Shown here: piece after piece, positions 1 to 64,000 of the stretch
Position numbering within the stretch: position 1 is the stretch's first letter
Layout: each line of letters opens with the position of its first letter
DNA from: Gracilibacillus salinarum
Lineage (GTDB): Bacteria > Bacillota > Bacilli > Bacillales > Amphibacillaceae
NCBI RefSeq assembly: GCF_022919575.1
Contig: NZ_CP095071.1
Location: 3,668,001-3,732,000, forward strand
DNA: 64,000 bases
Direction of reading: 5' to 3'
Notes under the pieces: model-generated
Seen by the model: only the letters and a program-made list of their open reading frames with translations
Databases searched by the model: none
Told to the model about the DNA's origin: nothing
Made by a program: the position numbers and the translations under genes

Positions 1-44
1 ATGTAATGATTTGCAAATACGCAGCTTGAAAATAGTGATCTTTA

Positions 45-487
45 TTATTCGATCACAAATTCTGCAGATACGATTAATCCTTCATTAATCACTTTTACAA
101 TTCGATATTGACCAGAAGACAGTTCAAAATCAAGTTGATTAACCTTTGTTCATAGGATTCATTTGGCTGCAGTACAATTCCTATCATCATCCAGTCCTGA
201 TTATTTTTGAAAGGGATTTTATACCAAGCATCATTGACATATGTCTCCAGTTGATATGGCGCACCAAAAGTGATGGATGAGTCACTATTATTTAAAATTT
301 TAAATGAGATTTCCTTTTGGTTTGAGGTGTATTTGTTTTGAGCCACTGTCATTTTTACAGCATTATTTTTTTTCAGTTCACCATACTCTGATGTGGATAG
401 GTTTTCTGTTAAGCCATGATTGCATCCTGCAAGCAGTAATAGTAAGCAGAGTGTACCCAGTGAATTTTTTAATATCATTTTTAACAC
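45..487 (-). pseudogene. Ig-like-fold lipoprotein, frameshifted near C-terminus
   Basis: A secreted lipoprotein: residues 1-22 form a signal peptide ending in a lipobox (LLAGC), followed by a domain that resembles the bacterial Ig-like lipoproteins of Bacillaceae (YQLETYVNDAWYKIPF, then IGIVLQPNESYEQ). The open frame stops at 95 after an abnormal tail (ILNCLLVNIEL). In the neighbouring frame the expected family ending continues, with LDFELSSGQYRIVKV and then SAEFVIE, to a stop at 45-47. Loss of one base near 148-155 would explain both halves. The function is unknown; a cell-surface role is inferred. A sequencing error cannot be excluded. Confidence 0.7.
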
Positions 488-504
488 CCTTGGTTAAACT
501 ATTT

Positions 505-951
505 TTAAAACGCAATTGCTTTTGGTCCAAATTTCTTTTTGAGCTGTTCTTTTATCTCTACTGTATCTTCTTCCGATAAAAAATCAGTGAAAATTTGCTC
601 CTCTTTACCATTTTCCAGCTTGAATAAAATAACTGTGTTAATTTGTACAACACGATCGACCTGATCAAACGAAACCAATTTCCTGGAAAGAACAGGACCG
701 CGATAAATGGATACATGATCGTCATTCATGATCAGGTAATTTCTTCTCGGCAAGGTAAGATAATAATACGACTTATAAACGCCAAATAAAATAATCAAAC
801 TAATAAAAATGGTCGAAAGCCATAATGTGGTGCCTTGTATATTTACATCTAATAACATAAAGATAAATCCGATAACAACGATACAAAGAAAAACTAATGT
901 AGATATACCTTCCTTTTTCCATTTCTTTTGGGCAATGAAATGATAATGCAT
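505..951 (-). CDS. small membrane protein with two TM segments
   Basis: A 148-aa protein I do not recognise by name. It has two hydrophobic segments, about residues 16-38 and 42-63, separated by a short loop. A hydrophilic C-terminal half of mixed beta character follows (NYLIMNDDHVSIYRGPV ... SFDQVDRVV). That arrangement resembles small bacterial proteins with two membrane helices and a PH-like cytoplasmic domain, but this is only inferred from the pattern. It lies 17 bp upstream of the broken lipoprotein gene on the same strand, so the two may be co-transcribed. Confidence 0.6.
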   Translation of the reverse strand: MHYHFIAQKKWKKEGISTLVFLCIVVIGFIFMLLDVNIQGTTLWLSTIFISLIILFGVYKSYYYLTLPRRNYLIMNDDHVSIYRGPVLSRKLVSFDQVDRVVQINTVILFKLENGKEEQIFTDFLSEEDTVEIKEQLKKKFGPKAIAF

Positions 952-1302
952 GTTAATTTCTCCTTTTCTGGGGCATAGGTATTTGATGCTTTAGAAGCAA
1001 ATTCAATTAGTGCATCGAAAAAGATATTGTAATAAAAACAACGTATTCGCAAAGTAATTTCTTTTCGTCTCATATGCATTTTAATATAAAAGCTCCTCTA
1101 TACTCCATCATTACATAATTTTTGCGATAAGCTTATTTTAACTTATATTACCAATAATTCAACATGGTATAAAATTTAGTTGCAAAGGATTTTTAATTTC
1201 TGGAGTAAAATTATGGAATAATATGCTATGATGGAACTATTAATTATTCTGGTTGAACTACTGCAAAAAAGTAAACCAGAATTAACAGAAAGGTAACCAA
1301 CA
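952..1302. other. intergenic, AT-rich
   Basis: This 351-bp gap separates divergent genes and must hold promoters in both directions. TATGAT at about 1225 could be a -10 box for the plus-strand gene, but no good -35 accompanies it. The short minus-strand frame at 894-1079 overlaps a gene and has no ribosome site that I trust. Nothing else was seen. Confidence 0.4.
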
Positions 1303-1869
1303 ATGTGGACTGAAGAACAAATTATTAAATTCATTCATGAAGATAAATGGATGTTGGAAGTATTAAAGGCGGCAAAGTCTTTCCATTTACCAGATTGGTG
1401 GATATGTGCAGGATTTGTCCGTTCCAAAATATGGGACATGCTACACGGGTGCAATGAGCGAACGCCTCTCTCTGATATTGACGTTATTTATTTTGATCCG
1501 ACAAACACTGAAGAATTGGTGGAAAAGAAACTAGAAGAAAAACTTAGTGCCATCATTCCCGATTTGCCATGGTCTGTAAAGAATCAAGCAAGAATGCATT
1601 TGAAAAACAACACGTCTCCTTACTCCTCATCGATTGATGCCATTTCTAAATTTCCCGAATCTGCAACAGCTTTAGGCCTTACATTAGATGATCATGACAA
1701 AGTCATATTAACTGCTCCTTGTGGAATTTATGATGTTCTTCATTTAGAAGTGAAACCGACACCTTTTTTCAAGGGGTCATCTGAACGAATGGAAATCTAT
1801 CGAGACCGCATATTTAACAAGAAATGGGATGAAACGTGGAGACGATTGAAGATTTTTGGTGTCGATTGA
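1303..1869 (+). CDS. nucleotidyltransferase family protein (DUF925-like)
   Basis: A 188-aa protein of the NTP_transf_6 / DUF925 group, predicted nucleotidyltransferases of unknown substrate. Visible marks are the early DWWICAGFVR segment (about residues 31-40), which resembles the glycine-containing start of the fold. The acidic pair in PLSDIDVIYFD (about 56-66) would bind metal, and a C-terminal YRDRIFNKKW segment is typical of the family. The length is normal. The start has an AAAGG ribosome site 8-9 bases upstream. It precedes the broken serine hydrolase gene by 27 bp. The family call is fairly safe; the biological role is not known. Confidence 0.75.
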   Translation: MWTEEQIIKFIHEDKWMLEVLKAAKSFHLPDWWICAGFVRSKIWDMLHGCNERTPLSDIDVIYFDPTNTEELVEKKLEEKLSAIIPDLPWSVKNQARMHLKNNTSPYSSSIDAISKFPESATALGLTLDDHDKVILTAPCGIYDVLHLEVKPTPFFKGSSERMEIYRDRIFNKKWDETWRRLKIFGVD

Positions 1870-1896
1870 GAATAGAAAATAGTAGGAGGAGCGGGG

Positions 1897-2917
1897 ATGA
1901 TAGCTAACGGTAAAAGTAAACATGATTTCTCGCCTTTGTTACGTCATGTTTATCATACTTTTAAACAAGTTGATTGTTCTGGAGCAGCAACCTATGTTAT
2001 CCATCATGATTCTGTTGTGTTAGAAGAATATATAGGAAAGCATTCAAAACAAATGAATGCAAGGCTAGTCCAGCAAGATACACAATTTCATGTAGCATCT
2101 GTAAGGAAAAGCTATATTGGTTTCGCGGTAGCGTATGCTGTTCATTCTGGTTATATTGAAAGTATTGATGATCCAGTAATAAAATATGTACCTGAGATAG
2201 AAGGATACATGGAAAAACACCAAAATCAGACATTTACTAACACATACTCATGGTCTGCATCAAATGGAAAATAGAGTATATAGGGAAAAGCCAGCAGGTG
2301 ACGCCTGGATATATAGACAGATTGGCATTAATGCTTTAATCGAAATAGTAAAACGAACAACGAAACAGACAATCTCAGACATTTTACATAATCAAGTCTT
2401 TCATCCTTTAGGTTTCTCGGAATCCGATTGGTATGCTGATAAACAAGAAAAATTAATAGAGGTTATCGAACCAAGTGACGAGGAAGATCATTGGAAAATC
2501 AATAAAGATACATCAGGAGAAAAAACAAATATGTATGTTTCAGCCAAGGAGTTAGCCTATTGGGGTTATTTACACTTAAAGAATGGAAAAATAAATGATA
2601 AACAATATGTACCTGAGAAAATGATCAAAATGGCGACTTCCCTCCAAAGTCCGACTGCGGAAGATGTTAATCGACCACAGAATGGATTTCTCTGGTTTGT
2701 GAAGGATTTACCTGCTGCAAGGTCTGAAATAGGGGAGAAAGTACCTAAGGGATCATTCCAAATCCTTGGTTATACAGGTGTTACATTGTTAGTAATTCCA
2801 AATGAGGATTTAGTTGCGGTTCGTATGTTTAATAGTTTTGGGTCACCTGAGGGCTACGATTATTTATCAGATGTTAGATCGTTCGGAGATACAATAATGA
2901 GTTGTTTAGAAAAATAA
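1897..2917 (+). pseudogene. beta-lactamase-family serine hydrolase, disrupted
   Basis: Two adjoining frames together make one serine hydrolase of the class C beta-lactamase/esterase fold. The first (1897-2274) holds the catalytic SxxK motif as SVRK near residue 69. The second supplies IYRQIGIN, the expected Y-x-N region, and the C-terminal domain. Reading the second frame upstream of its first ATG gives LTHTHGLHQ, the usual motif after an (I)RHLL helix. The first frame instead runs out through TNTYSWSASNGK. So a short deletion around 2236-2245 removed part of the RHLL segment and shifted the frame. The product is probably non-functional. GGAGGAG precedes the start at 1897. Confidence 0.8.
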
Positions 2918-2959
2918 TGATACATGATAAAAAGGAATGCATGAAGGTGATAATAAAAT

Positions 2960-3478
2960 ATGAATAAATCCATTGTTACACTACATCCGTATAATCCAGA
3001 ATGGACCAATCTATTTGAATATGAGAAAAAAAGGATTACTGCTGCACTTGGTGATAAAATGATTGGAATTGAACACATCGGAAGTACTTCGATCCAGGGA
3101 CTAAAGGCAAAGCCGATTATAGATATTATGGCAGGGGTTCAAGATCTCGACGAGGTTCATGGTTTTATTAGTGAATTAGACGAAATAGAGTTTGAGTATG
3201 TTCCCAAACCTGAATGGAAGGATAGGAAATTTTTTCGGAAGGGTTTCTGGGGAAAAGGGACTTGCCACCTGCATATTTGTGAATACAACAGCAAGGAATG
3301 GGAAGAGAAGTTATTGTTTCGTGATCATCTCATGCAACATCCTGTGGTAACAAAAGAATATGAGCTATTAAAAGAAGAGCTGGCAGAAAAGTATAAGTTT
3401 GACCGGCTAGTTTATACGAAGATGAAAGAGCCGTTTATTAAACGAGTTATATTGAAAGCGAAAAGGAGAAGTGATTGA
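2960..3478 (+). CDS. GrpB family protein (UPF0157)
   Basis: A 172-aa GrpB/UPF0157 protein, a nucleotidyltransferase-like fold of unknown substrate. Family marks are the opening [18 protein letters not shown], then [21 protein letters not shown] (about residues 34-54), and an [12 protein letters not shown] block near residue 105. The fold relation suggests a nucleotide-transfer reaction, but none has been demonstrated for the family as far as I know. Its TGA stop at 3476-3478 overlaps the ATG of the next gene by one base, so the two are translationally coupled. Confidence 0.85.
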
Positions 3479-4086
3479 TGAGAGACAGTCCTGTGACCAA
3501 GAATGAATGTTATGCTTATCATATCGTAACTCGCAAAAAAATGAATGTAGGTCAGATAATTAATTTTGACAAGAATCAAAAGTATACATTATACAGCTTC
3601 TTTTTCGAAAAAGAGCAAAGGAATGCTAACGGTGAAGATTTTTTCAGGATTTTGTACAGGTCTTATAAGGATAGCGAATTAAAGATTGATGGTGAAGAGG
3701 CAGAAGTTGTTGTTAAATATGCTAGTCAAACAGTAAGAACAATTAGAGAGGTAATAGCAGAGATGGTTAGACTGCAAGAATATCCTCAGCTTCCTTCAAG
3801 GTTATCTTGTTTATACGCATCAAAAACATATGAAGATGTTTTGAAATGGAAAGCGATCTTTGACTCATATAAGCGAAACGTATATCAAATTGTGAAACGG
3901 AGAGTTAATGGAAATTATTTTGAAGGAGATGGCTCCCTTTTACCTAAGGAAGATGGGGCTTACTTTCATACGAAAATAGCACAGGCCAGGGATTACTGGC
4001 AAGGTAATAAGAAGAATCAACTACCGGAACTTTTGATAAGTGGAAAAATAGAAGTCGTAGAAATTATTAATGATTATACCGGTTAA
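3478..4086 (+). CDS. DUF2441 family protein
   Basis: About 202 aa and full length for the DUF2441 family. It opens with [19 protein letters not shown]. The central block [23 protein letters not shown] and the end [10 protein letters not shown] are the family's hallmarks. I recall that this family is related in fold to ADP-ribosyltransferase-like domains; no activity is established here. I take the ATG at 3478 rather than the TTG one codon earlier, since it overlaps the stop of the grpB-like gene (TGATG). Function is unknown. Confidence 0.75.
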
Positions 4087-4242
4087 TTCGTAATAGAATT
4101 GATGGAAAATGAATGATGATACTTCCGGTTGATGTTAGTTGAATGCCGATATCTAATGGCTTATTAGCTCATATGGATAAGGTTTTCAAATATCTAATAA
4201 AACCGTCTATAAGAATATATCTAAAAACACTCGCCTAGATCT

Positions 4243-4284
4243 AAAAAAGCCCTTCATCAGCAATTACATCCTGATGAAGGGCCT
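4243..4284 (-). terminator. intrinsic terminator of opuAC-like gene
   Basis: Arms GCCCTTCATCAG (4249-4260) and CTGATGAAGGGC (4271-4282) are perfect complements. Read on the minus strand the hairpin is followed by TTTTTT, just after the stop of the betaine-binding protein gene. Confidence 0.85.
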
Positions 4285-4302
4285 TTCCACTAATAATTCG
4301 TT

Positions 4303-5211
4303 TTACTCAGCAGCCTTCAGATCTTCAATCGAATCGATCTCCATATAAGATGGTACAACCAGCCCTGTCTTAGCCCCTTCTAAGTTTGGTCCAAGATCTA
4401 CTATATCTTCTTTATAATCTTCGTAAAAAGCAGAGTGTGTGATTGGTAACCATGCAGATGGAGAAGCATCCGCGTCACCTGAAGCGATTGCCTCAAACAT
4501 AACAGCAGGATCAACAGTTGTAAGTGTAACGTTAAAACCATGTTGTTCTAAGACGATTTTCAAAATGTTTGCAGGTGCACGTTCTGAATCCCATGGAGCT
4601 AGCGCAATTTCAAGTTCAGTACCATCTACTTGCTCTACCCCTTCTGTCCATTCTGCAACGTCTTCTTGATGCTCATCGACCCATTGTTGAGCTACTTCTT
4701 CAAATTCTGATTCTAAGGATTCAAGTAAGAATGCTTCGGAGTCTTCCACTCCCCATTTAAATCTATCTAGAATAGTATAAGCCCCTGGCATATCTTCTTC
4801 TAAACCTTTTCTGGCAATGGTATTAATATTTTCTGCTTCTCCGTACACGCCTTTAGGATCTTCTAAGTATTTCAAATCATATTGTGCAAATTTATAGTGT
4901 GGAGACCATCCAGCAACAATAATTGGCTCTTCATTGTCGATGGCTTCTCCTAATTCTGTTATCATAGCTGCTGTTGAGGAGGTTTCTTGCTCCCAGCCAG
5001 AAAGGTTTTCATATTCAGAAAGTGCATTTTTGGTTGCTTCTGTAATACCGGCACCAGCTTCAATCCCGGTAATCGTATATTCAACTGCTTCACCAACACT
5101 TTCCGTTCCTTCTTCATCATTCGTATTTGAATCCTCTTGTCCACACCCAGCTGCAACAAGGATGAAGGTGACAATAATCATTAATCCTATTAATTTTTTG
5201 TAATTCTTCAT
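4303..5211 (-). CDS. opuAC: glycine betaine/proline betaine-binding lipoprotein
   Basis: A 302-aa substrate-binding lipoprotein of the OpuA-type osmoprotectant ABC transporters, tethered outside the membrane. The signal peptide ends with VAAGC at about residue 23. The mature protein matches OpuAC along its length: AGITEATKNAL, the ligand-site region IVAGWSPHYKFAQYDLKYLEDP, the central EWTEGVEQV, and SPSAWLPITHSAFY, which repeats the tryptophan-containing cage motif. It ends, as OpuAC does, in SIEDLKAAE. No opuAA (ATPase) or opuAB (permease) gene is adjacent, so it is an orphan that must use components encoded elsewhere. GGAGGA precedes the ATG. Confidence 0.9.
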   Translation of the reverse strand: MKNYKKLIGLMIIVTFILVAAGCGQEDSNTNDEEGTESVGEAVEYTITGIEAGAGITEATKNALSEYENLSGWEQETSSTAAMITELGEAIDNEEPIIVAGWSPHYKFAQYDLKYLEDPKGVYGEAENINTIARKGLEEDMPGAYTILDRFKWGVEDSEAFLLESLESEFEEVAQQWVDEHQEDVAEWTEGVEQVDGTELEIALAPWDSERAPANILKIVLEQHGFNVTLTTVDPAVMFEAIASGDADASPSAWLPITHSAFYEDYKEDIVDLGPNLEGAKTGLVVPSYMEIDSIEDLKAAE

Positions 5212-5435
5212 TTTGCATATTCCTCCTTATGTTATTTTCTTGATGGGAAAAGATAATATAACTTTCAGTAATGAAAATTAATCATAACAATTTCCGCATA
5301 AAGTAAAATTTTAAAGCTTTTTAAAGTTTATTTGCAACTAGCAAATAAGCTTAAGAGAGCTCATTTAAACCGTTCTTGTTCACGTATTAGATTTTCATTT
5401 GAAATTTCGGCACTTTTTAATTCATTATGAGCTAT

Positions 5436-5484
5436 TTGACACAAATTACTTACTAAAGTAAAATAACTTACACAAAGTAAGTTA
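5436..5484 (+). promoter_or_regulatory. promoter with two palindromic operators upstream of catE-like gene
   Basis: TTGACA (5436-5441), a 17-bp spacer and TAAAAT (5459-5464) form a sigma-A promoter. One palindrome, TTACTT-ACTA-AAGTAA, fills the spacer (5446-5461). A second, with 8-bp arms TAACTTAC and GTAAGTTA around ACAAA, lies at 5464-5484 at the start of transcription. Bacillus catDE is repressed by DUF24/MarR-type regulators such as YodB and CatR; a similar repressor is inferred here. Confidence 0.8.
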
Positions 5485-5497
5485 AAGGAGATAAAAT

Positions 5498-6346
5498 ATG
5501 AAATTTCACCAAAAACCGATTACCTATGTCAGTAATATAACCATTAAAGTAGAAAATATAAATAGATCAATCGCTTTTTATCAGGATATCGTTGGATTCA
5601 AGGTACTTAGGAAGACAGCAACATCTGCAGAATTAACGGCAGATGGCACAACTAGCATATTAACAGTAGAGAAACCAGAAGGTGCACTGCCAAAGCAAGA
5701 GCGCACAACCGGGCTCTATCATTTCGCCATTCTTTTGCCAAGTAGAAAAGATCTTGCCAATTTTGTCTATCATACCGTTGATGTTGGTTTACAACTGGGT
5801 GCATCTGATCATTTAGTGAGCGAAGCATTATACTTTTCTGACCCGGATGGGAATGGCATTGAAGTGTATCAGGACCGTGATCCTTCGACATGGACCTGGA
5901 ACGGCGAACACATAAATATGACGGTAGATCCATTGGATTTTGAGGACCTCCTGCAAGAAGGAAACAGAGATGCGTGGCAAGGATTACCGGAGCAGACAGT
6001 GATGGGCCATATCCACCTTCATGTTGCGGATATCCCAAGAACAAAGCATTTCTATGAAGAAGGATTAGGATTTGAAACGGTCACTCAATTTGGCAATCAA
6101 GCGTTGTTTATATCAAAAGGTAAGTACCATCATCATATCGGATTAAATACATGGAATGGCATCGGTGCTCCGCCACCAGCAGAAAAAAGTGCAGGTTTGA
6201 AGCATTTCACCTTAACCTATGCGGACCAGGAAGCTGTTGAGGATGTGGTGAAACAACTGCGTGCGATTGGAGCAATTGTTGAACAAAAGGAAGGAAAGAC
6301 TAGTACTGTGGATCCTTCTGGGAATATCATTATTCTTAGCCATTAA
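5498..6346 (+). CDS. catE: VOC-family ring-cleavage dioxygenase, CatE-like
   Basis: A 282-aa protein with two vicinal-oxygen-chelate modules, resembling B. subtilis CatE, catechol 2,3-dioxygenase, which opens the catechol ring using Fe(II). Each module starts with the usual beta strand (VSNITIKVENINRSIAFYQDIVGFKV; MGHIHLHVADIPRTKHFYEEGLGFE). Candidate metal ligands are the histidine in GLYHFAILLP, the glutamate in GNGIEVYQDRD, and the histidines of MGHIHLHV. There is no catD (DoxX-like) partner next to it. The double operator suggests induction by quinones or catechols. It may instead be a general VOC protein; the exact substrate is not proven. Confidence 0.75.
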   Translation: MKFHQKPITYVSNITIKVENINRSIAFYQDIVGFKVLRKTATSAELTADGTTSILTVEKPEGALPKQERTTGLYHFAILLPSRKDLANFVYHTVDVGLQLGASDHLVSEALYFSDPDGNGIEVYQDRDPSTWTWNGEHINMTVDPLDFEDLLQEGNRDAWQGLPEQTVMGHIHLHVADIPRTKHFYEEGLGFETVTQFGNQALFISKGKYHHHIGLNTWNGIGAPPPAEKSAGLKHFTLTYADQEAVEDVVKQLRAIGAIVEQKEGKTSTVDPSGNIIILSH

Positions 6347-6382
6347 AAAAACTACTTCTCATTATTTGGGAAGTAGTTTTTT
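6345..6382 (+). terminator. intrinsic terminator after catE-like gene
   Basis: AAAAAACTACTTC and GAAGTAGTTTTTT form a hairpin directly behind the stop codon, ending in a T run. The A run on the other side could allow function in both directions. Confidence 0.9.
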
Positions 6383-6429
6383 ATGAACCGGAAAATAATG
6401 TATAATGATAGCGTGAGAGGGGAGAGTAC

Positions 6430-7368
6430 ATGAAATACATTAGTCTAATTTCGAGTGTTTTTATAATTTCTATCATAATAATCGCTACTATTTTTTATCA
6501 AGATCGGGAACAGTTACTTACTCTTGATGCTGAATTGAAGTTATCCCAACAGCAACAACAAAAGTCTGTACCTGAAATTTCTGAAAGTGAGCCATTAAGA
6601 GGAATTTATGTAAGTGAAAAAATTGGTTACAGCTTGCAGAATGATAAACTGCAAATTACATATGATGGCGGGAATGAATGGGAGGAGGTACCTGTTGAAA
6701 AAGAGTATCTGTTTGCCGGGGAGTATAATGGGAATCAACAGGAACTTATTGAAGACAGTTATTTGTTAACGGAGCAATATGCAACATTCTTATTTGATGC
6801 GGAAGCTACTAAATTAGTTTATTCAATAGATCAGGGCTCTACATGGCAAGAAAGTGTGATTACCGATAAAATCCCTCATATTCGTTATCGCAAAGTTGGG
6901 TTTCAAAGTGATACGTTTTGGTATGCCATTATGAGTTTTGACAGAACAATGTCACAAGAAGGTGCTGCTGTATATATATCTGCTGATCAAGGGAACACTT
7001 GGCAACCGACAAACATGCCAGATACGACCAGTCTGGTTGCGGATAGTGGATTTGTCGATGCTGATACCGGTTTTATTGCATATGGAACAATCAATCCGGA
7101 GGAACCTAATATGTATGTAACAAATGATGGGGGAGAATCATGGCAAGAAACAACCTTTGAGATGCCGTCTAAATATGATCGTGTTTTTGTGATGCCAAAT
7201 GTACCATTTAAAGAAGAGGATCATCTGTCCTTAATTATAGAACAAGGACCAAATGGTGATTATTACAGAGATGGGTTGATTCGTGCCAAATTTATATCCT
7301 ATGATAATGGCCAAACTTGGGAGTTTGTAGAGGAGGTTGAACCTGAGCATGAAGAACAGATGGGTTAA
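6430..7368 (+). CDS. membrane-anchored protein with BNR/Asp-box repeats
   Basis: A 312-aa protein with one N-terminal membrane anchor (about residues 4-23) and an extracellular beta-propeller-like body. Five Asp-box motifs of the S/T-x-D-x-G-x-T/S/E-W type can be read: TYDGGNEWEE, SIDQGSTWQE, SADQGNTWQP, TNDGGESWQE and SYDNGQTWEF. Asp-boxes mark sialidase-like or YCF48-like propellers, but no catalytic residues can be assigned, so the protein may only bind something. GAGGGGAGAG precedes the ATG. The next gene overlaps its end by 20 bp and encodes a membrane protein, which suggests a partner pair. Confidence 0.7.
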   Translation: MKYISLISSVFIISIIIIATIFYQDREQLLTLDAELKLSQQQQQKSVPEISESEPLRGIYVSEKIGYSLQNDKLQITYDGGNEWEEVPVEKEYLFAGEYNGNQQELIEDSYLLTEQYATFLFDAEATKLVYSIDQGSTWQESVITDKIPHIRYRKVGFQSDTFWYAIMSFDRTMSQEGAAVYISADQGNTWQPTNMPDTTSLVADSGFVDADTGFIAYGTINPEEPNMYVTNDGGESWQETTFEMPSKYDRVFVMPNVPFKEEDHLSLIIEQGPNGDYYRDGLIRAKFISYDNGQTWEFVEEVEPEHEEQMG

Positions 7369-8209
7369 AGTACTTCAAATCGTTTCTTTGCTGTTTGCGG
7401 TCGGATTTTTTTGTCTGCAAATAGGCAGTCTTGTGGTCCAATACCATTATGAAGCAGAATATATTGATAACCGCTTGTTTTATATTTTTAATATTATGAT
7501 CGTGCTTGCATTATCTATCAATCTCCTATTGACATTTAAGAAAAAGGAAACACTTATCATTGTTAGCTGTGCAGTAGTTATTTTTCTTGCAGTTCAAGGT
7601 TATTTGCTGTTTGAAAGTAACCAGCATATCCAGCAAATTACAAATGTATCTCCTGATTTACGGGAGGTTTTTTCTGTCAAAAACAATATTGATACTGGAA
7701 CGGCTGCTTATTATCGAAGTTATTACGGCATTTTAGGAAGACCGAAGGAGGATTTAGAAAGCTCTATTTCAGAGATAGGAAATATAGAGTGGATTGCAGA
7801 TGATATTGCTGTTTTTACTTATAAAGACATAGGTCATCAAGTGAGGCAGTTTGTGGGTACGTATGGAGATCGGCAGGATGGCAGGTCCTATTCTTATGTA
7901 GGAGCACAAATACGCGGGCAATGGGAAGGGGAAGAAACCACACTGTCAGCAACATCAGAAGGTGTTACGATTGTCCACAATGGTACCAGTCAATTTTTTG
8001 AATGGGAACAAGCAAAACAATATGGAACGTTAGCTCTTGTATTTTCTGACAATAGTCAAGCGAAATGGACGATTGGTTTAGGAGAAGATTTTCATTATGA
8101 TGACAACACACTAGATCCCCCTGTCGGCAGCATTATTTTGTATGAAGCAAGTATGGAAGGGATGCCCCCTGTGGAATTAATGTTCAGCGGTCCAGCACCA
8201 CTATCCTAG
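7349..8209 (+). CDS. membrane protein with three N-terminal TM helices
   Basis: A 286-aa protein I do not recognise. Three hydrophobic helices occupy roughly residues 6-28, 38-58 and 65-85. A roughly 195-residue soluble domain follows, with strand-rich segments (SYVGAQIRGQWEGEETTLSATSEG) that are probably outside the cell. I choose the ATG at 7349 rather than the TTG at 7337, because AGGAGG at 7331-7336 touches the TTG but lies 12 bases from the ATG. The start overlaps the Asp-box gene by 20 bp, so the pair is translationally coupled. No known family motif was seen. Confidence 0.65.
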   Translation: MKNRWVKVLQIVSLLFAVGFFCLQIGSLVVQYHYEAEYIDNRLFYIFNIMIVLALSINLLLTFKKKETLIIVSCAVVIFLAVQGYLLFESNQHIQQITNVSPDLREVFSVKNNIDTGTAAYYRSYYGILGRPKEDLESSISEIGNIEWIADDIAVFTYKDIGHQVRQFVGTYGDRQDGRSYSYVGAQIRGQWEGEETTLSATSEGVTIVHNGTSQFFEWEQAKQYGTLALVFSDNSQAKWTIGLGEDFHYDDNTLDPPVGSIILYEASMEGMPPVELMFSGPAPLS

Positions 8210-8255
8210 CAATCTATGTTAAACTATTAGTAAAATCTTTTCAGGAGGGATTTGG

Positions 8256-9650
8256 ATGGTACATAACATCAAAGCAAAAGTCCAGGAAACAAATCAATTG
8301 TTGCGTAAACAATCGCTTCACACGATTTTAGAGCAGCTTGACGGTTATGTAATGCAACTATCGAAGACAAATCGCAGAAAAAAATATACAAAAATGAAAC
8401 AGGATCCATACAGCTTTTATCGAGGAGCTGCCTACCTTTTTTATTATGATGTGACGAAGATACCATTCAGTTTCCATACAGACGAGGATAAGCTGACTTG
8501 GATTATGGGGGACATGCACTTCGATAATTTCAGCAGCTTTCAGGATGAAGAAGGCAACCTTGTCTTTGATGTCGATGATTTTGATGAAGGGTATATTGGT
8601 TCCTATTTATATGATTTACTTCGTATGGTAGTAAGTATCCGTCTCTTGGCAGAACAGCAAGGCATTACCGATGAAGAAGAGCGGGATGAATTAGTTGTTA
8701 CCTTTTTGAAAGCTTACCGAAAAAAGATTAAAAAATTCGCTAAGCGTGAAGAGGATCCAAAAGACCTTTACTTTACCACCGACCATACCAAAGGACCGAT
8801 CAAAAAAGTATTAAAGAAATTAGAGGAACGTCAGGATACGCATGAATTGCATAAACAGACGACTCTCAATGACGAAGGTAAACGAGTTTTTGACCGTGAA
8901 AAAGAGAAGTTACAGGAAGTTTCACAACGGGAATATAACGATATTGTGGAAAACTGGTCACAATATATGGAATCGATCGATTCGGAATTATTTAAAGGTA
9001 AGGCGCATTATCAGATTAAGGATATAGTCAAAAAAACTGGTGCAGGCGTAGCTTCTACCGGCCTTAAACGTTATTTTATCTTAATTGAAGGAACGACGGA
9101 TGATGGAAATGAAGATGATATTATTCTCGAAATGAAAGAAGCACGTCCGCCGGTTCCGTCCTATTTTGTCCCTTATCACGAAACGTTTTGGGAACAGCAC
9201 AGCCATCAGGGGAAACGTGTTGTGGCTACGCAAAAAGCGATGCATCATAAAGCGGATGCTTATCTTGGATATTTAACGGTTAGAAACTATGAGTTTTATG
9301 TGCGAGAACGTTGTGCGTATGATAAGGATATTTCACCCAAGCACCTCGATAGCTTTAAACCGATCAAGCAATCGGTTAAAACGATGGGGCAAATTGCTGC
9401 AAAAATCCATTCCAGAGCGGATCAGGATATTCATGAAGAGCTGTTAGATTATCATAGTGAGGATGAAATCTATCAAACAATTGAGCAGGATAAGGATGCC
9501 TTTATCCACGAATTAGTCTTATGGTCCCGTTTTTATAAGCGTCAGGTTGAGCAAGATTATCAGTTGTTTTTAGAGTGGCTAAAGAACGATTTTAATCAAC
9601 GATCAAAGGGGAACGAAAATGTCCGAAGCACACAAAAAAGAAGCTCCTAA
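8256..9650 (+). CDS. DUF2252 family protein
   Basis: A 464-aa DUF2252 protein. The family has a kinase-like fold: GDMHFDNF (residues 85-92) resembles the HxDxxxxN catalytic loop, and FDVDDFDE (104-111) resembles the DFD metal-binding segment, as in aminoglycoside phosphotransferase-like enzymes. Substrate and reaction are unknown. Length is typical. CAGGAGGG precedes the ATG. The last 32 bp overlap the start of moaB, so the two share an mRNA. Whether that is a functional link to molybdopterin synthesis or just dense packing cannot be told from sequence. Confidence 0.85.
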   Translation: MVHNIKAKVQETNQLLRKQSLHTILEQLDGYVMQLSKTNRRKKYTKMKQDPYSFYRGAAYLFYYDVTKIPFSFHTDEDKLTWIMGDMHFDNFSSFQDEEGNLVFDVDDFDEGYIGSYLYDLLRMVVSIRLLAEQQGITDEEERDELVVTFLKAYRKKIKKFAKREEDPKDLYFTTDHTKGPIKKVLKKLEERQDTHELHKQTTLNDEGKRVFDREKEKLQEVSQREYNDIVENWSQYMESIDSELFKGKAHYQIKDIVKKTGAGVASTGLKRYFILIEGTTDDGNEDDIILEMKEARPPVPSYFVPYHETFWEQHSHQGKRVVATQKAMHHKADAYLGYLTVRNYEFYVRERCAYDKDISPKHLDSFKPIKQSVKTMGQIAAKIHSRADQDIHEELLDYHSEDEIYQTIEQDKDAFIHELVLWSRFYKRQVEQDYQLFLEWLKNDFNQRSKGNENVRSTQKRSS

Positions 9651-10128
9651 GACGGTAAGGTGCAAGGTCATCACGGTGAGCGATACTCGCACAGCTGAGT
9701 CTGATAAAAGCGGACAGCTTATGCATAAGTATTTGGAAGCAGCCGAGCATCAGGTGACAGCCTATGAGATAGTGAAGGATGAGCAACATTTGATAGGAGA
9801 AGCAATCGAGAGTGGATTGAACAACACTGATGTCGATGCCATACTGTTAAATGGTGGCACAGGAATCGCTAAGAGAGATGTCACGATCGAAGTGGTGGAA
9901 CAAATGATGAATAAGGCGATTCCGGGCTTTGGTGAAATTTTTAGAATGCTAAGCTTTCAGGAGGATATTGGTTCTGCAGCTATTCTTTCACGCGCGACGG
10001 CTGGTGTTGTTCGTGATAAAGCGGTTTTTGCTACACCGGGCTCTTCCGGTGCTGTGAAACTGGCAATGGAGCGGTTGATTATTCCAGAGTTGGGGCATGT
10101 GATGAGGGAAGTTAAGAAGGATTTGTAA
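9619..10128 (+). CDS. moaB: molybdopterin biosynthesis protein MoaB
   Basis: A 169-aa MoaB/MogA-fold protein, which adenylylates molybdopterin before molybdate insertion. The opening VRCKVITVSDTRTAESDKSG, the substrate loop LLNGGTGIAKRDVTIEVVE (about residues 75-93), the IPGFGEIFRMLSFQEDIGSAAILSRATAG block and the TPGSSGAVKLAMERLIIPELGHV end are all diagnostic. It overlaps the DUF2252 gene by 32 bp. moaC converges on it from the other strand and modAB lies about 0.9 kb further on, giving a small molybdenum cluster. Confidence 0.93.
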   Translation: MSEAHKKEAPKTVRCKVITVSDTRTAESDKSGQLMHKYLEAAEHQVTAYEIVKDEQHLIGEAIESGLNNTDVDAILLNGGTGIAKRDVTIEVVEQMMNKAIPGFGEIFRMLSFQEDIGSAAILSRATAGVVRDKAVFATPGSSGAVKLAMERLIIPELGHVMREVKKDL

Positions 10129-10186
10129 GATAACTATACAATATGCCACGTTTTCAAATGGTATGTAGATGTAACGTAAGAGAAGA

Positions 10187-10235
10187 GTCGGACATAACAC
10201 GAATCTAGTTGATAGAATGTCGTGCCATGTCCGGC
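10187..10235. repeat. imperfect hairpin between convergent moaB and moaC
   Basis: GTCGGACAT (10187-10195) pairs with ATGTCCGGC (10227-10235) with one G-U pair. The stem continues inward through CACGA/TCGTG after a two-base mismatch. It lacks a clear T run, so it may be a weak terminator or a remnant of a repeat. Confidence 0.5.
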
Positions 10236-10261
10236 TTAGTGTAGTTCAGCTACATAGGCTT

Positions 10262-10297
10262 CCGTGCTCGCGAATTGGTTGGACGGAGCGGGATACC
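10262..10297. repeat. fragment of fold-back repeat family A
   Basis: The stretch containing GGTTGGACGGAGCGGG is nearly the reverse complement of an internal part of the large elements at 17.2, 35.2 and 41.6 kb (CCGCTCCGTCCAACCAC there). It is a small remnant near the 3' end of moaC. Confidence 0.6.
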
Positions 10298-10312
10298 AAT
10301 AATTTAAGCATG

Positions 10313-10798
10313 TCAATTCTCTCTTCGATATACACCACTTTTCCCACCAGTTTTCTCAACCAGATAGGTCTGTCCGATGACCATCCCTTTATCTACTGCT
10401 TTACACATGTCATAAACGGTTAGTGCTGTAGCCGTCGCGGCTGTTAAAGCTTCCATTTCCACACCGGTACTTCCTTTTGTTTTTGCTTCGACCGTAATAA
10501 CTAATGCAAATTGATCCTCTTCCTGTTCCCAATCAAACTGTATATTCACTCCGCTTAATGGTAAGGGGTGGCACATTGGAATAATGTTTGATGTTTGTTT
10601 TGCCGCCATAATTCCTGCTACTTGTGCAACAGACAAAACATCGCCTTTGCCAATCTGCTTATCTGTAATTTTTGTGTAGATTTCTTCATTTACCAAAATA
10701 CTTGAGCGGGCAATGGCGGTTCTGCTTGTTATTTTTTTATCTGTAATGTCTACCATTTTCGCTCTGCCTTGTTCATTGATATGAGAGAAGTCTGACAT
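10313..10798 (-). CDS. moaC: cyclic pyranopterin monophosphate synthase MoaC
   Basis: A 161-aa MoaC, which with MoaA makes cyclic pyranopterin monophosphate, the first molybdenum-cofactor intermediate. The family blocks are all present: [16 protein letters not shown] near the N-terminus, [24 protein letters not shown] with the active-site histidine (about residues 63-86), and [32 protein letters not shown]. Length is normal. It faces moaB tail to tail. No moaA, moaD, moaE or mobA gene is in the window, so the rest of the pathway is encoded elsewhere. Confidence 0.95.
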
Positions 10799-10827
10799 TG
10801 TAACACCAACCTTGTATCGTCAATTTT

Positions 10828-10870
10828 TTTATCACGTCGCTAATCCTCGCTGATTGAAGTCTCACTTTAT
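10828..10870. repeat. short copy of repeat family C
   Basis: TTATCACGTCGCTAATC ... GCTGATTGAAGTCTCACTTTAT matches the ends of the longer copies at 30658-30771 (in reverse) and 48602-48657. It lies between the divergent moaC and modA genes. Confidence 0.65.
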
Positions 10871-11041
10871 TTGTAAGCAAGCTTATTTCTTGAATAATAA
10901 TCAATCGCTATTACATTTAATAAATTGTTCTCTTTTAGTGACACACGTCCGAATTGTTAATTTAACAACAGTCTATTACTCAATTATACTATACTTCCTG
11001 TGCTATAATAAGGGAAAAAGCAAGAAGGGTTCTGAATCAGC

Positions 11042-11809
11042 ATGAAACGTTTTGTACCATTAATGTTAGTAGCAATGATTGTGTTAACGGCTTGTCAGGA
11101 AGAGAAAAAGGAGATTACGATCTCAGCGGCAGCTTCTTTGACAGATGCTATTAATGAAGCAGTTGCACTTTTTGAAGAGGAAAATCCGGAATACGATGTG
11201 GCAGTGAATCTTGGCGGTTCCGGATCACTTAGTAAACAAATTATTCAAGGTGCACCAGTCGATGTCTTTTTTTCAGCGTCTGTTGATCATTTGATGGAAG
11301 TGAAAGAAGAAGGACTGCTAGAAGATGAAAGCATCCAAGCATTGCTACAAAATAAGCTTGTCTGGGTCCAGCCGGAAAGCACTGCGCCTGTAACGGATAT
11401 GAAGACCGTCGATCATATTGCACTTGGAACACCAGAAACCGTACCAGCAGGCATGTATGCTAAACAATCGCTGGAGGATCTTGGTATCTATCAAGGATTA
11501 AACGAGCAGTTAGTTTTCACGAAAGATGTACGTCAGGTCATGCAGTATGTAGAAAGTGAGAACGCCGATCTTGGTGTTGTCTATCAAACCGATGCGCTTA
11601 TTTCCGATAAAGTACAAATTAATGATCAGCTGCCATTAGGGGAGCATGACCCGATTATTTATCCAGTAGCGATGTTACATAATGCAAAAGAAGAAGCAAA
11701 ACCTTTTTATGATTTCCTGCAATCGGAAGAAGTCATGGATATATTTAAAGAGTACGGATTTGAAGAAGTAGATGGTGACGTTGATGACAGCATTTTTTCA
11801 GCCAATTAA
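11042..11809 (+). CDS. modA: molybdate-binding lipoprotein ModA
   Basis: A 255-aa periplasmic-type binding protein anchored as a lipoprotein (VLTACQ, cysteine near residue 18). ModA features are ITISAAASLTDAINEAVALFEEENP, the oxyanion-binding NLGGSGSLSKQIIQGAPVDVFFSAS segment (about residues 59-83), and DVRQVMQYVESENADLGVVYQTDA, which completes the ligand site. It delivers molybdate (or tungstate) to ModB. A TATAAT at 11004-11009 lies about 30 bp upstream of the start. The ribosome site is modest (AAGAAGGG, 12 bases from the ATG). Its end overlaps modB by 26 bp. Confidence 0.93.
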   Translation: MKRFVPLMLVAMIVLTACQEEKKEITISAAASLTDAINEAVALFEEENPEYDVAVNLGGSGSLSKQIIQGAPVDVFFSASVDHLMEVKEEGLLEDESIQALLQNKLVWVQPESTAPVTDMKTVDHIALGTPETVPAGMYAKQSLEDLGIYQGLNEQLVFTKDVRQVMQYVESENADLGVVYQTDALISDKVQINDQLPLGEHDPIIYPVAMLHNAKEEAKPFYDFLQSEEVMDIFKEYGFEEVDGDVDDSIFSAN

Positions 11810-12434
11810 ATTATCACTGATTGTTTCTCTCATCGCCTTACTCATTGTTATCGTCTTAGGCATGACGATTGCCTGGCTGATGGCGAAGAAGAATTTCAGA
11901 GGAAAAGTCTGGATCGAGACATTCTTATTATTGCCAATCGTATTGCCGCCAACGGTCATCGGTTTTTTGCTTATCATGTTATTTGGCCAGAACGGTTTTT
12001 TAGGAAAAGTAAGTCAGCTTTTCTTCGGACAATCACTCATTTTTACGATTTGGGCAGCGGTAATAGCGGCGGTGATCGTTGCATTTCCGTTAATGTATCA
12101 ATCGGTCAAAACAGGCATATCATTTGTGGATCGGCATGTAGAAGATGCTGCGAGAGTGGATGGAGCCAATGAATGGAAGGTATTTTCGTTTATTACTTTG
12201 CCGCTTATCAAGAAATCATTGGTTTCCGGCGTTGTGCTCAGCTTTGCTAGAGCATTAGGAGAATTTGGTGCTACCTTAATGTTCGCCGGAAATATCCCGG
12301 GGCGAACACAAACCGTCCCGATGGCAATTTACGTGGCCTTTGAATCGAACAAAATGGCGCTGGCATGGGGATGGGTATTATCGATTATTGTCGTTTCTTT
12401 TGTTATGCTACTATTTTTACGTAATTCTGCCTAA
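11784..12434 (+). CDS. modB: molybdate ABC transporter permease ModB
   Basis: A permease of about 216 aa with five or more membrane helices and the ABC-contact loop VDGANEWKVFSFITLPLIKKSLVSGVVLSFARALGEFGATLMFAGN, the EAA motif typical of ModB. I prefer the ATG at 11784, four codons into the longest frame, because GGTGA lies five bases upstream; the ATG at 11772 is also possible. No modC ATPase gene follows, the same layout I recall for B. subtilis yvgLM. The ATPase must come from elsewhere or be shared. Confidence 0.92.
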   Translation: MTAFFQPIKLSLIVSLIALLIVIVLGMTIAWLMAKKNFRGKVWIETFLLLPIVLPPTVIGFLLIMLFGQNGFLGKVSQLFFGQSLIFTIWAAVIAAVIVAFPLMYQSVKTGISFVDRHVEDAARVDGANEWKVFSFITLPLIKKSLVSGVVLSFARALGEFGATLMFAGNIPGRTQTVPMAIYVAFESNKMALAWGWVLSIIVVSFVMLLFLRNSA

Positions 12435-12465
12435 AAAATAGTCATAAATTTGTAAACAAATCACA

Positions 12466-12494
12466 ATGCAAACGCTATCAATGCATGATAAAAT
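12466..12494 (+). promoter_or_regulatory. cre-like CcpA site and -10 box upstream of yerA
   Basis: ATGCAAACGCTATCA (12466-12480) matches every fixed position of the cre consensus WTGNAANCGNWNNCW. It lies about 9 bp before a TAAAAT (12489-12494), where the -35 would be, and so would block or alter initiation. Carbon-catabolite control of yerA is inferred. Confidence 0.6.
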
Positions 12495-12527
12495 AGAGTA
12501 AATCCTAATTTAAAAGAGGAGATACAC

Positions 12528-14270
12528 ATGAACGATCATTTATATAGATGGCGAAATAAAGAAATTCGCAAACAAGTAGCCGTCATTGATGGAAAAGAAC
12601 TACCAACACTAATATTAAAAAACGCATACTACTTAAACGTTTTTTTACGAAAATGGCTAGTAGCCAACATATGGATTTATCAGGATCGAATTGTATATGT
12701 CGGGGCGAACCTGCCAGAACAGTTAGATCAGATCGAAGTGGTTGATTGCACAGGAAAGTTTATTGTTCCTGGGTATATCGAACCGCATGTACATCCGTTC
12801 CAATTATATAATCCTTATCATTTAGCAATCCATGCCGGGCAGACGGGAACAACAACTTTGATGAATGACAACTTACCTTGGCTTTATTTAACCAATAGAG
12901 AGAAAGCGTTTTCATTAATTGATGATTTTATGAAATTGCCTGTATCGATGTATTGGTGGGCAAGATTCGACTCACAATCAGAAATTAATGAAGAGCAGGA
13001 AATCTTCAAAGATGAAGAAGTTCATGCCTGGTTACAGCATGATGCAGTTGTCCAAGGTGGGGAACTGACAGCCTGGCCTCAGGTCATGCGTAATGATGAC
13101 CGGATCCTGTATTGGATGCAGGAAGCGAAACGGATGCGTAAGCCGGTGGAAGGCCATTTTCCAGGGGCATCGGAGAAGACATTAGTGAAATTAAAATTGT
13201 TAGGTGCCAGCTCTGATCATGAAGCATTGTCAGGGGAAGAAGTTTTTAACCGCTTGTCAATGGGATACCGTGTTGGACTCAGACATTCCTCGGTAAGACC
13301 AGATTTACCGAAGCTGTTAAAAGAATTACAGGAACTCGGCATCACCAGTTACGATTTTCTAACGATGACAACCGATGGGGCGACACCAGCTTTTTATGAA
13401 AATGGCTTAATTAATGAATGTGTTCAGATCGCAATTGATAATGGTGTGCCAGAGATAGAAGCTTATATGATGGCAACGTATAATGCGGCGGAGCAATTTC
13501 ATCTGGAGGAGCGTCTCGGTGGTATCGCACCAGGACGGGTCGCGCATTTGAACATCCTGTCAGCCTCTGACAACGCGACACCGGAATCGGTGATTGCGAA
13601 AGGAAAATGGCTGAAAAGAGATGGAAAGCTGATAAAACAAGAAATAGATGTAGATTGGGAAAAGTACGGTTTGGGTAAATTGGAGCTGGATTGGCAATTA
13701 ACAGAACGTGACTTGCAGTTCTCGATGCCGGTAGGTTTGAAAATGGTGAATGATGTCGTCATGAAACCATATCCGATCCGTATTGATGCGAACACAGAAA
13801 AGATTACGAACTCAGTGGATGAATCGTTTCTTATGCTGGCTGACCGCGAAGGGAAATGGCGAGTAAATACGATTATAAAAGGTTTTACAAAGACATTAGG
13901 TGGATTAGCAAGTTCCTATTCATTGACTGGAGATATTGTATTGATCGGAAAGTGCAAATCAGACTTACTGTTAGCATTTAATAGAATGAAAGAAATTGGC
14001 GGTGGAATTGTTCTCGTCAATGATGGCAAGGTTATTTTTGAATTGCGACTAAATATAGCCGGTATGATGTACGATGGTGATATGTCTTCATTGATTGAAG
14101 AGGATAAAATGTTAAAGAAAATCCTGATCGATCATGGCTACCAATATGTAGATCCACCATATAATTTGCTGTTTCTGTCATCGATGAATTTGCCTTTTGT
14201 CCGTATCACACCGATGGGAATTGTTGATGTCAAAAAGAAAGAGATTCTGTTCCCAGCAATCATGCGCTAA
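12528..14270 (+). CDS. yerA: adenine deaminase-like amidohydrolase YerA
   Basis: A 580-aa amidohydrolase equal in length to B. subtilis YerA, the adenine-deaminase-like protein encoded at the same place. The metal-binding EPHVHPF motif is at residues 86-91 (H87, H89). HFPGAS and DHEALSGEEVFNRLSMG correspond to later metal and active-site segments of the adenine deaminase (Ade) group. The C-terminal domain is the usual AdeC-type one. It should hydrolyse adenine to hypoxanthine or a related purine, though YerA itself may act on something else. AGAGGAG precedes the ATG, and a perfect-consensus cre overlaps the promoter. Confidence 0.88.
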   Translation: MNDHLYRWRNKEIRKQVAVIDGKELPTLILKNAYYLNVFLRKWLVANIWIYQDRIVYVGANLPEQLDQIEVVDCTGKFIVPGYIEPHVHPFQLYNPYHLAIHAGQTGTTTLMNDNLPWLYLTNREKAFSLIDDFMKLPVSMYWWARFDSQSEINEEQEIFKDEEVHAWLQHDAVVQGGELTAWPQVMRNDDRILYWMQEAKRMRKPVEGHFPGASEKTLVKLKLLGASSDHEALSGEEVFNRLSMGYRVGLRHSSVRPDLPKLLKELQELGITSYDFLTMTTDGATPAFYENGLINECVQIAIDNGVPEIEAYMMATYNAAEQFHLEERLGGIAPGRVAHLNILSASDNATPESVIAKGKWLKRDGKLIKQEIDVDWEKYGLGKLELDWQLTERDLQFSMPVGLKMVNDVVMKPYPIRIDANTEKITNSVDESFLMLADREGKWRVNTIIKGFTKTLGGLASSYSLTGDIVLIGKCKSDLLLAFNRMKEIGGGIVLVNDGKVIFELRLNIAGMMYDGDMSSLIEEDKMLKKILIDHGYQYVDPPYNLLFLSSMNLPFVRITPMGIVDVKKKEILFPAIMR

Positions 14271-14279
14271 CAAAAGAGG

Positions 14280-14355
14280 TTGGCGAAACGTCAATAATTT
14301 ACTATAATAATAGTAGTATAATCGGCATGCAAACTTAATGCATGCCGTTCTTTCA
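14280..14355 (+). promoter_or_regulatory. yerB promoter followed by an inverted repeat
   Basis: TTGGCG (14280-14285), 17 bp, TATAAT (14303-14308). The inverted repeat CGGCATGC ... GCATGCCG at about 14322-14347, followed by TTCTTTC, would lie in the first part of the transcript. It could be the yerA terminator, a leader structure, or both. Confidence 0.6.
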
Positions 14356-14387
14356 TTCAATTCAGCAAAAAAAGGTGGCCTTTTCTA

Positions 14388-15431
14388 ATGAAGAAATTAT
14401 GTTTTGTTTTATTATGTGTGCTGTTCTCTTTGGTAGCGTGTTCAGGTGAAGGAGAACAAGTTAGTGATCAAGAACCAGTGGAGAATGATGGGCAACAAGA
14501 AGAACCGGCTGAGCCTGCGGAACCTGAAGAACCTGCTTTTATTTATCCATTTACTGGACTCAAAGCAGATGAAGAGGCAAACAATCGTGCAGTAGCCGTG
14601 ATGGTTAATAATCACCCGAAGGCAAGACCACAAACAGGACTGTCTCATGCGGATGTCGTCTTTGAAATATTAGCAGAAGGGAATATTACTCGCTTTATGG
14701 CACTTTTCCATGGTGATTTGCCAGAACGAGTAGGACCGGTGAGAAGTGCTCGTCCTTATTATTTTAACCTGGCTGATGATTATAATGCGCTATATGTCTA
14801 TCATGGTGCAGCAAATTATATAGAAGATATGATTAAGAACGGTGCCGTGCAAGGATTGAATGGTATGTATTATGATAATGATAAGGTGCTGTTCGAGCGT
14901 TCTGATGACAGAGTCGCTCCGCACAATTCCTATGCTATTTTTGATGGGATATTCTCACGTGCAGAGGAACAAGGCTATCCAGTCGAAGCAGCGTATGAGC
15001 CGCTTACTTTTACAGAAGAAGTAACTGCAGAGGAGTCTGCGTCTGAGATTTCTTTTAACTATGGTAGTAATTCGGTTAGCTATCAATATGATGAAACCTC
15101 TGGAAAATATCTGCGCTACAGCGATGGCGAACAGACGGTGGAGTACGTGGATAGTACGCCAATTGAATTGGATAACGTGATGATTCTCGAGACGGCCCAC
15201 CAGGTAATTGATGATGCCGGTCGTCGTGAGATTGATTTAGAATCTGGCGGAAATGCTTTATTGCTACAGCAGGGTAAAGTACAACGCGTGCAATGGGAGC
15301 GAATTGATGGTAGAATTATCCCAACGAAAGATGGAGAACCTGTTCCGTTCCTTCCAGGTCAAACGTGGATAAACGTGATCCCGACAAGCCCTGGAATTGA
15401 TGGTGTTGAACTGTCGAGTGGTACGGAATAA
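14388..15431 (+). CDS. yerB: DUF3048 lipoprotein YerB
   Basis: A 347-aa lipoprotein (SLVACS, cysteine near residue 19) with an acidic, Pro/Glu-rich linker up to about residue 50, then the DUF3048 domain. Hallmarks are RAVAVMVNNHPKARPQTGLSHADVVFE and GDLPERVGPVRSARPYYFNLADDYNALYVYHGAA. It is exported and membrane-anchored, and the function is unknown. Its position after yerA and before yerC matches B. subtilis. An AAAGGTGG ribosome site precedes the ATG. Confidence 0.92.
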   Translation: MKKLCFVLLCVLFSLVACSGEGEQVSDQEPVENDGQQEEPAEPAEPEEPAFIYPFTGLKADEEANNRAVAVMVNNHPKARPQTGLSHADVVFEILAEGNITRFMALFHGDLPERVGPVRSARPYYFNLADDYNALYVYHGAANYIEDMIKNGAVQGLNGMYYDNDKVLFERSDDRVAPHNSYAIFDGIFSRAEEQGYPVEAAYEPLTFTEEVTAEESASEISFNYGSNSVSYQYDETSGKYLRYSDGEQTVEYVDSTPIELDNVMILETAHQVIDDAGRREIDLESGGNALLLQQGKVQRVQWERIDGRIIPTKDGEPVPFLPGQTWINVIPTSPGIDGVELSSGTE

Positions 15432-15492
15432 AGATAGATCGTGCAACTGGTCACTCTTTTTCACATCCTGATAAAAAGGAGAGATGTCTGCC

Positions 15493-15789
15493 ATGCAAAT
15501 AGATAAATTGCGAGGCGAACAGCTGGATCAACTGTTCGATGCGATTTTAACATTAGAAAACCGAGAAGAATGCTATCGTTTTTTTGACGATATTGCGACA
15601 ATGACCGAAATCCAGGCATTAACACAACGGTTGCAAGTAGCAAAGATGCTGGATGAAGGGCAAACCTATACCGCTATTACCCAAGAATCCAGAGCTTCAA
15701 CTACAACCATTTCACGCGTAAAGCGTTGCCTGGCATACGGAAACGATGGTTATCGCATTGTATTGGATCGATTACAGAAAAAAGAGTAA
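15493..15789 (+). CDS. yerC: YerC/TrpR-like DNA-binding protein
   Basis: A 98-aa TrpR-superfamily protein, conserved in Bacilli next to yerB. The helix-turn-helix is in TYTAITQESRASTTTISRVKRCLAYGNDGY (about residues 57-86). The start is the ATG at 15493, giving MQIDKLRG, the usual YerC beginning. AAAGGAG at 15475-15481 is 11 bases from it but would touch the alternative ATG at 15484. Target genes and ligand are unknown. Confidence 0.92.
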   Translation: MQIDKLRGEQLDQLFDAILTLENREECYRFFDDIATMTEIQALTQRLQVAKMLDEGQTYTAITQESRASTTTISRVKRCLAYGNDGYRIVLDRLQKKE

Positions 15790-15794
15790 AATAG

Positions 15795-15831
15795 AAGAGT
15801 ACCTCTTAACAACAAGAGGTACTCTTTTTTT
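15795..15831 (+). terminator. intrinsic terminator after yerC
   Basis: AAGAGTACCTCTT and AAGAGGTACTCTT are perfect complements, followed by a T7 run. Confidence 0.93.
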
Positions 15832-15867
15832 ACAGAGTGAACAATATTGAAATGGAGGTATATATAC

Positions 15868-16854
15868 ATGATACGATTTGGAGTTATCGGAACGAATTGG
15901 ATCACGGAACGCTTTATAAATGGTGCCAGCCAGTTAGAGAATTTTCAGCTGAATGCTGTTTACTCTCGAACTGAGGAGAAAGCGATCGATTTTGCGAACA
16001 AATATGAGGTGCAGCATACATATACAGATTTGCAGGAATTTGCAGAGAGTGATCAGATTGATGCAGTATATATTGCGTCTCCCACTGCGTTGCATAGTGA
16101 ACAAGCGATTATCTGTATGCATGGTGGCAAACATGTTATCGTCGAGAAACCTTTCGCTTCTAATGAGAAAGAAGTACAAGCGATGGTCGATACCGCGAAA
16201 CAAAATAACGTTACCTTAATGGAAGCGATGAAGACCACGCATACACCGAACTTCCAGCTAATCAAAGACAGTCTAGAAAAAATCGGACCTGTCCGCCGCT
16301 ATGTGGCTAACTTCTGTCAGTATTCTTCGCGCTATGATAAATATAAACAAGGTGAGGTATTGAATGCTTTCAAACCTGAACTATCTAATGGTTCCTTAAT
16401 GGATATCGGTGTGTATTGTATTTACCCGATGGTAGCTTTATTCGGTGCACCGGATCGTGTGAAAGCAACGGCCTACATGTTAGAGTCTGGTGTAGACGGG
16501 GAAGGAACGGTAACCGTTGATTATCCATCACTAAATGGTGTGGCAATGTTTTCTAAAATCACGAACTCAGAACTGCCATCAGAAATCCAAGGAGAAAAAG
16601 GTTCGATCGTTATCGGCAAGTTCTCCGATATGGATGATGTCAAAATTGTGTATAAAGATGGAACAGAAGAAGCATTAGGTGCTACACAAAACGACAACAC
16701 CATGTATTATGAAGCGAACTCCTTCTTGGAAACAATCGAGCAAGGCGAAATGGAAAACCCGGTGAATACGTGGGAAAATTCCCTGGCAACCATTCGGATC
16801 CTCGATCAGGCGAGAAAAGAAATCGGACTCGAGTTCCCGGCAGATCGTAAGTGA
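15868..16854 (+). CDS. Gfo/Idh/MocA family NAD(P)-dependent oxidoreductase
   Basis: A 328-aa oxidoreductase. The N-terminal Rossmann fold starts with MIRFGVIGTNWITERF. DAVYIASPTALHSEQAIICMHGGKHVIVEKPFASNEKE carries the EKP motif that lies near the nicotinamide and catalytic lysine. The C-terminal GFO/IDH/MocA domain holds LSNGSLMDIGVYCIYPMVALFGAPDRVKA. The substrate is probably a sugar or polyol derivative but cannot be fixed. I start at the ATG at 15868, preceded by GGAGGT; the earlier TTG at 15847 would place that site inside the gene. It has its own transcription unit, and the conserved yer/pcr gene order is interrupted here. Confidence 0.85.
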   Translation: MIRFGVIGTNWITERFINGASQLENFQLNAVYSRTEEKAIDFANKYEVQHTYTDLQEFAESDQIDAVYIASPTALHSEQAIICMHGGKHVIVEKPFASNEKEVQAMVDTAKQNNVTLMEAMKTTHTPNFQLIKDSLEKIGPVRRYVANFCQYSSRYDKYKQGEVLNAFKPELSNGSLMDIGVYCIYPMVALFGAPDRVKATAYMLESGVDGEGTVTVDYPSLNGVAMFSKITNSELPSEIQGEKGSIVIGKFSDMDDVKIVYKDGTEEALGATQNDNTMYYEANSFLETIEQGEMENPVNTWENSLATIRILDQARKEIGLEFPADRK

Positions 16855-16874
16855 AAAGAGTGGTGTGGAGTGAA

Positions 16875-17160
16875 AGCGACATGGAGCAGCATGAACTTCA
16901 ATTGTTTGGAGCAAAGTTGAATAGCTTTCCGCTCGAAGTGAAGCGATCTTCAAGCGGAAGGAGCTGAGTTGATGAACCTTCCGCCTGAAGTAGGGTTACC
17001 TTCAAGCGAAAGAAGCAGAAAATCGAGGTCTTCCACCTGAAGCAGAGTAAACTTCATGCGTATGTAACCGAGTTGAAGAGCTATTACTCTGAAGATAAGC
17101 AGACTTCAAATGTTCAAAGTAAAAAAGTCGCGTCTTCCGCACAAAGATTATCCCATCACC
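16875..17160. repeat. 52-bp tandem repeat array, 5-6 degenerate copies
   Basis: TTCCGC or a variant recurs at 16927, 16979, 17031, 17083 and 17135, exactly 52 bp apart. GAAG-type tetramers follow at 16935, 16987, 17039, 17091 and 17143. CTTCA recurs at 16896, 16948, 17000, 17052 and 17104, so a sixth unit starts near 16875. The best unit (16927-16978) is itself an inverted repeat, TTCCGCTCGAAG ... CTTCAAGCGGAA. No long frame runs through it. Function is unknown. Confidence 0.85.
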
Positions 17161-17173
17161 CCACCACAACAAT

Positions 17174-17208
17174 AAAAAGGTTCCGATCATTGAGATCGGA
17201 ACCTTTTT
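17174..17208. terminator. strong bidirectional-type terminator hairpin
   Basis: AAAAAGGTTCCGATC and GATCGGAACCTTTTT are perfect complements around ATTGA. It closes the oxidoreductase unit and the tandem array. Confidence 0.93.
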
Positions 17209-17210
17209 AG

Positions 17211-17960
17211 TCAAGAAAGTACAAAAGTGCAGTCACAGCAGTTTGAAGCTTAGTTCCTATAATATGGATTATGTTAACTAGCCATCGCTAGCCGAGCATC
17301 TATATTGAGATATTTAATGTGCTAGGATACCGCTCCGGCCAATCATTCCGCGTCCTGCGGGGCACGGCTGAAGCTAGGCTACTACTTGCGTTACTTCTTT
17401 GCTGCCTTGCACTGAGGAAGCTTACTTCGAAACATTACTAGTAGACACAGGTGCAGACGTTGTGGATCTTCAGCGTCTGCCTGTCCCGTGGGAGTCTACT
17501 TGGTTGGCCTACGCTAGGATTGGTACTCCACAACGTTTGTGAGAGATAGCATATTGATCACTCATCACTATATATAACAGGAATTGTAACAAAATGCTTA
17601 GAACCACTGCTTTTGCCTGTTCCATGCGTTGTAGCACTTCCTTAAAGCGTAGGAAATAGGCGGAGACTCCCGTGGAATCAGCACGAGCTGAAGATCCATT
17701 TAGTTTGTGCCTGTGTCTACTGGTATCGCTTTGAAGTAAGCTTCCTTGGCACAAGGCAGCAAAGGTGCTGTTCAAGTAGTAGCCTAGCTGAAGCCGTGCC
17801 CACAGGACGCGGAGCCTATTTCCGGAGCTTCACTAAGCAGATAAAATATATCAAAATGACCATTTTGCCATACAGCCATTGTTTTCATAATCCAAATTAT
17901 AGGTAGTTATATAAAATGTAAATCAAATAGGAACGTGCGGGTTATGCCCGGTTTTTTTGC
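17211..17960. repeat. fold-back repeat element A1 (about 750 bp, non-coding)
   Basis: Long imperfect inverted repeat without a transposase gene. Inner ends at 17256-17278 and 17881-17903 are complementary at 20 of 23 positions (core AATATGGATTATG). Further in, GCGTCCTGCGGGGCACGG pairs with CCGTGCCCACAGGACGC, and GGATCTTCAGC with GCTGAAGATCC. The outer left end has AAGTGCAGTCACAGCAG, shared with A2 (reversed) and A3. The right end carries CGGGTTATGCCCG plus a T run. Frames inside it on either strand look like chance. Confidence 0.85.
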
Positions 17961-18010
17961 TGAGGTAAGAAAGCATAAAATGGTAAGTTGTCGTATCGCT
18001 TTCTAACATG

Positions 18011-18168
18011 AACGGCGATGTCCAGCTACAGCGCCCAGAAACTAGGCGACTTCCTGCATCGCCCTACGATAAGTCATCATCGGTTCACAAGCTCACCGTG
18101 ATTCCTTTATCTCAGTTGATGCCGTCCAGTCGCTACGTTTCTAAACAGGCGCTTGCGCTTTTCTTAAC
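18011..18168. repeat. repeat family B, copy 1
   Basis: Starts around GTCCAGCTACAGCGCCCAG and ends in GGCGCTTGCGCTTTTC. It shares long blocks with 42292-42450, including CGCCCTACGATAAGTCATCATCG and TCACCGTGATTCCTTTATCTCAGTTGAT. It resembles the abundant CAGCGCC ... GCGCTTGCGC intergenic repeats of Bacillaceae. It follows fold-back element A1 just as copy 2 follows A3. Confidence 0.8.
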
Positions 18169-18176
18169 GGCCAAAG

Positions 18177-18216
18177 AAAAACTCGGCACTCGTTACATGA
18201 CGAGTGCCGAGTTTAT
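18177..18216 (-). terminator. terminator of ahpCF
   Basis: AAAACTCGGCACTCG and CGAGTGCCGAGTTT form a perfect hairpin; read on the minus strand it ends in a T run after ahpF. Confidence 0.92.
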
Positions 18217-18226
18217 TAACATAGCA

Positions 18227-19753
18227 TTAATTTCGAATTAAATGATCGAATGCGCCTAAAGAAGCTGTAGCGCCGGAACCCATGGAGATGATAATTTGCT
18301 TGTAGGCACTGTTCGTACAATCTCCTGCTGCAAATACACCAGGAATGCTTGATGTACCGTGCGAATCTACAATGATTTCTCCAAATTTGTTCATTTCTAC
18401 TGTTCCTTGCAGCCACTCTGTATTAGGTACAAGACCGATCTGTACAAAGACACCTGCCAATGTAATTTCTTTTGCATCGCCACTATCAAGATCTAAATAG
18501 CGAAGTCCTTCCACTTTATCAGATCCATAGATTTCTTCTGTTTTGGCATTGGTAAGCACTGTTACGTTAGGCAAGCTTTTCAAACGATCCTGTAAAACAG
18601 AATCTGCTTTTAATTCTGCTGCGTATTCGATCACTGTGACATGATTGACGATCCCGGCTAAGTCAATAGCAGCTTCGACACCGGAGTTTCCACCACCGAT
18701 GACTGCTACATCTTTTCCGGCGAAAATTGGTCCGTCACAGTGAGGGCAATAGGCAACCCCTTTGTTTTTGTATTCGGCTTCCCCAGGCACGCCGATATTT
18801 CTCCAGCGAGCACCGGTAGAAATGACGACTGTTTTACTTTTTAACGTTGCGCCATTTTCTAATTCCAATTCAAATAGGTCATTTTTTGTTAAAGACTTGG
18901 CACGCATAGAATTCATAATATCTACTTCATATTCACGGACATGTTCTTCCATGTTCGCGACCAGTTTTGGCCCTTCCGTATAAGTGGTGGTAATAAAGTT
19001 TTCGATACCAAGCGTATCTTGAACCTGTCCACCAAAACGTTCTGCCACAATTCCAGTACGAATCCCTTTACGAGCGGCATAAATAGCTGCGCTTGAGCCA
19101 GCTGGTCCGCCACCAACAACGAGCACATCGAATGGATCTTTTTCATTCAATTCAGTAGTGTCGACACTGCTGCCAAGCCTTTCTAAGATGCTTTCTAATG
19201 TCTGACGTCCATTGACGAACGATTCGCCATCTAAGAAAACAGCTGGAACAGCCATCACATCTCTGCCATCTGCTTCCTCTTTAAAGGCAGAGCCTTCAAT
19301 CATCGTGTGTGTGATGTCCGGATGTACAACACTCATCACGTTTAATGCCTGTACGACATCAGGGCAGTTTTGGCAGGATAGACTGACAAACGTTTCAAAA
19401 TGTAACGGACCATTCAATTGTTGAATTTGGGCAATGACTTTTTCATCCACTTTTGGTGGACGGCCACTGACTTGTAATAATGCTAAGACGAGAGAAGTGA
19501 ATTCATGACCGAGCGGGACACCGGCAAATACAACGCCAGTATCCTCGCCTTCGCGGTTAATACTGAAACTAGGTGTTCTTGGAAAATCACTATTTTCAAC
19601 CGTGATTTTGTCAGACATGCCAGCAATCTCATTTACTAGTTCTTCGACTTCTTTCGATACATCATCTGATCCAATGCTCGCCTTTATGACAATATTGTTT
19701 TCTAATAGTTTTAAATATTCATTAAGCTGCGATTTAATTTCCTGATCAAGCAT
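18227..19753 (-). CDS. ahpF: alkyl hydroperoxide reductase subunit F
   Basis: A 508-aa AhpF, the NADH:AhpC disulfide reductase. The N-terminal tandem thioredoxin-fold domain carries CQNC (C127, C130). An FAD domain starts at DVLVVGGGPAGSSAA (about 209-223), the active disulfide is CPHC (C336, C339), and VAVIGGGNSGVEAAIDLAG binds NADH. Electrons pass from NADH through FAD and C336/C339 to the N-terminal pair and on to AhpC. It lies 15 bp downstream of ahpC, and together they form a cytoplasmic peroxide-detoxifying operon. Confidence 0.97.
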   Translation of the reverse strand: MLDQEIKSQLNEYLKLLENNIVIKASIGSDDVSKEVEELVNEIAGMSDKITVENSDFPRTPSFSINREGEDTGVVFAGVPLGHEFTSLVLALLQVSGRPPKVDEKVIAQIQQLNGPLHFETFVSLSCQNCPDVVQALNVMSVVHPDITHTMIEGSAFKEEADGRDVMAVPAVFLDGESFVNGRQTLESILERLGSSVDTTELNEKDPFDVLVVGGGPAGSSAAIYAARKGIRTGIVAERFGGQVQDTLGIENFITTTYTEGPKLVANMEEHVREYEVDIMNSMRAKSLTKNDLFELELENGATLKSKTVVISTGARWRNIGVPGEAEYKNKGVAYCPHCDGPIFAGKDVAVIGGGNSGVEAAIDLAGIVNHVTVIEYAAELKADSVLQDRLKSLPNVTVLTNAKTEEIYGSDKVEGLRYLDLDSGDAKEITLAGVFVQIGLVPNTEWLQGTVEMNKFGEIIVDSHGTSSIPGVFAAGDCTNSAYKQIIISMGSGATASLGAFDHLIRN

Positions 19754-19768
19754 ATAGGACCTCTTTCC

Positions 19769-20332
19769 TTATATTTTCCCTACTAAATCAAGGCTTGGCT
19801 TTAATGTTTCGCCGCCTTCTTTCCATTTAGCTGGGCAAACTTCATCTGGATTGTTACGTACATACTGAGCTGCTTTTATTTTGCCAAGTAATGTACTAGC
19901 GTCACGGCCAATACCTTCAGCATTAATTTCTACAGCTTGGATAATACCATCTGGATCGATGATGAAAGTACCGCGATCCGCAAGACCTTCTTCTTCTCTT
20001 AATACATCGAAGTTGCGGGATAATTGTTGTGAAGGATCTCCAATCATGGTGTATTCAAGTTTGCCAATTGCATCAGAGCTTTCGTGCCATGCTTTATGTG
20101 TAAAGTGAGTATCGGTAGAAACAGAGAATACTTCTACGCCTAGTTTTTGAAGTTCAGCATACTGATCTTGTAAATCTTCTAATTCTGTTGGACAAACGAA
20201 AGTAAAGTCTGCTGGGTAGAAGCAAACAATGCTCCAGTTTCCTTTGAAATTTTCTTCTGTTACATCCACGAATTCCCCTTGGCGGAATGCAGATGCTTTA
20301 AATGGTAGAATCTCTTTGCCGATTAGTGACAT
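19769..20332 (-). CDS. ahpC: alkyl hydroperoxide reductase subunit C (peroxiredoxin)
   Basis: A 187-aa typical 2-Cys peroxiredoxin. The peroxidatic cysteine is C47 in DFTFVCPTE; the resolving cysteine is C166 in EVCPAKWK. It reduces hydrogen peroxide, organic peroxides and peroxynitrite and is recycled by AhpF. AGGAGGACA precedes the ATG on the minus strand. It is first in the ahpCF operon, which here sits between yerC and pcrB, away from any other stress gene. Confidence 0.98.
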
Positions 20333-20410
20333 GATAGATTGTCCTCCTTGAATTTTTTCTTTTTTTATCTGTACTTCGTGAAATAAAGCACAAAATACAT
20401 TTCAATTTTC

Positions 20411-20441
20411 ATTATAAGGTAATGAATAGGAGTAGTGTCAA
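20411..20441 (-). promoter_or_regulatory. putative ahpC promoter
   Basis: On the minus strand, TTGACA (20441-20436) and TTATAAT (20417-20411) are spaced somewhat widely (18-19 bp). TTATAAT plus the following bases matches the first half of the PerR consensus TTATAATNATTATAA, but the second half is poor (AAAATTG). PerR control is only possible. Confidence 0.5.
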
Positions 20442-20907
20442 GTTTTTGTATCATTACTATCATTTTGAACGATAACAGGCGACTTTATACTTGCAGGTTA
20501 TCGACAAAAATTGGACCGTCATGTAAGATGAGAGATATACAATGTAAGCAAAAGAAATTGTCACGTGGCAGCTTTTTAATAGAAACTGCTCATCCAGCCC
20601 CGATTAACTTCACGTACATTACATATAGCCACCAGTAAACCGATCACGCCTCCGTCATTAAAGAATTACAACCATTAACCCACTGCTCCAAATCAACCCA
20701 AAACCATAATAACCCAATTGATACAATGCAAACACAAAATTCACGAGATTTTCACTATGTTATCATTCTAAAACTGAGTAGATTTTTGCTATAATGAAAT
20801 AATGGATAAAGAATCGTCAATTAACAAGAATCAAGGTGCATGATATCAGACGTTACCTTGACCTGTTTCCTTAACTATTACAGAGATAGAACATGGAGGA
20901 TTGAATT
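20442..20907. other. intergenic and leader region upstream of pcrB
   Basis: No gene was seen in about 465 bp. TATAAT at 20790-20795 is a likely -10 for the pcrB operon without a convincing -35. Downstream of it, TCAAGGT (about 20831) and ACCTTGA (about 20856) form a 7-bp inverted repeat in the leader. An imperfect GC-poor stretch earlier shows no clear RNA motif. Confidence 0.45.
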
Positions 20908-21588
20908 GTGTATAATATGGACGAATGGAAGCATATCTTCAAGCTCGACCCAGCGAAAGAGATTTCAGGGGATATGATAGATAAACTGTGTGAATCAGGG
21001 ACGGATGCGATCATCGTTGGTGGAACAGACGACGTTACATTAGATGGTGTCTTGCAGCTGTTGAGCCGAATACGCCGTCATGCGGTACCTGTGATATTGG
21101 AAATATCGAATATTGAATCGGTCACACCAGGCTATGACTATTATTTTGTCCCGATGGTGTTGAACAGCCAGGAGAAGAAATGGCTGATCGATGTCCAACA
21201 CGAAGCGATTGTCGAGTATGGTGATGTGATCAATTGGGATGAGATGTTTGCAGAAGGATACTGTATCATGAATCCCGAATCAAAAGTGTACCAGCATGCT
21301 GATTGTAAGCTGCCAACGGATGAGGAAGCAATTGCTTATGCGAGAATGGTGGAGCATCTGTTCATGTTACCATTTTTCTATTTAGAATACAGTGGTACAT
21401 ATGGAGATTCTGCACTTGTAGAAGCGATTCAACAAGAACTGCAGGAAACGAAGCTGATTTACGGCGGCGGTATTGAAACAAAGGAACAAGCAGCCGAAAT
21501 GAGTGAATTCGCAGATATAATTGTTGTCGGTAATGTGATCTATGACAACCCGAAAGAAGCATTAAAAACAGTAAACGCAACAAAGTAA
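20908..21588 (+). CDS. pcrB: heptaprenylglyceryl phosphate synthase PcrB
   Basis: A 226-aa TIM-barrel prenyltransferase. It joins heptaprenyl diphosphate to glycerol-1-phosphate to make an archaeal-type ether lipid of Bacilli. Motifs are [40 protein letters not shown] and [30 protein letters not shown], where the last two blocks bind phosphate. The start is GTG at 20908, seven bases after GGAGGA. It heads the pcrB-pcrA-ligA-camS operon. Confidence 0.95.
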
Positions 21589-21605
21589 AAAAGGACGGTG
21601 TTACA

Positions 21606-23855
21606 ATGAGCCGGATGATGCACGAATTATTAAAAGGATTAAACGAACGACAGCGTCAGGCTGTTCAGCATACAGAAGGACCCTTATTAATTATGGCCGG
21701 TGCAGGAAGTGGAAAAACCCGAGTGTTAACACACCGGATCGCCTATTTATTAGATGAAAAAGAAGTGTCGCCACGTAATGTTTTAGCGATAACCTTTACC
21801 AACAAGGCAGCGCGGGAAATGAAGGATAGAATCTCCGGATTAGTCGGACCTGGTGGACAAGATATGTGGGTATCGACGTTTCACTCGATGTGTGTCCGGA
21901 TTTTACGAAGAGATATTGACCGGATTGGCTATAGCCGCAACTTTTCGATATTAGACAGTGGTGACCAGTTAACGGTGATTAAGAATATCGTAAAGGATAA
22001 AAATATTGATGCGAAAAAATTTGAACCGCGCGCACTTTTAGGAACGATCAGCAGTGCAAAGAATGAACTGATTACCCCGGAGAAGTTCGCTGAGAATGTG
22101 AATAACTTCTATGATCGCCAAGTGTCAGAGGTATTTACCGAATACCAGAAACGATTACGCAAAAATCAGGCCCTTGATTTCGACGATTTAATTATGCAGA
22201 CGATCCATCTGTTTCAGCGGGTTCCGGAAGTGCTGGAATATTATCAGCGTCGTTTTCAATATATCCATGTCGATGAGTATCAGGATACGAACCATGCTCA
22301 ATATTCATTGGTAAAGCAGCTTGCAGCAAGATTCCATAATCTTTGTGTTGTCGGGGATTCCGACCAGTCCATCTATGCATGGCGTGGCGCAGATATTACC
22401 AATATTTTATCGTTTGAGAAAGACTACCCATCAGCCAAGGTGGTCTTGTTAGAGCAGAATTACCGCTCGACGAAGTCTATTCTGGATGCAGCCAATCATG
22501 TTATCGACAATAATACTGGTCGAAAACCGAAGAAGCTGTGGACGGAAAATCAGAACGGAAACAAGATTCATTATTTCGAAGCGTCAACGGAACGAGAAGA
22601 AGGTTTAATTGTCGCGCAACGGATTGAATCATTGTTGCAGGAACAGAAATATACCCATAAAGATGTTGCTATTTTGTATCGTACTAATGCACAGTCACGT
22701 GCGATAGAGGAAACATTTATGAAAGCCAATATTCCTTATCAGATGGTTGGAGGTACGAAGTTCTACGATCGTAAAGAGATCAAAGACTTACTTGCTTACC
22801 TACGATTAATCGTAAATCCAGATGATGACATCAGTTTTGTCCGAGTTGTCAATGTGCCAAAACGAGGTGTCGGAAAAACATCGATGGACAAGCTCCAAGC
22901 CTATGCGGCAGCTAACGATATTTCGTTATACACTGCTGTACAGGAAGTCGATTTTGTTGGCGTTAGTGCGAAGGCAGCGAAATCGTTAATGGGATTCGGC
23001 CAAATGATCAAAAATTGGACACAACAGCAGGAATTTTTGACGGCTACTGATATGGTGGCGGAAGTTATTGATAAAACCGGTTATGAAGAAATGCTTCACA
23101 ATGAACGAAGTATTGAAGCACAAACACGTTTAGAAAACATTGAAGAGTTCAAAACTGTAACCAAGCACTTTGAAGAGACGAATGAGGATAAAACACTGGT
23201 CAGTTTCTTGACAGATCTCGCATTGGTTTCAGATATTGACCGTATGGATGATGATCCAACTTCAGAGGATAGTGTAACGATGATGACTTTACACGCGGCA
23301 AAAGGGCTTGAATTCCCAGTTGTCTTCTTAATTGGAATGGAGGAAAGTGTATTCCCTCACAGCCGATCCATGATGGATGAAGAACAGATGCAGGAAGAAA
23401 GACGCTTAGCATATGTAGGGATAACAAGAGCGGAAGAAATGCTTCATGTGTCTCACGCTAAGATGCGTACTTTATTTGGTCGTACCAATATGAATCCGAT
23501 CAGTCGCTTTATTGATGAAATTCCTGATGAATTAGTAGAAGGAAAAGAATCGATTGAGGAAGCGTTCTTTGCTCCTCCTAATAAAAGCAGAATTTCCATT
23601 CAAGATCAGGATTTACCTTTTGATAAACCAAAACCAAAGCCGAAACGACAAGCGATTCGCAATGTGAACGAAACAACTGGTGGTGAGAAAGCTGGCTGGA
23701 ATGTAGGTGACAAGGCTGATCACAAAAAATGGGGACGAGGAACCGTCGTCAAAGTAGACGGGTCTGACGATGCATTAGAATTAGATATCGCTTTTCCTGC
23801 TCCGGTAGGTATCAAGCGTCTGCTCGCTAAATTCGCGCCAATTACGAAGGCGTAA
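21606..23855 (+). CDS. pcrA: ATP-dependent 3'-5' DNA helicase PcrA
   Basis: A 749-aa superfamily 1A helicase, full length. Walker A is AGAGSGKT at residues 31-38. Motif II is VDEYQDTN (near 220), with [14 protein letters not shown] (motif III), [10 protein letters not shown] (motif IV), [23 protein letters not shown] (motif V) and [13 protein letters not shown] (motif VI). The C-terminal [21 protein letters not shown] segment is the Tudor-like RNA-polymerase-binding domain. It acts in nucleotide excision repair, plasmid replication and clearing of protein barriers. It sits 17 bp after pcrB and 21 bp before ligA. Confidence 0.98.
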
Positions 23856-27058
<3,203 letters not shown>

Positions 27059-27105
27059 ATCTATTCAAAAAGCCTTAGATTAGTGGTAAAATAGACGTTA
27101 TGAAT

Positions 27106-27222
27106 TTTACTTATATGGCAAGGATGTATATAATATAAGCGAAAAACATCGTCTAGCTTTAGTTGGAAATGGAAGAACTCGGGCATTCCTTGCTAATCAG
27201 GCGGAATGTCGGGTTTTTCCTG
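27106..27222 (+). promoter_or_regulatory. gatCAB promoter and leader terminator-like hairpin
   Basis: TTTACT (27106-27111), 17 bp, TATAAT (27129-27134) form a promoter about 130 bp before gatC. Downstream, CGGGCATTCC and GGAATGTCGGG (about 27180-27217) pair with one wobble and one mismatch and are followed by TTTTT. This may be the camS terminator, or an attenuator in the gat leader since it lies after the promoter. Confidence 0.55.
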
Positions 27223-27262
27223 GATATAGTTAGTTTTTTAAAATTAAACGGAGGTGAATCAC

Positions 27263-27553
27263 ATGGGAGAGATTTCAAAAGAGCAAGTAAAGCATGTGGC
27301 AAATCTAGCACGTCTAGCTTTGACAGATGAAGAAGTAGAAACATTTACAAAACAGCTTGGAGATATTATCAATTACGCAGATTTAATTAATGAATTGGAT
27401 ACGGATAACGTAGAACCAACGACACACGTACTTGATTTGAAGAATGTGATGCGTAAGGACGAGCCAAAAGAATGGATTACGAAAGAAGAAGCATTGAAGA
27501 ATGCACCAGACCAAAAGGATGGTCAATTCCGCGTACCATCAATTCTAGAATAA
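27263..27553 (+). CDS. gatC: Asp-tRNA(Asn)/Glu-tRNA(Gln) amidotransferase subunit C
   Basis: A 96-aa GatC, the small subunit that clamps GatA to GatB. The sequence runs through [48 protein letters not shown], the family core. I start at the ATG at 27263, eight bases after GGAGG; the GTG at 27254 overlaps that site. It is first in the gatCAB operon, 13 bp before gatA. Confidence 0.95.
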
Positions 27554-27566
27554 GGAGGGTTTTCTT

Positions 27567-29036
27567 TTGTCACTATTTGATTATACGTTAAAAGAATTAC
27601 AAGAAAAGTTACATAATAAAGAAATTACCGTAAGCGATCTTGTCTCTACGTCATACGACAGAATCAAGGAAGTAGATGATCAAGTTCAAGCGTTTCTTAC
27701 ATTAAACGAAGAAGAAGCACAAAAACAAGCGAAAGCACTTGATGAAGCATTAGGTGCAGATGCATCAATTCTCTATGGTATGCCAATTGGTATCAAAGAT
27801 AATATCGTAACAAAAGGGTTACGTACTACTTGTGCCAGCCAGATTCTTGATAACCTTAATGATCCTTTATATGATGCAACGGTTGTCACGAAATTAAAAG
27901 AAGAAAACACTGTGAATATCGGGAAATTAAACATGGATGAGTTCGCGATGGGTTCTTCGACGGAGAATTCAAGCTATGCCAAAACAAGAAATCCATGGAA
28001 CACAGATTATGTACCAGGTGGTTCCAGTGGTGGTTCTGCAGCGGCAGTGGCAGCAGGGGAAGTTCTATTCTCATTAGGTTCTGATACAGGTGGATCGATC
28101 CGTCAGCCTGCAGCGTTCTGTGGTGTCGTTGGAATGAAGCCTACATATGGTCTTGTATCGCGTTTTGGCCTTGTTGCCTTCGCATCTTCCTTGGATCAAA
28201 TCGGACCAATTACGAGAACAGTGGAAGATAACGCACACTTACTACAAGCAATAGTTGGTCATGACAAGATGGACTCCACGTCAGCTAACATCGAGGTGCC
28301 ACAATACAGCGATGCCTTTAAAGAAGATGTCAAAGGGTTGCGAATTGCAGTACCGAAGGAATATTTAGATGAAGGGGTCAACCCGGAAGTCAAAGAAGCT
28401 GTCCTTGCGGCATTAAAGAAATATGAAGAACTTGGTGCAACATGGGAAGAAGTATCCTTGCCACACTCTAAATATGCGGTAGCAGCCTATTACCTATTAG
28501 CATCTTCAGAAGCAAGTGCGAATTTAGCACGCTTTGATGGTGTCCGTTATGGTGTACGTACGGAGAAGAATGTTGACATGGTAGATATGTTTAAGCATTC
28601 CCGTGCAGAAGGCTTTGGTGATGAAGTAAAACGTCGTATTATGCTGGGAACTTTTGCACTAAGCTCTGGATACTATGATGCTTATTATAAAAAATCGCAA
28701 AAAGTTCGTACGTTAATCAAAAATGATTTCGAGAAAATCTTTGCAGAGTATGATGTTGTAATTGGACCAACAACCCCAACGCCAGCGTATAAAGTCGGTG
28801 AAAAGATTGATGATCCATTAACCATGTATACCGATGATGTATTAACGACACCAGTCAATCTTGCAGGATTACCAGGTATGTCGATCCCTTGTGGATTCTC
28901 AAGTGATGGTCTGCCAATCGGACTGCAAATTATCGGACGTCATTTTGACGAATCGATGATTTATCGTGTTGGCTATGCTTACGAGCAAGCAACAGATCAC
29001 CATAAGAAACGTCCTAATTTAGGAGGTGACCAGTAA
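27567..29036 (+). CDS. gatA: Asp/Glu-tRNA amidotransferase subunit A
   Basis: A 489-aa amidase-signature enzyme that hydrolyses glutamine and passes ammonia to GatB. The Ser-cisSer-Lys triad is readable as K77 (GIKDN), S153 (PGGSSGGS) and S177 (DTGGSIRQP). Length is normal. The start is TTG at 27567, preceded by AAGGAGGG. The stop overlaps the gatB ATG by one base. Confidence 0.97.
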
Positions 29037-30469
29037 TGACAAATTTTGAAACAGTTATTGGTTTAGAAGTACACGTAGAACTAAAAACGGCATCTAAAAT
29101 TTTCAGCCCCGCACCCAATGCGTTTGGTTCAGAGCCAAATGCTAACGTGAATCCGATCGACTTAGGGTATCCAGGGGTACTGCCGGTATTGAATGAAGAG
29201 GCCGTAAACTATGCAATGAAAGCCTCAATGGCGATTAACTGTGATATCGCAACAAATACCAAATTTGATCGTAAAAATTATTTCTATCCGGATAATCCGA
29301 AAGCTTACCAAATTTCACAATTTGACCAGCCTATTGGTGAGAACGGCTGGATTGATATCGAAGTTAATGGTGAGAAGAAACGAATTGGTATTACGCGTCT
29401 GCACCTTGAAGAAGATGCAGGTAAACTGACGCATGGTGAAGATGGCTACTCAACTGTCGATTATAACCGTCAAGGTACACCACTTGTAGAAATCGTATCA
29501 GAGCCTGACATTCGTACACCGGAAGAAGCTTATGCATATTTGGAAAAGTTAAAAAATATCATCCAGTACACAGGTGTTTCTGACTGTAAGATGGAGGAAG
29601 GCTCACTACGTTGTGATGCTAACATTTCCATTCGTCCAGTAGGTCAGGAAGAATTCGGTACAAAAACAGAATTAAAGAACTTAAACTCGTTCTCTTTTGT
29701 TCAGAAAGGTCTAGAATTTGAAGAGAAACGTCAACGTGAAGTATTGCTGAATGGTGGCGAAATTCTTCAGGAAACACGCCGTTATGACGAACAAAAGAAG
29801 GAAACGATCCTTATGCGTGTCAAGGAAGGTTCTGACGATTACCGTTACTTCCCTGAACCGGATTTAGTACCATTGTACATCGATGATGCATGGAAAGAAC
29901 GCATTCGTGCTGAAATTCCAGAGCTTCCAGATGCTCGCCGTGCCCGTTACGTAGAAGATCTTGATCTTCCTGCCTATGACGCAGCTGTGTTAACGAGCAC
30001 GAAAGAAATGTCTGATTTCTTCGAAGCGGCAATCGAAGCAGGAGCGGATACGAAGCAAGCATCAAACTGGCTAATGGGTGAAGTGTCAGCATATATGAAC
30101 AAGCAACAAGTCGAAATCCATGACTTGAAGATGACACCAGCAGCGCTAGCGAAAATGATTCAGCTTATCGAGGATGGCACGATTTCTTCTAAGATGGCGA
30201 AAAAAGTCTTTGCTGAGCTAGTGGAAAATGGTGGCGATCCAGAAAAAATCGTCAAAGAAAAAGGGCTTGTCCAAATTTCTGATGAAGGCCAATTACGCGA
30301 GATCATTGTTGGCATTCTTGATCAAAATGAACAATCGATCATCGATTTCAAAAATGGTAAAGACAAAGCACTTGGCTTCCTTGTCGGTCAAACAATGAAA
30401 GCGACCAAAGGACAAGCAAACCCGCCAATGGTTAACAAAATTATCATGGAAGAAATGGATAAGAGATAA
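29036..30469 (+). CDS. gatB: Asp/Glu-tRNA amidotransferase subunit B
   Basis: A 477-aa GatB, which phosphorylates misacylated Glu-tRNA(Gln) or Asp-tRNA(Asn) and amidates it. It has the GatB signature near [18 protein letters not shown] and the HLEEDAGK segment. The C-terminal tRNA-binding YqeY-like tail ends in [31 protein letters not shown] lies upstream within the gatA end. The complex implies that glutaminyl-tRNA is made indirectly, as usual in Bacilli. Confidence 0.97.
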
Positions 30470-30505
30470 TAACAGAGCTAAGACATCGGCAGTTAATATA
30501 GCAGA

Positions 30506-30541
30506 ACAGACCAGATCGTAGTAGATTTGGTCTGTTTTTTC
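30506..30541 (+). terminator. terminator of gatCAB
   Basis: ACAGACCAGATC and GATTTGGTCTGT form a stem with one G-U pair, followed by a T run. Confidence 0.88.
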
Positions 30542-30657
30542 TGTGAAAACGTATAGTCATCAAATTAATATAGAAGGATAGTAATGTCCTAATTACATAA
30601 AAGCTTTCATCGATGAAATAGATATCTGTCATTTTATGTTAAAATGAATAAGGATAA

Positions 30658-30771
30658 TAAAGTGAGACTGCAATCAGTGGGGTTTGACCCTCGCTGACTG
30701 CTAGCGAAAATTATCAGGAAGTCTCTCGAGTCATGAAGTGGGATATTACGGACGGTTAGCGCCGTGATAAA
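30658..30771. repeat. repeat family C, long copy
   Basis: Begins AAAGTGAGACTGCAATCAG and ends GACGGTTAGCGCCGTGATAAAG. In reverse complement these ends match 48602-48657 and, partly, 10828-10870. The inside has GGTTTGACCCTCGCTGACTGC and no frame. It lies in the gap between gatB and the DUF4190-like gene. Confidence 0.7.
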
Positions 30772-30826
30772 GATATACCAAACACCTTTATCTTGTTAAC
30801 TAAACCATTTCGCAAGGAGGGAAAAG

Positions 30827-31078
30827 ATGAATAATGGCAAAGCGGTTGCTGCTTTGATCTTAGGAATTGTGTCGATCGTCACGATGTTATTCTCAGTGAT
30901 AGGAATTATTCTTGGTACGATTGGCCTGATTCTTGGGATCATTGGGTTAAACGAAATAAAAAAGTTGAAACAAGAGGGCAGAAAATTAGCAATTACAGGC
31001 ATTGTTTGTAGTAGTATAGGGATCATCATGCCGGTTATATTAATCGTAATATCATTTGTCGCATTCATGACTATTTAA
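30827..31078 (+). CDS. DUF4190-like small membrane protein
   Basis: An 83-aa protein with two long hydrophobic helices (about residues 6-42 and 55-82), joined by the charged segment LNEIKKLKQEGRKLA. The pattern AVAALILGIVSIV ... GLILGIIGLNEIKK ... LAITGIVCSSIGII is that of DUF4190 proteins, small integral membrane proteins of unknown role. AAGGAGGG precedes the ATG. It has no obvious operon partner. Confidence 0.75.
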   Translation: MNNGKAVAALILGIVSIVTMLFSVIGIILGTIGLILGIIGLNEIKKLKQEGRKLAITGIVCSSIGIIMPVILIVISFVAFMTI

Positions 31079-31311
31079 TTACATACAATTGCAAACACAA
31101 GAACGGTTGGGGGTCTACTTTGATGGTTTTTGTTTACTATTAAGAAAGTGAACAGAATGAATAGTAGAAGCTGAATAAACGGGTATAGTACTGTACCAGA
31201 GAAGTTTTATACGATAAGTAAAAAGACCCTTCTTGAGGTGTTTTTATTTGCAAATTTAGCCAAAACAATTATGATGTAGGATAGAAGGTTTACGTGATGA
31301 GGAGAATGACT
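31079..31311. other. intergenic region upstream of dgkB
   Basis: About 230 bp without a gene. A weak hairpin with A and T flanks (AAAAAGACC ... GGTGTTTTT, about 31220-31247) could terminate the preceding small gene. No clear promoter was identified. Confidence 0.35.
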
Positions 31312-32232
31312 ATGAAACGAGCACGCATTATCTATAATCCAACTTCTGGCCGCGAAGCGTTCAAAAAAGAACTACCAGAGGTTTTGCGCAGATTTGAAGA
31401 AGCAGGATATGAGACATCAGCCCATTCGACAACATGTGAAGGTGATGCGATAAGTGCTGCAAGAAAAGCAGTAGAACGCCAATTTGACTTGATTGTTGCT
31501 GCGGGTGGAGACGGTACCATCAATGAAGTAATTCAAGGAATGGCAGAACAGGAGAATAGACCAAAATTAGCAATTATTCCAGTTGGGACAACCAATGATT
31601 TTGCCCGTGCATTAAGTATTCCCCGTGAAATCCTAAAGGCTGTAGATGTAATTCTGGAAAATCGAACCCGCAAATTGGATATCGGAAAAGTGAATGATCA
31701 TTATTTTATGAATATCGCTGGTGCTGGTAAGTTAACAGAATTAACATACGATGTCCCAAGTAAATTAAAAACAATGCTTGGACAGCTTGCCTATTACTTG
31801 AAAGGGATTGAACTCTTATTGCCTGCTTTAAAACCAACCAAAGTACAAATAGAATACGATGGTAAATGGTTTGATGATGAAATTATGCTCTTTCTTGTGT
31901 CCAATAGTAATTCAGTCGGTGGTTTTGAAAAATTAGCACCAGATGCGAAGATGGATGACGGTTATTTTGATTTAGTGATCCTTCGAAAAACCAACCTGGC
32001 TGAGTTTGTCCGCATTGCAAGTCTGGCGACTAGGGGTGCGCATTTAGACGACAAGCATGTCTTTTATACGAAAGCGAATCGGATCAAGGTACACACAGAA
32101 GAAAAAATGCAGTTGAATATTGACGGCGAATATGGTGGACTGTTACCTGGTGAATTCGAAAACCTGTATCAGCATATTGAATTTCTTGTTTCAAAGGACT
32201 TTATCGAAAAACAAGATAAAATCGAATCGTAG
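31312..32232 (+). CDS. dgkB: diacylglycerol kinase DgkB
   Basis: A soluble lipid kinase of 306 aa that phosphorylates diacylglycerol released during lipoteichoic acid synthesis. The N-terminal MKRARIIYNPTSGREAFKK, the nucleotide loop AAGGDGTINEVIQGM, PVGTTNDFARAL, and the C-terminal LNIDGEYGGLLPGEF match B. subtilis DgkB (YerQ). The start is the ATG at 31312, seven bases after AGGAG. The upstream GTG at 31294 overlaps no good site. Gene order gatB ... dgkB ... rlmCD follows B. subtilis. Confidence 0.95.
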   Translation: MKRARIIYNPTSGREAFKKELPEVLRRFEEAGYETSAHSTTCEGDAISAARKAVERQFDLIVAAGGDGTINEVIQGMAEQENRPKLAIIPVGTTNDFARALSIPREILKAVDVILENRTRKLDIGKVNDHYFMNIAGAGKLTELTYDVPSKLKTMLGQLAYYLKGIELLLPALKPTKVQIEYDGKWFDDEIMLFLVSNSNSVGGFEKLAPDAKMDDGYFDLVILRKTNLAEFVRIASLATRGAHLDDKHVFYTKANRIKVHTEEKMQLNIDGEYGGLLPGEFENLYQHIEFLVSKDFIEKQDKIES

Positions 32233-32235
32233 AAT

Positions 32236-32268
32236 AAAGGTACATTCTGTCACAGAGTGTACCTTTTT
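32236..32268 (+). terminator. terminator of dgkB
   Basis: AAAGGTACA ... TGTACCTTTTT with an inner CTGT/ACAG pairing form a compact hairpin with T run four bases after the stop. Confidence 0.88.
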
Positions 32269-32417
32269 CCATCATAAATATACGATATTTCCCAGGAAAT
32301 GATGAAATTAGACAATGGATTTCCTAAATGTCGTCTGCTGTGATAAAATTTGGACAGCATAACAAGTAAATCGACTTATTCAAACTAGATATTTAGCGAA
32401 AGAAGGACGTAGATATA

Positions 32418-33794
32418 ATGGCAAAGCTTGCCCCACCAGTAAAGAAAAATCAAACAATTGAATTACATTTTGAAGATATTACCCATGAAGGCGATGGTGT
32501 AGGAAAAATAAATGGCTATCCATTGTTTGTCCCGTACGGTCTGCCGGGTGAAACAGCAGAAGTGAAAGTTATTAAGGTGAAAAAGAACTTTGGATTCGGT
32601 CGTTTAGTAAATGTGACGAATGAGAGTGAAGATCGTGTCGATCCTCCATGTAACGTGTATTACAAGTGCGGTGGCTGCCAATTACAGCATATGAGCTACC
32701 AGATGCAGCTAGACATGAAGCGAAAGCAAGTGGAAAGCGCGCTGAGGAAGATTGGGCATATTGTGGGAATACCAATCCATGACACGGTAGGAATGGAAGA
32801 TCCGTGGCGTTATCGTAATAAAGTCCAGATTCCGGTAGGCAGCAAGAATGGCGAGTTAATTACTGGATTTTACCGTAAAAGAAGCCATGACATTATTGAT
32901 GACATGGATCGCTGTATCATTACCGATGAAGTTAATGACAGGATGGTAGAAGCGGTCCGTTCGATTGCAGATCGTCTCGGTATCCCGGCATATGACGAAG
33001 AGAAAAATAGAGGTGTGCTTCGCCATATCATGGTTCGTTCCGGCCAGGAGACCAAGCAAACAATGGTGGTTTTAGTAACACGTACAGAAAAAGTGAAGGG
33101 ACTTGATACGCTAATTGATGAATTAACGAAAAACTACCCACATATTAAATCCATTGTACAGAACATCAACCCGGACCGCACGAATGTTATTCTCGGAAAG
33201 AAAACGAAAGTACTCTGGGGAGACGAGTATATTTATGATGAGATTGGCGACATTCGTTTTGCTATTTCGGCCAAATCGTTTTATCAAGTCAACCCGACAC
33301 AAACAAAGAAGCTCTATGACAAAGCGTTGGCATATGCTGATTTAAAAGGGCATGAGACAGTGATTGACGCGTATTGTGGTATCGGTACGATTTCCTTGTT
33401 CTTGGCCAAACAGGCGAAGAAAGTCTATGGTGTCGAAGTCGTTCCAGAAGCAATCAGTGATGCCAAAGACAATGCCAAGTTAAATCATATCGATAATGCA
33501 GAATTCTTTGTAGGCCAAGCAGAAAAAGTAATGCCATGGTGGCAGGCACAAGGCCTGAAGCCAGACGTTATTGTAGTAGATCCCCCGCGGAAAGGCTGTG
33601 ATCAGGCATTGTTAGAAGCGATGCTTGCAATGAAGCCGAAACGGATCGTATATGTATCCTGTAATCCTTCCACATTAGCACGTGATTTACGTGTGCTCGA
33701 GGATGGCGGATATGAGACGAAGGAAGTACAGCCTGTGGATATGTTCCCGCAGACGACACATGTGGAGTGTGTCGCGCAGATTGATTTGAAATAA
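32418..33794 (+). CDS. rlmCD: 23S rRNA (uracil-5-)-methyltransferase RlmCD
   Basis: A 458-aa TrmA/RlmD-type enzyme. The TRAM domain covers roughly residues 10-68. Iron-sulfur cysteines are C78, C84 and C87 plus a later one in MDRCIITDE. The SAM site is [17 protein letters not shown], then VDPPRKGCD, and the catalytic cysteine is in [13 protein letters not shown] near residue 414. B. subtilis RlmCD (YefA) methylates U747 and U1939 of 23S rRNA, and the same is inferred here. Confidence 0.94.
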
Positions 33795-33802
33795 TAACTG
33801 AT

Positions 33803-33844
33803 AAAAAAATGAGTGACTGATATATGCAGCTCACTCATTTTTTT
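33803..33844. terminator. bidirectional terminator between rlmCD and P450 gene
   Basis: AAAAAAATGAGTGA and TCACTCATTTTTTT are perfect complements, serving both converging genes. Confidence 0.92.
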
Positions 33845-33862
33845 ACATCTCATAAAATCTTC

Positions 33863-35044
33863 TCACCCCAACCTCACTGGCAACTCCTTCAACCCCCGAA
33901 TAATATAACTCTGCCGCCATTCTAATTCTGACAAGTCCGCTGCAAGAGATATATTCGGATAGTCTTCCAGTAAAACACGAAAAGCAATGTCAGCTTCAAG
34001 TCGTGCTAACGGAGCTCCCAAACAGTAGTGGATCCCCTTGCCAAATGCTAAGTGAGAACTTTTTTCTCTGGTTATATCAAGCGTATCAGGTGCATCCACC
34101 ATGTGTTGATCGTGATCAGCAGAAGCGAGTGATACAATCACATGATCCCCTTTGTTCACTTGCTGTCCCATGAATTGGAAGGACTCTCGTGCCCAACGAT
34201 CGGTACTGAATTCAACAGGGCCATTATATCGCAATAGTTCTTCTATAGCCTGAGGTATTAGTGAATAATCCTCTTTTAGTAAGGTAAACTGTTCTGGATG
34301 GGTAAGCAGTGCCAGCAGGCCATTTGAAATAAGATTAACTGTTGTTTCATGACCAGCAACAATCAGCAGCATCACAACTCCAAATAATTCGTTTGTCGTC
34401 AATTTTCCTTCCTCTTCTTCTACATGAATTAATTCAGATAATAAATCCTCTTGAGGTGATTGTCGCTTCAGTTCAAATAAACGAGCTAAATAATCCATAA
34501 ATTCAGCAGTTGATTGCTCATATTTGTCATGCTCATTCACGTCCACCATTACATTTGACCAACGTTGGAAATCACGCTGATCTTCTGCAGGGACTCCTAA
34601 TAATTCACAGATCACTCGAATCGGGATCGGGAAGGCATAGGATTGAATGAAATCTACTTGCTTTTTACTTCTCATTTTGGAGGATTCTTCCCTTGCTATT
34701 TCTTCTACTCTTCCTCTTAATCTAGCAATATGCTTAGGTGTAAAACCACGCTGAACTAATTGCCGCAGCCGACGGTGATCAGGAGGATCGACAAAGAGCA
34801 TGCTTTGTGCGATAGGAGGCATAGTATCATCTGAATACGCATCTGGAAAAACGTTTCGGATGTCTTTAATAAATCTTTCATCTTTCAGAACAGCTGTAGC
34901 GGCTTCGTAAGAAAAAGCCATCCAAGAATGAAAGTTCTCATTCACTAAATTGACTTTTGCGAAAGGGTGATGGGGGCGAATGTTCTTGTAGTGATCATAA
35001 GGGTTTTGATGAAATTCCTTTGAAAAAAGTTTAATCGATTCCAT
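33863..35044 (-). CDS. cytochrome P450
   Basis: A 393-aa soluble bacterial class I P450. Motifs are the I-helix oxygen-binding AGHETT (residues 230-235), the K-helix ExxR in EELLR (268-272), and the heme loop HLAFGKGIHYCLGAPLAR with the axial cysteine C341. VDPPDHRRLRQLV near residue 85 is typical of the CYP107/CYP109-like groups of Bacillus. The substrate is unknown. No ferredoxin or reductase gene is adjacent, so electrons must come from shared partners. AGGAGA precedes the ATG. Confidence 0.93.
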   Translation of the reverse strand: MESIKLFSKEFHQNPYDHYKNIRPHHPFAKVNLVNENFHSWMAFSYEAATAVLKDERFIKDIRNVFPDAYSDDTMPPIAQSMLFVDPPDHRRLRQLVQRGFTPKHIARLRGRVEEIAREESSKMRSKKQVDFIQSYAFPIPIRVICELLGVPAEDQRDFQRWSNVMVDVNEHDKYEQSTAEFMDYLARLFELKRQSPQEDLLSELIHVEEEEGKLTTNELFGVVMLLIVAGHETTVNLISNGLLALLTHPEQFTLLKEDYSLIPQAIEELLRYNGPVEFSTDRWARESFQFMGQQVNKGDHVIVSLASADHDQHMVDAPDTLDITREKSSHLAFGKGIHYCLGAPLARLEADIAFRVLLEDYPNISLAADLSELEWRQSYIIRGLKELPVRLG

Positions 35045-35179
35045 TTAGGCAGTCTCCTTTTTAGATAAAAGAATCTGATGGGTAATCATCATTTCCATAA
35101 TTTACTTTCATTATAGAACAGTTCATACAAGAAACCAATAATTCTAGTATTGTTTATGACATTAATTACTTCTTCAATA

Positions 35180-35655
35180 ATTAAGAAAAACCGGGCATAA
35201 CTCACCAGGCCCTAATTGATTTAAGTAATATACGATTTCCTATAATATGGATTATGTAAACTAACAGCTTAGAGGTGATTTTGAAATATTACGTGTGGTA
35301 TGATACCGTTCCGTCCAACCACCTCAGCGCCTGCCAATCCCGCGGGAGTCTACGTGGTTGGCCTTCGCTAGGATAGGGACTCTACAACTTTTGTAAGAGC
35401 TAGCATATTGACCGCTGTAAACATAACAGCAAAAGAATAAATAACATAATGCCTAGAACCACTGCTTTTAGCTGTTCCATACGTTGTACACTTCCCATAA
35501 GCGGAGCCTATTTCCGGAGCTTTGTTAAGCAGACGAAAACTATCATAATTAACTCCATGTAAGAAAGATCCAGTTTACATAATCCATATTATAGGAACTC
35601 AACTTCCTGATCGAAATGATTACTGCTGTGACTGCACTTTTATACTTTCTTGTCT
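35180..35655. repeat. fold-back repeat element A2 (about 475 bp, inverted relative to A1/A3)
   Basis: Inner terminal repeats at 35239-35261 and 35573-35595 are perfect 23-bp complements (core AATATGGATTATG). The right outer end (ACTGCTGTGACTGCACTT) is the reverse complement of the left ends of A1 and A3. The left end (ACCGGGCATAA) is the reverse complement of the right end of A3. It lacks the central arm pair containing GCGGGGCACGG, so it is a shorter, inverted copy. No coding capacity. Confidence 0.88.
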
Positions 35656-35721
35656 GATAAAAAAAACCACCTAGTCTGCAACTAGATGGATTTTTACTAA
35701 CGATATTCAGCATTTATACAC

Positions 35722-37215
35722 TTAGCGTACACCTTTCATATAGCCCTGAATCTTCGGTGACATAATGAATAGGATAATCGCAAGAAGAATGGCGATTCCA
35801 CCGATTGCACCGAAATAAAGTGTCTCTGTTTCAGGTGTATAGAATCTTACAATTTGTGCGTTAATAGCTTGCGCTGCTGCATTGGACAGGAACCATAAGC
35901 TCATCGTCTGAGCTGAGAACGCGGTAGGTGCTAATTTTGTTGTAGCTGATAGACCTACAGGTGATAAGCAAAGCTCACCAAGCACGACAACGAAATAACT
36001 TAGAACAAGCCATATTGGACTAACTAATGCATCTTCCCCACTTAAGGTTCCCGGAATCAGGATGACCATAAAGGATAAACCGGCAAACAGCAAACCAAGT
36101 GAGAATTTTTTTGGAATACTTGGCTGACGATCCCCAAGTTTTACCCAAAGTCCAGCAAATATTGGTGCTAATAAAATAATAAATAATGGGTTCAATGATT
36201 GAAACCACGCTGGAGAAATAGTGAATCCTAAGAATTCCAGATTCGTACGATTATCTGCATAGTGAGCCAGGATGGTTGAACCTTGTTCCTGGATAGCCCA
36301 GAACATCACTGATGCAATAAATAACGGAATATAAGCAATAATTCTGGAACGCTCTGTTACCGTTGTTTTTGGACTGCGGTACATTACAACGAAATAAATC
36401 GTTGGGATTAGAATCCCCAAAATACCAACAAGACCAACAAATGTCTCAATAGTAAGAATGCCCATTGAGATAGTGATAGCAATAATGATAGCTAAAACGA
36501 CGGCACTTAAGCCAAATCTTGAAAATACTGTTTTCTTTTCCGATTCTGATAATGGATTTGGAGGAATGGTTCCCGCTAATCCAAGATTTTTCTTTTTTGT
36601 AAACATAAATACTAACAGCCCAAAGAACATACCAACTGCTGCTATACTAAAGCCAAGGTGAAAGTCATGCTTCATTCCGACTTCCCCAACAACTAGTGGC
36701 GCGATAAGTCCCCCGAAGTTAATCCCCATATAAAAGATACTGAAACCAGCATCACGGCGATTATCACCTTCATGGTATATGTCCCCAACAACGCTTGAAA
36801 CGTTTGGCTTGAGTAAACCTGTACCAATGACAATTAAGACCATGGAAACAAAGAACATCGATATACTTCCAGGGATAGCTAATGCAATATGACCGAACAT
36901 AATTAGTATTCCACCATAAAAAACAGCCCGGGATGTACCAAATATCCGGTCTGCAAGCCAGCCACCTATAATACCCGACATATATACGAGTGAACCATAA
37001 ATAGACATAATAGCTAAGGCAGTATTTTCATCTATTCCTAAACCGCCTTTTGATACTTCATAGTACATATAGTATACGAGAATCGCTCGCATTCCATAGT
37101 AAGAAAATCTTTCCCAGAATTCTGTGAAGAAAAGAGTGAATAATCCTTTAGGATGCCCAAAGAAACCTTTTTGGGGTACACTTTCCACAATTTTCTGTTT
37201 ATTTAAGTCTGACAC
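35722..37215 (-). CDS. proton-dependent oligopeptide transporter (POT/PTR2, DtpT-like)
   Basis: A transporter of about 497 aa with 12-14 membrane helices that imports di- and tripeptides with protons. The family signature is FFTEFWERFSYYGMRAILVYYMY near residue 25, holding the ExxERFxYYG proton-coupling motif, and GGWLADRIFGTSRAVFYGG after it. The C-terminal half carries FVVVLGELCLSPVGLS. I start at the GTG at 37215, seven bases after GGAGG (37227-37223); the ATG at 37245 would put that site inside the gene. A TTGACA at 37270-37265 could be its -35. Confidence 0.9.
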   Translation of the reverse strand: MSDLNKQKIVESVPQKGFFGHPKGLFTLFFTEFWERFSYYGMRAILVYYMYYEVSKGGLGIDENTALAIMSIYGSLVYMSGIIGGWLADRIFGTSRAVFYGGILIMFGHIALAIPGSISMFFVSMVLIVIGTGLLKPNVSSVVGDIYHEGDNRRDAGFSIFYMGINFGGLIAPLVVGEVGMKHDFHLGFSIAAVGMFFGLLVFMFTKKKNLGLAGTIPPNPLSESEKKTVFSRFGLSAVVLAIIIAITISMGILTIETFVGLVGILGILIPTIYFVVMYRSPKTTVTERSRIIAYIPLFIASVMFWAIQEQGSTILAHYADNRTNLEFLGFTISPAWFQSLNPLFIILLAPIFAGLWVKLGDRQPSIPKKFSLGLLFAGLSFMVILIPGTLSGEDALVSPIWLVLSYFVVVLGELCLSPVGLSATTKLAPTAFSAQTMSLWFLSNAAAQAINAQIVRFYTPETETLYFGAIGGIAILLAIILFIMSPKIQGYMKGVR

Positions 37216-37245
37216 CTTACAACCTCCTCTGTTCTTTAATATCAT

Positions 37246-37584
37246 ATAATCAAACGTTCAGAGTTGTCAAAAAACTGAATTTTTAGAAAACTTAGGCAAT
37301 TATAATTATTAAATAAAAAGAGGGCGGGAACCATGAATAATTATCACAGCTCTTGTCTTCCGTATACATGATTAAAGAATCTCATGCATTGCTGCAACAC
37401 ATGAAAGCGAGATTCTTTCATTATATGGGTATATCATTTATCATTCTAGGAGTGATACAGAATTGTATTCTAATTGATAGAAGAATGAAACATTGTAATA
37501 GTTTATGTTTGTTAGAATGTTAAGAGACATCATTTTAATTTTGCTAAATTTTATACTAAAAATTAGGTAATAGGGAGGAACAGG
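37246..37584. other. divergent intergenic region with a long hairpin
   Basis: AAGAATCTC (about 37374) and GAGATTCTT (about 37405) flank a second imperfect pairing (CATGCATTG / CAACACATG), making a long stem-loop between divergent genes. It has a short T-rich flank on the plus strand. It could be a terminator or a leader element; no coding frame was seen. Confidence 0.45.
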
Positions 37585-40329
37585 ATGACAATGGAAGAAC
37601 AACTAATTAGTAAATCCTATTATCATACATTTACTGAAGGTATTCAGAACGTGGAGCCAATCAAAGTTTTGAGTGAACTATATATAGCAGAGCAACAAAG
37701 CGAAATGCCTGATGTATCGTATATACGTTTTGCTCAGGGAGAGGTGTATTATCTCTACCAAGATTTTGAGGCTGCCGTTTTTAAATGGGAAAATGTATCA
37801 AACGAATTAAAGCCATGGGCTCAGAAGAATATAGCGGATGCTCATGCAAAAATGAATTTACTAGCGATTTCAGAGGACATCTATAATGCAGTGGAAACAG
37901 ATTCTGAGGTGTTACAGACAGAGGTACTGCTGCAATTATTCTCACTCTACATACAGCTCGACAACTGTGCAAAGGCTGTTGCTACTATAAAACAAGCAGT
38001 AGATCTAAATCCGGACTATCCTGATGTAACCGAAATGGCGCGACTATTCTTCGAAGAACAACAAGATTGGGATAATGCAGTTGCACTTGCTATTAATGAA
38101 GCGAAGCGAACAGAATCGTTATCATGGTTTGCTGTTTTAGAAGCATATGTTGATCAAGGTCATACGGTAAATATGAATCCAAGTGATTTTAGTGACGTGT
38201 TAGGTCTTTTATATACACTTGATCAAGTTCATTTTGAAAGTCTTTCCCTGGCACTTTGGAATAGCTATAAACAACAGGATTTCTATTTCGCATGGCTGGA
38301 AGAGATCAACAATATTCTGCTAAGCGCTGATCCAGAACATTCTTATGTATGGAATAAGCTTTCTAATCAGTTTAAGGTGACCTATTTCGAATTAACGAAT
38401 GGCAATTATTTAATAAATGAATTCTCTTATTTAATTCCGAGTCATTTAATGAATTGGATGAAAGTATCTACGGCTTCAGATGCCGCGTTAGCTGCTTCTG
38501 CTGTATTAGCGTGGAGTGAAATTTATCCAGCTGATATCGAAGCTGCTGCTGTTGATCATGCGGAGAGCCTGTTAAGCCAGTCTGCTCGTTATCCAAATGC
38601 TATTCACGATAGCGTGAAGCTTTTTGATTCCATTATCAAATGGTCAGTGAATGAAGGAATGGTATTGGACAAACGTTATAAGTGGATGGTGGACGAATTA
38701 ACCAATGTTAATCAATACCATTTAATGCTTACAGGAACAGAGGTGAGCGGACAGTCATCATTTGTGAATACAGTGCTGAACGATGACCTGTCAGACGACG
38801 CCACTAACGCTACTGTGCTTTACAAAGATGCGGACACTGCCAAGATTCATGCCATTACGCATGACGAGGAAACAAATATAGCGGAACATCATGAATTTAA
38901 AGAAGCGACAAATAATCCGGAAGCCTTTATTTCATGCGAAATACCTGTATCCTTCTTAAATGAAAACAGACTGACTCTGATTGATGCACCAAGGCTTACT
39001 GATTCAGATATATTCAGAAGTAAAAGTAATCATTATTTACATGTAGCAGATGGTCTGCTGTTTGTATTAAATGGGGACTCGAATCTTACCGGTCATGAGC
39101 TTAATAAAGCAGTGAAAATAAAAGATCAGGTACCTGACATGCCTATTCATTTTCTATTATGCGAAATGGAACGAAATCCTAATAGTGAAGAAGCGGTAGA
39201 GCGGACTGAGAAAATCATTGCCAGAATTCAAGCATATTTTCCAAATGCGAGAACGTTCATTTTCTCAGCAAATGATCATAGAAAAACACAAGTGGACGAA
39301 TTTTCTGCATTTGTAAGTTCGATAAAGAATGACCATAGACTGGAAGAGGAACGGACTGCTAAGATTCTCTATTATATTAAGAGATCGATTGAATTCTTAC
39401 TTGTCAAACGAGAAGAAGTAGAGAATTCATTGATGGATAATATCACATGGAATGAAGAAAAGGTTACGAAATTGAAAGGCACTAAAAATCAGCTGGCTGA
39501 TATCGAAGATAATTCGGTGCAGAGCATTAAATCTTCGTATAATACCATTATTCAGAAATGGAGACAGGATTTGACCAAGGAGCTGCCAGTATTGATTCAG
39601 CAAAGTGCTGAGGTAATTAAGGATGACAGTGACCTTGGAAGCATTCATACCGAGCTCAATGACACAATCAATAAACGAATTAATCAATATATAGATGACG
39701 AGGTTTTACCAGATTTATATAGAGAGCTTCAGGATTGGATCACAGATAGCGAGAGGGAACTTGATGAAAGCCGGACGTATCTGAGTGAAATGAGTGAAAG
39801 TTTCAATGAATTATTCGGTGAAGAGAAGATATATTTCGAATGCGACAGCAGGGTGCTCGATGATTGGCATCGCGACATCGATCGGATGACAAGGAAAAAC
39901 ATCCAGCTGACTAATGCAACTTTCATCACAAACCTCAACATTTCACCATTTTTGTGGAAGAGTGCAGGTAAGCTTGTCGGAGCATTAGCTAAAAATAAAG
40001 AAGCCATCCATCACAAATATAAACAGTTTGTTGAAGGAAAAGACTACAGCAAAACGGTCGAAGGTATTATTGATGAGTTTCTTCAGCAATTCGAGATATT
40101 TGGAAAGTCACTCGAGCGTGACATTAACATGTTCTTTACGGATTCGTATAAAGAATTAAATGAAACCTTATCAGAAACTTATAATGAAATAGAAGAAAAT
40201 AAAAGCTCTCTAGGCGAAATGCGGGAGAGACCTGAGCTATACCTTAATCCAATCACCTTGTTCGAAATGAAACTTCGTCAATATGAATGGATGACTGCTG
40301 CAGATCAACGGATTTATGAGAATCATTGA
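37585..40329 (+). CDS. TPR protein with degenerate dynamin-like GTPase domain
   Basis: A 914-aa protein. Residues 1-170 hold tetratricopeptide-like helices (FAQGEVYYLYQDFEAAVFKWENV; LFSLYIQLDNCAKAVATIKQAVDLNPDYPD). A GTPase-like domain starts near residue 390, but its signature motifs are altered. The P-loop reads GTEVSGQSS, where dynamin-like homologues have GxxNSGKSS. The G3 position reads LIDAPRL, and the G4 position reads LLCEME instead of a NKxD form. The rest (about 600-914) is helical and resembles the stalk of bacterial dynamin-like proteins. It may have lost nucleotide hydrolysis and serve as a scaffold. A GGGAGG site precedes the ATG. Confidence 0.6.
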   Translation: MTMEEQLISKSYYHTFTEGIQNVEPIKVLSELYIAEQQSEMPDVSYIRFAQGEVYYLYQDFEAAVFKWENVSNELKPWAQKNIADAHAKMNLLAISEDIYNAVETDSEVLQTEVLLQLFSLYIQLDNCAKAVATIKQAVDLNPDYPDVTEMARLFFEEQQDWDNAVALAINEAKRTESLSWFAVLEAYVDQGHTVNMNPSDFSDVLGLLYTLDQVHFESLSLALWNSYKQQDFYFAWLEEINNILLSADPEHSYVWNKLSNQFKVTYFELTNGNYLINEFSYLIPSHLMNWMKVSTASDAALAASAVLAWSEIYPADIEAAAVDHAESLLSQSARYPNAIHDSVKLFDSIIKWSVNEGMVLDKRYKWMVDELTNVNQYHLMLTGTEVSGQSSFVNTVLNDDLSDDATNATVLYKDADTAKIHAITHDEETNIAEHHEFKEATNNPEAFISCEIPVSFLNENRLTLIDAPRLTDSDIFRSKSNHYLHVADGLLFVLNGDSNLTGHELNKAVKIKDQVPDMPIHFLLCEMERNPNSEEAVERTEKIIARIQAYFPNARTFIFSANDHRKTQVDEFSAFVSSIKNDHRLEEERTAKILYYIKRSIEFLLVKREEVENSLMDNITWNEEKVTKLKGTKNQLADIEDNSVQSIKSSYNTIIQKWRQDLTKELPVLIQQSAEVIKDDSDLGSIHTELNDTINKRINQYIDDEVLPDLYRELQDWITDSERELDESRTYLSEMSESFNELFGEEKIYFECDSRVLDDWHRDIDRMTRKNIQLTNATFITNLNISPFLWKSAGKLVGALAKNKEAIHHKYKQFVEGKDYSKTVEGIIDEFLQQFEIFGKSLERDINMFFTDSYKELNETLSETYNEIEENKSSLGEMRERPELYLNPITLFEMKLRQYEWMTAADQRIYENH

Positions 40330-40365
40330 TCTGATCGATATGGGGTAAGGTAACTAGGTTGATGC

Positions 40366-40403
40366 GACTCTGAATTCAATTTGCGAATTCAGAGTCGTTT
40401 TTT
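40366..40403 (+). terminator. terminator after the TPR/GTPase-like gene
   Basis: GACTCTGAATTC and GAATTCAGAGTC are perfect complements around AATTTGC, followed by GTTTTTT. Confidence 0.92.
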
Positions 40404-40448
40404 CTTGTAGCAAAGCAATCTTATTGTAAACCATTTGATGATGAAAAT

Positions 40449-40497
40449 TGAAAGTATATAATATGGATTATGTCTAGCTACTAAGTGGTGATTCAAT
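40449..40497. repeat. fragment of fold-back repeat A (left end)
   Basis: GAAAGTATATAATATGG then ATTATGT and GGTGATT correspond to the left end of element A3. Only about 50 bp is kept. Confidence 0.6.
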
Positions 40498-40530
40498 CCG
40501 TACTAAACAAAATTAAACTGTTTATCAATA

Positions 40531-41442
40531 TTAAATTTTCACAGCATGGATGTAGTGAATGGTTTCGAATGCAGATAAATAATCTGTTCGGTTATGAAAG
40601 AATTTCTCTTGAATTGCAGCAGGTGATAAATGTTCATAAATCAGTAAACCAGCGCTTTCTAACATCTTCTCCATTTCACTAAAAGCAAAACAAGATTTCA
40701 TGGGTTCACCGCTTGCTGAAGCCATCTGAACCATATTCTGAACTCGGTTAGACAAACCTTTCTCTTTAAATAAATTGTCGTCAGCATAATCAAATACGAT
40801 AGAACTACCTGAAGGAACTTTGGCAAGTAATTTATGAATCAGGTTGGCAATATCCTCTTTAGATAAATAGTACGTAACACCCAAAAGGCTGAAGAAAGTC
40901 TTTTTGCTCGGGGCTAAATTGTCTTCAATAAGATTACTAAATTCTTTGGTGAAATCCATTGATACGAAATGAAGGTTATCTGGAATTTGATAATGAGCCT
41001 TCGCTAACCTTTCCTTTTTAAATTCTTGTGTAGCTGGATAATCAACTTCGACGATATCTAAGCTGTCAGCTAATGCGGGGTGTCGAAAGCAGAAGGTATC
41101 TAGTCCAGCCCCCAGAATGACATATTGACTTACACCAAGTGTTATTTCATTTAATAGTATATTTTCACAATAGGCACTGCGAGCTAAAGGAGTAGGGGAT
41201 AGTTGTATTTGGGTAATCCATTTTAATATTTCATCTGGATTATCCTGAAATTTCTTTCCGATTTCTTGATTGAAAAATGAGATGCCGTTTATCATATTTT
41301 CGCGTATATCAGTAAATTCCTCTGCTGTTATTAAATCTTTTGCAATAAAATCATCAAAAATCTTAGGTGTGTCATATTTACTGTGGCAGGCTCGCCCAAA
41401 GGCAGAAATTAAAGAAGTTAAACTTGATTCATTTTTTTTCAT
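40531..41442 (-). CDS. class I SAM-dependent methyltransferase (PPM1/LCMT-like)
   Basis: A 303-aa methyltransferase of the leucine-carboxyl-methyltransferase-like group, seen in many secondary-metabolism O-methyltransferases. The SAM motif is QYVILGAGLDTFCFRHP (about residues 97-113), followed by DIVEVDYPATQEFKKERL and later FDYADDNLF. The N-terminal AYCENILLNEIT block is also typical. The start is the ATG at 41442, with AGGAGG seven bases upstream (41455-41450). The substrate is unknown. A terminator sits between promoter and ribosome site, so expression looks conditional. Confidence 0.8.
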   Translation of the reverse strand: MKKNESSLTSLISAFGRACHSKYDTPKIFDDFIAKDLITAEEFTDIRENMINGISFFNQEIGKKFQDNPDEILKWITQIQLSPTPLARSAYCENILLNEITLGVSQYVILGAGLDTFCFRHPALADSLDIVEVDYPATQEFKKERLAKAHYQIPDNLHFVSMDFTKEFSNLIEDNLAPSKKTFFSLLGVTYYLSKEDIANLIHKLLAKVPSGSSIVFDYADDNLFKEKGLSNRVQNMVQMASASGEPMKSCFAFSEMEKMLESAGLLIYEHLSPAAIQEKFFHNRTDYLSAFETIHYIHAVKI

Positions 41443-41461
41443 ATTTGTTCCTCCTAAATGA

Positions 41462-41493
41462 CAAAAAAAGATTCCCCTGGCCAGGAGAATCTT
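41462..41493 (-). terminator. terminator in the leader of the methyltransferase gene
   Basis: On the minus strand AAGATTCTCC-TGGCCA-GGGGAATCTT forms a 10-bp stem (one G-U) followed by TTTTTTT. It ends about 7 bp before the AGGAGG site. It lies downstream of at least one promoter and so should cause premature termination unless relieved. Confidence 0.8.
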
Positions 41494-41550
41494 ATTATAC
41501 GACAAAAGAATTTAATTGTAAATTATAGCACAAATAACTTTTTTTGTCAA
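41494..41550 (-). promoter_or_regulatory. tandem sigma-A promoters of the methyltransferase gene
   Basis: P1: TTGACA (41550-41545), 17 bp, TATAAT (41527-41522), a perfect consensus. P2: TTTACA, 17 bp, TATAAT (41499-41494). P2 would start transcription inside or next to the terminator hairpin, whereas P1 would read through it. Confidence 0.8.
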
Positions 41551-41591
41551 ATATAAACCATTTGCTGTAATGAGTGAATGGTTTATTTTGC

Positions 41592-42262
41592 GAGTAAAGA
41601 AAGCATATAAGTACAGTCACAGCAGTAATCATATAGAGTTTGAAGTTGAGTTCCTGAAATATGGATTATGTTAACAAACGGCCTTAGCAATACGGTGATT
41701 TTGAAATGTTTCAAGTGCTGGCATACCGCTCCGTCCAACCACTTCGCGTCCTGCGGGGCACGGCTGAAGCTAACTTTGTGAAGAAGGGCGCTTCACAAAG
41801 TGGATCTTCAGCACCTGCCAATCCCGCGGGAGTCTACGTGGTTGGCCTACGCTAGAATGTGGACTCTACAACTTTTGTAAGAGATAGCATATTGATCACT
41901 GTATATATAACAGGAATGGAGTGAATAACATAATGCCTAGAATCACTGCTTTTAGCTGTTTCAAATGTTGTAGAACTTCCATTAAGCGTAGGAAATAGGC
42001 GGAGACTCCCGTGGAATCAGCGCGAGCTGAAGATCCATTTATGAAAGAAAAGAATTTTCTTTCATAAATTAGCTGAAGCCGTGCCCACAGGACGCGGAGC
42101 CTATTTCCGGAGCTTTGTTAAGCAGACGAAAACTATCATAATTAACTCCATGTAAGAAAGATCCAGTTTACATAATCCATATTATAGGAAGTTGTTTATT
42201 GATTAAGTCAATTAGGACCGGATAGATTATGCCCGGTATTTCTTATAAGTCAAGAAAGTATA
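41592..42262. repeat. fold-back repeat element A3 (about 670 bp)
   Basis: Left end AAGTACAGTCACAGCAG. Inner terminal repeats lie at 41653-41675 and 42166-42188 (core ATATGGATTATG). Inner arms GCGTCCTGCGGGGCACGG (about 41747) and CCGTGCCCACAGGACGC (about 42081) pair. A smaller hairpin at each arm tip (CTTTGTGAAG ... CTTCACAAAG; ATGAAAGAAAAG ... CTTTCAT) caps it. Overall an imperfect giant hairpin matching A1 and A2, with no frame. Confidence 0.88.
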
Positions 42263-42291
42263 AATTTTGGGCTATATGATGTTCGCTGACA

Positions 42292-42450
42292 GAAACGGCC
42301 ACGTCCGGCTCTAGCGCCCAGAGACTATGCGACTTCGCGAAATCGCCCTACGATAAGTCATCATCGATTCGCAAGCTCACCGTGATTCCTTTATCTCAGT
42401 TGATTCGCTCCACTCGCTACGTCTATAAACGGGCGCTTGCGCCTTTGTTA
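42292..42450. repeat. repeat family B, copy 2
   Basis: Same element as 18011-18168: CTCTAGCGCCCAGAG, then CGCCCTACGATAAGTCATC, TCACCGTGATTCCTTTATC and the final GGGCGCTTGCGCCTTTG. It again follows directly behind a fold-back element A. Confidence 0.8.
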
Positions 42451-42536
42451 AAGTGAGAAATTGACTTGTAGAACATCAAATCTGATAGTTTAACAGGTCT
42501 GTTTGATAAAGAGTGTAGTAACTAATCAGAATTATT

Positions 42537-43193
42537 TCACGGCCACAAAAAACGGTGTCTCCAATGCCCATCATCATTACGCTGATACTGAACCCTGGTG
42601 TGTTTTCTCTCAGGATTCCCTTGCCAGAATTCAACTTCGTCCGCAGTGACTTCGTACAACTTCCAATAAGCGCTCAGGGTATCGGGAGCTTCTCTTATCA
42701 GTTCTTTTGTTTTTAATAAAGCATCATCTAACATCTGGCTTTGCTTCATTTCCTTACTCTGATGTCCAATCAAAGCTAGCGCCCTTGCCTCACTCGATCT
42801 TTGCAGGAAATCTTTTGCACTTGCTACTGCAGACATTTCTGATGCTGCACCACGTATCCGAATTTGTCTGCCGATTTCCGATCAATAAAATGTTAAGGCT
42901 ACTTTTGGGTTTATTCTCAGTTGCTCCCCTTTTTTGCTGATCGTTGACGATGCAAAATACCATTTATTATTGGCTACATCTTTTAAAATCAATATTCTGG
43001 CATCAGGTGCTCCTTTCTCGTCAACAGTAGACAATGTCATCGCATGAGGTTCATGAACTCCTTTCTCGATCGCGGTGATCAACCAATTTGTGAATAAATC
43101 TGAAGGGGATTCTGGTATATCTTCTGTATGAAACTCTGGAAAAGGACCGGTTAATGATTTTAAATCTCTTAATATCTTTTTTGTTTGTTTCAT
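42537..43193 (-). pseudogene. pyridoxamine 5'-phosphate oxidase-like gene with in-frame TGA
   Basis: One continuous minus-strand frame of 218 sense or stop codons encodes a PdxH-like FMN flavoprotein, interrupted by TGA at 42884-42882. Before it the protein reads HEPHAMTLSTVDEKGAPDARILILKDV ... PKVALTFY. After it, in the same frame, come SEIGRQIRIRG and the C-terminal EFWQGNPERKHTRVQYQ typical of PNPOx. The family has Y-W-x at that point, so TGG (Trp) to TGA is the likely change. The start is the ATG at 43193 behind AAAGGTGG. Read-through, a fresh mutation or a sequence error are all possible. Confidence 0.85.
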
Positions 43194-43346
43194 AATCAAT
43201 ACCACCTTTAAAAATAGTCTTTTCTTATTTAAAGATAACGGACAATATTAAATAATTTCAATTTATATTTGATTTTTTTACGAAAATCAAGCTACTTGTC
43301 TTAGTATGAAAACACATTTTTGCTAGGTTTGATATATTTGACTAGG

Positions 43347-43373
43347 ACAAACTCTTGTTAACAACATACTGTA
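43347..43373 (+). promoter_or_regulatory. sigma-K-like promoter of the spore coat gene
   Basis: AC (43347-43348), 16 bp, then CATACTGTA (43365-43373), which matches the sigma-K -10 consensus CATANNNTA exactly. The gene behind it encodes a coat-type protein, as expected for late mother-cell expression. Confidence 0.7.
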
Positions 43374-43403
43374 TAGTAGTTGGTTAAAAAGGGGGGAGAA
43401 CTT

Positions 43404-43784
43404 ATGGGATGCTGTAATAATTCTCGAAATAACGGAAGAAACAATCGAGTTTCTCCGGCTCAAGAGGAAACGATTGTACACCCGACTCAACGAGTTAGGA
43501 ATGTTTCAACGAACCGCAGTGTTGTCAGAAATGTTTATCCAACTGAAGTAGTAAACGTAAATAGAAATGTTGTAAGAAGTGAAAATTATTATCCAGTTAT
43601 GAATTCTGATGTGAATGAGACAGTAGTAGAACAATATGATTGTGGTAGTGATATGAATTCACCAAACTGTCAACGTGTTAGCCCTGCTAGCACAAATAAT
43701 GGCAATGGTAATGGGAATAACAATGGCGGCCGCGGACGCAGTAAAAAGAAATGTCATCGTAACGATGGCTGGAGCTGGATTTAA
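43404..43784 (+). CDS. spore coat protein, CotD-like
   Basis: A 126-aa protein rich in Asn, Arg and Val with cysteines at both ends. EETIVHPTQRVRNVSTNRSVVRNVYPTEVVNVNRNVVRSENYYPV followed by VNETVVEQYDCGSDMNSPNCQ resembles the central part of CotD-type inner-coat proteins. A Gly/Asn-rich low-complexity run and a basic tail (RSKKKCHRNDGW) close it. The start is the ATG at 43404 behind GGGGGGAGA. The sigma-K-like promoter supports a coat role. It would be made in the mother cell and cross-linked or layered onto the spore. Confidence 0.75.
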   Translation: MGCCNNSRNNGRNNRVSPAQEETIVHPTQRVRNVSTNRSVVRNVYPTEVVNVNRNVVRSENYYPVMNSDVNETVVEQYDCGSDMNSPNCQRVSPASTNNGNGNGNNNGGRGRSKKKCHRNDGWSWI

Positions 43785-43785
43785 C

Positions 43786-43817
43786 AAAAAAAGCACCTCT
43801 TGCAGGTGCTTTTTTTT
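43786..43817 (+). terminator. terminator of the coat gene
   Basis: AAAAAAAGCACCT and AGGTGCTTTTTTTT around CTTGC, two bases after the stop. Confidence 0.93.
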
Positions 43818-43819
43818 GC

Positions 43820-43905
43820 AAAGAATGTATATAAGCGCAGTCATAGAAGAAATCATGCTGAACATGAAAGTGAGTTCTGATAATATGGCTTATGTTAACT
43901 GACTT
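43820..43905. repeat. solo left end of fold-back repeat A
   Basis: AAGAATGTATATAAGCGCAG then TCATAGAAGAAATCATG and AATATGGCTTATGTTAAC follow the left terminal sequence of A3 over about 85 bp, after which the match ends. Confidence 0.7.
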
Positions 43906-43985
43906 ATACTTAACTAAACACAAATCAATTGTGGTGTTCTTGCTGATAATTCTTTAATGTCTATAAACGTAATTCTTCATCAAGC

Positions 43986-44019
43986 AAAAATGACTAATGG
44001 CATACCATCAGTCATTTTT
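43986..44019 (-). terminator. terminator of the amino-acid ABC operon
   Basis: AAAAATGACT (43986-43995) and AGTCATTTTT (44010-44019), with an inner ATGG/CCAT pairing, lie just past the stop of the ATPase gene on the minus strand. Confidence 0.88.
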
Positions 44020-44023
44020 CTTC

Positions 44024-44785
44024 CTAAAGTATTTGCGATAAAAACAGCTTTGTCCGATCATTTTTTGGATTATCGAACAATTCTTCTGGTGAGCCGGATT
44101 CGACGATTTCGCCTTGATCGAACAGTACAATGCGATCGGCTACTTCGCGTGCGAAGCCCATTTCGTGTGTGACGCAGAGCATCGTCATTCCCGATCTGGC
44201 CAGTTCTTTCATAACGTCGAGCACTTCTTTGATCATTTCAGGGTCGAGTGCAGAGGTGGGTTCGTCAAACAGCATAATTTCTGGTTCCATGGCAAGTGCT
44301 CTTGCTATAGCAACACGTTGCTGCTGACCTCCGGATAGCTGTCCGGGGTATTTATGCGCTTGTTCTGGTATGCCAACGCGTTCCAATAAATCTAATGCCA
44401 GCTGTTCTGCTTTTGCCTTCGGTTTTTTTCGAATCCAGATGGGAGCGAGGGTGATATTTTTTAAGATTGTCATATGTGGGAACAGATTAAATTGCTGAAA
44501 TACCATTCCGGTTTCTTTTCTTATCCGTTCAATATCTTTCACGTCATGGGACAGGTTGATTCCATCTATCGTTATGTCACCTTGCTGTACTTCTTCTAAA
44601 CCGTTGATCGTTCTGATGAAAGTCGATTTGCCAGATCCTGAAGGGCCAAGAATAACGAGCACTTCTCCTTTTTTTACGTTTAAATTGACGTCTTTTAAGA
44701 CATGAAGATTGCCGAACCATTTATTGACATTGTTACACGCGATAATAAAATCTTTCTCCGTTGCTTGTGCTGTTTGTTCCAACAT
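44024..44785 (-). CDS. aapP: amino-acid ABC transporter ATPase (AapP/GlnQ type)
   Basis: About 253 aa. Walker A is [12 protein letters not shown], the Q-loop is in [13 protein letters not shown], the signature is [16 protein letters not shown], Walker B is [14 protein letters not shown], and the switch histidine is in VTHEMGFA. It powers polar amino-acid uptake by the two permeases encoded just upstream. I start at the second ATG (44785), seven bases after AAGGAG; the ATG at 44791 nearly touches the site. It is last in the operon, 18 bp after the preceding permease. Confidence 0.92.
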
Positions 44786-44803
44786 AATCATACTCCTTTC
44801 TTT

Positions 44804-46003
44804 TTACCGTTCACCAACACCGAGTGATTTTTCTAATCTGCGACTGCTGTAGGACATCGAGAAAGCAATGACCCAATATACGATCGCTACAAATAGATAT
44901 ACTTCCATAATACTTCCGAGATAATCAGGGTTTGATTTCACGGATTGAGCGATACCTAAGAGGTCCATTAAACCGACAATGGTGACTAGGGACGTATCTT
45001 TGAACATCGAGATGCTTTGGCCGACAATCGCTGGAATGACAGCTCGCAGTGCTTGCGGCATAATAATGAAAAACATTGATTTTATTGGATTTAATCCTAA
45101 TGCTTTGGCGGCTTCCCGTTGGCCATTTGGAATCGACTGCAGACCGCCACGAACATTTTCAGCCATATAGGCAGCCGTGAATAATGTAGCACCGATCATC
45201 GCACTGATAACATTATTAATGCTGATTCCTTCTGGTAAAAATAACGGAAACATAAAAATCGACATAAAGAATATTGTAATTAAAGGCACGCCTCTGATTG
45301 TTTCAATATAGATAACGCAAAATCCTTTGATCAGAGGCAGTTTGCTCGTTCTGCCTAAAGCGAGTAATATACCGATTGGCACGGATCCGACAATCGCTAC
45401 AATGGAAAGGACCAAGGTTAACAGTAAGCCGCCCCAAACATTTGTCGCTACTTTAGGTAGCAGGCTGAACCCGTTGACTAAGAAGATAATAATAGGAAAT
45501 GAAATGAACCATCCGATTAGAGTGATCATTTTTGGCTTTGGAAGCTTCTGGCCGACGAAATATCCAACGACTAAAGCGGCGATAGATCCTGCCAGCCACA
45601 ATTTTGACGTGCCGGAAATAAACGGTGCCAACGTATGAAGGAACATAATCAGCGTCAAGACACTTGCCAAATGTAAGAAGGTTCCTTTCCAAATACCAGC
45701 CGATACTCCGAATAGAATAGCAACAAAGAGGAGACACAGCCATATGCGATAGAGTTGTTCGATTGGGTATTGACCAACCATAAATAATTTGAAATTATCT
45801 GTTACAATCGCCCATTCTGCTCCGGTTAGCAGCCATGTGGTAACCCCCGTTGCAACGTAATAGATGACCATGAGACATAGCAACGTTAAAATACTGTTGT
45901 ACCAAGTATTGAAAAGATTATTCTTGAGCCATCCACCAATACTGTGTGTTTTGGGCGAGGTGGGCGCCAGTTCTGCTTTGACATCGGTATTCATCTCCAA
46001 CAA
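44804..46003 (-). CDS. aapM: amino-acid ABC transporter permease (AapM type)
   Basis: A 399-aa permease, long for the HisM family, as expected for AapM, which carries extra N-terminal helices. The coupling loop is NGQREAAKALGLNPIKSMFFIIMPQALRAVIPAIVGQSISMFKDTSLV, and YIETIRGVPLITIFFMS is a family block. The start is uncertain: AGGTGATC (46012-46005) favours a TTG at 46003 or 46000 over the ATG at 45994. It overlaps no gene and follows the aapQ remnant by 3 bp. Confidence 0.9.
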   Translation of the reverse strand: MLEMNTDVKAELAPTSPKTHSIGGWLKNNLFNTWYNSILTLLCLMVIYYVATGVTTWLLTGAEWAIVTDNFKLFMVGQYPIEQLYRIWLCLLFVAILFGVSAGIWKGTFLHLASVLTLIMFLHTLAPFISGTSKLWLAGSIAALVVGYFVGQKLPKPKMITLIGWFISFPIIIFLVNGFSLLPKVATNVWGGLLLTLVLSIVAIVGSVPIGILLALGRTSKLPLIKGFCVIYIETIRGVPLITIFFMSIFMFPLFLPEGISINNVISAMIGATLFTAAYMAENVRGGLQSIPNGQREAAKALGLNPIKSMFFIIMPQALRAVIPAIVGQSISMFKDTSLVTIVGLMDLLGIAQSVKSNPDYLGSIMEVYLFVAIVYWVIAFSMSYSSRRLEKSLGVGER

Positions 46004-46006
46004 CGA

Positions 46007-47181
46007 TCACCTCTCCACAATTTGCATTTTGCTATTAAAGATATTCATAAAAACAGAAGTAAAGATACTAAGAATTAAATAAACCATAATCATAATTAAT
46101 ATCGACTGTATCGCCCGCCCAGTCTGGTTGTTGATAGTTTCTGCCACATAGACTAAATCTGGATAGCCCGCCGCTACTGCCAGACTTGAGTTTTTTGTCA
46201 GGTTCAAATATTGACTGGTGACTGGGGGATAATGGTACGAATCGCTTGTGGGAATACAACAAAACGCATTGCTGTTGAATTCTTTAATCCAAGTGCTCTT
46301 GCTGCCTCCCGTTGCCCTTTTGAGACGGATTGAATACCACCGCGGACGATTTCTGCAATGTATGTCGCTGTGTAAATCGTTAAAGCGAGAAAAATAGCTA
46401 GAAAATTCTCAGATACAATATAGCCACCTTCAAAATTAAAGTTACCTAGTACTGGAACGTCAATCGTCACTGGCGCCTGCTGTGTGATAACTAGTGCAAC
46501 GAAGAGTGGAGCAATAAAGGCGAGCAAGCCCCAAAGTAACGGAAAACCTTTCTTTCCTGACTGAATCTGTTTACTACTTTTTACTCTCCATATTACAATA
46601 GCAAGTACTACGGCTAGGATAAATGTGATAAGCCATAGCAAGCTGCTGGCATTCGTTTGAAACCACGGAATGGCAGCTCCACGGTTACTAAGGAATACAG
46701 GGCCAAGCTCTATGCTTTCTTTCACCCCAGGTAAGGCAAGGAAGACCGCAAAATACCAGATCAATATTTGAACGAGTAAAGGTGTATTACGAAAAATCTC
46801 AATATAGACGGTTGCCATTTTCTGGACTAACCAGTTACTGGATAATCGGCTGATTCCTACAACGACACCAATAATCGTAGCGAAAATTATCCCGATTACG
46901 GATACTTTTATCGTATTTAATATTCCTACTAAGATTGCTTTTACATAGGTATCGGTTGATTGATATTCAATCATGGACTCTCCGATATTAAAGGAGGCCA
47001 TTTTCTGTAAAAAACCGAATCCAAGGTTAATTCCTAACGCTTGCAGTTCTTGTACAGCATTGTGAATTAGATAAGAAGCAATGCCGACGATGACTGCGAT
47101 GAACAAGACCTGAAGCAGTATTGGTGTGATTCGGTTATCCCTCCAGAAAGGTGTGGACATATTCGATTGCGATTTTGCCAA
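46007..47181 (-). pseudogene. aapQ: amino-acid ABC transporter permease (AapQ type), frameshifted
   Basis: Two frames make one permease of about 390 aa. The first ends QREAARALGLKNSTAMRFVVFPQAIRTIIPQSPVNI. In the shifted frame IIP-PVTSQYLNLTKNSSLAVAAGYPDLVYVAETINNQTGRAI continues, exactly the expected AapQ sequence. The break lies in a G5 tract at 46224-46228 (C5 on the coding strand); six Cs would restore the frame. The start is TTG at 47181, nine bases after GGAGG. The rest of the operon is intact, so a base-call error or a slippage switch must be considered. Confidence 0.85.
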
Positions 47182-47268
47182 GTTCGATCACCTCCAATAA
47201 GATAGATGTTTTGCTTAATATGGATGAATGACCTGTTCCGGATAAAGCAGAACAGGTCATCCAAGTAA

Positions 47269-48396
47269 TTAACGGAATGGAGGTGAATATAATAGTCCAC
47301 CATTCGTCCAATTTTCATTTTGTCCTCTTTCTAATTTGAAGATGGTGTCTGGACCAAGGTGGCGATCATAGATTTCACCATAATTTCCAACGTGCTTGAT
47401 TACTCTGTAGGCAAAGTCATTCGGTAAGCCCATCATGGCACCTAATTCTCCTTCAACTCCTAATAAACGTCTGATCACCGGATCTTCGCTTTCCAGATAA
47501 TCGTCAACATTCTCAGAAGTGATTCCTAATTCTTCTGCTTCGAATGTAGCGAATGTTACCCATTTAACGATGTTGAACCATTGGTCATCTCCTTGTCTTA
47601 CAGTTGGTCCAAGTGGTTCCTTCGATAACGATTCTTCTAAGATAACGTGCGCTTCGGGATCACTTAATGTCGCCATCCGTGAAACCAGACCGGATTTATC
47701 TGTTGTCCAGGCATCTACACTTCCTTCTTCATAAGCAGCAACGAGGGCATCACTGTCATCAAACGTTACTTGTTCATATTCAATTCCAAGTTTACGGAAT
47801 TGGTCAGCCAGGTTTAATTCGGTGGTGGTTCCTGTCTCCACACCAATACGAGCACCGGCTAAATCTTCTAAACTAGTAATACCACTGTCGGCACGAACCA
47901 TCATCCCTTGCCCATCATAGAAGGTTGTCGGTCCAAAGTGCGTACCTAAGTCGGTATCTCTTGTAGTCGTCCAGGTCGTATTTCGGATAAGAACATCAAT
48001 TTCTCCTGTTTGCAGTGCGGTAAAACGCTCATCAGCTGATAGTGGTCTCACTTCGATAGCTTCAGGGTCATCAAAGATAGCGGCCGCAATGGCTTTTCCA
48101 AAATCAACATCAAAGCCTTTTATTTCGCCATCATCATCTAGATAACCAAAACCAGGAAGCTGGTTGTTACCTCCTAAAACAAGATGTCCTCGTTCTTTTA
48201 CGGCTGCTAATGTTGAACTGGCAGACCCGGCTGCTTCACCGCCTTCTCCGCTAGTATCTTCTGTATTGGTATCATCGGTAGCTTCCGTATCCCCTTCTGT
48301 ACTTGCGTCATCAGATGTACAGCCTGCAAATAGAAAAACAAGGCTAAGTAGTAGACTTACAAATAACAATGAATATGACTTTCTCTTCATAAGCAA
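47269..48396 (-). CDS. aapJ: amino-acid ABC transporter substrate-binding lipoprotein (AapJ type)
   Basis: A 375-aa lipoprotein: signal peptide ending LFAGCTSD, an acidic low-complexity linker rich in Thr, Glu and Gly to about residue 60, then the binding protein fold. TLAAVKERGHLVLGGNNQLPGFGYLDDDGEIKGFDVDFGKAIAAAIF, VDVLIRNTTWTTTRDT and ETGTTTELNLADQFRKLG match the AapJ family of general L-amino-acid transporters, known best from Rhizobium. It heads the aapJQMP operon. The start may be TTG at 48396 (seven bases after GAGGGGG) or ATG at 48390. Confidence 0.9.
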   Translation of the reverse strand: MLMKRKSYSLLFVSLLLSLVFLFAGCTSDDASTEGDTEATDDTNTEDTSGEGGEAAGSASSTLAAVKERGHLVLGGNNQLPGFGYLDDDGEIKGFDVDFGKAIAAAIFDDPEAIEVRPLSADERFTALQTGEIDVLIRNTTWTTTRDTDLGTHFGPTTFYDGQGMMVRADSGITSLEDLAGARIGVETGTTTELNLADQFRKLGIEYEQVTFDDSDALVAAYEEGSVDAWTTDKSGLVSRMATLSDPEAHVILEESLSKEPLGPTVRQGDDQWFNIVKWVTFATFEAEELGITSENVDDYLESEDPVIRRLLGVEGELGAMMGLPNDFAYRVIKHVGNYGEIYDRHLGPDTIFKLERGQNENWTNGGLLYSPPFR

Positions 48397-48601
48397 GTGA
48401 AAACCCCCTCATTTTTTTTAGCTCTATGTCAAAAAAATAGAACTCAGAAGAATAATACTTGTTGCCAATTAACAAAAGATGGTAAGAGATGCTTGTTCTG
48501 TTATTAATTCTACCTAGAATGATGGACATCTTACATGCAACCTGTAAGAAAATGTAACTATAATTTTAGGGATAGATGTATTTGTTGTTAGGTAATATAG
48601 C

Positions 48602-48657
48602 ATTTATCACGGCGCTAACCGTCTTTAATTCCCCCACTGATTCAAATCTCACTTTAT
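48602..48657. repeat. repeat family C, copy 3
   Basis: ATTTATCACGGCGCTAACC then GTCTTTAATTCCCCCACTGA and TCTCACTTTATC are the reverse complement of the ends of the 30.66-kb copy, with a shorter centre. It lies in the divergent gap between aapJ and the ureidopropionase gene; a nearby CTTACA ... TGTAAG inverted repeat (48530-48548) is the only other feature I saw there. Confidence 0.7.
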
Positions 48658-48787
48658 CGAAGGATGGAACTGGTGTTAAACCCTCGATCCCGCCAGTTAC
48701 GAGCATTATTCTGCGATGTGTGCAAAATGTTTGTAAGAATGTCTTACGGAAGTGTTTAACAAAATGAATGGAAGTAGGTTATTTTTC

Positions 48788-48832
48788 TTTGACAGTTTGT
48801 GTAAATCAATCGAATAGGCCCTGTTTTATAAT
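48788..48832 (+). promoter_or_regulatory. shared motif and promoter, pyrimidine operon 1
   Basis: Motif TTTGACAGTTTGTGTAAATC at 48788-48807; TATAAT at 48827-48832. No good -35 is present, as expected if an activator is needed. The motif start to the -10 is 39 bp, matching the sites at 56083 and 59200. Confidence 0.65.
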
Positions 48833-48909
48833 GAAACGTATCAACAAATCATCAGTCATTATCGATTAGGCAGAATAATACTGGATTGGCAGTAAAGGGA
48901 GGATAACAA

Positions 48910-49800
48910 ATGTCAGATAAAGTAACGATAGGGTTAATTCAGGCGAAAAATGATATCAATGGAGCGGAACCGGTAGAACGTCATAAAGAAGCAGCGATTC
49001 AGAAGCATATCAATATGGTTCGTGAAGCCCATGAGAAAGGGGCGCAAATTATTTGTTTACAGGAAATATTTTATGGTCCGTATTTTTGTACGGAACAAAA
49101 TCCGAAATGGTATGATGCCGCAGAGGAAATCCCGGAAGGTCCTACTACGCGATTATTTCAGGAATTGGCGAGAGAGCTTGAAGTCGTCATCGTGTTACCA
49201 ATCTATGAAAAAGTCGGAATCTCTACTTATTATAATACCGCGGCTGTGATCGATGCGGATGGCAGCTACTTAGGCAAATACCGTAAGCAGCATATTCCAC
49301 ACGTTGGTGTAGAAAAAGAAGGTTGCGGATTTTGGGAGAAGTTTTATTTTAAACCAGGAAACTTAGGTTACCCTGTATTTGATACAGCCTACGCAAAGAT
49401 TGGCGTCTATATTTGTTATGATCGTCATTTTCCCGAAGGTGCTAGATTGCTAGGGTTAAATGGAGCGGAAATTGTCTTTAATCCTTCGGCAACGGTCGCA
49501 GGATTGTCGGAATATTTATGGAAGCTGGAACAACCCGCACACGCTGTTGCTAATGGATATTATGTAGCTGCAATTAATCGGGTAGGTAATGAAGCACCAT
49601 GGAATATGGGCGAGTTCTATGGTCAGAGCTATTTAGTAGACCCGCGTGGAAACTTTGTGGAGACAGGCAGTAGAGATCAAGATGAAATTATTATTGCTGA
49701 TATGGACAAGAAATTAATTCGTGAAGTGAGAGACACCTGGCAGTTTTACCGTGACCGTCGTCCGGAAACGTATGATGAGATGAGTGCCTTGTTACCGTAG
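48910..49800 (+). CDS. beta-ureidopropionase (N-carbamoyl-beta-alanine amidohydrolase)
   Basis: A 296-aa nitrilase-superfamily enzyme. Catalytic residues are readable as E52 (CLQEIFYGPYF), K126 (KYRKQHIP) and C169 (VYICYDRHFPEG). It should cleave N-carbamoyl-beta-alanine to beta-alanine, CO2 and ammonia, the third step of reductive pyrimidine breakdown; the neighbouring preTA and dihydropyrimidinase genes support this over a generic carbamoylase. GGGAGG precedes the ATG. It is the first gene of the operon, 31 bp before the PreT start. Confidence 0.9.
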   Translation: MSDKVTIGLIQAKNDINGAEPVERHKEAAIQKHINMVREAHEKGAQIICLQEIFYGPYFCTEQNPKWYDAAEEIPEGPTTRLFQELARELEVVIVLPIYEKVGISTYYNTAAVIDADGSYLGKYRKQHIPHVGVEKEGCGFWEKFYFKPGNLGYPVFDTAYAKIGVYICYDRHFPEGARLLGLNGAEIVFNPSATVAGLSEYLWKLEQPAHAVANGYYVAAINRVGNEAPWNMGEFYGQSYLVDPRGNFVETGSRDQDEIIIADMDKKLIREVRDTWQFYRDRRPETYDEMSALLP

Positions 49801-49830
49801 TTTCATTCAAAAGAAATGGAGGGTACATTC

Positions 49831-51183
49831 ATGATAAAAACTGTAGCGATGCAGCTGAAAGAAAATTTTGATGAAATTCACCCCGATTTAACCGCTAAAG
49901 AAGCAATCGATGAATCCAATCGCTGTTTATATTGCTATGATGCACCATGTACAATCGCATGTCCTACCAGTATTGATATACCATCTTTTATTAAGAAAAT
50001 AACCAGTGGAAATTTGAGAGGCTCTGCCAAGACCATCATGCAGTCTAATCCGGTTGGGGCAAGCTGTGCAAGAGTTTGTCCAACAGAGGAGTTATGTGAA
50101 GGTGCCTGTGTGTTAAATGATGCTTCAAAGCCTATTAAAATCGGCGACCTGCAACGATATGCTACAAATTGGGCAATAAAAAATGAACAAGTTCTATTTA
50201 AAGCAGGTAAGAAAAATGGTAAGAAAATTGCGATCATCGGCTCCGGACCTGCTGGACTTTCGGCAGCTCGAGAGCTTGCATTGCTAGGTTACTATGTCAC
50301 TATTTTTGAGGCGGAAGAGCATGCGGGAGGACTAAATCATTACGGCATTGTATCCTTTCGTCTGCCCCAGGAGATCGCTTTTTGGGAAGTGAAGCAAGTG
50401 GAGAATTTGGAGGTGGAAATCAGAACCAATACTAGAGTTGGTACAGATATATCGATCAGCAGCATCAAGGAGAATTTTGATCGTGTCATCTTAGCTGTCG
50501 GTATGGCAACTGTACCTGAACTGGGAATGGAGGCAGAAGCAGAAATTCTTGATGCAATTGAATTCGTTAAGCGTACGAAATCGACCCCTTTACCGAAAGA
50601 CATGATAGGGAAGAAAGTAGTCGTCATAGGTGCAGGTAATACGGCGATTGATGCAGCGACTTGTTCGGTTCGCTTAGGTGCCAGCAATGTCAAAATGTTA
50701 TATCGCAGGACTCGTCAGGAGATGACGGCGTATGATTTTGAGTATGATTTGGCCAAGCAAGATGGTGTGGAGTTTCGCTGGTTAACGCAACCGACAAAGC
50801 TGATTCTAGATTCATCAGGGAAGGTGAAAGGGTTAGAATGCATGAAAATGAGGTTGGCAGAAGCTGGAGCGGATGGAAGACGCCGTCCTGTACCTGTACC
50901 TGATTCATTGTTTAGGATGGATGCTGATTTTATTATTAAAGCAATTGGACAAACGAGACATGTAACGCTAATGGATGATTTCTCACTGAAGCATATCAAT
51001 GGGGTGCCGCAAGTTGATCCTGCTACTTATCAGACCTCAGAACCTATGATTTATGCATGCGGCGACAGTATCTTTCAAGAAGGGAACGGTGAGGCGATGG
51101 TTGTTACAGCTGCTGAACAAGGAAAGAAAGTCGCTTATTCGTTACATCAGGACTTATTCGGTGCAAAAGAAACTGCGTCATAA
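49831..51183 (+). CDS. preT: dihydropyrimidine dehydrogenase subunit PreT
   Basis: A 450-aa flavoprotein related to the small subunit of glutamate synthase. The N-terminus carries two cysteine clusters for iron-sulfur centres, CLYCYDAPCTIACP and CARVCPTEELCEGAC. An FAD site follows in IAIIGSGPAGLSAARELALLGY, and an NAD(P)H site in KVVVIGAGNTAIDAATCSVRLG. With PreA it reduces uracil and thymine to their dihydro forms using NADH. The start is the ATG at 49831, seven bases after GGAGGG; the ATG at 49816 would contain that site. preA follows after 22 bp. Confidence 0.95.
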   Translation: MIKTVAMQLKENFDEIHPDLTAKEAIDESNRCLYCYDAPCTIACPTSIDIPSFIKKITSGNLRGSAKTIMQSNPVGASCARVCPTEELCEGACVLNDASKPIKIGDLQRYATNWAIKNEQVLFKAGKKNGKKIAIIGSGPAGLSAARELALLGYYVTIFEAEEHAGGLNHYGIVSFRLPQEIAFWEVKQVENLEVEIRTNTRVGTDISISSIKENFDRVILAVGMATVPELGMEAEAEILDAIEFVKRTKSTPLPKDMIGKKVVVIGAGNTAIDAATCSVRLGASNVKMLYRRTRQEMTAYDFEYDLAKQDGVEFRWLTQPTKLILDSSGKVKGLECMKMRLAEAGADGRRRPVPVPDSLFRMDADFIIKAIGQTRHVTLMDDFSLKHINGVPQVDPATYQTSEPMIYACGDSIFQEGNGEAMVVTAAEQGKKVAYSLHQDLFGAKETAS

Positions 51184-51205
51184 CAAACATAAAGGGGGTA
51201 ATAAG

Positions 51206-52489
51206 ATGGCAGACTTAAGCATTGATATAGCTGGTATCCAATCACCGAATCCATTCTGGTTAGCGTCAGGTCCTCCTACCAATTCGGGTTATCAAGTCCA
51301 GCGTGCATTTGAGGCAGGATGGGGAGGAGCTGTGTGGAAGACGCTTGGTGAACCGGTATTAAATGTTTCATCCCGTTTTGCAGCGCTTCATTACAATAAT
51401 CAACGTGTGGTCGGTTTTAATAATATTGAGTTAATTACCGATCGTTCCTTAGAAGAGAATTTACAGGAAATCTATGAAACAAAAAAGAAATACCCAAATC
51501 ATGCCATTATCGCATCTTTAATGGTTGAACCAGAAAGAGAAAAGTGGCATGAAATTATCAAACGCGTGGAGGATACAGGTGTAGATGGCTATGAATTAAA
51601 TTTCGGCTGTCCCCATGGTATGGCAGAAAGAGGAATGGGTTCGGCTTCTGGTCAGGTTCCGGAACTTGTTGAAAAACAAACCTATTGGACAAAGGAAGTA
51701 GCATCTAAACCGGTTATTGTAAAGTTGACGCCGAACATAACGGATATCACTTTTACTGCGAAGGCTGCGGTTAAAGGTGGGGCAGATTCTATCAGCATGA
51801 TTAATACGATTAATAGTTTAGCAGGAGTTGACATCGATACGTGGGACACAATTCCGCATGTAGGGCATAAAGGCGCCCACGGCGGGTACTGTGGGCCGGC
51901 GGTAAAACCTATTGCGCTTCATATGGTGGGAGATTGTGCCCGTAACCCAGCAATAGATATTCCGATATCTGGTATCGGTGGTGTATCAAACTGGAAAGAC
52001 GCTGTTGAGTTTATGTTAATGGGTTCAACCAGTGTACAAGTATGTACGGCTGGGATGCATCACGGTTTTCGGATCGTGGAGGATATGATAGAGGGATTAG
52101 ATAATTATTTAGATGCCAAAGGTATTGATTCTGTCATGGACATCGTCGGAAAAACCGTTCCGAAATATGCAGATTGGGGTGATTTGGATTTAAATTATAA
52201 GGTTGTTGCGAAGATTAATAATGATGTCTGTATTAATTGTAATAAGTGCCATATTGCTTGTGAAGACACATCACATCAGTGCATTGATATGTTGAAAAAT
52301 GATCAGGGTATTCCATATCTTGAGGTGAGAGAAGAAGATTGTGTAGGTTGTAATTTATGTTCGATTGTTTGTCCGGTTGATGGTGCGATCGATATGGTCG
52401 AAGTGGGGAGCGAATTCTCTGCAATGACCTGGAATCAGCGCCAAGCTATCACAGGGATGGGAAATCGTTTAGCAGATGTGGGGAAGTAA
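51206..52489 (+). CDS. preA: dihydropyrimidine dehydrogenase subunit PreA
   Basis: A 427-aa protein made of an FMN-binding dihydroorotate-dehydrogenase-like barrel and a C-terminal pair of [4Fe-4S] centres. Barrel motifs are PFWLASGPPTNSGYQVQRAFEAGWGGAVWKT, NFGCPHGMAERGMGSA and PISGIGGVSNWKDAVEFMLMGSTSVQVCTA. The ferredoxin part has CINCNKCHIAC and CVGCNLCSIVC near residues 345-395. It forms the pyrimidine-reducing site fed by PreT. The start is the ATG at 51206 behind AAAGGGGGT; the longer frame into preT is chance. Confidence 0.96.
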   Translation: MADLSIDIAGIQSPNPFWLASGPPTNSGYQVQRAFEAGWGGAVWKTLGEPVLNVSSRFAALHYNNQRVVGFNNIELITDRSLEENLQEIYETKKKYPNHAIIASLMVEPEREKWHEIIKRVEDTGVDGYELNFGCPHGMAERGMGSASGQVPELVEKQTYWTKEVASKPVIVKLTPNITDITFTAKAAVKGGADSISMINTINSLAGVDIDTWDTIPHVGHKGAHGGYCGPAVKPIALHMVGDCARNPAIDIPISGIGGVSNWKDAVEFMLMGSTSVQVCTAGMHHGFRIVEDMIEGLDNYLDAKGIDSVMDIVGKTVPKYADWGDLDLNYKVVAKINNDVCINCNKCHIACEDTSHQCIDMLKNDQGIPYLEVREEDCVGCNLCSIVCPVDGAIDMVEVGSEFSAMTWNQRQAITGMGNRLADVGK

Positions 52490-52519
52490 TAATCGGTAAT
52501 CATAATAGGAGGTGCCCGA

Positions 52520-53941
52520 ATGGGGTTGAAATTGATTAAGAATGGAACTATTGTTACAGCATCTGATATGTATAAGGCAGATATATTAATAGAGGGTGAA
52601 CAGGTCGCTTTAATTGGAACAAATTTAACATATGACAATGCAGAAATTATTGATGCGGAAGGATATTATGTCATGCCGGGCGGTGTAGATCCACACACAC
52701 ATTTAGAGATGCCTTTTGGTGGTACAGTCAGTAAGGATGATTTTGAAACGGGAACGATCGCTGCAGCGTTTGGAGGTACGACAACGTTGATCGATTTTTG
52801 TATTACCCGAAAAGGTGAATCCCTTCAAAATCCTATTCGGGAATGGCATGCCAAATCAAAAGATAAAGCTGTGATCGATTACAGCTTTCACTTAATGATT
52901 GGCGAAATAAACGACGAAGTCATGAAGGAATTACCGGTTATTTTAAAGGAAGAAGGGATTACTTCTTTTAAAGTTTTTATGGCATATAAAGATGTTTTTC
53001 AAGCAGATGATGGTACCCTTTTTCAGACGTTACAGACGGCGAAAGAGCTAGGAGCACTTGTCATGGTCCATGCAGAGAACGGAGATGTGATTGACTACTT
53101 AGTGAATGAAGCATTGTCAGCTGGTAACACAGCGCCGATCTATCATGCCCTGACACGACCGCCGGAAGCTGAGGGAGAAGCAACAGCGAGAGCAGCAGAA
53201 CTAACTGGATTAGCAGGTTCCCAGTTATATGTTGTTCATGTTTCTTGTGAAGAAAGTGCCAGCAAAATTAAAGAAGCTCGGGAGAAAGGCTATGACGTAT
53301 GGGGGGAAACATGCCCGCAATATTTAGTACTGGATCAGGATAAGTTAGACTTACCAGATTTTGAAGGTGCTAAATACGTTTGGTCACCTCCATTGCGGGA
53401 AAAGTGGAATCAAGACAAATTATGGAGTGCGCTGAAGAATGGCAGTCTGCAAACGATTGGATCGGATCAATGCTCATTTGATTTTGATGGTCAGAAAACG
53501 TTAGGAGAAGGCGATTTCTCTAAAATTCCCAACGGCGGACCGATGATAGAAGATCGTTTTAGTATATTATTTTCAGAAGGTGTGAAGAAGGGACGAATTA
53601 GTATTAATCAATTTGTCGATATGATTTCGACCAGATCAGCTAAGCTATTTGGGATGTATCCGAAAAAAGGAACGATTGCTGTTGGATCAGATGCGGATAT
53701 TGTATTGTTTGATCCAGTTAAAGAGCGAACTATTTCAGTGGATACCCACCATATGGCGGTAGATTACAGTGCTTTCGAAGGGATGCAGGTCACAGGTGAA
53801 CCTGTAACTGTACTGTCGAGAGGCGAATTTGTCATTAAGGATCAGCAATTTGTCGGTACATTAGGTGCTGGTCAGTACATTAAACGAGCGCGGTATGGTG
53901 AGAGATTGGTTAATCAAGCAGATAGAATTGCCTTGAAATAG
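52520..53941 (+). CDS. hydA: dihydropyrimidinase
   Basis: A 473-aa cyclic amidohydrolase that opens dihydrouracil or dihydrothymine to the N-carbamoyl amino acid. Metal ligands are H59 and H61 (DPHTHLEMP), the carboxylated lysine K151 (TSFKVFMAYKD), later histidines in VHAENGD and VVHVSCEES, and the aspartate in IGSDQCSFDFDG. Length is typical of hydantoinases. AGGAGGTG precedes the ATG. Its position between preA and the regulator gene makes pyrimidine, rather than free hydantoin, the likely substrate. Confidence 0.94.
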   Translation: MGLKLIKNGTIVTASDMYKADILIEGEQVALIGTNLTYDNAEIIDAEGYYVMPGGVDPHTHLEMPFGGTVSKDDFETGTIAAAFGGTTTLIDFCITRKGESLQNPIREWHAKSKDKAVIDYSFHLMIGEINDEVMKELPVILKEEGITSFKVFMAYKDVFQADDGTLFQTLQTAKELGALVMVHAENGDVIDYLVNEALSAGNTAPIYHALTRPPEAEGEATARAAELTGLAGSQLYVVHVSCEESASKIKEAREKGYDVWGETCPQYLVLDQDKLDLPDFEGAKYVWSPPLREKWNQDKLWSALKNGSLQTIGSDQCSFDFDGQKTLGEGDFSKIPNGGPMIEDRFSILFSEGVKKGRISINQFVDMISTRSAKLFGMYPKKGTIAVGSDADIVLFDPVKERTISVDTHHMAVDYSAFEGMQVTGEPVTVLSRGEFVIKDQQFVGTLGAGQYIKRARYGERLVNQADRIALK

Positions 53942-53962
53942 CATGATAAAGGAAGTGATGGC

Positions 53963-54172
53963 TTGTCAGCATTTAATTTGTATGTGGAAGAGCGAAGAGG
54001 TATTGATGATTTATTGATGAAAGGCTATAGCATCATTGGTCTTCAAGATAATCTAGACGGCGCTATCGTATTTTTGCAAAAAGAAGCAGTTATTGAAAGT
54101 ATTCAAGTAAATATAGCAGATACCCGTAAATACCTTTCTAATGTCATGCTGCATCAAAATATATCACGTTAA
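53963..54172 (+). CDS. small protein of unknown function in the pyrimidine cluster
   Basis: A 69-aa protein that I do not recognise. It starts with TTG at 53963 behind AAAGGAAGTGAT. The sequence alternates charged and hydrophobic residues (EERRGIDDLLMKGYSIIGLQDNLDGAIVFLQKEAVIESIQVN) and looks like a small alpha/beta fold without a signal peptide or membrane helix. It lies 22 bp after hydA in the same direction, so it is probably co-transcribed. A chaperone or regulatory role is possible but nothing shows it. Confidence 0.6.
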   Translation: MSAFNLYVEERRGIDDLLMKGYSIIGLQDNLDGAIVFLQKEAVIESIQVNIADTRKYLSNVMLHQNISR

Positions 54173-54337
54173 CGCAGAAGCGTAATTGCAAAATAATAGA
54201 CAGATTTATTCACAGAGTGCATGTCAAAGGTGGAAAAAAATGTTACGTTATCGGTGAGAGATCAATATGCCAATAGACTTCCTAGAGCATCTCCGTTTGA
54301 TCAGTAGAATAGCTGAATTCTGAGGAGGAGAAGTAAT

Positions 54338-55996
54338 ATGTCTGCAATCAAGTTAACGGTAAGAGAGGTCTTAGAGGATGCATGTTTTGAACAAGCAGAA
54401 TTGGTTGCCGGTGATAAAGGATTAGATAACATTGTCCGCTGGGTGCACATTATGGAAGTGACGAACATTGATAATCTGCTAAACGGGTCAGAATTGATTT
54501 TATCGACTGGTGTTGGATGGCGAGATTTTAAAGGCGCGTGTGTTTCTTACTTCCAACAATTAATTGATGCAGGAGTTGCTGCTCTCTGCATCGAATTGGT
54601 TAAGTATGCCAATTCGATTCCTCAAGAAATGTTAGAATTGGCGAATGAACATCGGATACCTTTAATTGTTTTCCATCAGGAAGTGCGATTTATTGATATT
54701 TCTCAAGTAATGAATAAACGTCTTGTCAACACACAATATCGCATCCTATCTGATTTAGAAGACTTCTCGAGCAAGCTTAATCAAGTTATGCTATTACCCA
54801 ATGCATGTCATCGTGTGTTGAAGCTTATTCATCAATATCTTCGTGTACAAGTAATTTATATCCCACATAACTCCGAAGACATTACCTTTCTCCCATTACC
54901 AAACAAAAATGAACAGCAGAAGTTAGTAGCGACGATTGAAGCTGATAAGGAAAATCGTGTTATTAATCGCAATAAACAATTCATCGCAACCGATCAATCC
55001 TATGTTGGTCAATCCGTTCAAGCAATGGATGTCAAATTTGCTGATATTATCTTTTTTACGAGATATCAGGCCATTACAGAATACGAGTTATTAGTTCTTG
55101 ACCGTTGTGCAAATGCGATTTCTCAGGATTTAATCAGAGCCTTTTATTTAGAAGAACAAAGGAAACAGAAAAAACAGCAATGGATTTACGAATGGATCAG
55201 TGGAAGCTATAAAGAAGAAGATATTATCCAATATTTAAGTTCATTAGACGCAACCATTAATCCAAATGGTGCTGTTGTTTGTGTTTGCCGTCTCCATGCG
55301 CTGATGCATGATGATAATCAGTCCTATCATATCGCTGTTTTTCGTAATGTTCTTCAGAAATATGGGTTTTTTCTGGTGTCGCTATACGATCAGAAGCAGT
55401 TCGTGTTTGTACTCGTAAACGTTCGAACTCAATGTGATTGGAAGTTAAGGTTGGAAAAAGTCATTCGACATATTGCGAATATGAATCTGTACAAATTAGA
55501 TACGACACCGTACGCTTGGCTTGGTGTCGGGAAGCTGACAGAAGATATTCACGAGATACAGGAAAGCTATCAGTCGGCTTTGGAGGCACTTGCTATTCAA
55601 AACCAGGCAAAAATAAAAGACAAAATATTTTATGAAGATTTACACATTTACCGATTGGTGGCCAGTTTAAATAAAGCAATCTGCCTGGAAGACTATATAC
55701 AAGAATACTTAGGCGAGGTTTTAGACTATGACGAAGCACATAATAGCGACTTACTCTATACGTTACAAAAATATCTGGAATGTAATGGATCGAAGAATGA
55801 TGCAGCGAAACGCTTATATGTAGTAAGACAAACCTTATACCACAGATTAAGTAAGTTGAAAGAATTACTTGGGGCAGATTTCATGGAACCTGCAAAACGT
55901 TCCACCATTGAATTTTTGATCCATGCCTACCGATATCAATATCCAAATCATGAACAACAGGTGTTGAAGTCAGTTGTGAAAGAAGGAAACGCATAG
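54338..55996 (+). CDS. PucR family transcriptional regulator
   Basis: A 552-aa regulator. The N-terminal PucR ligand/sensor domain covers about residues 5-130 (TVREVLEDACFEQAELVAGDKGLDNIVRWVHIMEV). The C-terminal PucR-type helix-turn-helix is at about 480-530 (YLECNGSKNDAAKRLYVVRQTLYHRLSKLKELLG). In B. subtilis PucR controls purine catabolism. Here the position between the catabolic genes and the dehydrogenase gene suggests that it senses a pyrimidine or beta-alanine-type product. The motif shared by three nearby promoters is its best candidate target. GAGGAGGAG precedes the ATG. Confidence 0.9.
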   Translation: MSAIKLTVREVLEDACFEQAELVAGDKGLDNIVRWVHIMEVTNIDNLLNGSELILSTGVGWRDFKGACVSYFQQLIDAGVAALCIELVKYANSIPQEMLELANEHRIPLIVFHQEVRFIDISQVMNKRLVNTQYRILSDLEDFSSKLNQVMLLPNACHRVLKLIHQYLRVQVIYIPHNSEDITFLPLPNKNEQQKLVATIEADKENRVINRNKQFIATDQSYVGQSVQAMDVKFADIIFFTRYQAITEYELLVLDRCANAISQDLIRAFYLEEQRKQKKQQWIYEWISGSYKEEDIIQYLSSLDATINPNGAVVCVCRLHALMHDDNQSYHIAVFRNVLQKYGFFLVSLYDQKQFVFVLVNVRTQCDWKLRLEKVIRHIANMNLYKLDTTPYAWLGVGKLTEDIHEIQESYQSALEALAIQNQAKIKDKIFYEDLHIYRLVASLNKAICLEDYIQEYLGEVLDYDEAHNSDLLYTLQKYLECNGSKNDAAKRLYVVRQTLYHRLSKLKELLGADFMEPAKRSTIEFLIHAYRYQYPNHEQQVLKSVVKEGNA

Positions 55997-56082
55997 TTTA
56001 AGACAATAGCGACTCTTATTGGAGAGTCGTATTATTGTGCGACAAAATCCTCTTAAAAAGCGTGAAAAGTATTTAGGTTTGA

Positions 56083-56128
56083 TTTGACTAATTGTCTAAT
56101 GCCACCACGTCAGGACCTAATTTATAAT
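56083..56128 (+). promoter_or_regulatory. shared motif and promoter, dehydrogenase-aminotransferase operon
   Basis: Motif TTTGACTAATTGTCTAATGC at 56083-56102; TATAAT at 56123-56128, 40 bp from motif start. No other -35 is evident. Confidence 0.65.
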
Positions 56129-56159
56129 AAGATCAATTATTACAGAAAAGAGGGTGATG

Positions 56160-57632
56160 ATGCCTATGTCAAAGATTGAGGTAGCAGGTGCGACGCTTCA
56201 GAATTTTATAAATGGGGAGTGGGTTGATGCTTATGCAACAGAATCTCAGCCAGTTGTTAATCCTGCAACGGAAGAATGTCTGACGAATGTCCCGTTATCT
56301 TCAGATGAGGATGTAGATAGAGCTGTTCAATCGTCTTTGTCTGCATTTGGGGAATGGAAGAAAACACCCGTGTCTAAGCGGGCTCGAATTTTATTTCGAT
56401 ATCATCAGTTGCTAACAGACCATCATCAGTTTTTGGCAGAGATGGTGTCAGAGGAAAATGGTAAAAGCTATAAGGAAGCATATGGTGAGGTGTTAAGAGG
56501 AATTGAGTGTGTAGAATTTGCGACAAGTGCTCCGACTTTAATGATGGGTGATAATTTATCTACTATCGCATCAGATATTGATTCTGAGTTCTTTCGTTAT
56601 CCAATTGGTGTCGTTGCTGGCATTGCTCCTTTTAATTTTCCAATGATGGTTCCGTGCTGGATGTTCCCAATCGCGATTGCTTGTGGAAATACTTTTCTAT
56701 TGAAACCATCTGAGAAAACCCCTTTACTAGCCAATAAGTTAGTAGCATTGTTGGATGAAGCGGGCTTGCCAAAAGGGGTATTGAACGTCGTACATGGCAC
56801 GCATGAAGTTGTCAATAGAATTTTGGATCATCCGGATATTGCGGCTGTATCCTTCGTCGGTTCAGATCCAGTGGCGAAATATGTGTATCAGAATGCTGCT
56901 TCAAATGGGAAAAGAGTGCAGGCATTAGCAGGAGCAAAAAATCATCATATTGTGCTACCAGATTGTGATCAGGATCGATCGATTGATCATATTATTAATT
57001 CTGCTTTTGGAAGCGCGGGACAACGGTGTATGGCATGTAGCGCCGTAATCGCTGTTGGTGATAAAGCAGATTCTTTTATCGCTATGCTTAAAAAGAAAGC
57101 TGATCAAATTAAAATTGGGAACGGAATGGACGAAGATGTGACCGTTACTCCATTAATAAGTCAAGAAAGCAGAAATAGAGCACTTGACTACATCGATAAA
57201 GGTATTGCGGAAGGAGCGCAACTCATTCGAGATGGCCGGATCGATATGGAAACCTTCAACAAAGGTAACTTTTTAGGGCCAACGATTTTTGATTATGTGA
57301 CTCCTGATATGTCAATAGCAGAGAATGAATTGTTTGCCCCGATTTTAAGTGTGATTCGTGCAGCAGACCTAAAGGAAGCGATCGATATCATCAATCAATC
57401 AAAATTTGGCAATTCGGCAACACTTTATACAAATAGTGCTTCTGCAGTGAGAACATTTCGAGAAGAAGCAGAGCCAGGTATGTTGGGTGTTAATGTAGGC
57501 GTTCCTGCCCCAATGGCCTTTTTCCCTTTCTCTGGATGGAAGCATTCTTTTTATGGTGACTTACATGTGAATGGAAAGGACGGAGTGGAATTTTATACAA
57601 GAAAGAAAATGATTACTTCAAGGTTTTATTAA
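56160..57632 (+). CDS. mmsA: CoA-acylating (methyl)malonate-semialdehyde dehydrogenase
   Basis: About 490 aa, an aldehyde dehydrogenase of the MmsA/IolA group, which oxidises malonate or methylmalonate semialdehyde to acetyl-CoA or propionyl-CoA with NAD. The catalytic cysteine is in FGSAGQRCMACSAV (about residue 290). NAD-binding blocks APFNFPMMVPCWMFPIAIACGNTFLLKPSEKTP and FVGSDPVAKYVY are present. It would complete uracil and thymine breakdown after the adjacent aminotransferase. Start codons at 56154, 56157, 56160 and 56166 are all possible; 56160 lies five bases after AGAGGG. Confidence 0.92.
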   Translation: MPMSKIEVAGATLQNFINGEWVDAYATESQPVVNPATEECLTNVPLSSDEDVDRAVQSSLSAFGEWKKTPVSKRARILFRYHQLLTDHHQFLAEMVSEENGKSYKEAYGEVLRGIECVEFATSAPTLMMGDNLSTIASDIDSEFFRYPIGVVAGIAPFNFPMMVPCWMFPIAIACGNTFLLKPSEKTPLLANKLVALLDEAGLPKGVLNVVHGTHEVVNRILDHPDIAAVSFVGSDPVAKYVYQNAASNGKRVQALAGAKNHHIVLPDCDQDRSIDHIINSAFGSAGQRCMACSAVIAVGDKADSFIAMLKKKADQIKIGNGMDEDVTVTPLISQESRNRALDYIDKGIAEGAQLIRDGRIDMETFNKGNFLGPTIFDYVTPDMSIAENELFAPILSVIRAADLKEAIDIINQSKFGNSATLYTNSASAVRTFREEAEPGMLGVNVGVPAPMAFFPFSGWKHSFYGDLHVNGKDGVEFYTRKKMITSRFY

Positions 57633-57646
57633 CAGGGAGGGAAATT

Positions 57647-58990
57647 ATGATCAAGAATGTAGCAAGCACGCCTTTAGAGAAAGATTCCCAATATATCTGG
57701 CATTCGATGAAGAAGTATCATCCTGACTCGACGATGATAGTGAAACATGCAGACGGCTCTTGGGTTACAGATGTGGAAGGCAAACGCTATCTAGATGCAA
57801 TGAGCGGGTTGTGGTGTGTAAATGTAGGGTATGGGAGAGCTGAATTGGCAGAAGCTGCTTATCAGCAAATGAAAGAACTGGCTTATTATCCACTGACACA
57901 AAGTCATCTTCCAGCCATTCAACTAGCTGAAAAACTAAATGAATGGCTCGGTGATGAATATGTCTTTTTTTTCTCCAATAGTGGATCGGAAGCAAATGAA
58001 GTAGCGTTCAAGATCGCTCGACAATACCATCGGCAAAACAACCAGCCTGACCGTTATAAGTTTATTTCACGTTACAGAGCCTATCATGGCAATTCGATGG
58101 GCGCTTTGGCAGCAACGGGACAGGCGGAGCGGAAATATTTATATGAACCACTTGCACCAGGGTTCTTGCACGTGGCACCGCCAGATTGTTATCGCAGTTC
58201 GCATCCTGCAGATGGTACATGTTGCAGTGAGAGTGCGAAGGATATTGAACGTGTGATGATGTGGGAGCTCGATCAGACAATCGCTGGTGTAATCATGGAA
58301 CCGATTATTACAGGTGGTGGCGTATTGGTTCCTCACCAGCATTATTTAAAGGAAGTAAGTGATAGTTGTCAGCGTCACGGAGCATTGCTGATCGTCGATG
58401 AAGTCATCAATGGATTCGGTCGAACCGGCAAACCATTTGGCTTTATGCATTATGACGTAAAACCTGACATCATTACGATGGCAAAAGGCTTAACAAGCGC
58501 TTATCTGCCATTATCAGCAACCGCTGTACGTAAAGATATCTATCAGGCTTTTCAGGGACGAGAGCCATATCACCATTTACGGCATATTAATACATTTGGT
58601 GGCAATCCAGCTGCATGTGCTGTTGCCTTGAAGAATTTAGAAATCTTAGAAAAAGAACAATTAGTCGAACGTGCTAAGCAGCTTGGATGTAGATTAGCAA
58701 TGGAGATGCAGGAACTATATCGTCATCCACGTGTAGGTGATGTCCGAATTAAAGGGTTACTGATGGGGATTGAATTAGTAGAAGATAAGCAGTCCAAGCA
58801 GCCTATTGAACCGGACAAAATTCAAGCAATAATAGCTCGTTGTAAAGAAAAAGGGTTAATTATCGGAAAGAATGGTGACACCGTTGCGGGTTACAATAAT
58901 ATCATCACCATTAGTCCGCCACTTAGTATAACGGATGACGATTTTGCATTTATGACACGTGTCTTAAAAGAATCAGTTGCAAGCCTTTAA
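57647..58990 (+). CDS. beta-alanine (omega-amino acid):pyruvate aminotransferase
   Basis: A 447-aa class III PLP aminotransferase. The Schiff-base lysine is K280 in TMAKGLTSAYLP. The cofactor-binding segment NSGSEANEVAFKIARQYH (111-128) and LLIVDEVINGFGRTGKPFG (248-266) are family marks. With mmsA 14 bp upstream it should convert beta-alanine or 3-aminoisobutyrate to the semialdehyde. The amino acceptor, pyruvate or 2-oxoglutarate, cannot be told from sequence. GGGAGGG precedes the ATG. Confidence 0.92.
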   Translation: MIKNVASTPLEKDSQYIWHSMKKYHPDSTMIVKHADGSWVTDVEGKRYLDAMSGLWCVNVGYGRAELAEAAYQQMKELAYYPLTQSHLPAIQLAEKLNEWLGDEYVFFFSNSGSEANEVAFKIARQYHRQNNQPDRYKFISRYRAYHGNSMGALAATGQAERKYLYEPLAPGFLHVAPPDCYRSSHPADGTCCSESAKDIERVMMWELDQTIAGVIMEPIITGGGVLVPHQHYLKEVSDSCQRHGALLIVDEVINGFGRTGKPFGFMHYDVKPDIITMAKGLTSAYLPLSATAVRKDIYQAFQGREPYHHLRHINTFGGNPAACAVALKNLEILEKEQLVERAKQLGCRLAMEMQELYRHPRVGDVRIKGLLMGIELVEDKQSKQPIEPDKIQAIIARCKEKGLIIGKNGDTVAGYNNIITISPPLSITDDDFAFMTRVLKESVASL

Positions 58991-59016
58991 CTCCTTTTTT
59001 GTGAAAGGAGTTTTTT
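58989..59016 (+). terminator. terminator of the mmsA operon
   Basis: AACTCCTTT and AAAGGAGTT around TTTGTG, then TTTTTT; it overlaps the stop codon of the aminotransferase gene. Confidence 0.92.
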
Positions 59017-59199
59017 GGTGGGAGATAAGAAAGTTAAACAGAGAAAACCAGAGATTTCGTTTGAATAGTGTAGCCATACAAGTAATGGTGCTGAACCTCT
59101 CCAAGCAAAGAACATAAACCTGTACCTGTTAAATAATCTTACTGTAAAGTTTCGGTGAATTCGCAAGATTTGATGGTTTGAAACATAATACTGCAAATT

Positions 59200-59244
59200 A
59201 ATTAACAGTTTGTCTAATGAGGTTGCCTGTTACAAGCAGTAAAA
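59200..59244 (+). promoter_or_regulatory. shared motif and promoter, pyrimidine-cluster ABC operon
   Basis: Motif ATTAACAGTTTGTCTAATGA at 59200-59219; TAAAAT at 59239-59244, 39 bp from motif start. The rest of the 59017-59309 gap shows no gene and no thiamine-riboswitch-like conserved blocks. Confidence 0.65.
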
Positions 59245-59309
59245 TGTTAAGAAAGATAACTTTGAAACAAAAATAGGTAAGAGCATTTTTGTGCGGGGAG
59301 GAATAATGA

Positions 59310-60083
59310 ATGAGCCTTGCTACTCCTGAGATTCAATTAGACCAAATAAGTATGACGTATCAGACGAATGACACGGAAGTATTAGCATTGCAGGATGTTT
59401 CCGTGGACATTCAGAAAGGTGAATTTGTTTCATTATTAGGTCCTTCAGGTTGTGGGAAAACAACACTGCTTAGAATAATGGCCGATTTAATTCAGCCTAC
59501 CGGAGGAGAAGTTACCGTTGACGGGAGTTCAGCACGGGAAGCAAGGCTGGCGCAGAAATATGGCATCGTCTTTCAGAGTCCCGTACTTTACGACTGGCGT
59601 AAGGTAAAACAAAATATTAATTTACCATTAGAACTGATGGGGATCGAAAAGAAAGAACGAGAACAACGTGTGGACTATCTGCTCAAATTAGTTGGATTGG
59701 ATGATTTTAAGAATAAGTATCCTTGGCAATTAAGCGGGGGAATGCAGCAGCGTGTCGCCATTGCTCGTGCACTTGCTATGGAACCGGAAATTTTATTAAT
59801 GGATGAACCTTTTTCTGCTTTGGATGAATTTACACGGGAACGGTTGAACGAAGAATTACTCTCCATTTGGAGTGAAGTGAACAACACGGTCGTGTTTGTT
59901 ACCCATAGTATTCCGGAATCTATCTTTTTATCAGATAGAGTATTGGTGCTGTCTCCACATCCAGGCAGGTTATCTGCTGTTATGGAGATTCCATTACCGA
60001 GACCACGAACGAAAGAGATGAGAAACAGTCCGGAGTTCTTTCAACTGATCACAACCATCCGTAATAGTTTTGAAGGGGTGTAA
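59310..60083 (+). CDS. ABC transporter ATPase (nitrate/sulfonate/pyrimidine type)
   Basis: A 257-aa ATPase with Walker A GPSGCGKTTLLR, Q-loop VFQSPVLYDWRKVKQN, signature [16 protein letters not shown], Walker B ILLMDEPFSALDE and switch histidine VTHSIPE. The group includes SsuB, TauB and ThiZ. Two distinct permeases and an NMT1/THI5-type binding protein follow, so this is one four-gene importer. GGGGAGGAA precedes the ATG, and the shared motif lies in its promoter. The cargo is probably a pyrimidine-ring compound used by the neighbouring enzymes. Confidence 0.9.
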   Translation: MSLATPEIQLDQISMTYQTNDTEVLALQDVSVDIQKGEFVSLLGPSGCGKTTLLRIMADLIQPTGGEVTVDGSSAREARLAQKYGIVFQSPVLYDWRKVKQNINLPLELMGIEKKEREQRVDYLLKLVGLDDFKNKYPWQLSGGMQQRVAIARALAMEPEILLMDEPFSALDEFTRERLNEELLSIWSEVNNTVVFVTHSIPESIFLSDRVLVLSPHPGRLSAVMEIPLPRPRTKEMRNSPEFFQLITTIRNSFEGV

Positions 60084-60086
60084 GAA

Positions 60087-60893
60087 ATGATAGGACAGCA
60101 TATTTGGCAACATCGATCGCTGCCTGTTTTGGTTTGGATGTTAGGATTTTTCGTTGTATGGGAAGTAGCTTCATGGTTATTACTGGAAGTGATGGAAGCG
60201 CCCATGGCACAGTCCAAGCTTCCATACGTACATGAACTTATTGTTACATTTGTTGGTTATAGTGGTGTTCTTTATTCCGAAGGGATCGCAACCTTCTCTA
60301 ATGCAGCACTAGGCTTTCTGATTGGAACGGTGCTTGGCATTGGGCTGGCTGTACTTATGAGCATATCCAAATGGGTCGAACAAATGGCTTTTCCTTATGC
60401 CGTTGCATCTCAAATGATCCCGATTTTAGGGCTGGCACCTATTATCTATGGGATTATGAGAGATGAACAGCTGGCAAGAATTATTATTGCTGGTTACATT
60501 ACGTTTTTTCCTGTGGCAATTAATATGTTAAGAGGATTGCGAAGTATTGAGTCATCAGCACTTGATTTAATGTATTCCTTAGCAGCTAAGCCGACGGAGA
60601 TTTATTGGAAATTACGTTTCCCTGCGGCTTTGCCCAGTTTGTTCAGTGGTTTGAAAATAGCAGCTCCCTTAGCAGTGACAGGTGCGATCTTGGTCGAATT
60701 AATGGGCGCACAAAAAGGAATCGGCGTTATCATGTTGATGAATCTATATTATGGTCCCTCGCACACCTACATGTTCTGGTCGACAGTTGCAGTTGGTGCC
60801 TTACTAGGATTATTCAGTTTTTTATTTATTGGTTTAATAGAGCGTTTTGTATCACCATGGCAACCGGAATTCAGAGCTGGGGGTGATCGGTAA
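60087..60893 (+). CDS. ABC transporter permease (SsuC/ThiX type), subunit 1
   Basis: A 268-aa permease with about six membrane helices. The coupling loop is AKPTEIYWKLRFPAALPSLFSGLKIAAPLAVTGAILVELMGAQKGIG, and ASQMIPILGLAPIIYGIM is a second family block. It lies 3 bp after the ATPase gene and overlaps the next permease gene by one stretch of TAATG, so it is translationally coupled. It probably pairs with the second permease as a heterodimer. Confidence 0.9.
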   Translation: MIGQHIWQHRSLPVLVWMLGFFVVWEVASWLLLEVMEAPMAQSKLPYVHELIVTFVGYSGVLYSEGIATFSNAALGFLIGTVLGIGLAVLMSISKWVEQMAFPYAVASQMIPILGLAPIIYGIMRDEQLARIIIAGYITFFPVAINMLRGLRSIESSALDLMYSLAAKPTEIYWKLRFPAALPSLFSGLKIAAPLAVTGAILVELMGAQKGIGVIMLMNLYYGPSHTYMFWSTVAVGALLGLFSFLFIGLIERFVSPWQPEFRAGGDR

Positions 60894-61760
60894 TGCCAGA
60901 AAAATCTGCAGCGGAAAAAGTGTTGGAATGGTCTGATAAGCCAAGTAAAAGGATAGTAACTTCAAAAAAATCTGCTCAGGTTTCCAAAGAAAAAAGACGT
61001 TCATATGCATCGCTCTTATTACCCGTTATTGCTGGTGTTGTCCTGCTCTTTCTATGGGAAATGCAATTCCTTCATACTATTTTTCATTTGCAATTATATC
61101 AGTTGCCGATTCCTTCTGCGATTCTTGAAGCATTGATTGATAATTTGTCCCTGCTGTTAGGTTATGCAGGCTATACCATGACTGAAGCGGTCGTCGGCAT
61201 GTTAATTGGCTCTGCTACAGGTTTTGTCATTGCTCTGACGGCAACGGCATGGCCAAAGTGGGGAAGAGGGGGACTTCTGCTGGTAGCATCCTTAAATGCT
61301 GTACCTATTGTGGCTCTGGCACCGATCATGAATTTATGGTTTGGGTCTGGGATTGGTTCACGAATTGCCATAGTGACCGTGATTACCATGGCAGCAATGG
61401 CAATTAATGCCCATAAAGGAATGAGGATGGTATCGCCATTAGCACTTGATTTAATGCATTCATATGCGGCAAAGAAGGGAGACGTTTTCCGTTATTTGCG
61501 GATCATGAACAGCTTACCTTATGTCTTTCTCCGCACTAAAAATCAATACAACGGCAAGTATGATTGGTGCTATTGTAGGGGAGTTTTTCTTTTCTTCACA
61601 AGGTCTTGGCTATTTGCTCTCCAATTCAATTAAAGTGGCAAAAATGCCGCTGGGTTGGGCGTGCATTGTTGTCGCGGCAATATCAGGTGTGATTTTTTAT
61701 TTGGTGATTGAACGATTGGAGCATGTATTTTTGAAATGGCATACTTCTCATCGCGTGTAA
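60893..61760 (+). pseudogene. ABC transporter permease subunit 2, frameshifted
   Basis: The first frame gives SYASLLLPVIAGVVLLFLWE, then AVPIVALAPIMNLWFGSGIGSRIAIV and HSYAAKKGDVFRYLRIMNSLPYVF, as expected for the permease, and then turns to nonsense (LRTKNQYNGKYDW). The second frame continues SALKINTTASMIGAIVGEFFFSSQGLGYLLSNSI to a normal end. One extra base at about 61529 (in TTTCTCC) accounts for it. Without this subunit the importer would probably be dead, which makes a sequence error worth checking. Confidence 0.85.
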
Positions 61761-61832
61761 CAACTATCCATTCTTGAATGGTTGTCATATAAGTAACTTG
61801 GTTCAAAGACAAGGATAAGAGGGGGAAGTGTA

Positions 61833-62870
61833 ATGAAGAAGTATCGAAATCGTTTTGCAGCCATTTTGTTCATATTCGCACTATGTTTTGTTACGGCTTG
61901 TGGCAATGAAGATGCCTCGGGCGATACCGTAGAAGGAGGAGAGGAATTAATACCAGTAAAACTTCAATTAAAATGGGTACCACAAGCGCAATTCGCTGGT
62001 TATTACATGGCGATGGATCAAGGTTTTTATCAAGAAGAGGGGCTGGATGTCACAATTGTTCCAGGAGGGCCTGATATCGTTCCTGAGCAACAAGTGGCAA
62101 ATGGTGCAGCAGACATCGGTATTGGATGGGTGGCCAGTTTACTACCTCATCAGGAACAAGGATTACCGTTAGTTCAAATTGCACAAATTTATCAAAAAAG
62201 TGGTTTGGTATTAGTTTCGAAACAAGAAGCAGGAATTGAAACACCAGAAGATCTATCCGGTAAGAATGTAGGGAACTGGATGGGCGGAAATGAATTTGAA
62301 GTACTTGCACTGTTTGATAAGTATGAATTAGATCAGAATGCCGATTTATCTTTTGTTAAACAGGGATTTACGATGGATCAGTTTTTTGCAGATGAGATAG
62401 ATGCGGCATCCGCTATGACGTATAACAAATATCAAGTCGTCTTAGAAGAAGGATATGAAGAAAGTGACTTACATGTAATTGATATGAATGAAGAGGGAGT
62501 TGCGATGTTGGAAGATAACCTGTTTGCTAATACAGAGTGGTTAGGGGAAAACAAGGAAATCGCGGCAAAATTTGTTCGTGGTTCATTAAAAGGCTGGGAA
62601 GCTGCAATTGAAGATCCAGAAACAGCGGTAGACAGTGTAATGGCAGAGGCGGAAGCAGACAGTACAACGAGAGATCATCAGCTGAAAATGATGGAAGAAG
62701 TCGGGAAGTTGATATTGCCAGAAGGGTTTGACCCGGCAGACATCGGACAAATCAACGATGAGATGTTTAAACAAACAGCTGATATTGCATATGAGTATGG
62801 TGTTATTGAAGAACCAGCTAATTTAGAAAATGCCTATACGCATGAGATTATGGAGATGGTGGGTGAATAA
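61833..62870 (+). CDS. ABC transporter substrate-binding lipoprotein (NMT1/THI5-like)
   Basis: A 345-aa lipoprotein (VTACGN, cysteine near residue 23). The fold start VKLQLKWVPQAQFAGYYMAMDQGFYQEEGLDVTIVPGGPDIVPEQQVANGAADIGIGWVAS matches the NMT1/THI5-like family, which includes ThiY, a binder of pyrimidine precursors of thiamine. Given its place in the pyrimidine catabolic cluster, uracil, thymine, dihydropyrimidine or a related compound is the likely ligand; this is inference. AGAGGGGGAAG precedes the ATG. Confidence 0.9.
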   Translation: MKKYRNRFAAILFIFALCFVTACGNEDASGDTVEGGEELIPVKLQLKWVPQAQFAGYYMAMDQGFYQEEGLDVTIVPGGPDIVPEQQVANGAADIGIGWVASLLPHQEQGLPLVQIAQIYQKSGLVLVSKQEAGIETPEDLSGKNVGNWMGGNEFEVLALFDKYELDQNADLSFVKQGFTMDQFFADEIDAASAMTYNKYQVVLEEGYEESDLHVIDMNEEGVAMLEDNLFANTEWLGENKEIAAKFVRGSLKGWEAAIEDPETAVDSVMAEAEADSTTRDHQLKMMEEVGKLILPEGFDPADIGQINDEMFKQTADIAYEYGVIEEPANLENAYTHEIMEMVGE

Positions 62871-62904
62871 TTGAAAGTAGTAAAATAGGTGATGTGACAG
62901 AATA

Positions 62905-62942
62905 AAAACAGCCCTGGCAAATGTATATGCTGGGCTGTTTTT
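62905..62942. terminator. bidirectional terminator between ABC operon and SET gene
   Basis: AACAGCCC ... GGGCTGTTTTT with adjoining imperfect GGC/GCT pairing, flanked by A and T runs on both sides, between converging genes. Confidence 0.85.
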
Positions 62943-62951
62943 CGTCTAGTT

Positions 62952-63335
62952 TTATTCTTCATCACGGTCAAACCACAAAAGCTCTTTATCATCGACTTCA
63001 CCATTATAATTAATAAAAATTTCTTCTCCTGCCTTTATGTCGCGGTAGGCAAAGAAATTAAAGGTGTGATTTTCAAAGCTGATTTCGTACATGGCGTTTG
63101 GTTCATAGGAATGGTTGAACAGCATGCCATATCCTAATAGAATCGCTGAATGATGAAGTCCGTATTCAAAAGCATAATCAGCTAGCAACGTTTTTTCAAT
63201 ATGTTCATGTTCTTCATTCCTATAAGCAAGAACAGGAGCTTCGTGCAACAACTGTCCCTTTTTTATATGTTGTGTAGCAAAAACGCCTCTTGTGTAGTCT
63301 CCGCCACTAATCGGAGAAGTTTTGATTTCGATCAT
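62952..63335 (-). CDS. SET-domain protein
   Basis: A small protein of about 127 aa consisting of little more than a SET domain. GVFATQHIKKGQLLHEAPVLAY starts it. GMLFNHSYEPNAMYEI carries the NHS motif of the SAM and substrate pocket, and YRDIKAGEEIFINYNG holds the catalytic tyrosine region. It lacks pre-SET and post-SET zinc parts, as do other compact bacterial SET proteins. The target, presumably a protein lysine, is unknown. I start at the ATG at 63335; 14 upstream residues of the open frame precede any ribosome-like site (GGCAGG). Confidence 0.85.
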   Translation of the reverse strand: MIEIKTSPISGGDYTRGVFATQHIKKGQLLHEAPVLAYRNEEHEHIEKTLLADYAFEYGLHHSAILLGYGMLFNHSYEPNAMYEISFENHTFNFFAYRDIKAGEEIFINYNGEVDDKELLWFDRDEE

Positions 63336-63446
63336 AATATTTACCTGCCTGTCTGTTAAGATTATTGTGTAATTCATCTACTATAACATAATTCGTACAA
63401 AAGTTCCTATCTATAAAAAATGAATATGCGTTCGGTTGAATTGTGA

Positions 63447-63452
63447 TATAAT
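63447..63452 (+). promoter_or_regulatory. extended -10 promoter of the holin-like toxin gene
   Basis: TATAAT at 63447-63452 is preceded by TG and one base, making the extended form TGATATAAT. No good -35 was seen. Transcripts would carry a leader of about 60 bases. Confidence 0.6.
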
Positions 63453-63519
63453 GGAAAAAGGATAATGTTCTTTTTGGGAAGGTCGGCTAATCTCCTGACA
63501 AAAGAGGGGGGTGACGCTT

Positions 63520-63615
63520 TTGAATATGTATGAAAGTTTTATGGTACTATTTTCTTTTGGTACCTTCTTGATTGCATTACTTGCTTTGATTGTATCTATA
63601 ATCAAGCGTAAATAG
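63520..63615 (+). CDS. holin-like type I toxin peptide
   Basis: A 31-codon frame: start TTG at 63520, ribosome site AGGGGGGTGA at 63505-63514, ending SIIKRK. The peptide MNMYESFMVLFSFGTFLIAL and then LALIVSIIKRK is one membrane helix with a basic tail. This pattern resembles the putative holin-like toxins (Hol_Tox) and the TxpA/BsrG group of Bacillus. Such genes are type I toxins silenced by an antisense RNA that overlaps the 3' end. The following repeat structure supports this. An ATG at 63526 is an alternative start. Confidence 0.8.
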   Translation: MNMYESFMVLFSFGTFLIALLALIVSIIKRK

Positions 63616-63725
63616 ACCTCCCTATTTTAACCAATAAGTGAGCAGGTGAGGTCTATTCAGTCGATAGCAGATCTCCACTTATGGAACCGCTTATCCAGAA
63701 CTCGCAGTAGGCGCTGCGAGTTCTT
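63611..63725 (+). ncRNA. 3' structured region of the toxin locus, likely toxin/antitoxin RNA overlap
   Basis: AATAGACCTC (63606-63620 area) and GAGGTCTATT (63649-63658) form a long-loop stem that starts at the toxin stop codon, as in related holin-like toxin loci. A second hairpin, GAACTCGCAG ... CTGCGAGTTC with TTTATT (63699-63725), would terminate the toxin mRNA. The antitoxin RNA is expected on the minus strand across this region; its promoter was not identified with confidence. Confidence 0.55.
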
Positions 63726-64000
63726 TATTGTATGCATTACCTTAGTGTATTATAACAATAACTTTTGAAATTGTACATCGATATCATAAATAAGTCTTTA
63801 ATCTACATTTCATACCATTAAATGGATATTTTGAACGTTTTTCCTTTGCTGTCAGTTATTTTGTTTTACATAATTTACTTGCTATTCAAAAAAATATCTG
63901 TTATTATGAAATAGAATTATTTTTGTTCGGTCTCGGTACAGAGGAAGTTTACCTTTTATCTAAATTGAGCATTAATAGTATTAAAAAGTAGATTCAAGAT
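63726..64000. other. intergenic tail with a plausible promoter
   Basis: TTGCTA (63879-63884), 17 bp, TATTAT (63902-63907) could drive a plus-strand transcript leaving the window. No gene starts within the last 100 bp. Confidence 0.45.

Follow-up and report, generated by a model that had tools for sequence, protein, structure and literature searches.

The studied members of the PucR family of transcriptional regulators, as named in the excerpted text of PMC7652997, are PucR, AdeR, PutR, GabR, Srm22 and CdaR. Bacillus subtilis PucR, an activator and repressor of purine catabolism, has its protein family and a link to nucleobase catabolism in common with the regulator considered here, but it serves purine genes, and its site is given in the same excerpt as non-palindromic, whereas the element reported below is an inverted repeat. 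Also in B. subtilis, AdeR (alanine dehydrogenase) and PutR/PrcR (proline) are PucR-type activators working on 24- and 17-bp inverted repeats (PMC7652997, excerpt). Excerpts from further papers state that the AdeR site is required for ald1 in Paenibacillus (PMC9894248) and that PutR is an activator of putBCP (PMC13198045, PMC12350095); in those of PMC4617892 and PMC4016543, PucR appears in the references only. GabR of Corynebacterium glutamicum, which serves GABA use, is portrayed in the PMC7652997 excerpt as a PucR-type activator with a pair of inverted repeats immediately upstream of the −35 region and as an octamer in solution; its repeats are reported as 21 bp long and of another sequence, and it lacks the GGDEF-like domain that the present regulator carries. 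The reductive pyrimidine pathway is also the subject of Pseudomonas putida PydR, but this is a RutR-like repressor from a different family (title cited in PMC7332683). Pyd pathways are listed for Bacillus megaterium, B. smithii and Brevibacillus agri in an excerpt of that paper. A full-text literature search yielded no described activator or operator for this pathway in Bacillus and its relatives, the main pathway papers lying outside its scope and the absence being to that extent unproven.

The window analysed here is a stretch of 64,000 nucleotides, positions 3668001 to 3732000 of the 4.80-Mb single-contig genome of Gracilibacillus salinarum. Profile searches and gene context place the reductive pyrimidine pathway of the window in three units: ureidopropionase-preT-preA-hydA followed by a small open reading frame (ORF), mmsA-aminotransferase, and an ABC importer. 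The gene for a PucR-type regulator sits between the first two. Curated NCBIfam cut-offs are passed by preA, hydA, mmsA and the aminotransferase gene, while the ureidopropionase, preT and transporter genes fall below theirs and are named from the best model and the context. The genes are as follows.

48910..49800, plus strand: ureidopropionase-like nitrilase-family gene (best model below cut-off; context; orthologs 85-88% identical)
49831..51183, plus strand: preT-like oxidoreductase subunit (models below cut-off; position before preA)
51206..52489, plus strand: preA, dihydropyrimidine dehydrogenase subunit (NF006183, 668.5 bits, cut-off 335)
52520..53941, plus strand: hydA, dihydropyrimidinase (TIGR02033, 662.6 bits, cut-off 393.25)
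53963..54172, plus strand: small conserved ORF of 69 aa with a TTG start (homologs in relatives)
54338..55996, plus strand: PucR-type regulator with PucR, GGDEF_2 and HTH_30 domains (Pfam)
56160..57632, plus strand: mmsA, malonate/methylmalonate semialdehyde dehydrogenase (TIGR01722, over cut-off)
57647..58990, plus strand: class III aminotransferase (NF005812, over cut-off; Pfam)
59310..60083, plus strand: ABC transporter ATPase (Pfam)
60087..60893, plus strand: ABC permease (Pfam)
60893..61633, plus strand: second ABC permease, frame apparently shifted near its end (Pfam; comparison with relatives)
61833..62870, plus strand: NMT1-type substrate-binding protein (Pfam)

Short hairpin-like stretches found 3′ of pucR and 3′ of the aminotransferase gene would fit separate transcription units. 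In the second permease gene, relatives match one frame to about residue 212 and then another, probably as a result of a frameshift or a sequence error. The 69-aa ORF 3′ of hydA has no Pfam and no NCBIfam match. A Gracilibacillus sp. HCP3S3_G5_1 protein shares 74% identity with it, and homologs are present at 10 of the 72 named loci and in 3 of the 20 family clusters (both sets are defined below); the ORF may represent an unannotated small protein with a part in the pathway. Divergent to the ureidopropionase operon, at 44024-48396 on the minus strand, lies a polar amino acid-type ABC transporter whose binding protein has an SBP_bac_3 domain; a scan of the minus strand of this interval for the element described next showed no strong copy.

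Each of the three units is preceded by a copy of a 20-bp element at a nearly constant distance from a predicted −10 box.

48788..48807, plus strand: proximal element of the ureidopropionase operon (sequence match; hold-out conservation)
48827..48832, plus strand: predicted −10 box TATAAT, 39 bp from the motif start
56083..56102, plus strand: proximal element of the mmsA operon (sequence match; hold-out conservation)
56123..56128, plus strand: predicted −10 box TATAAT, 40 bp from the motif start
59201..59220, plus strand: proximal element of the ABC transporter operon (sequence match; hold-out conservation)
59240..59245, plus strand: predicted −10 box TAAAAT, 39 bp from the motif start

The 20-mers had been listed in the earlier note with exact letters and with starts at 48788, 56083 and 59200; the first two starts are right and the third is off by one, the true start being 59201. 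The distances of 39, 40 and 39 bp given there agree with −10 boxes beginning at 48827, 56123 and 59240. It had further described all three promoters as lacking a good −35, and this is so at 17-bp spacing, where the hexamers match TTGACA at 1/6, 1/6 and 3/6 positions, but not for the mmsA promoter at 18-bp spacing, where a 4/6 hexamer is present. Comparison with relatives defines the element as an imperfect inverted repeat of 17 bp, TTTNACA-N3-TGTCTAA, with an ATGA tail behind it; with the −10 box at 39 bp, this tail falls where a −35 hexamer spaced at 17 bp would begin. The possibility that the element is itself a plain −35 was rejected, as the TTGACA-like letters at its start lie about 32 bp from the −10 box and not 17. 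In 40 hand-collected sites, positions T2, T3, A5, C6, G12 and A16 are invariant, partly by construction because some sites were found with patterns fixing ACA and TGT. This consensus takes in 11 of the 15 looser-pattern sites from distant family clusters described below; the four dropped comprise three that lack a downstream cluster gene and one that precedes an ATPase of 35% identity, and Paenibacillus sites were kept outside. The B. subtilis PucR box is WWWCNTTGGTTAA, and TTG-N2-TAA is common to it and the element.

Conservation was assessed with a hold-out matrix built from the three window sites only, plus a −10 box at 38-41, applied to the 300 bp upstream of 12 promoters: those of the ureidopropionase, mmsA and ABC ATPase genes in Aquibacillus rhizosphaerae, A. 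koreensis, A. halophilus and the genome G109, whose regulators are 62-65% identical to that of the window. A site was found at 11 of the 12, with 0-8 of 1000 dinucleotide shuffles scoring as high, these shuffle controls taking no account of kinship between the sequences. The exception was the A. halophilus transporter, which directly follows pucR and where the matrix gave no site; the ureidopropionase site of this species is poor. None of 16 control upstream regions (preT, preA, hydA and pucR) stood out, their scores being equalled by 65-198 of 200 shuffles, and the four orthologous pucR upstreams, searched for autoregulation, gave no site. The spacing is retained as well: 39 in all four ureidopropionase promoters and all three ABC promoters, 40 in three mmsA promoters and 39 in that of A. 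halophilus. Among the mmsA promoters of the relatives, those with 40-bp spacing agree with the window's at 15-17 of the 20 motif positions, against 5-7 of 20 in the spacer that follows. The A. rhizosphaerae transporter operon, on a separate contig, has retained its site. The comparison of orthologous operons in relatives that the earlier note had called for thus shows the motif conserved, at the same spacing. A separate nine-site matrix includes sites from the relatives; the sole hold-out is the three-site matrix.

The element is found more widely. Relatives of the regulator occur at 72 named loci (1.52 Mb in all), with preA beside the regulator in 65 and the aminotransferase gene in 62. The strict core ACA-N3-TGTNTAAT matches 48 times in these loci and the reversed pattern not once; 44 of the 48 matches, distributed over 31 loci, lie at most 700 bp upstream of a cluster gene. 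The other 41 loci have no strict-core site within that distance, and many of them are from Paenibacillus, with regulators near 31% identity. In the window's own Bacillales family, 23 of the 28 genomes with preA are neither the window's own nor one of the four orthologs, and 20 of these 23 clusters were examined with a looser pattern. It gave 15 matches against 1 for the control, the best −10 box (37-42 tried) standing at 39 for every one of the 15, and no match in 6 of the 20 clusters. The exact consensus, run over 159 genomes of the family, matched 14 times in 13 genomes against 2 for the control; eight of the 13 hold the regulator (E 1e-60), five do not at that cut-off, and none of the window's own three sites was matched. 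Twenty strict-core sites in Paenibacillus, within named loci L086 to L143, stand 68-173 bp before the matched pucR start and include TATAAT-like letters; they could reflect autoregulation where pucR and mmsA diverge.

The best explanation, to which we give a probability of about 0.84, is that the PucR-type protein encoded at 54338-55996, dedicated to the control of reductive pyrimidine catabolism, has its operator in this element and, bound beside RNA polymerase, would act as activator of a three-operon pyrimidine/beta-alanine regulon. That one activator site should serve three operons was the simplest reading of the earlier note as well, and sequence comparison favours it in four respects: conservation of motif and spacing, the relocated operon of A. 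rhizosphaerae, the occurrence of preA only with the regulator, and a recognition helix unique in this genome. The presence of a PucR-family gene in mid-cluster, likewise anticipated, is confirmed by domains PF07905 (PucR, N-terminal, 120.7 bits) and PF13556 (HTH_30, C-terminal, 58.9 bits), both over Pfam cut-offs and both present in all five members of the alignment. A GGDEF-like middle domain (PF17853, 26.1 bits, cut-off 24.5) is found in four of the five; such a domain is common in the PucR family, though not universal. Pfam finds on the window's regulator only PucR, HTH_30 and GGDEF_2, on which basis a RutR/PydR-type (TetR-type) identity was rejected. Identity with AdeR was discarded too: the NCBIfam AdeR model gives 72.5 bits against a cut-off of 700, the cluster has no ald, and the element is unlike the AdeR repeat. 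Nor is the element a class-wide AdeR/PutR box, 30 AdeR-type loci containing no match with fewer than three mismatches. Other repeats are present: between adeR and ald, a conserved TTTGTGGAAATCCACAAA-like repeat is seen in all 10 loci read of 12 AdeR-type loci (L167-L178), and visual inspection of 12 proline dehydrogenase loci showed TTGTGG-type repeats in two; AdeR- and PutR-type half-sites differ from the TTTNACA of the element.

Among the 159 family genomes, the regulator (E 1e-60) is found in 44 and preA (E 1e-100) in 28. All 28 genomes with preA hold the regulator, and none of the 115 without the regulator has preA (Fisher p 3.7e-20, a nominal value since the genomes are related). The two genes are at most 15 kb apart in 27 of the 28 and lie on different contigs in the remaining one, G144. 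The 16 other genomes of the window's genus, two of them less than 90% complete, show neither; the cluster is patchy within the genus and seems to come and go as a whole. The recognition helix of the regulator's clade reads VRQTLYHR; QTLY[HN]R is present at all 30 family loci and at 71 of the 72 named loci, all of them retrieved by homology to the window's regulator.

These data bear on the first alternative, that the element is real and another regulator binds it, either a different HTH_30 protein or a nitrogen regulator of the TnrA/GlnR type, with the central pucR acting elsewhere. The genome does encode five further HTH_30 proteins, but their recognition helices differ (HRNTVVYR twice, HRNSLQYR, HYHTIVHR and HINTMKYR), VRQTLYHR being present in none, and preA was never found without the PucR-type regulator. 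As for TnrA/GlnR, one-mismatch matches to the consensus occur near two of the three promoters (at 48732, 59127, 59228 and 59245), yet such matches are about as frequent as expected by chance (50 against a mean of 38.6, with 50 reached by 5 of 100 shuffles), no exact TGTNA-N7-TNACA is present at the three promoters, and no match falls between the mmsA element and its −10 box. We regard binding by another regulator as unlikely; additional nitrogen control at these promoters may exist.

Many of the promoters carry a second, upstream copy of the element. In a scan of 38 of the 40 sites (the two of L079 were left out, this locus being a near copy of L077), the mean upstream profile was highest at −32 and next highest at −33. 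The best second site stood at −32/−33 in 20 of the 38 promoters, while no adjacent pair of offsets exceeded 7 in 300 shuffled sets: a strong signal, which the kinship and hence non-independence of the promoters keeps from being a clean p value. Within the window itself the copies score low.

48755..48774, plus strand: weak copy 33 bp upstream of the first site (3.5 bits; a stretch at −58 scores higher)
56051..56070, plus strand: very weak copy 32 bp upstream of the second site (2.4 bits; best upstream site there)
59169..59188, plus strand: weak copy 32 bp upstream of the third site (4.0 bits; best upstream site there)

In Paenibacillus, 11 promoters have a site 38 bp before TATAAT; in 10 of them a further ACA-N3-TGT core lies exactly 32 bp upstream, and in the eleventh at 33/34 (loci L084, L089, L092, L095, L100, L101, L105, L107, L139, L142 and L143). 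The three helical turns between copies suggest that a pair of dimers shares the same DNA face, and the C. glutamicum GabR octamer on two inverted repeats, as given in the excerpt of PMC7652997, is a precedent for such paired sites.

Promoter geometry also bears on the second alternative, namely that the PucR-type protein binds the element as a repressor and that a ligand relieves the repression. The element does touch the −35 position, and the TATAAT-like letters contained in the 20 Paenibacillus sites before pucR would suit a repressor. Against this, the promoters have no good −35 at 17-bp spacing, the rigid distance of 39-40 bp is what an activator contacting the polymerase would require, and nearly all studied PucR-family members activate, according to the excerpt of PMC7652997. 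Repression therefore appears improbable, still more so than binding by another regulator.

Within the genome, a degenerate pattern fitted to the three sites occurs at these three places only in 4.80 Mb, its reversed control nowhere. The relatives' consensus with up to three mismatches gives 23 near-matches, among which the ureidopropionase site, being too divergent, is missing. The two cluster sites on this list each have a TA...T box 38-41 bp further on, and none of the other 21 does. The letters of the element alone are weakly specific; letters, spacing and conservation together go far beyond chance. A chance likeness of three AT-rich promoters, which would accord with a count of near-matches only about twice that of the reversed control (23 vs 12), is contradicted by the hold-out conservation, the identical spacing and the relocated operon, and is negligible.

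Under the activator reading, a dimer of the regulator would occupy the 17-bp inverted repeat, whose centre lies some 43-44 bp upstream of the predicted transcription start. As the proximal repeat overlaps the place of the missing −35, the regulator bound there would bring in RNA polymerase at all three operons, and a larger oligomer could hold both this repeat and the weaker copy three helical turns upstream. We infer activation from the poor −35 boxes, the rigid spacing and the habit of the PucR family. Accumulation of a pathway intermediate would then switch on together the operons for uptake, for conversion of uracil to beta-alanine and for the steps from beta-alanine onward. Because the regulator keeps an aminotransferase gene as neighbour in five of the seven named loci without preA (the product at least 54% identical to the window's; mmsA also present in four of the five), our guess is that the ligand might be an intermediate from late in the pathway, for instance beta-alanine or malonate semialdehyde.

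The proposed regulon and its operator appear to be new; the regulator is of a known type and does not constitute a new kind of system. At about even odds, the VRQTLYHR clade, a distinct one among PucR-type proteins, may be a general regulator of reductive pyrimidine/beta-alanine breakdown, serving the Bacillales family of the window as well as Paenibacillus and further Bacillus-like genera, working through paired operators three helical turns apart that replace the −35 at fixed positions and sensing a late intermediate, and the small protein encoded after hydA may take part. A defined site at a rigid spacing makes the regulon predictable from sequence and lets linked genes, such as those of the ABC importer, be given a function. 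The system also allows activation from the −35 position to be tested in a family with few studied members.
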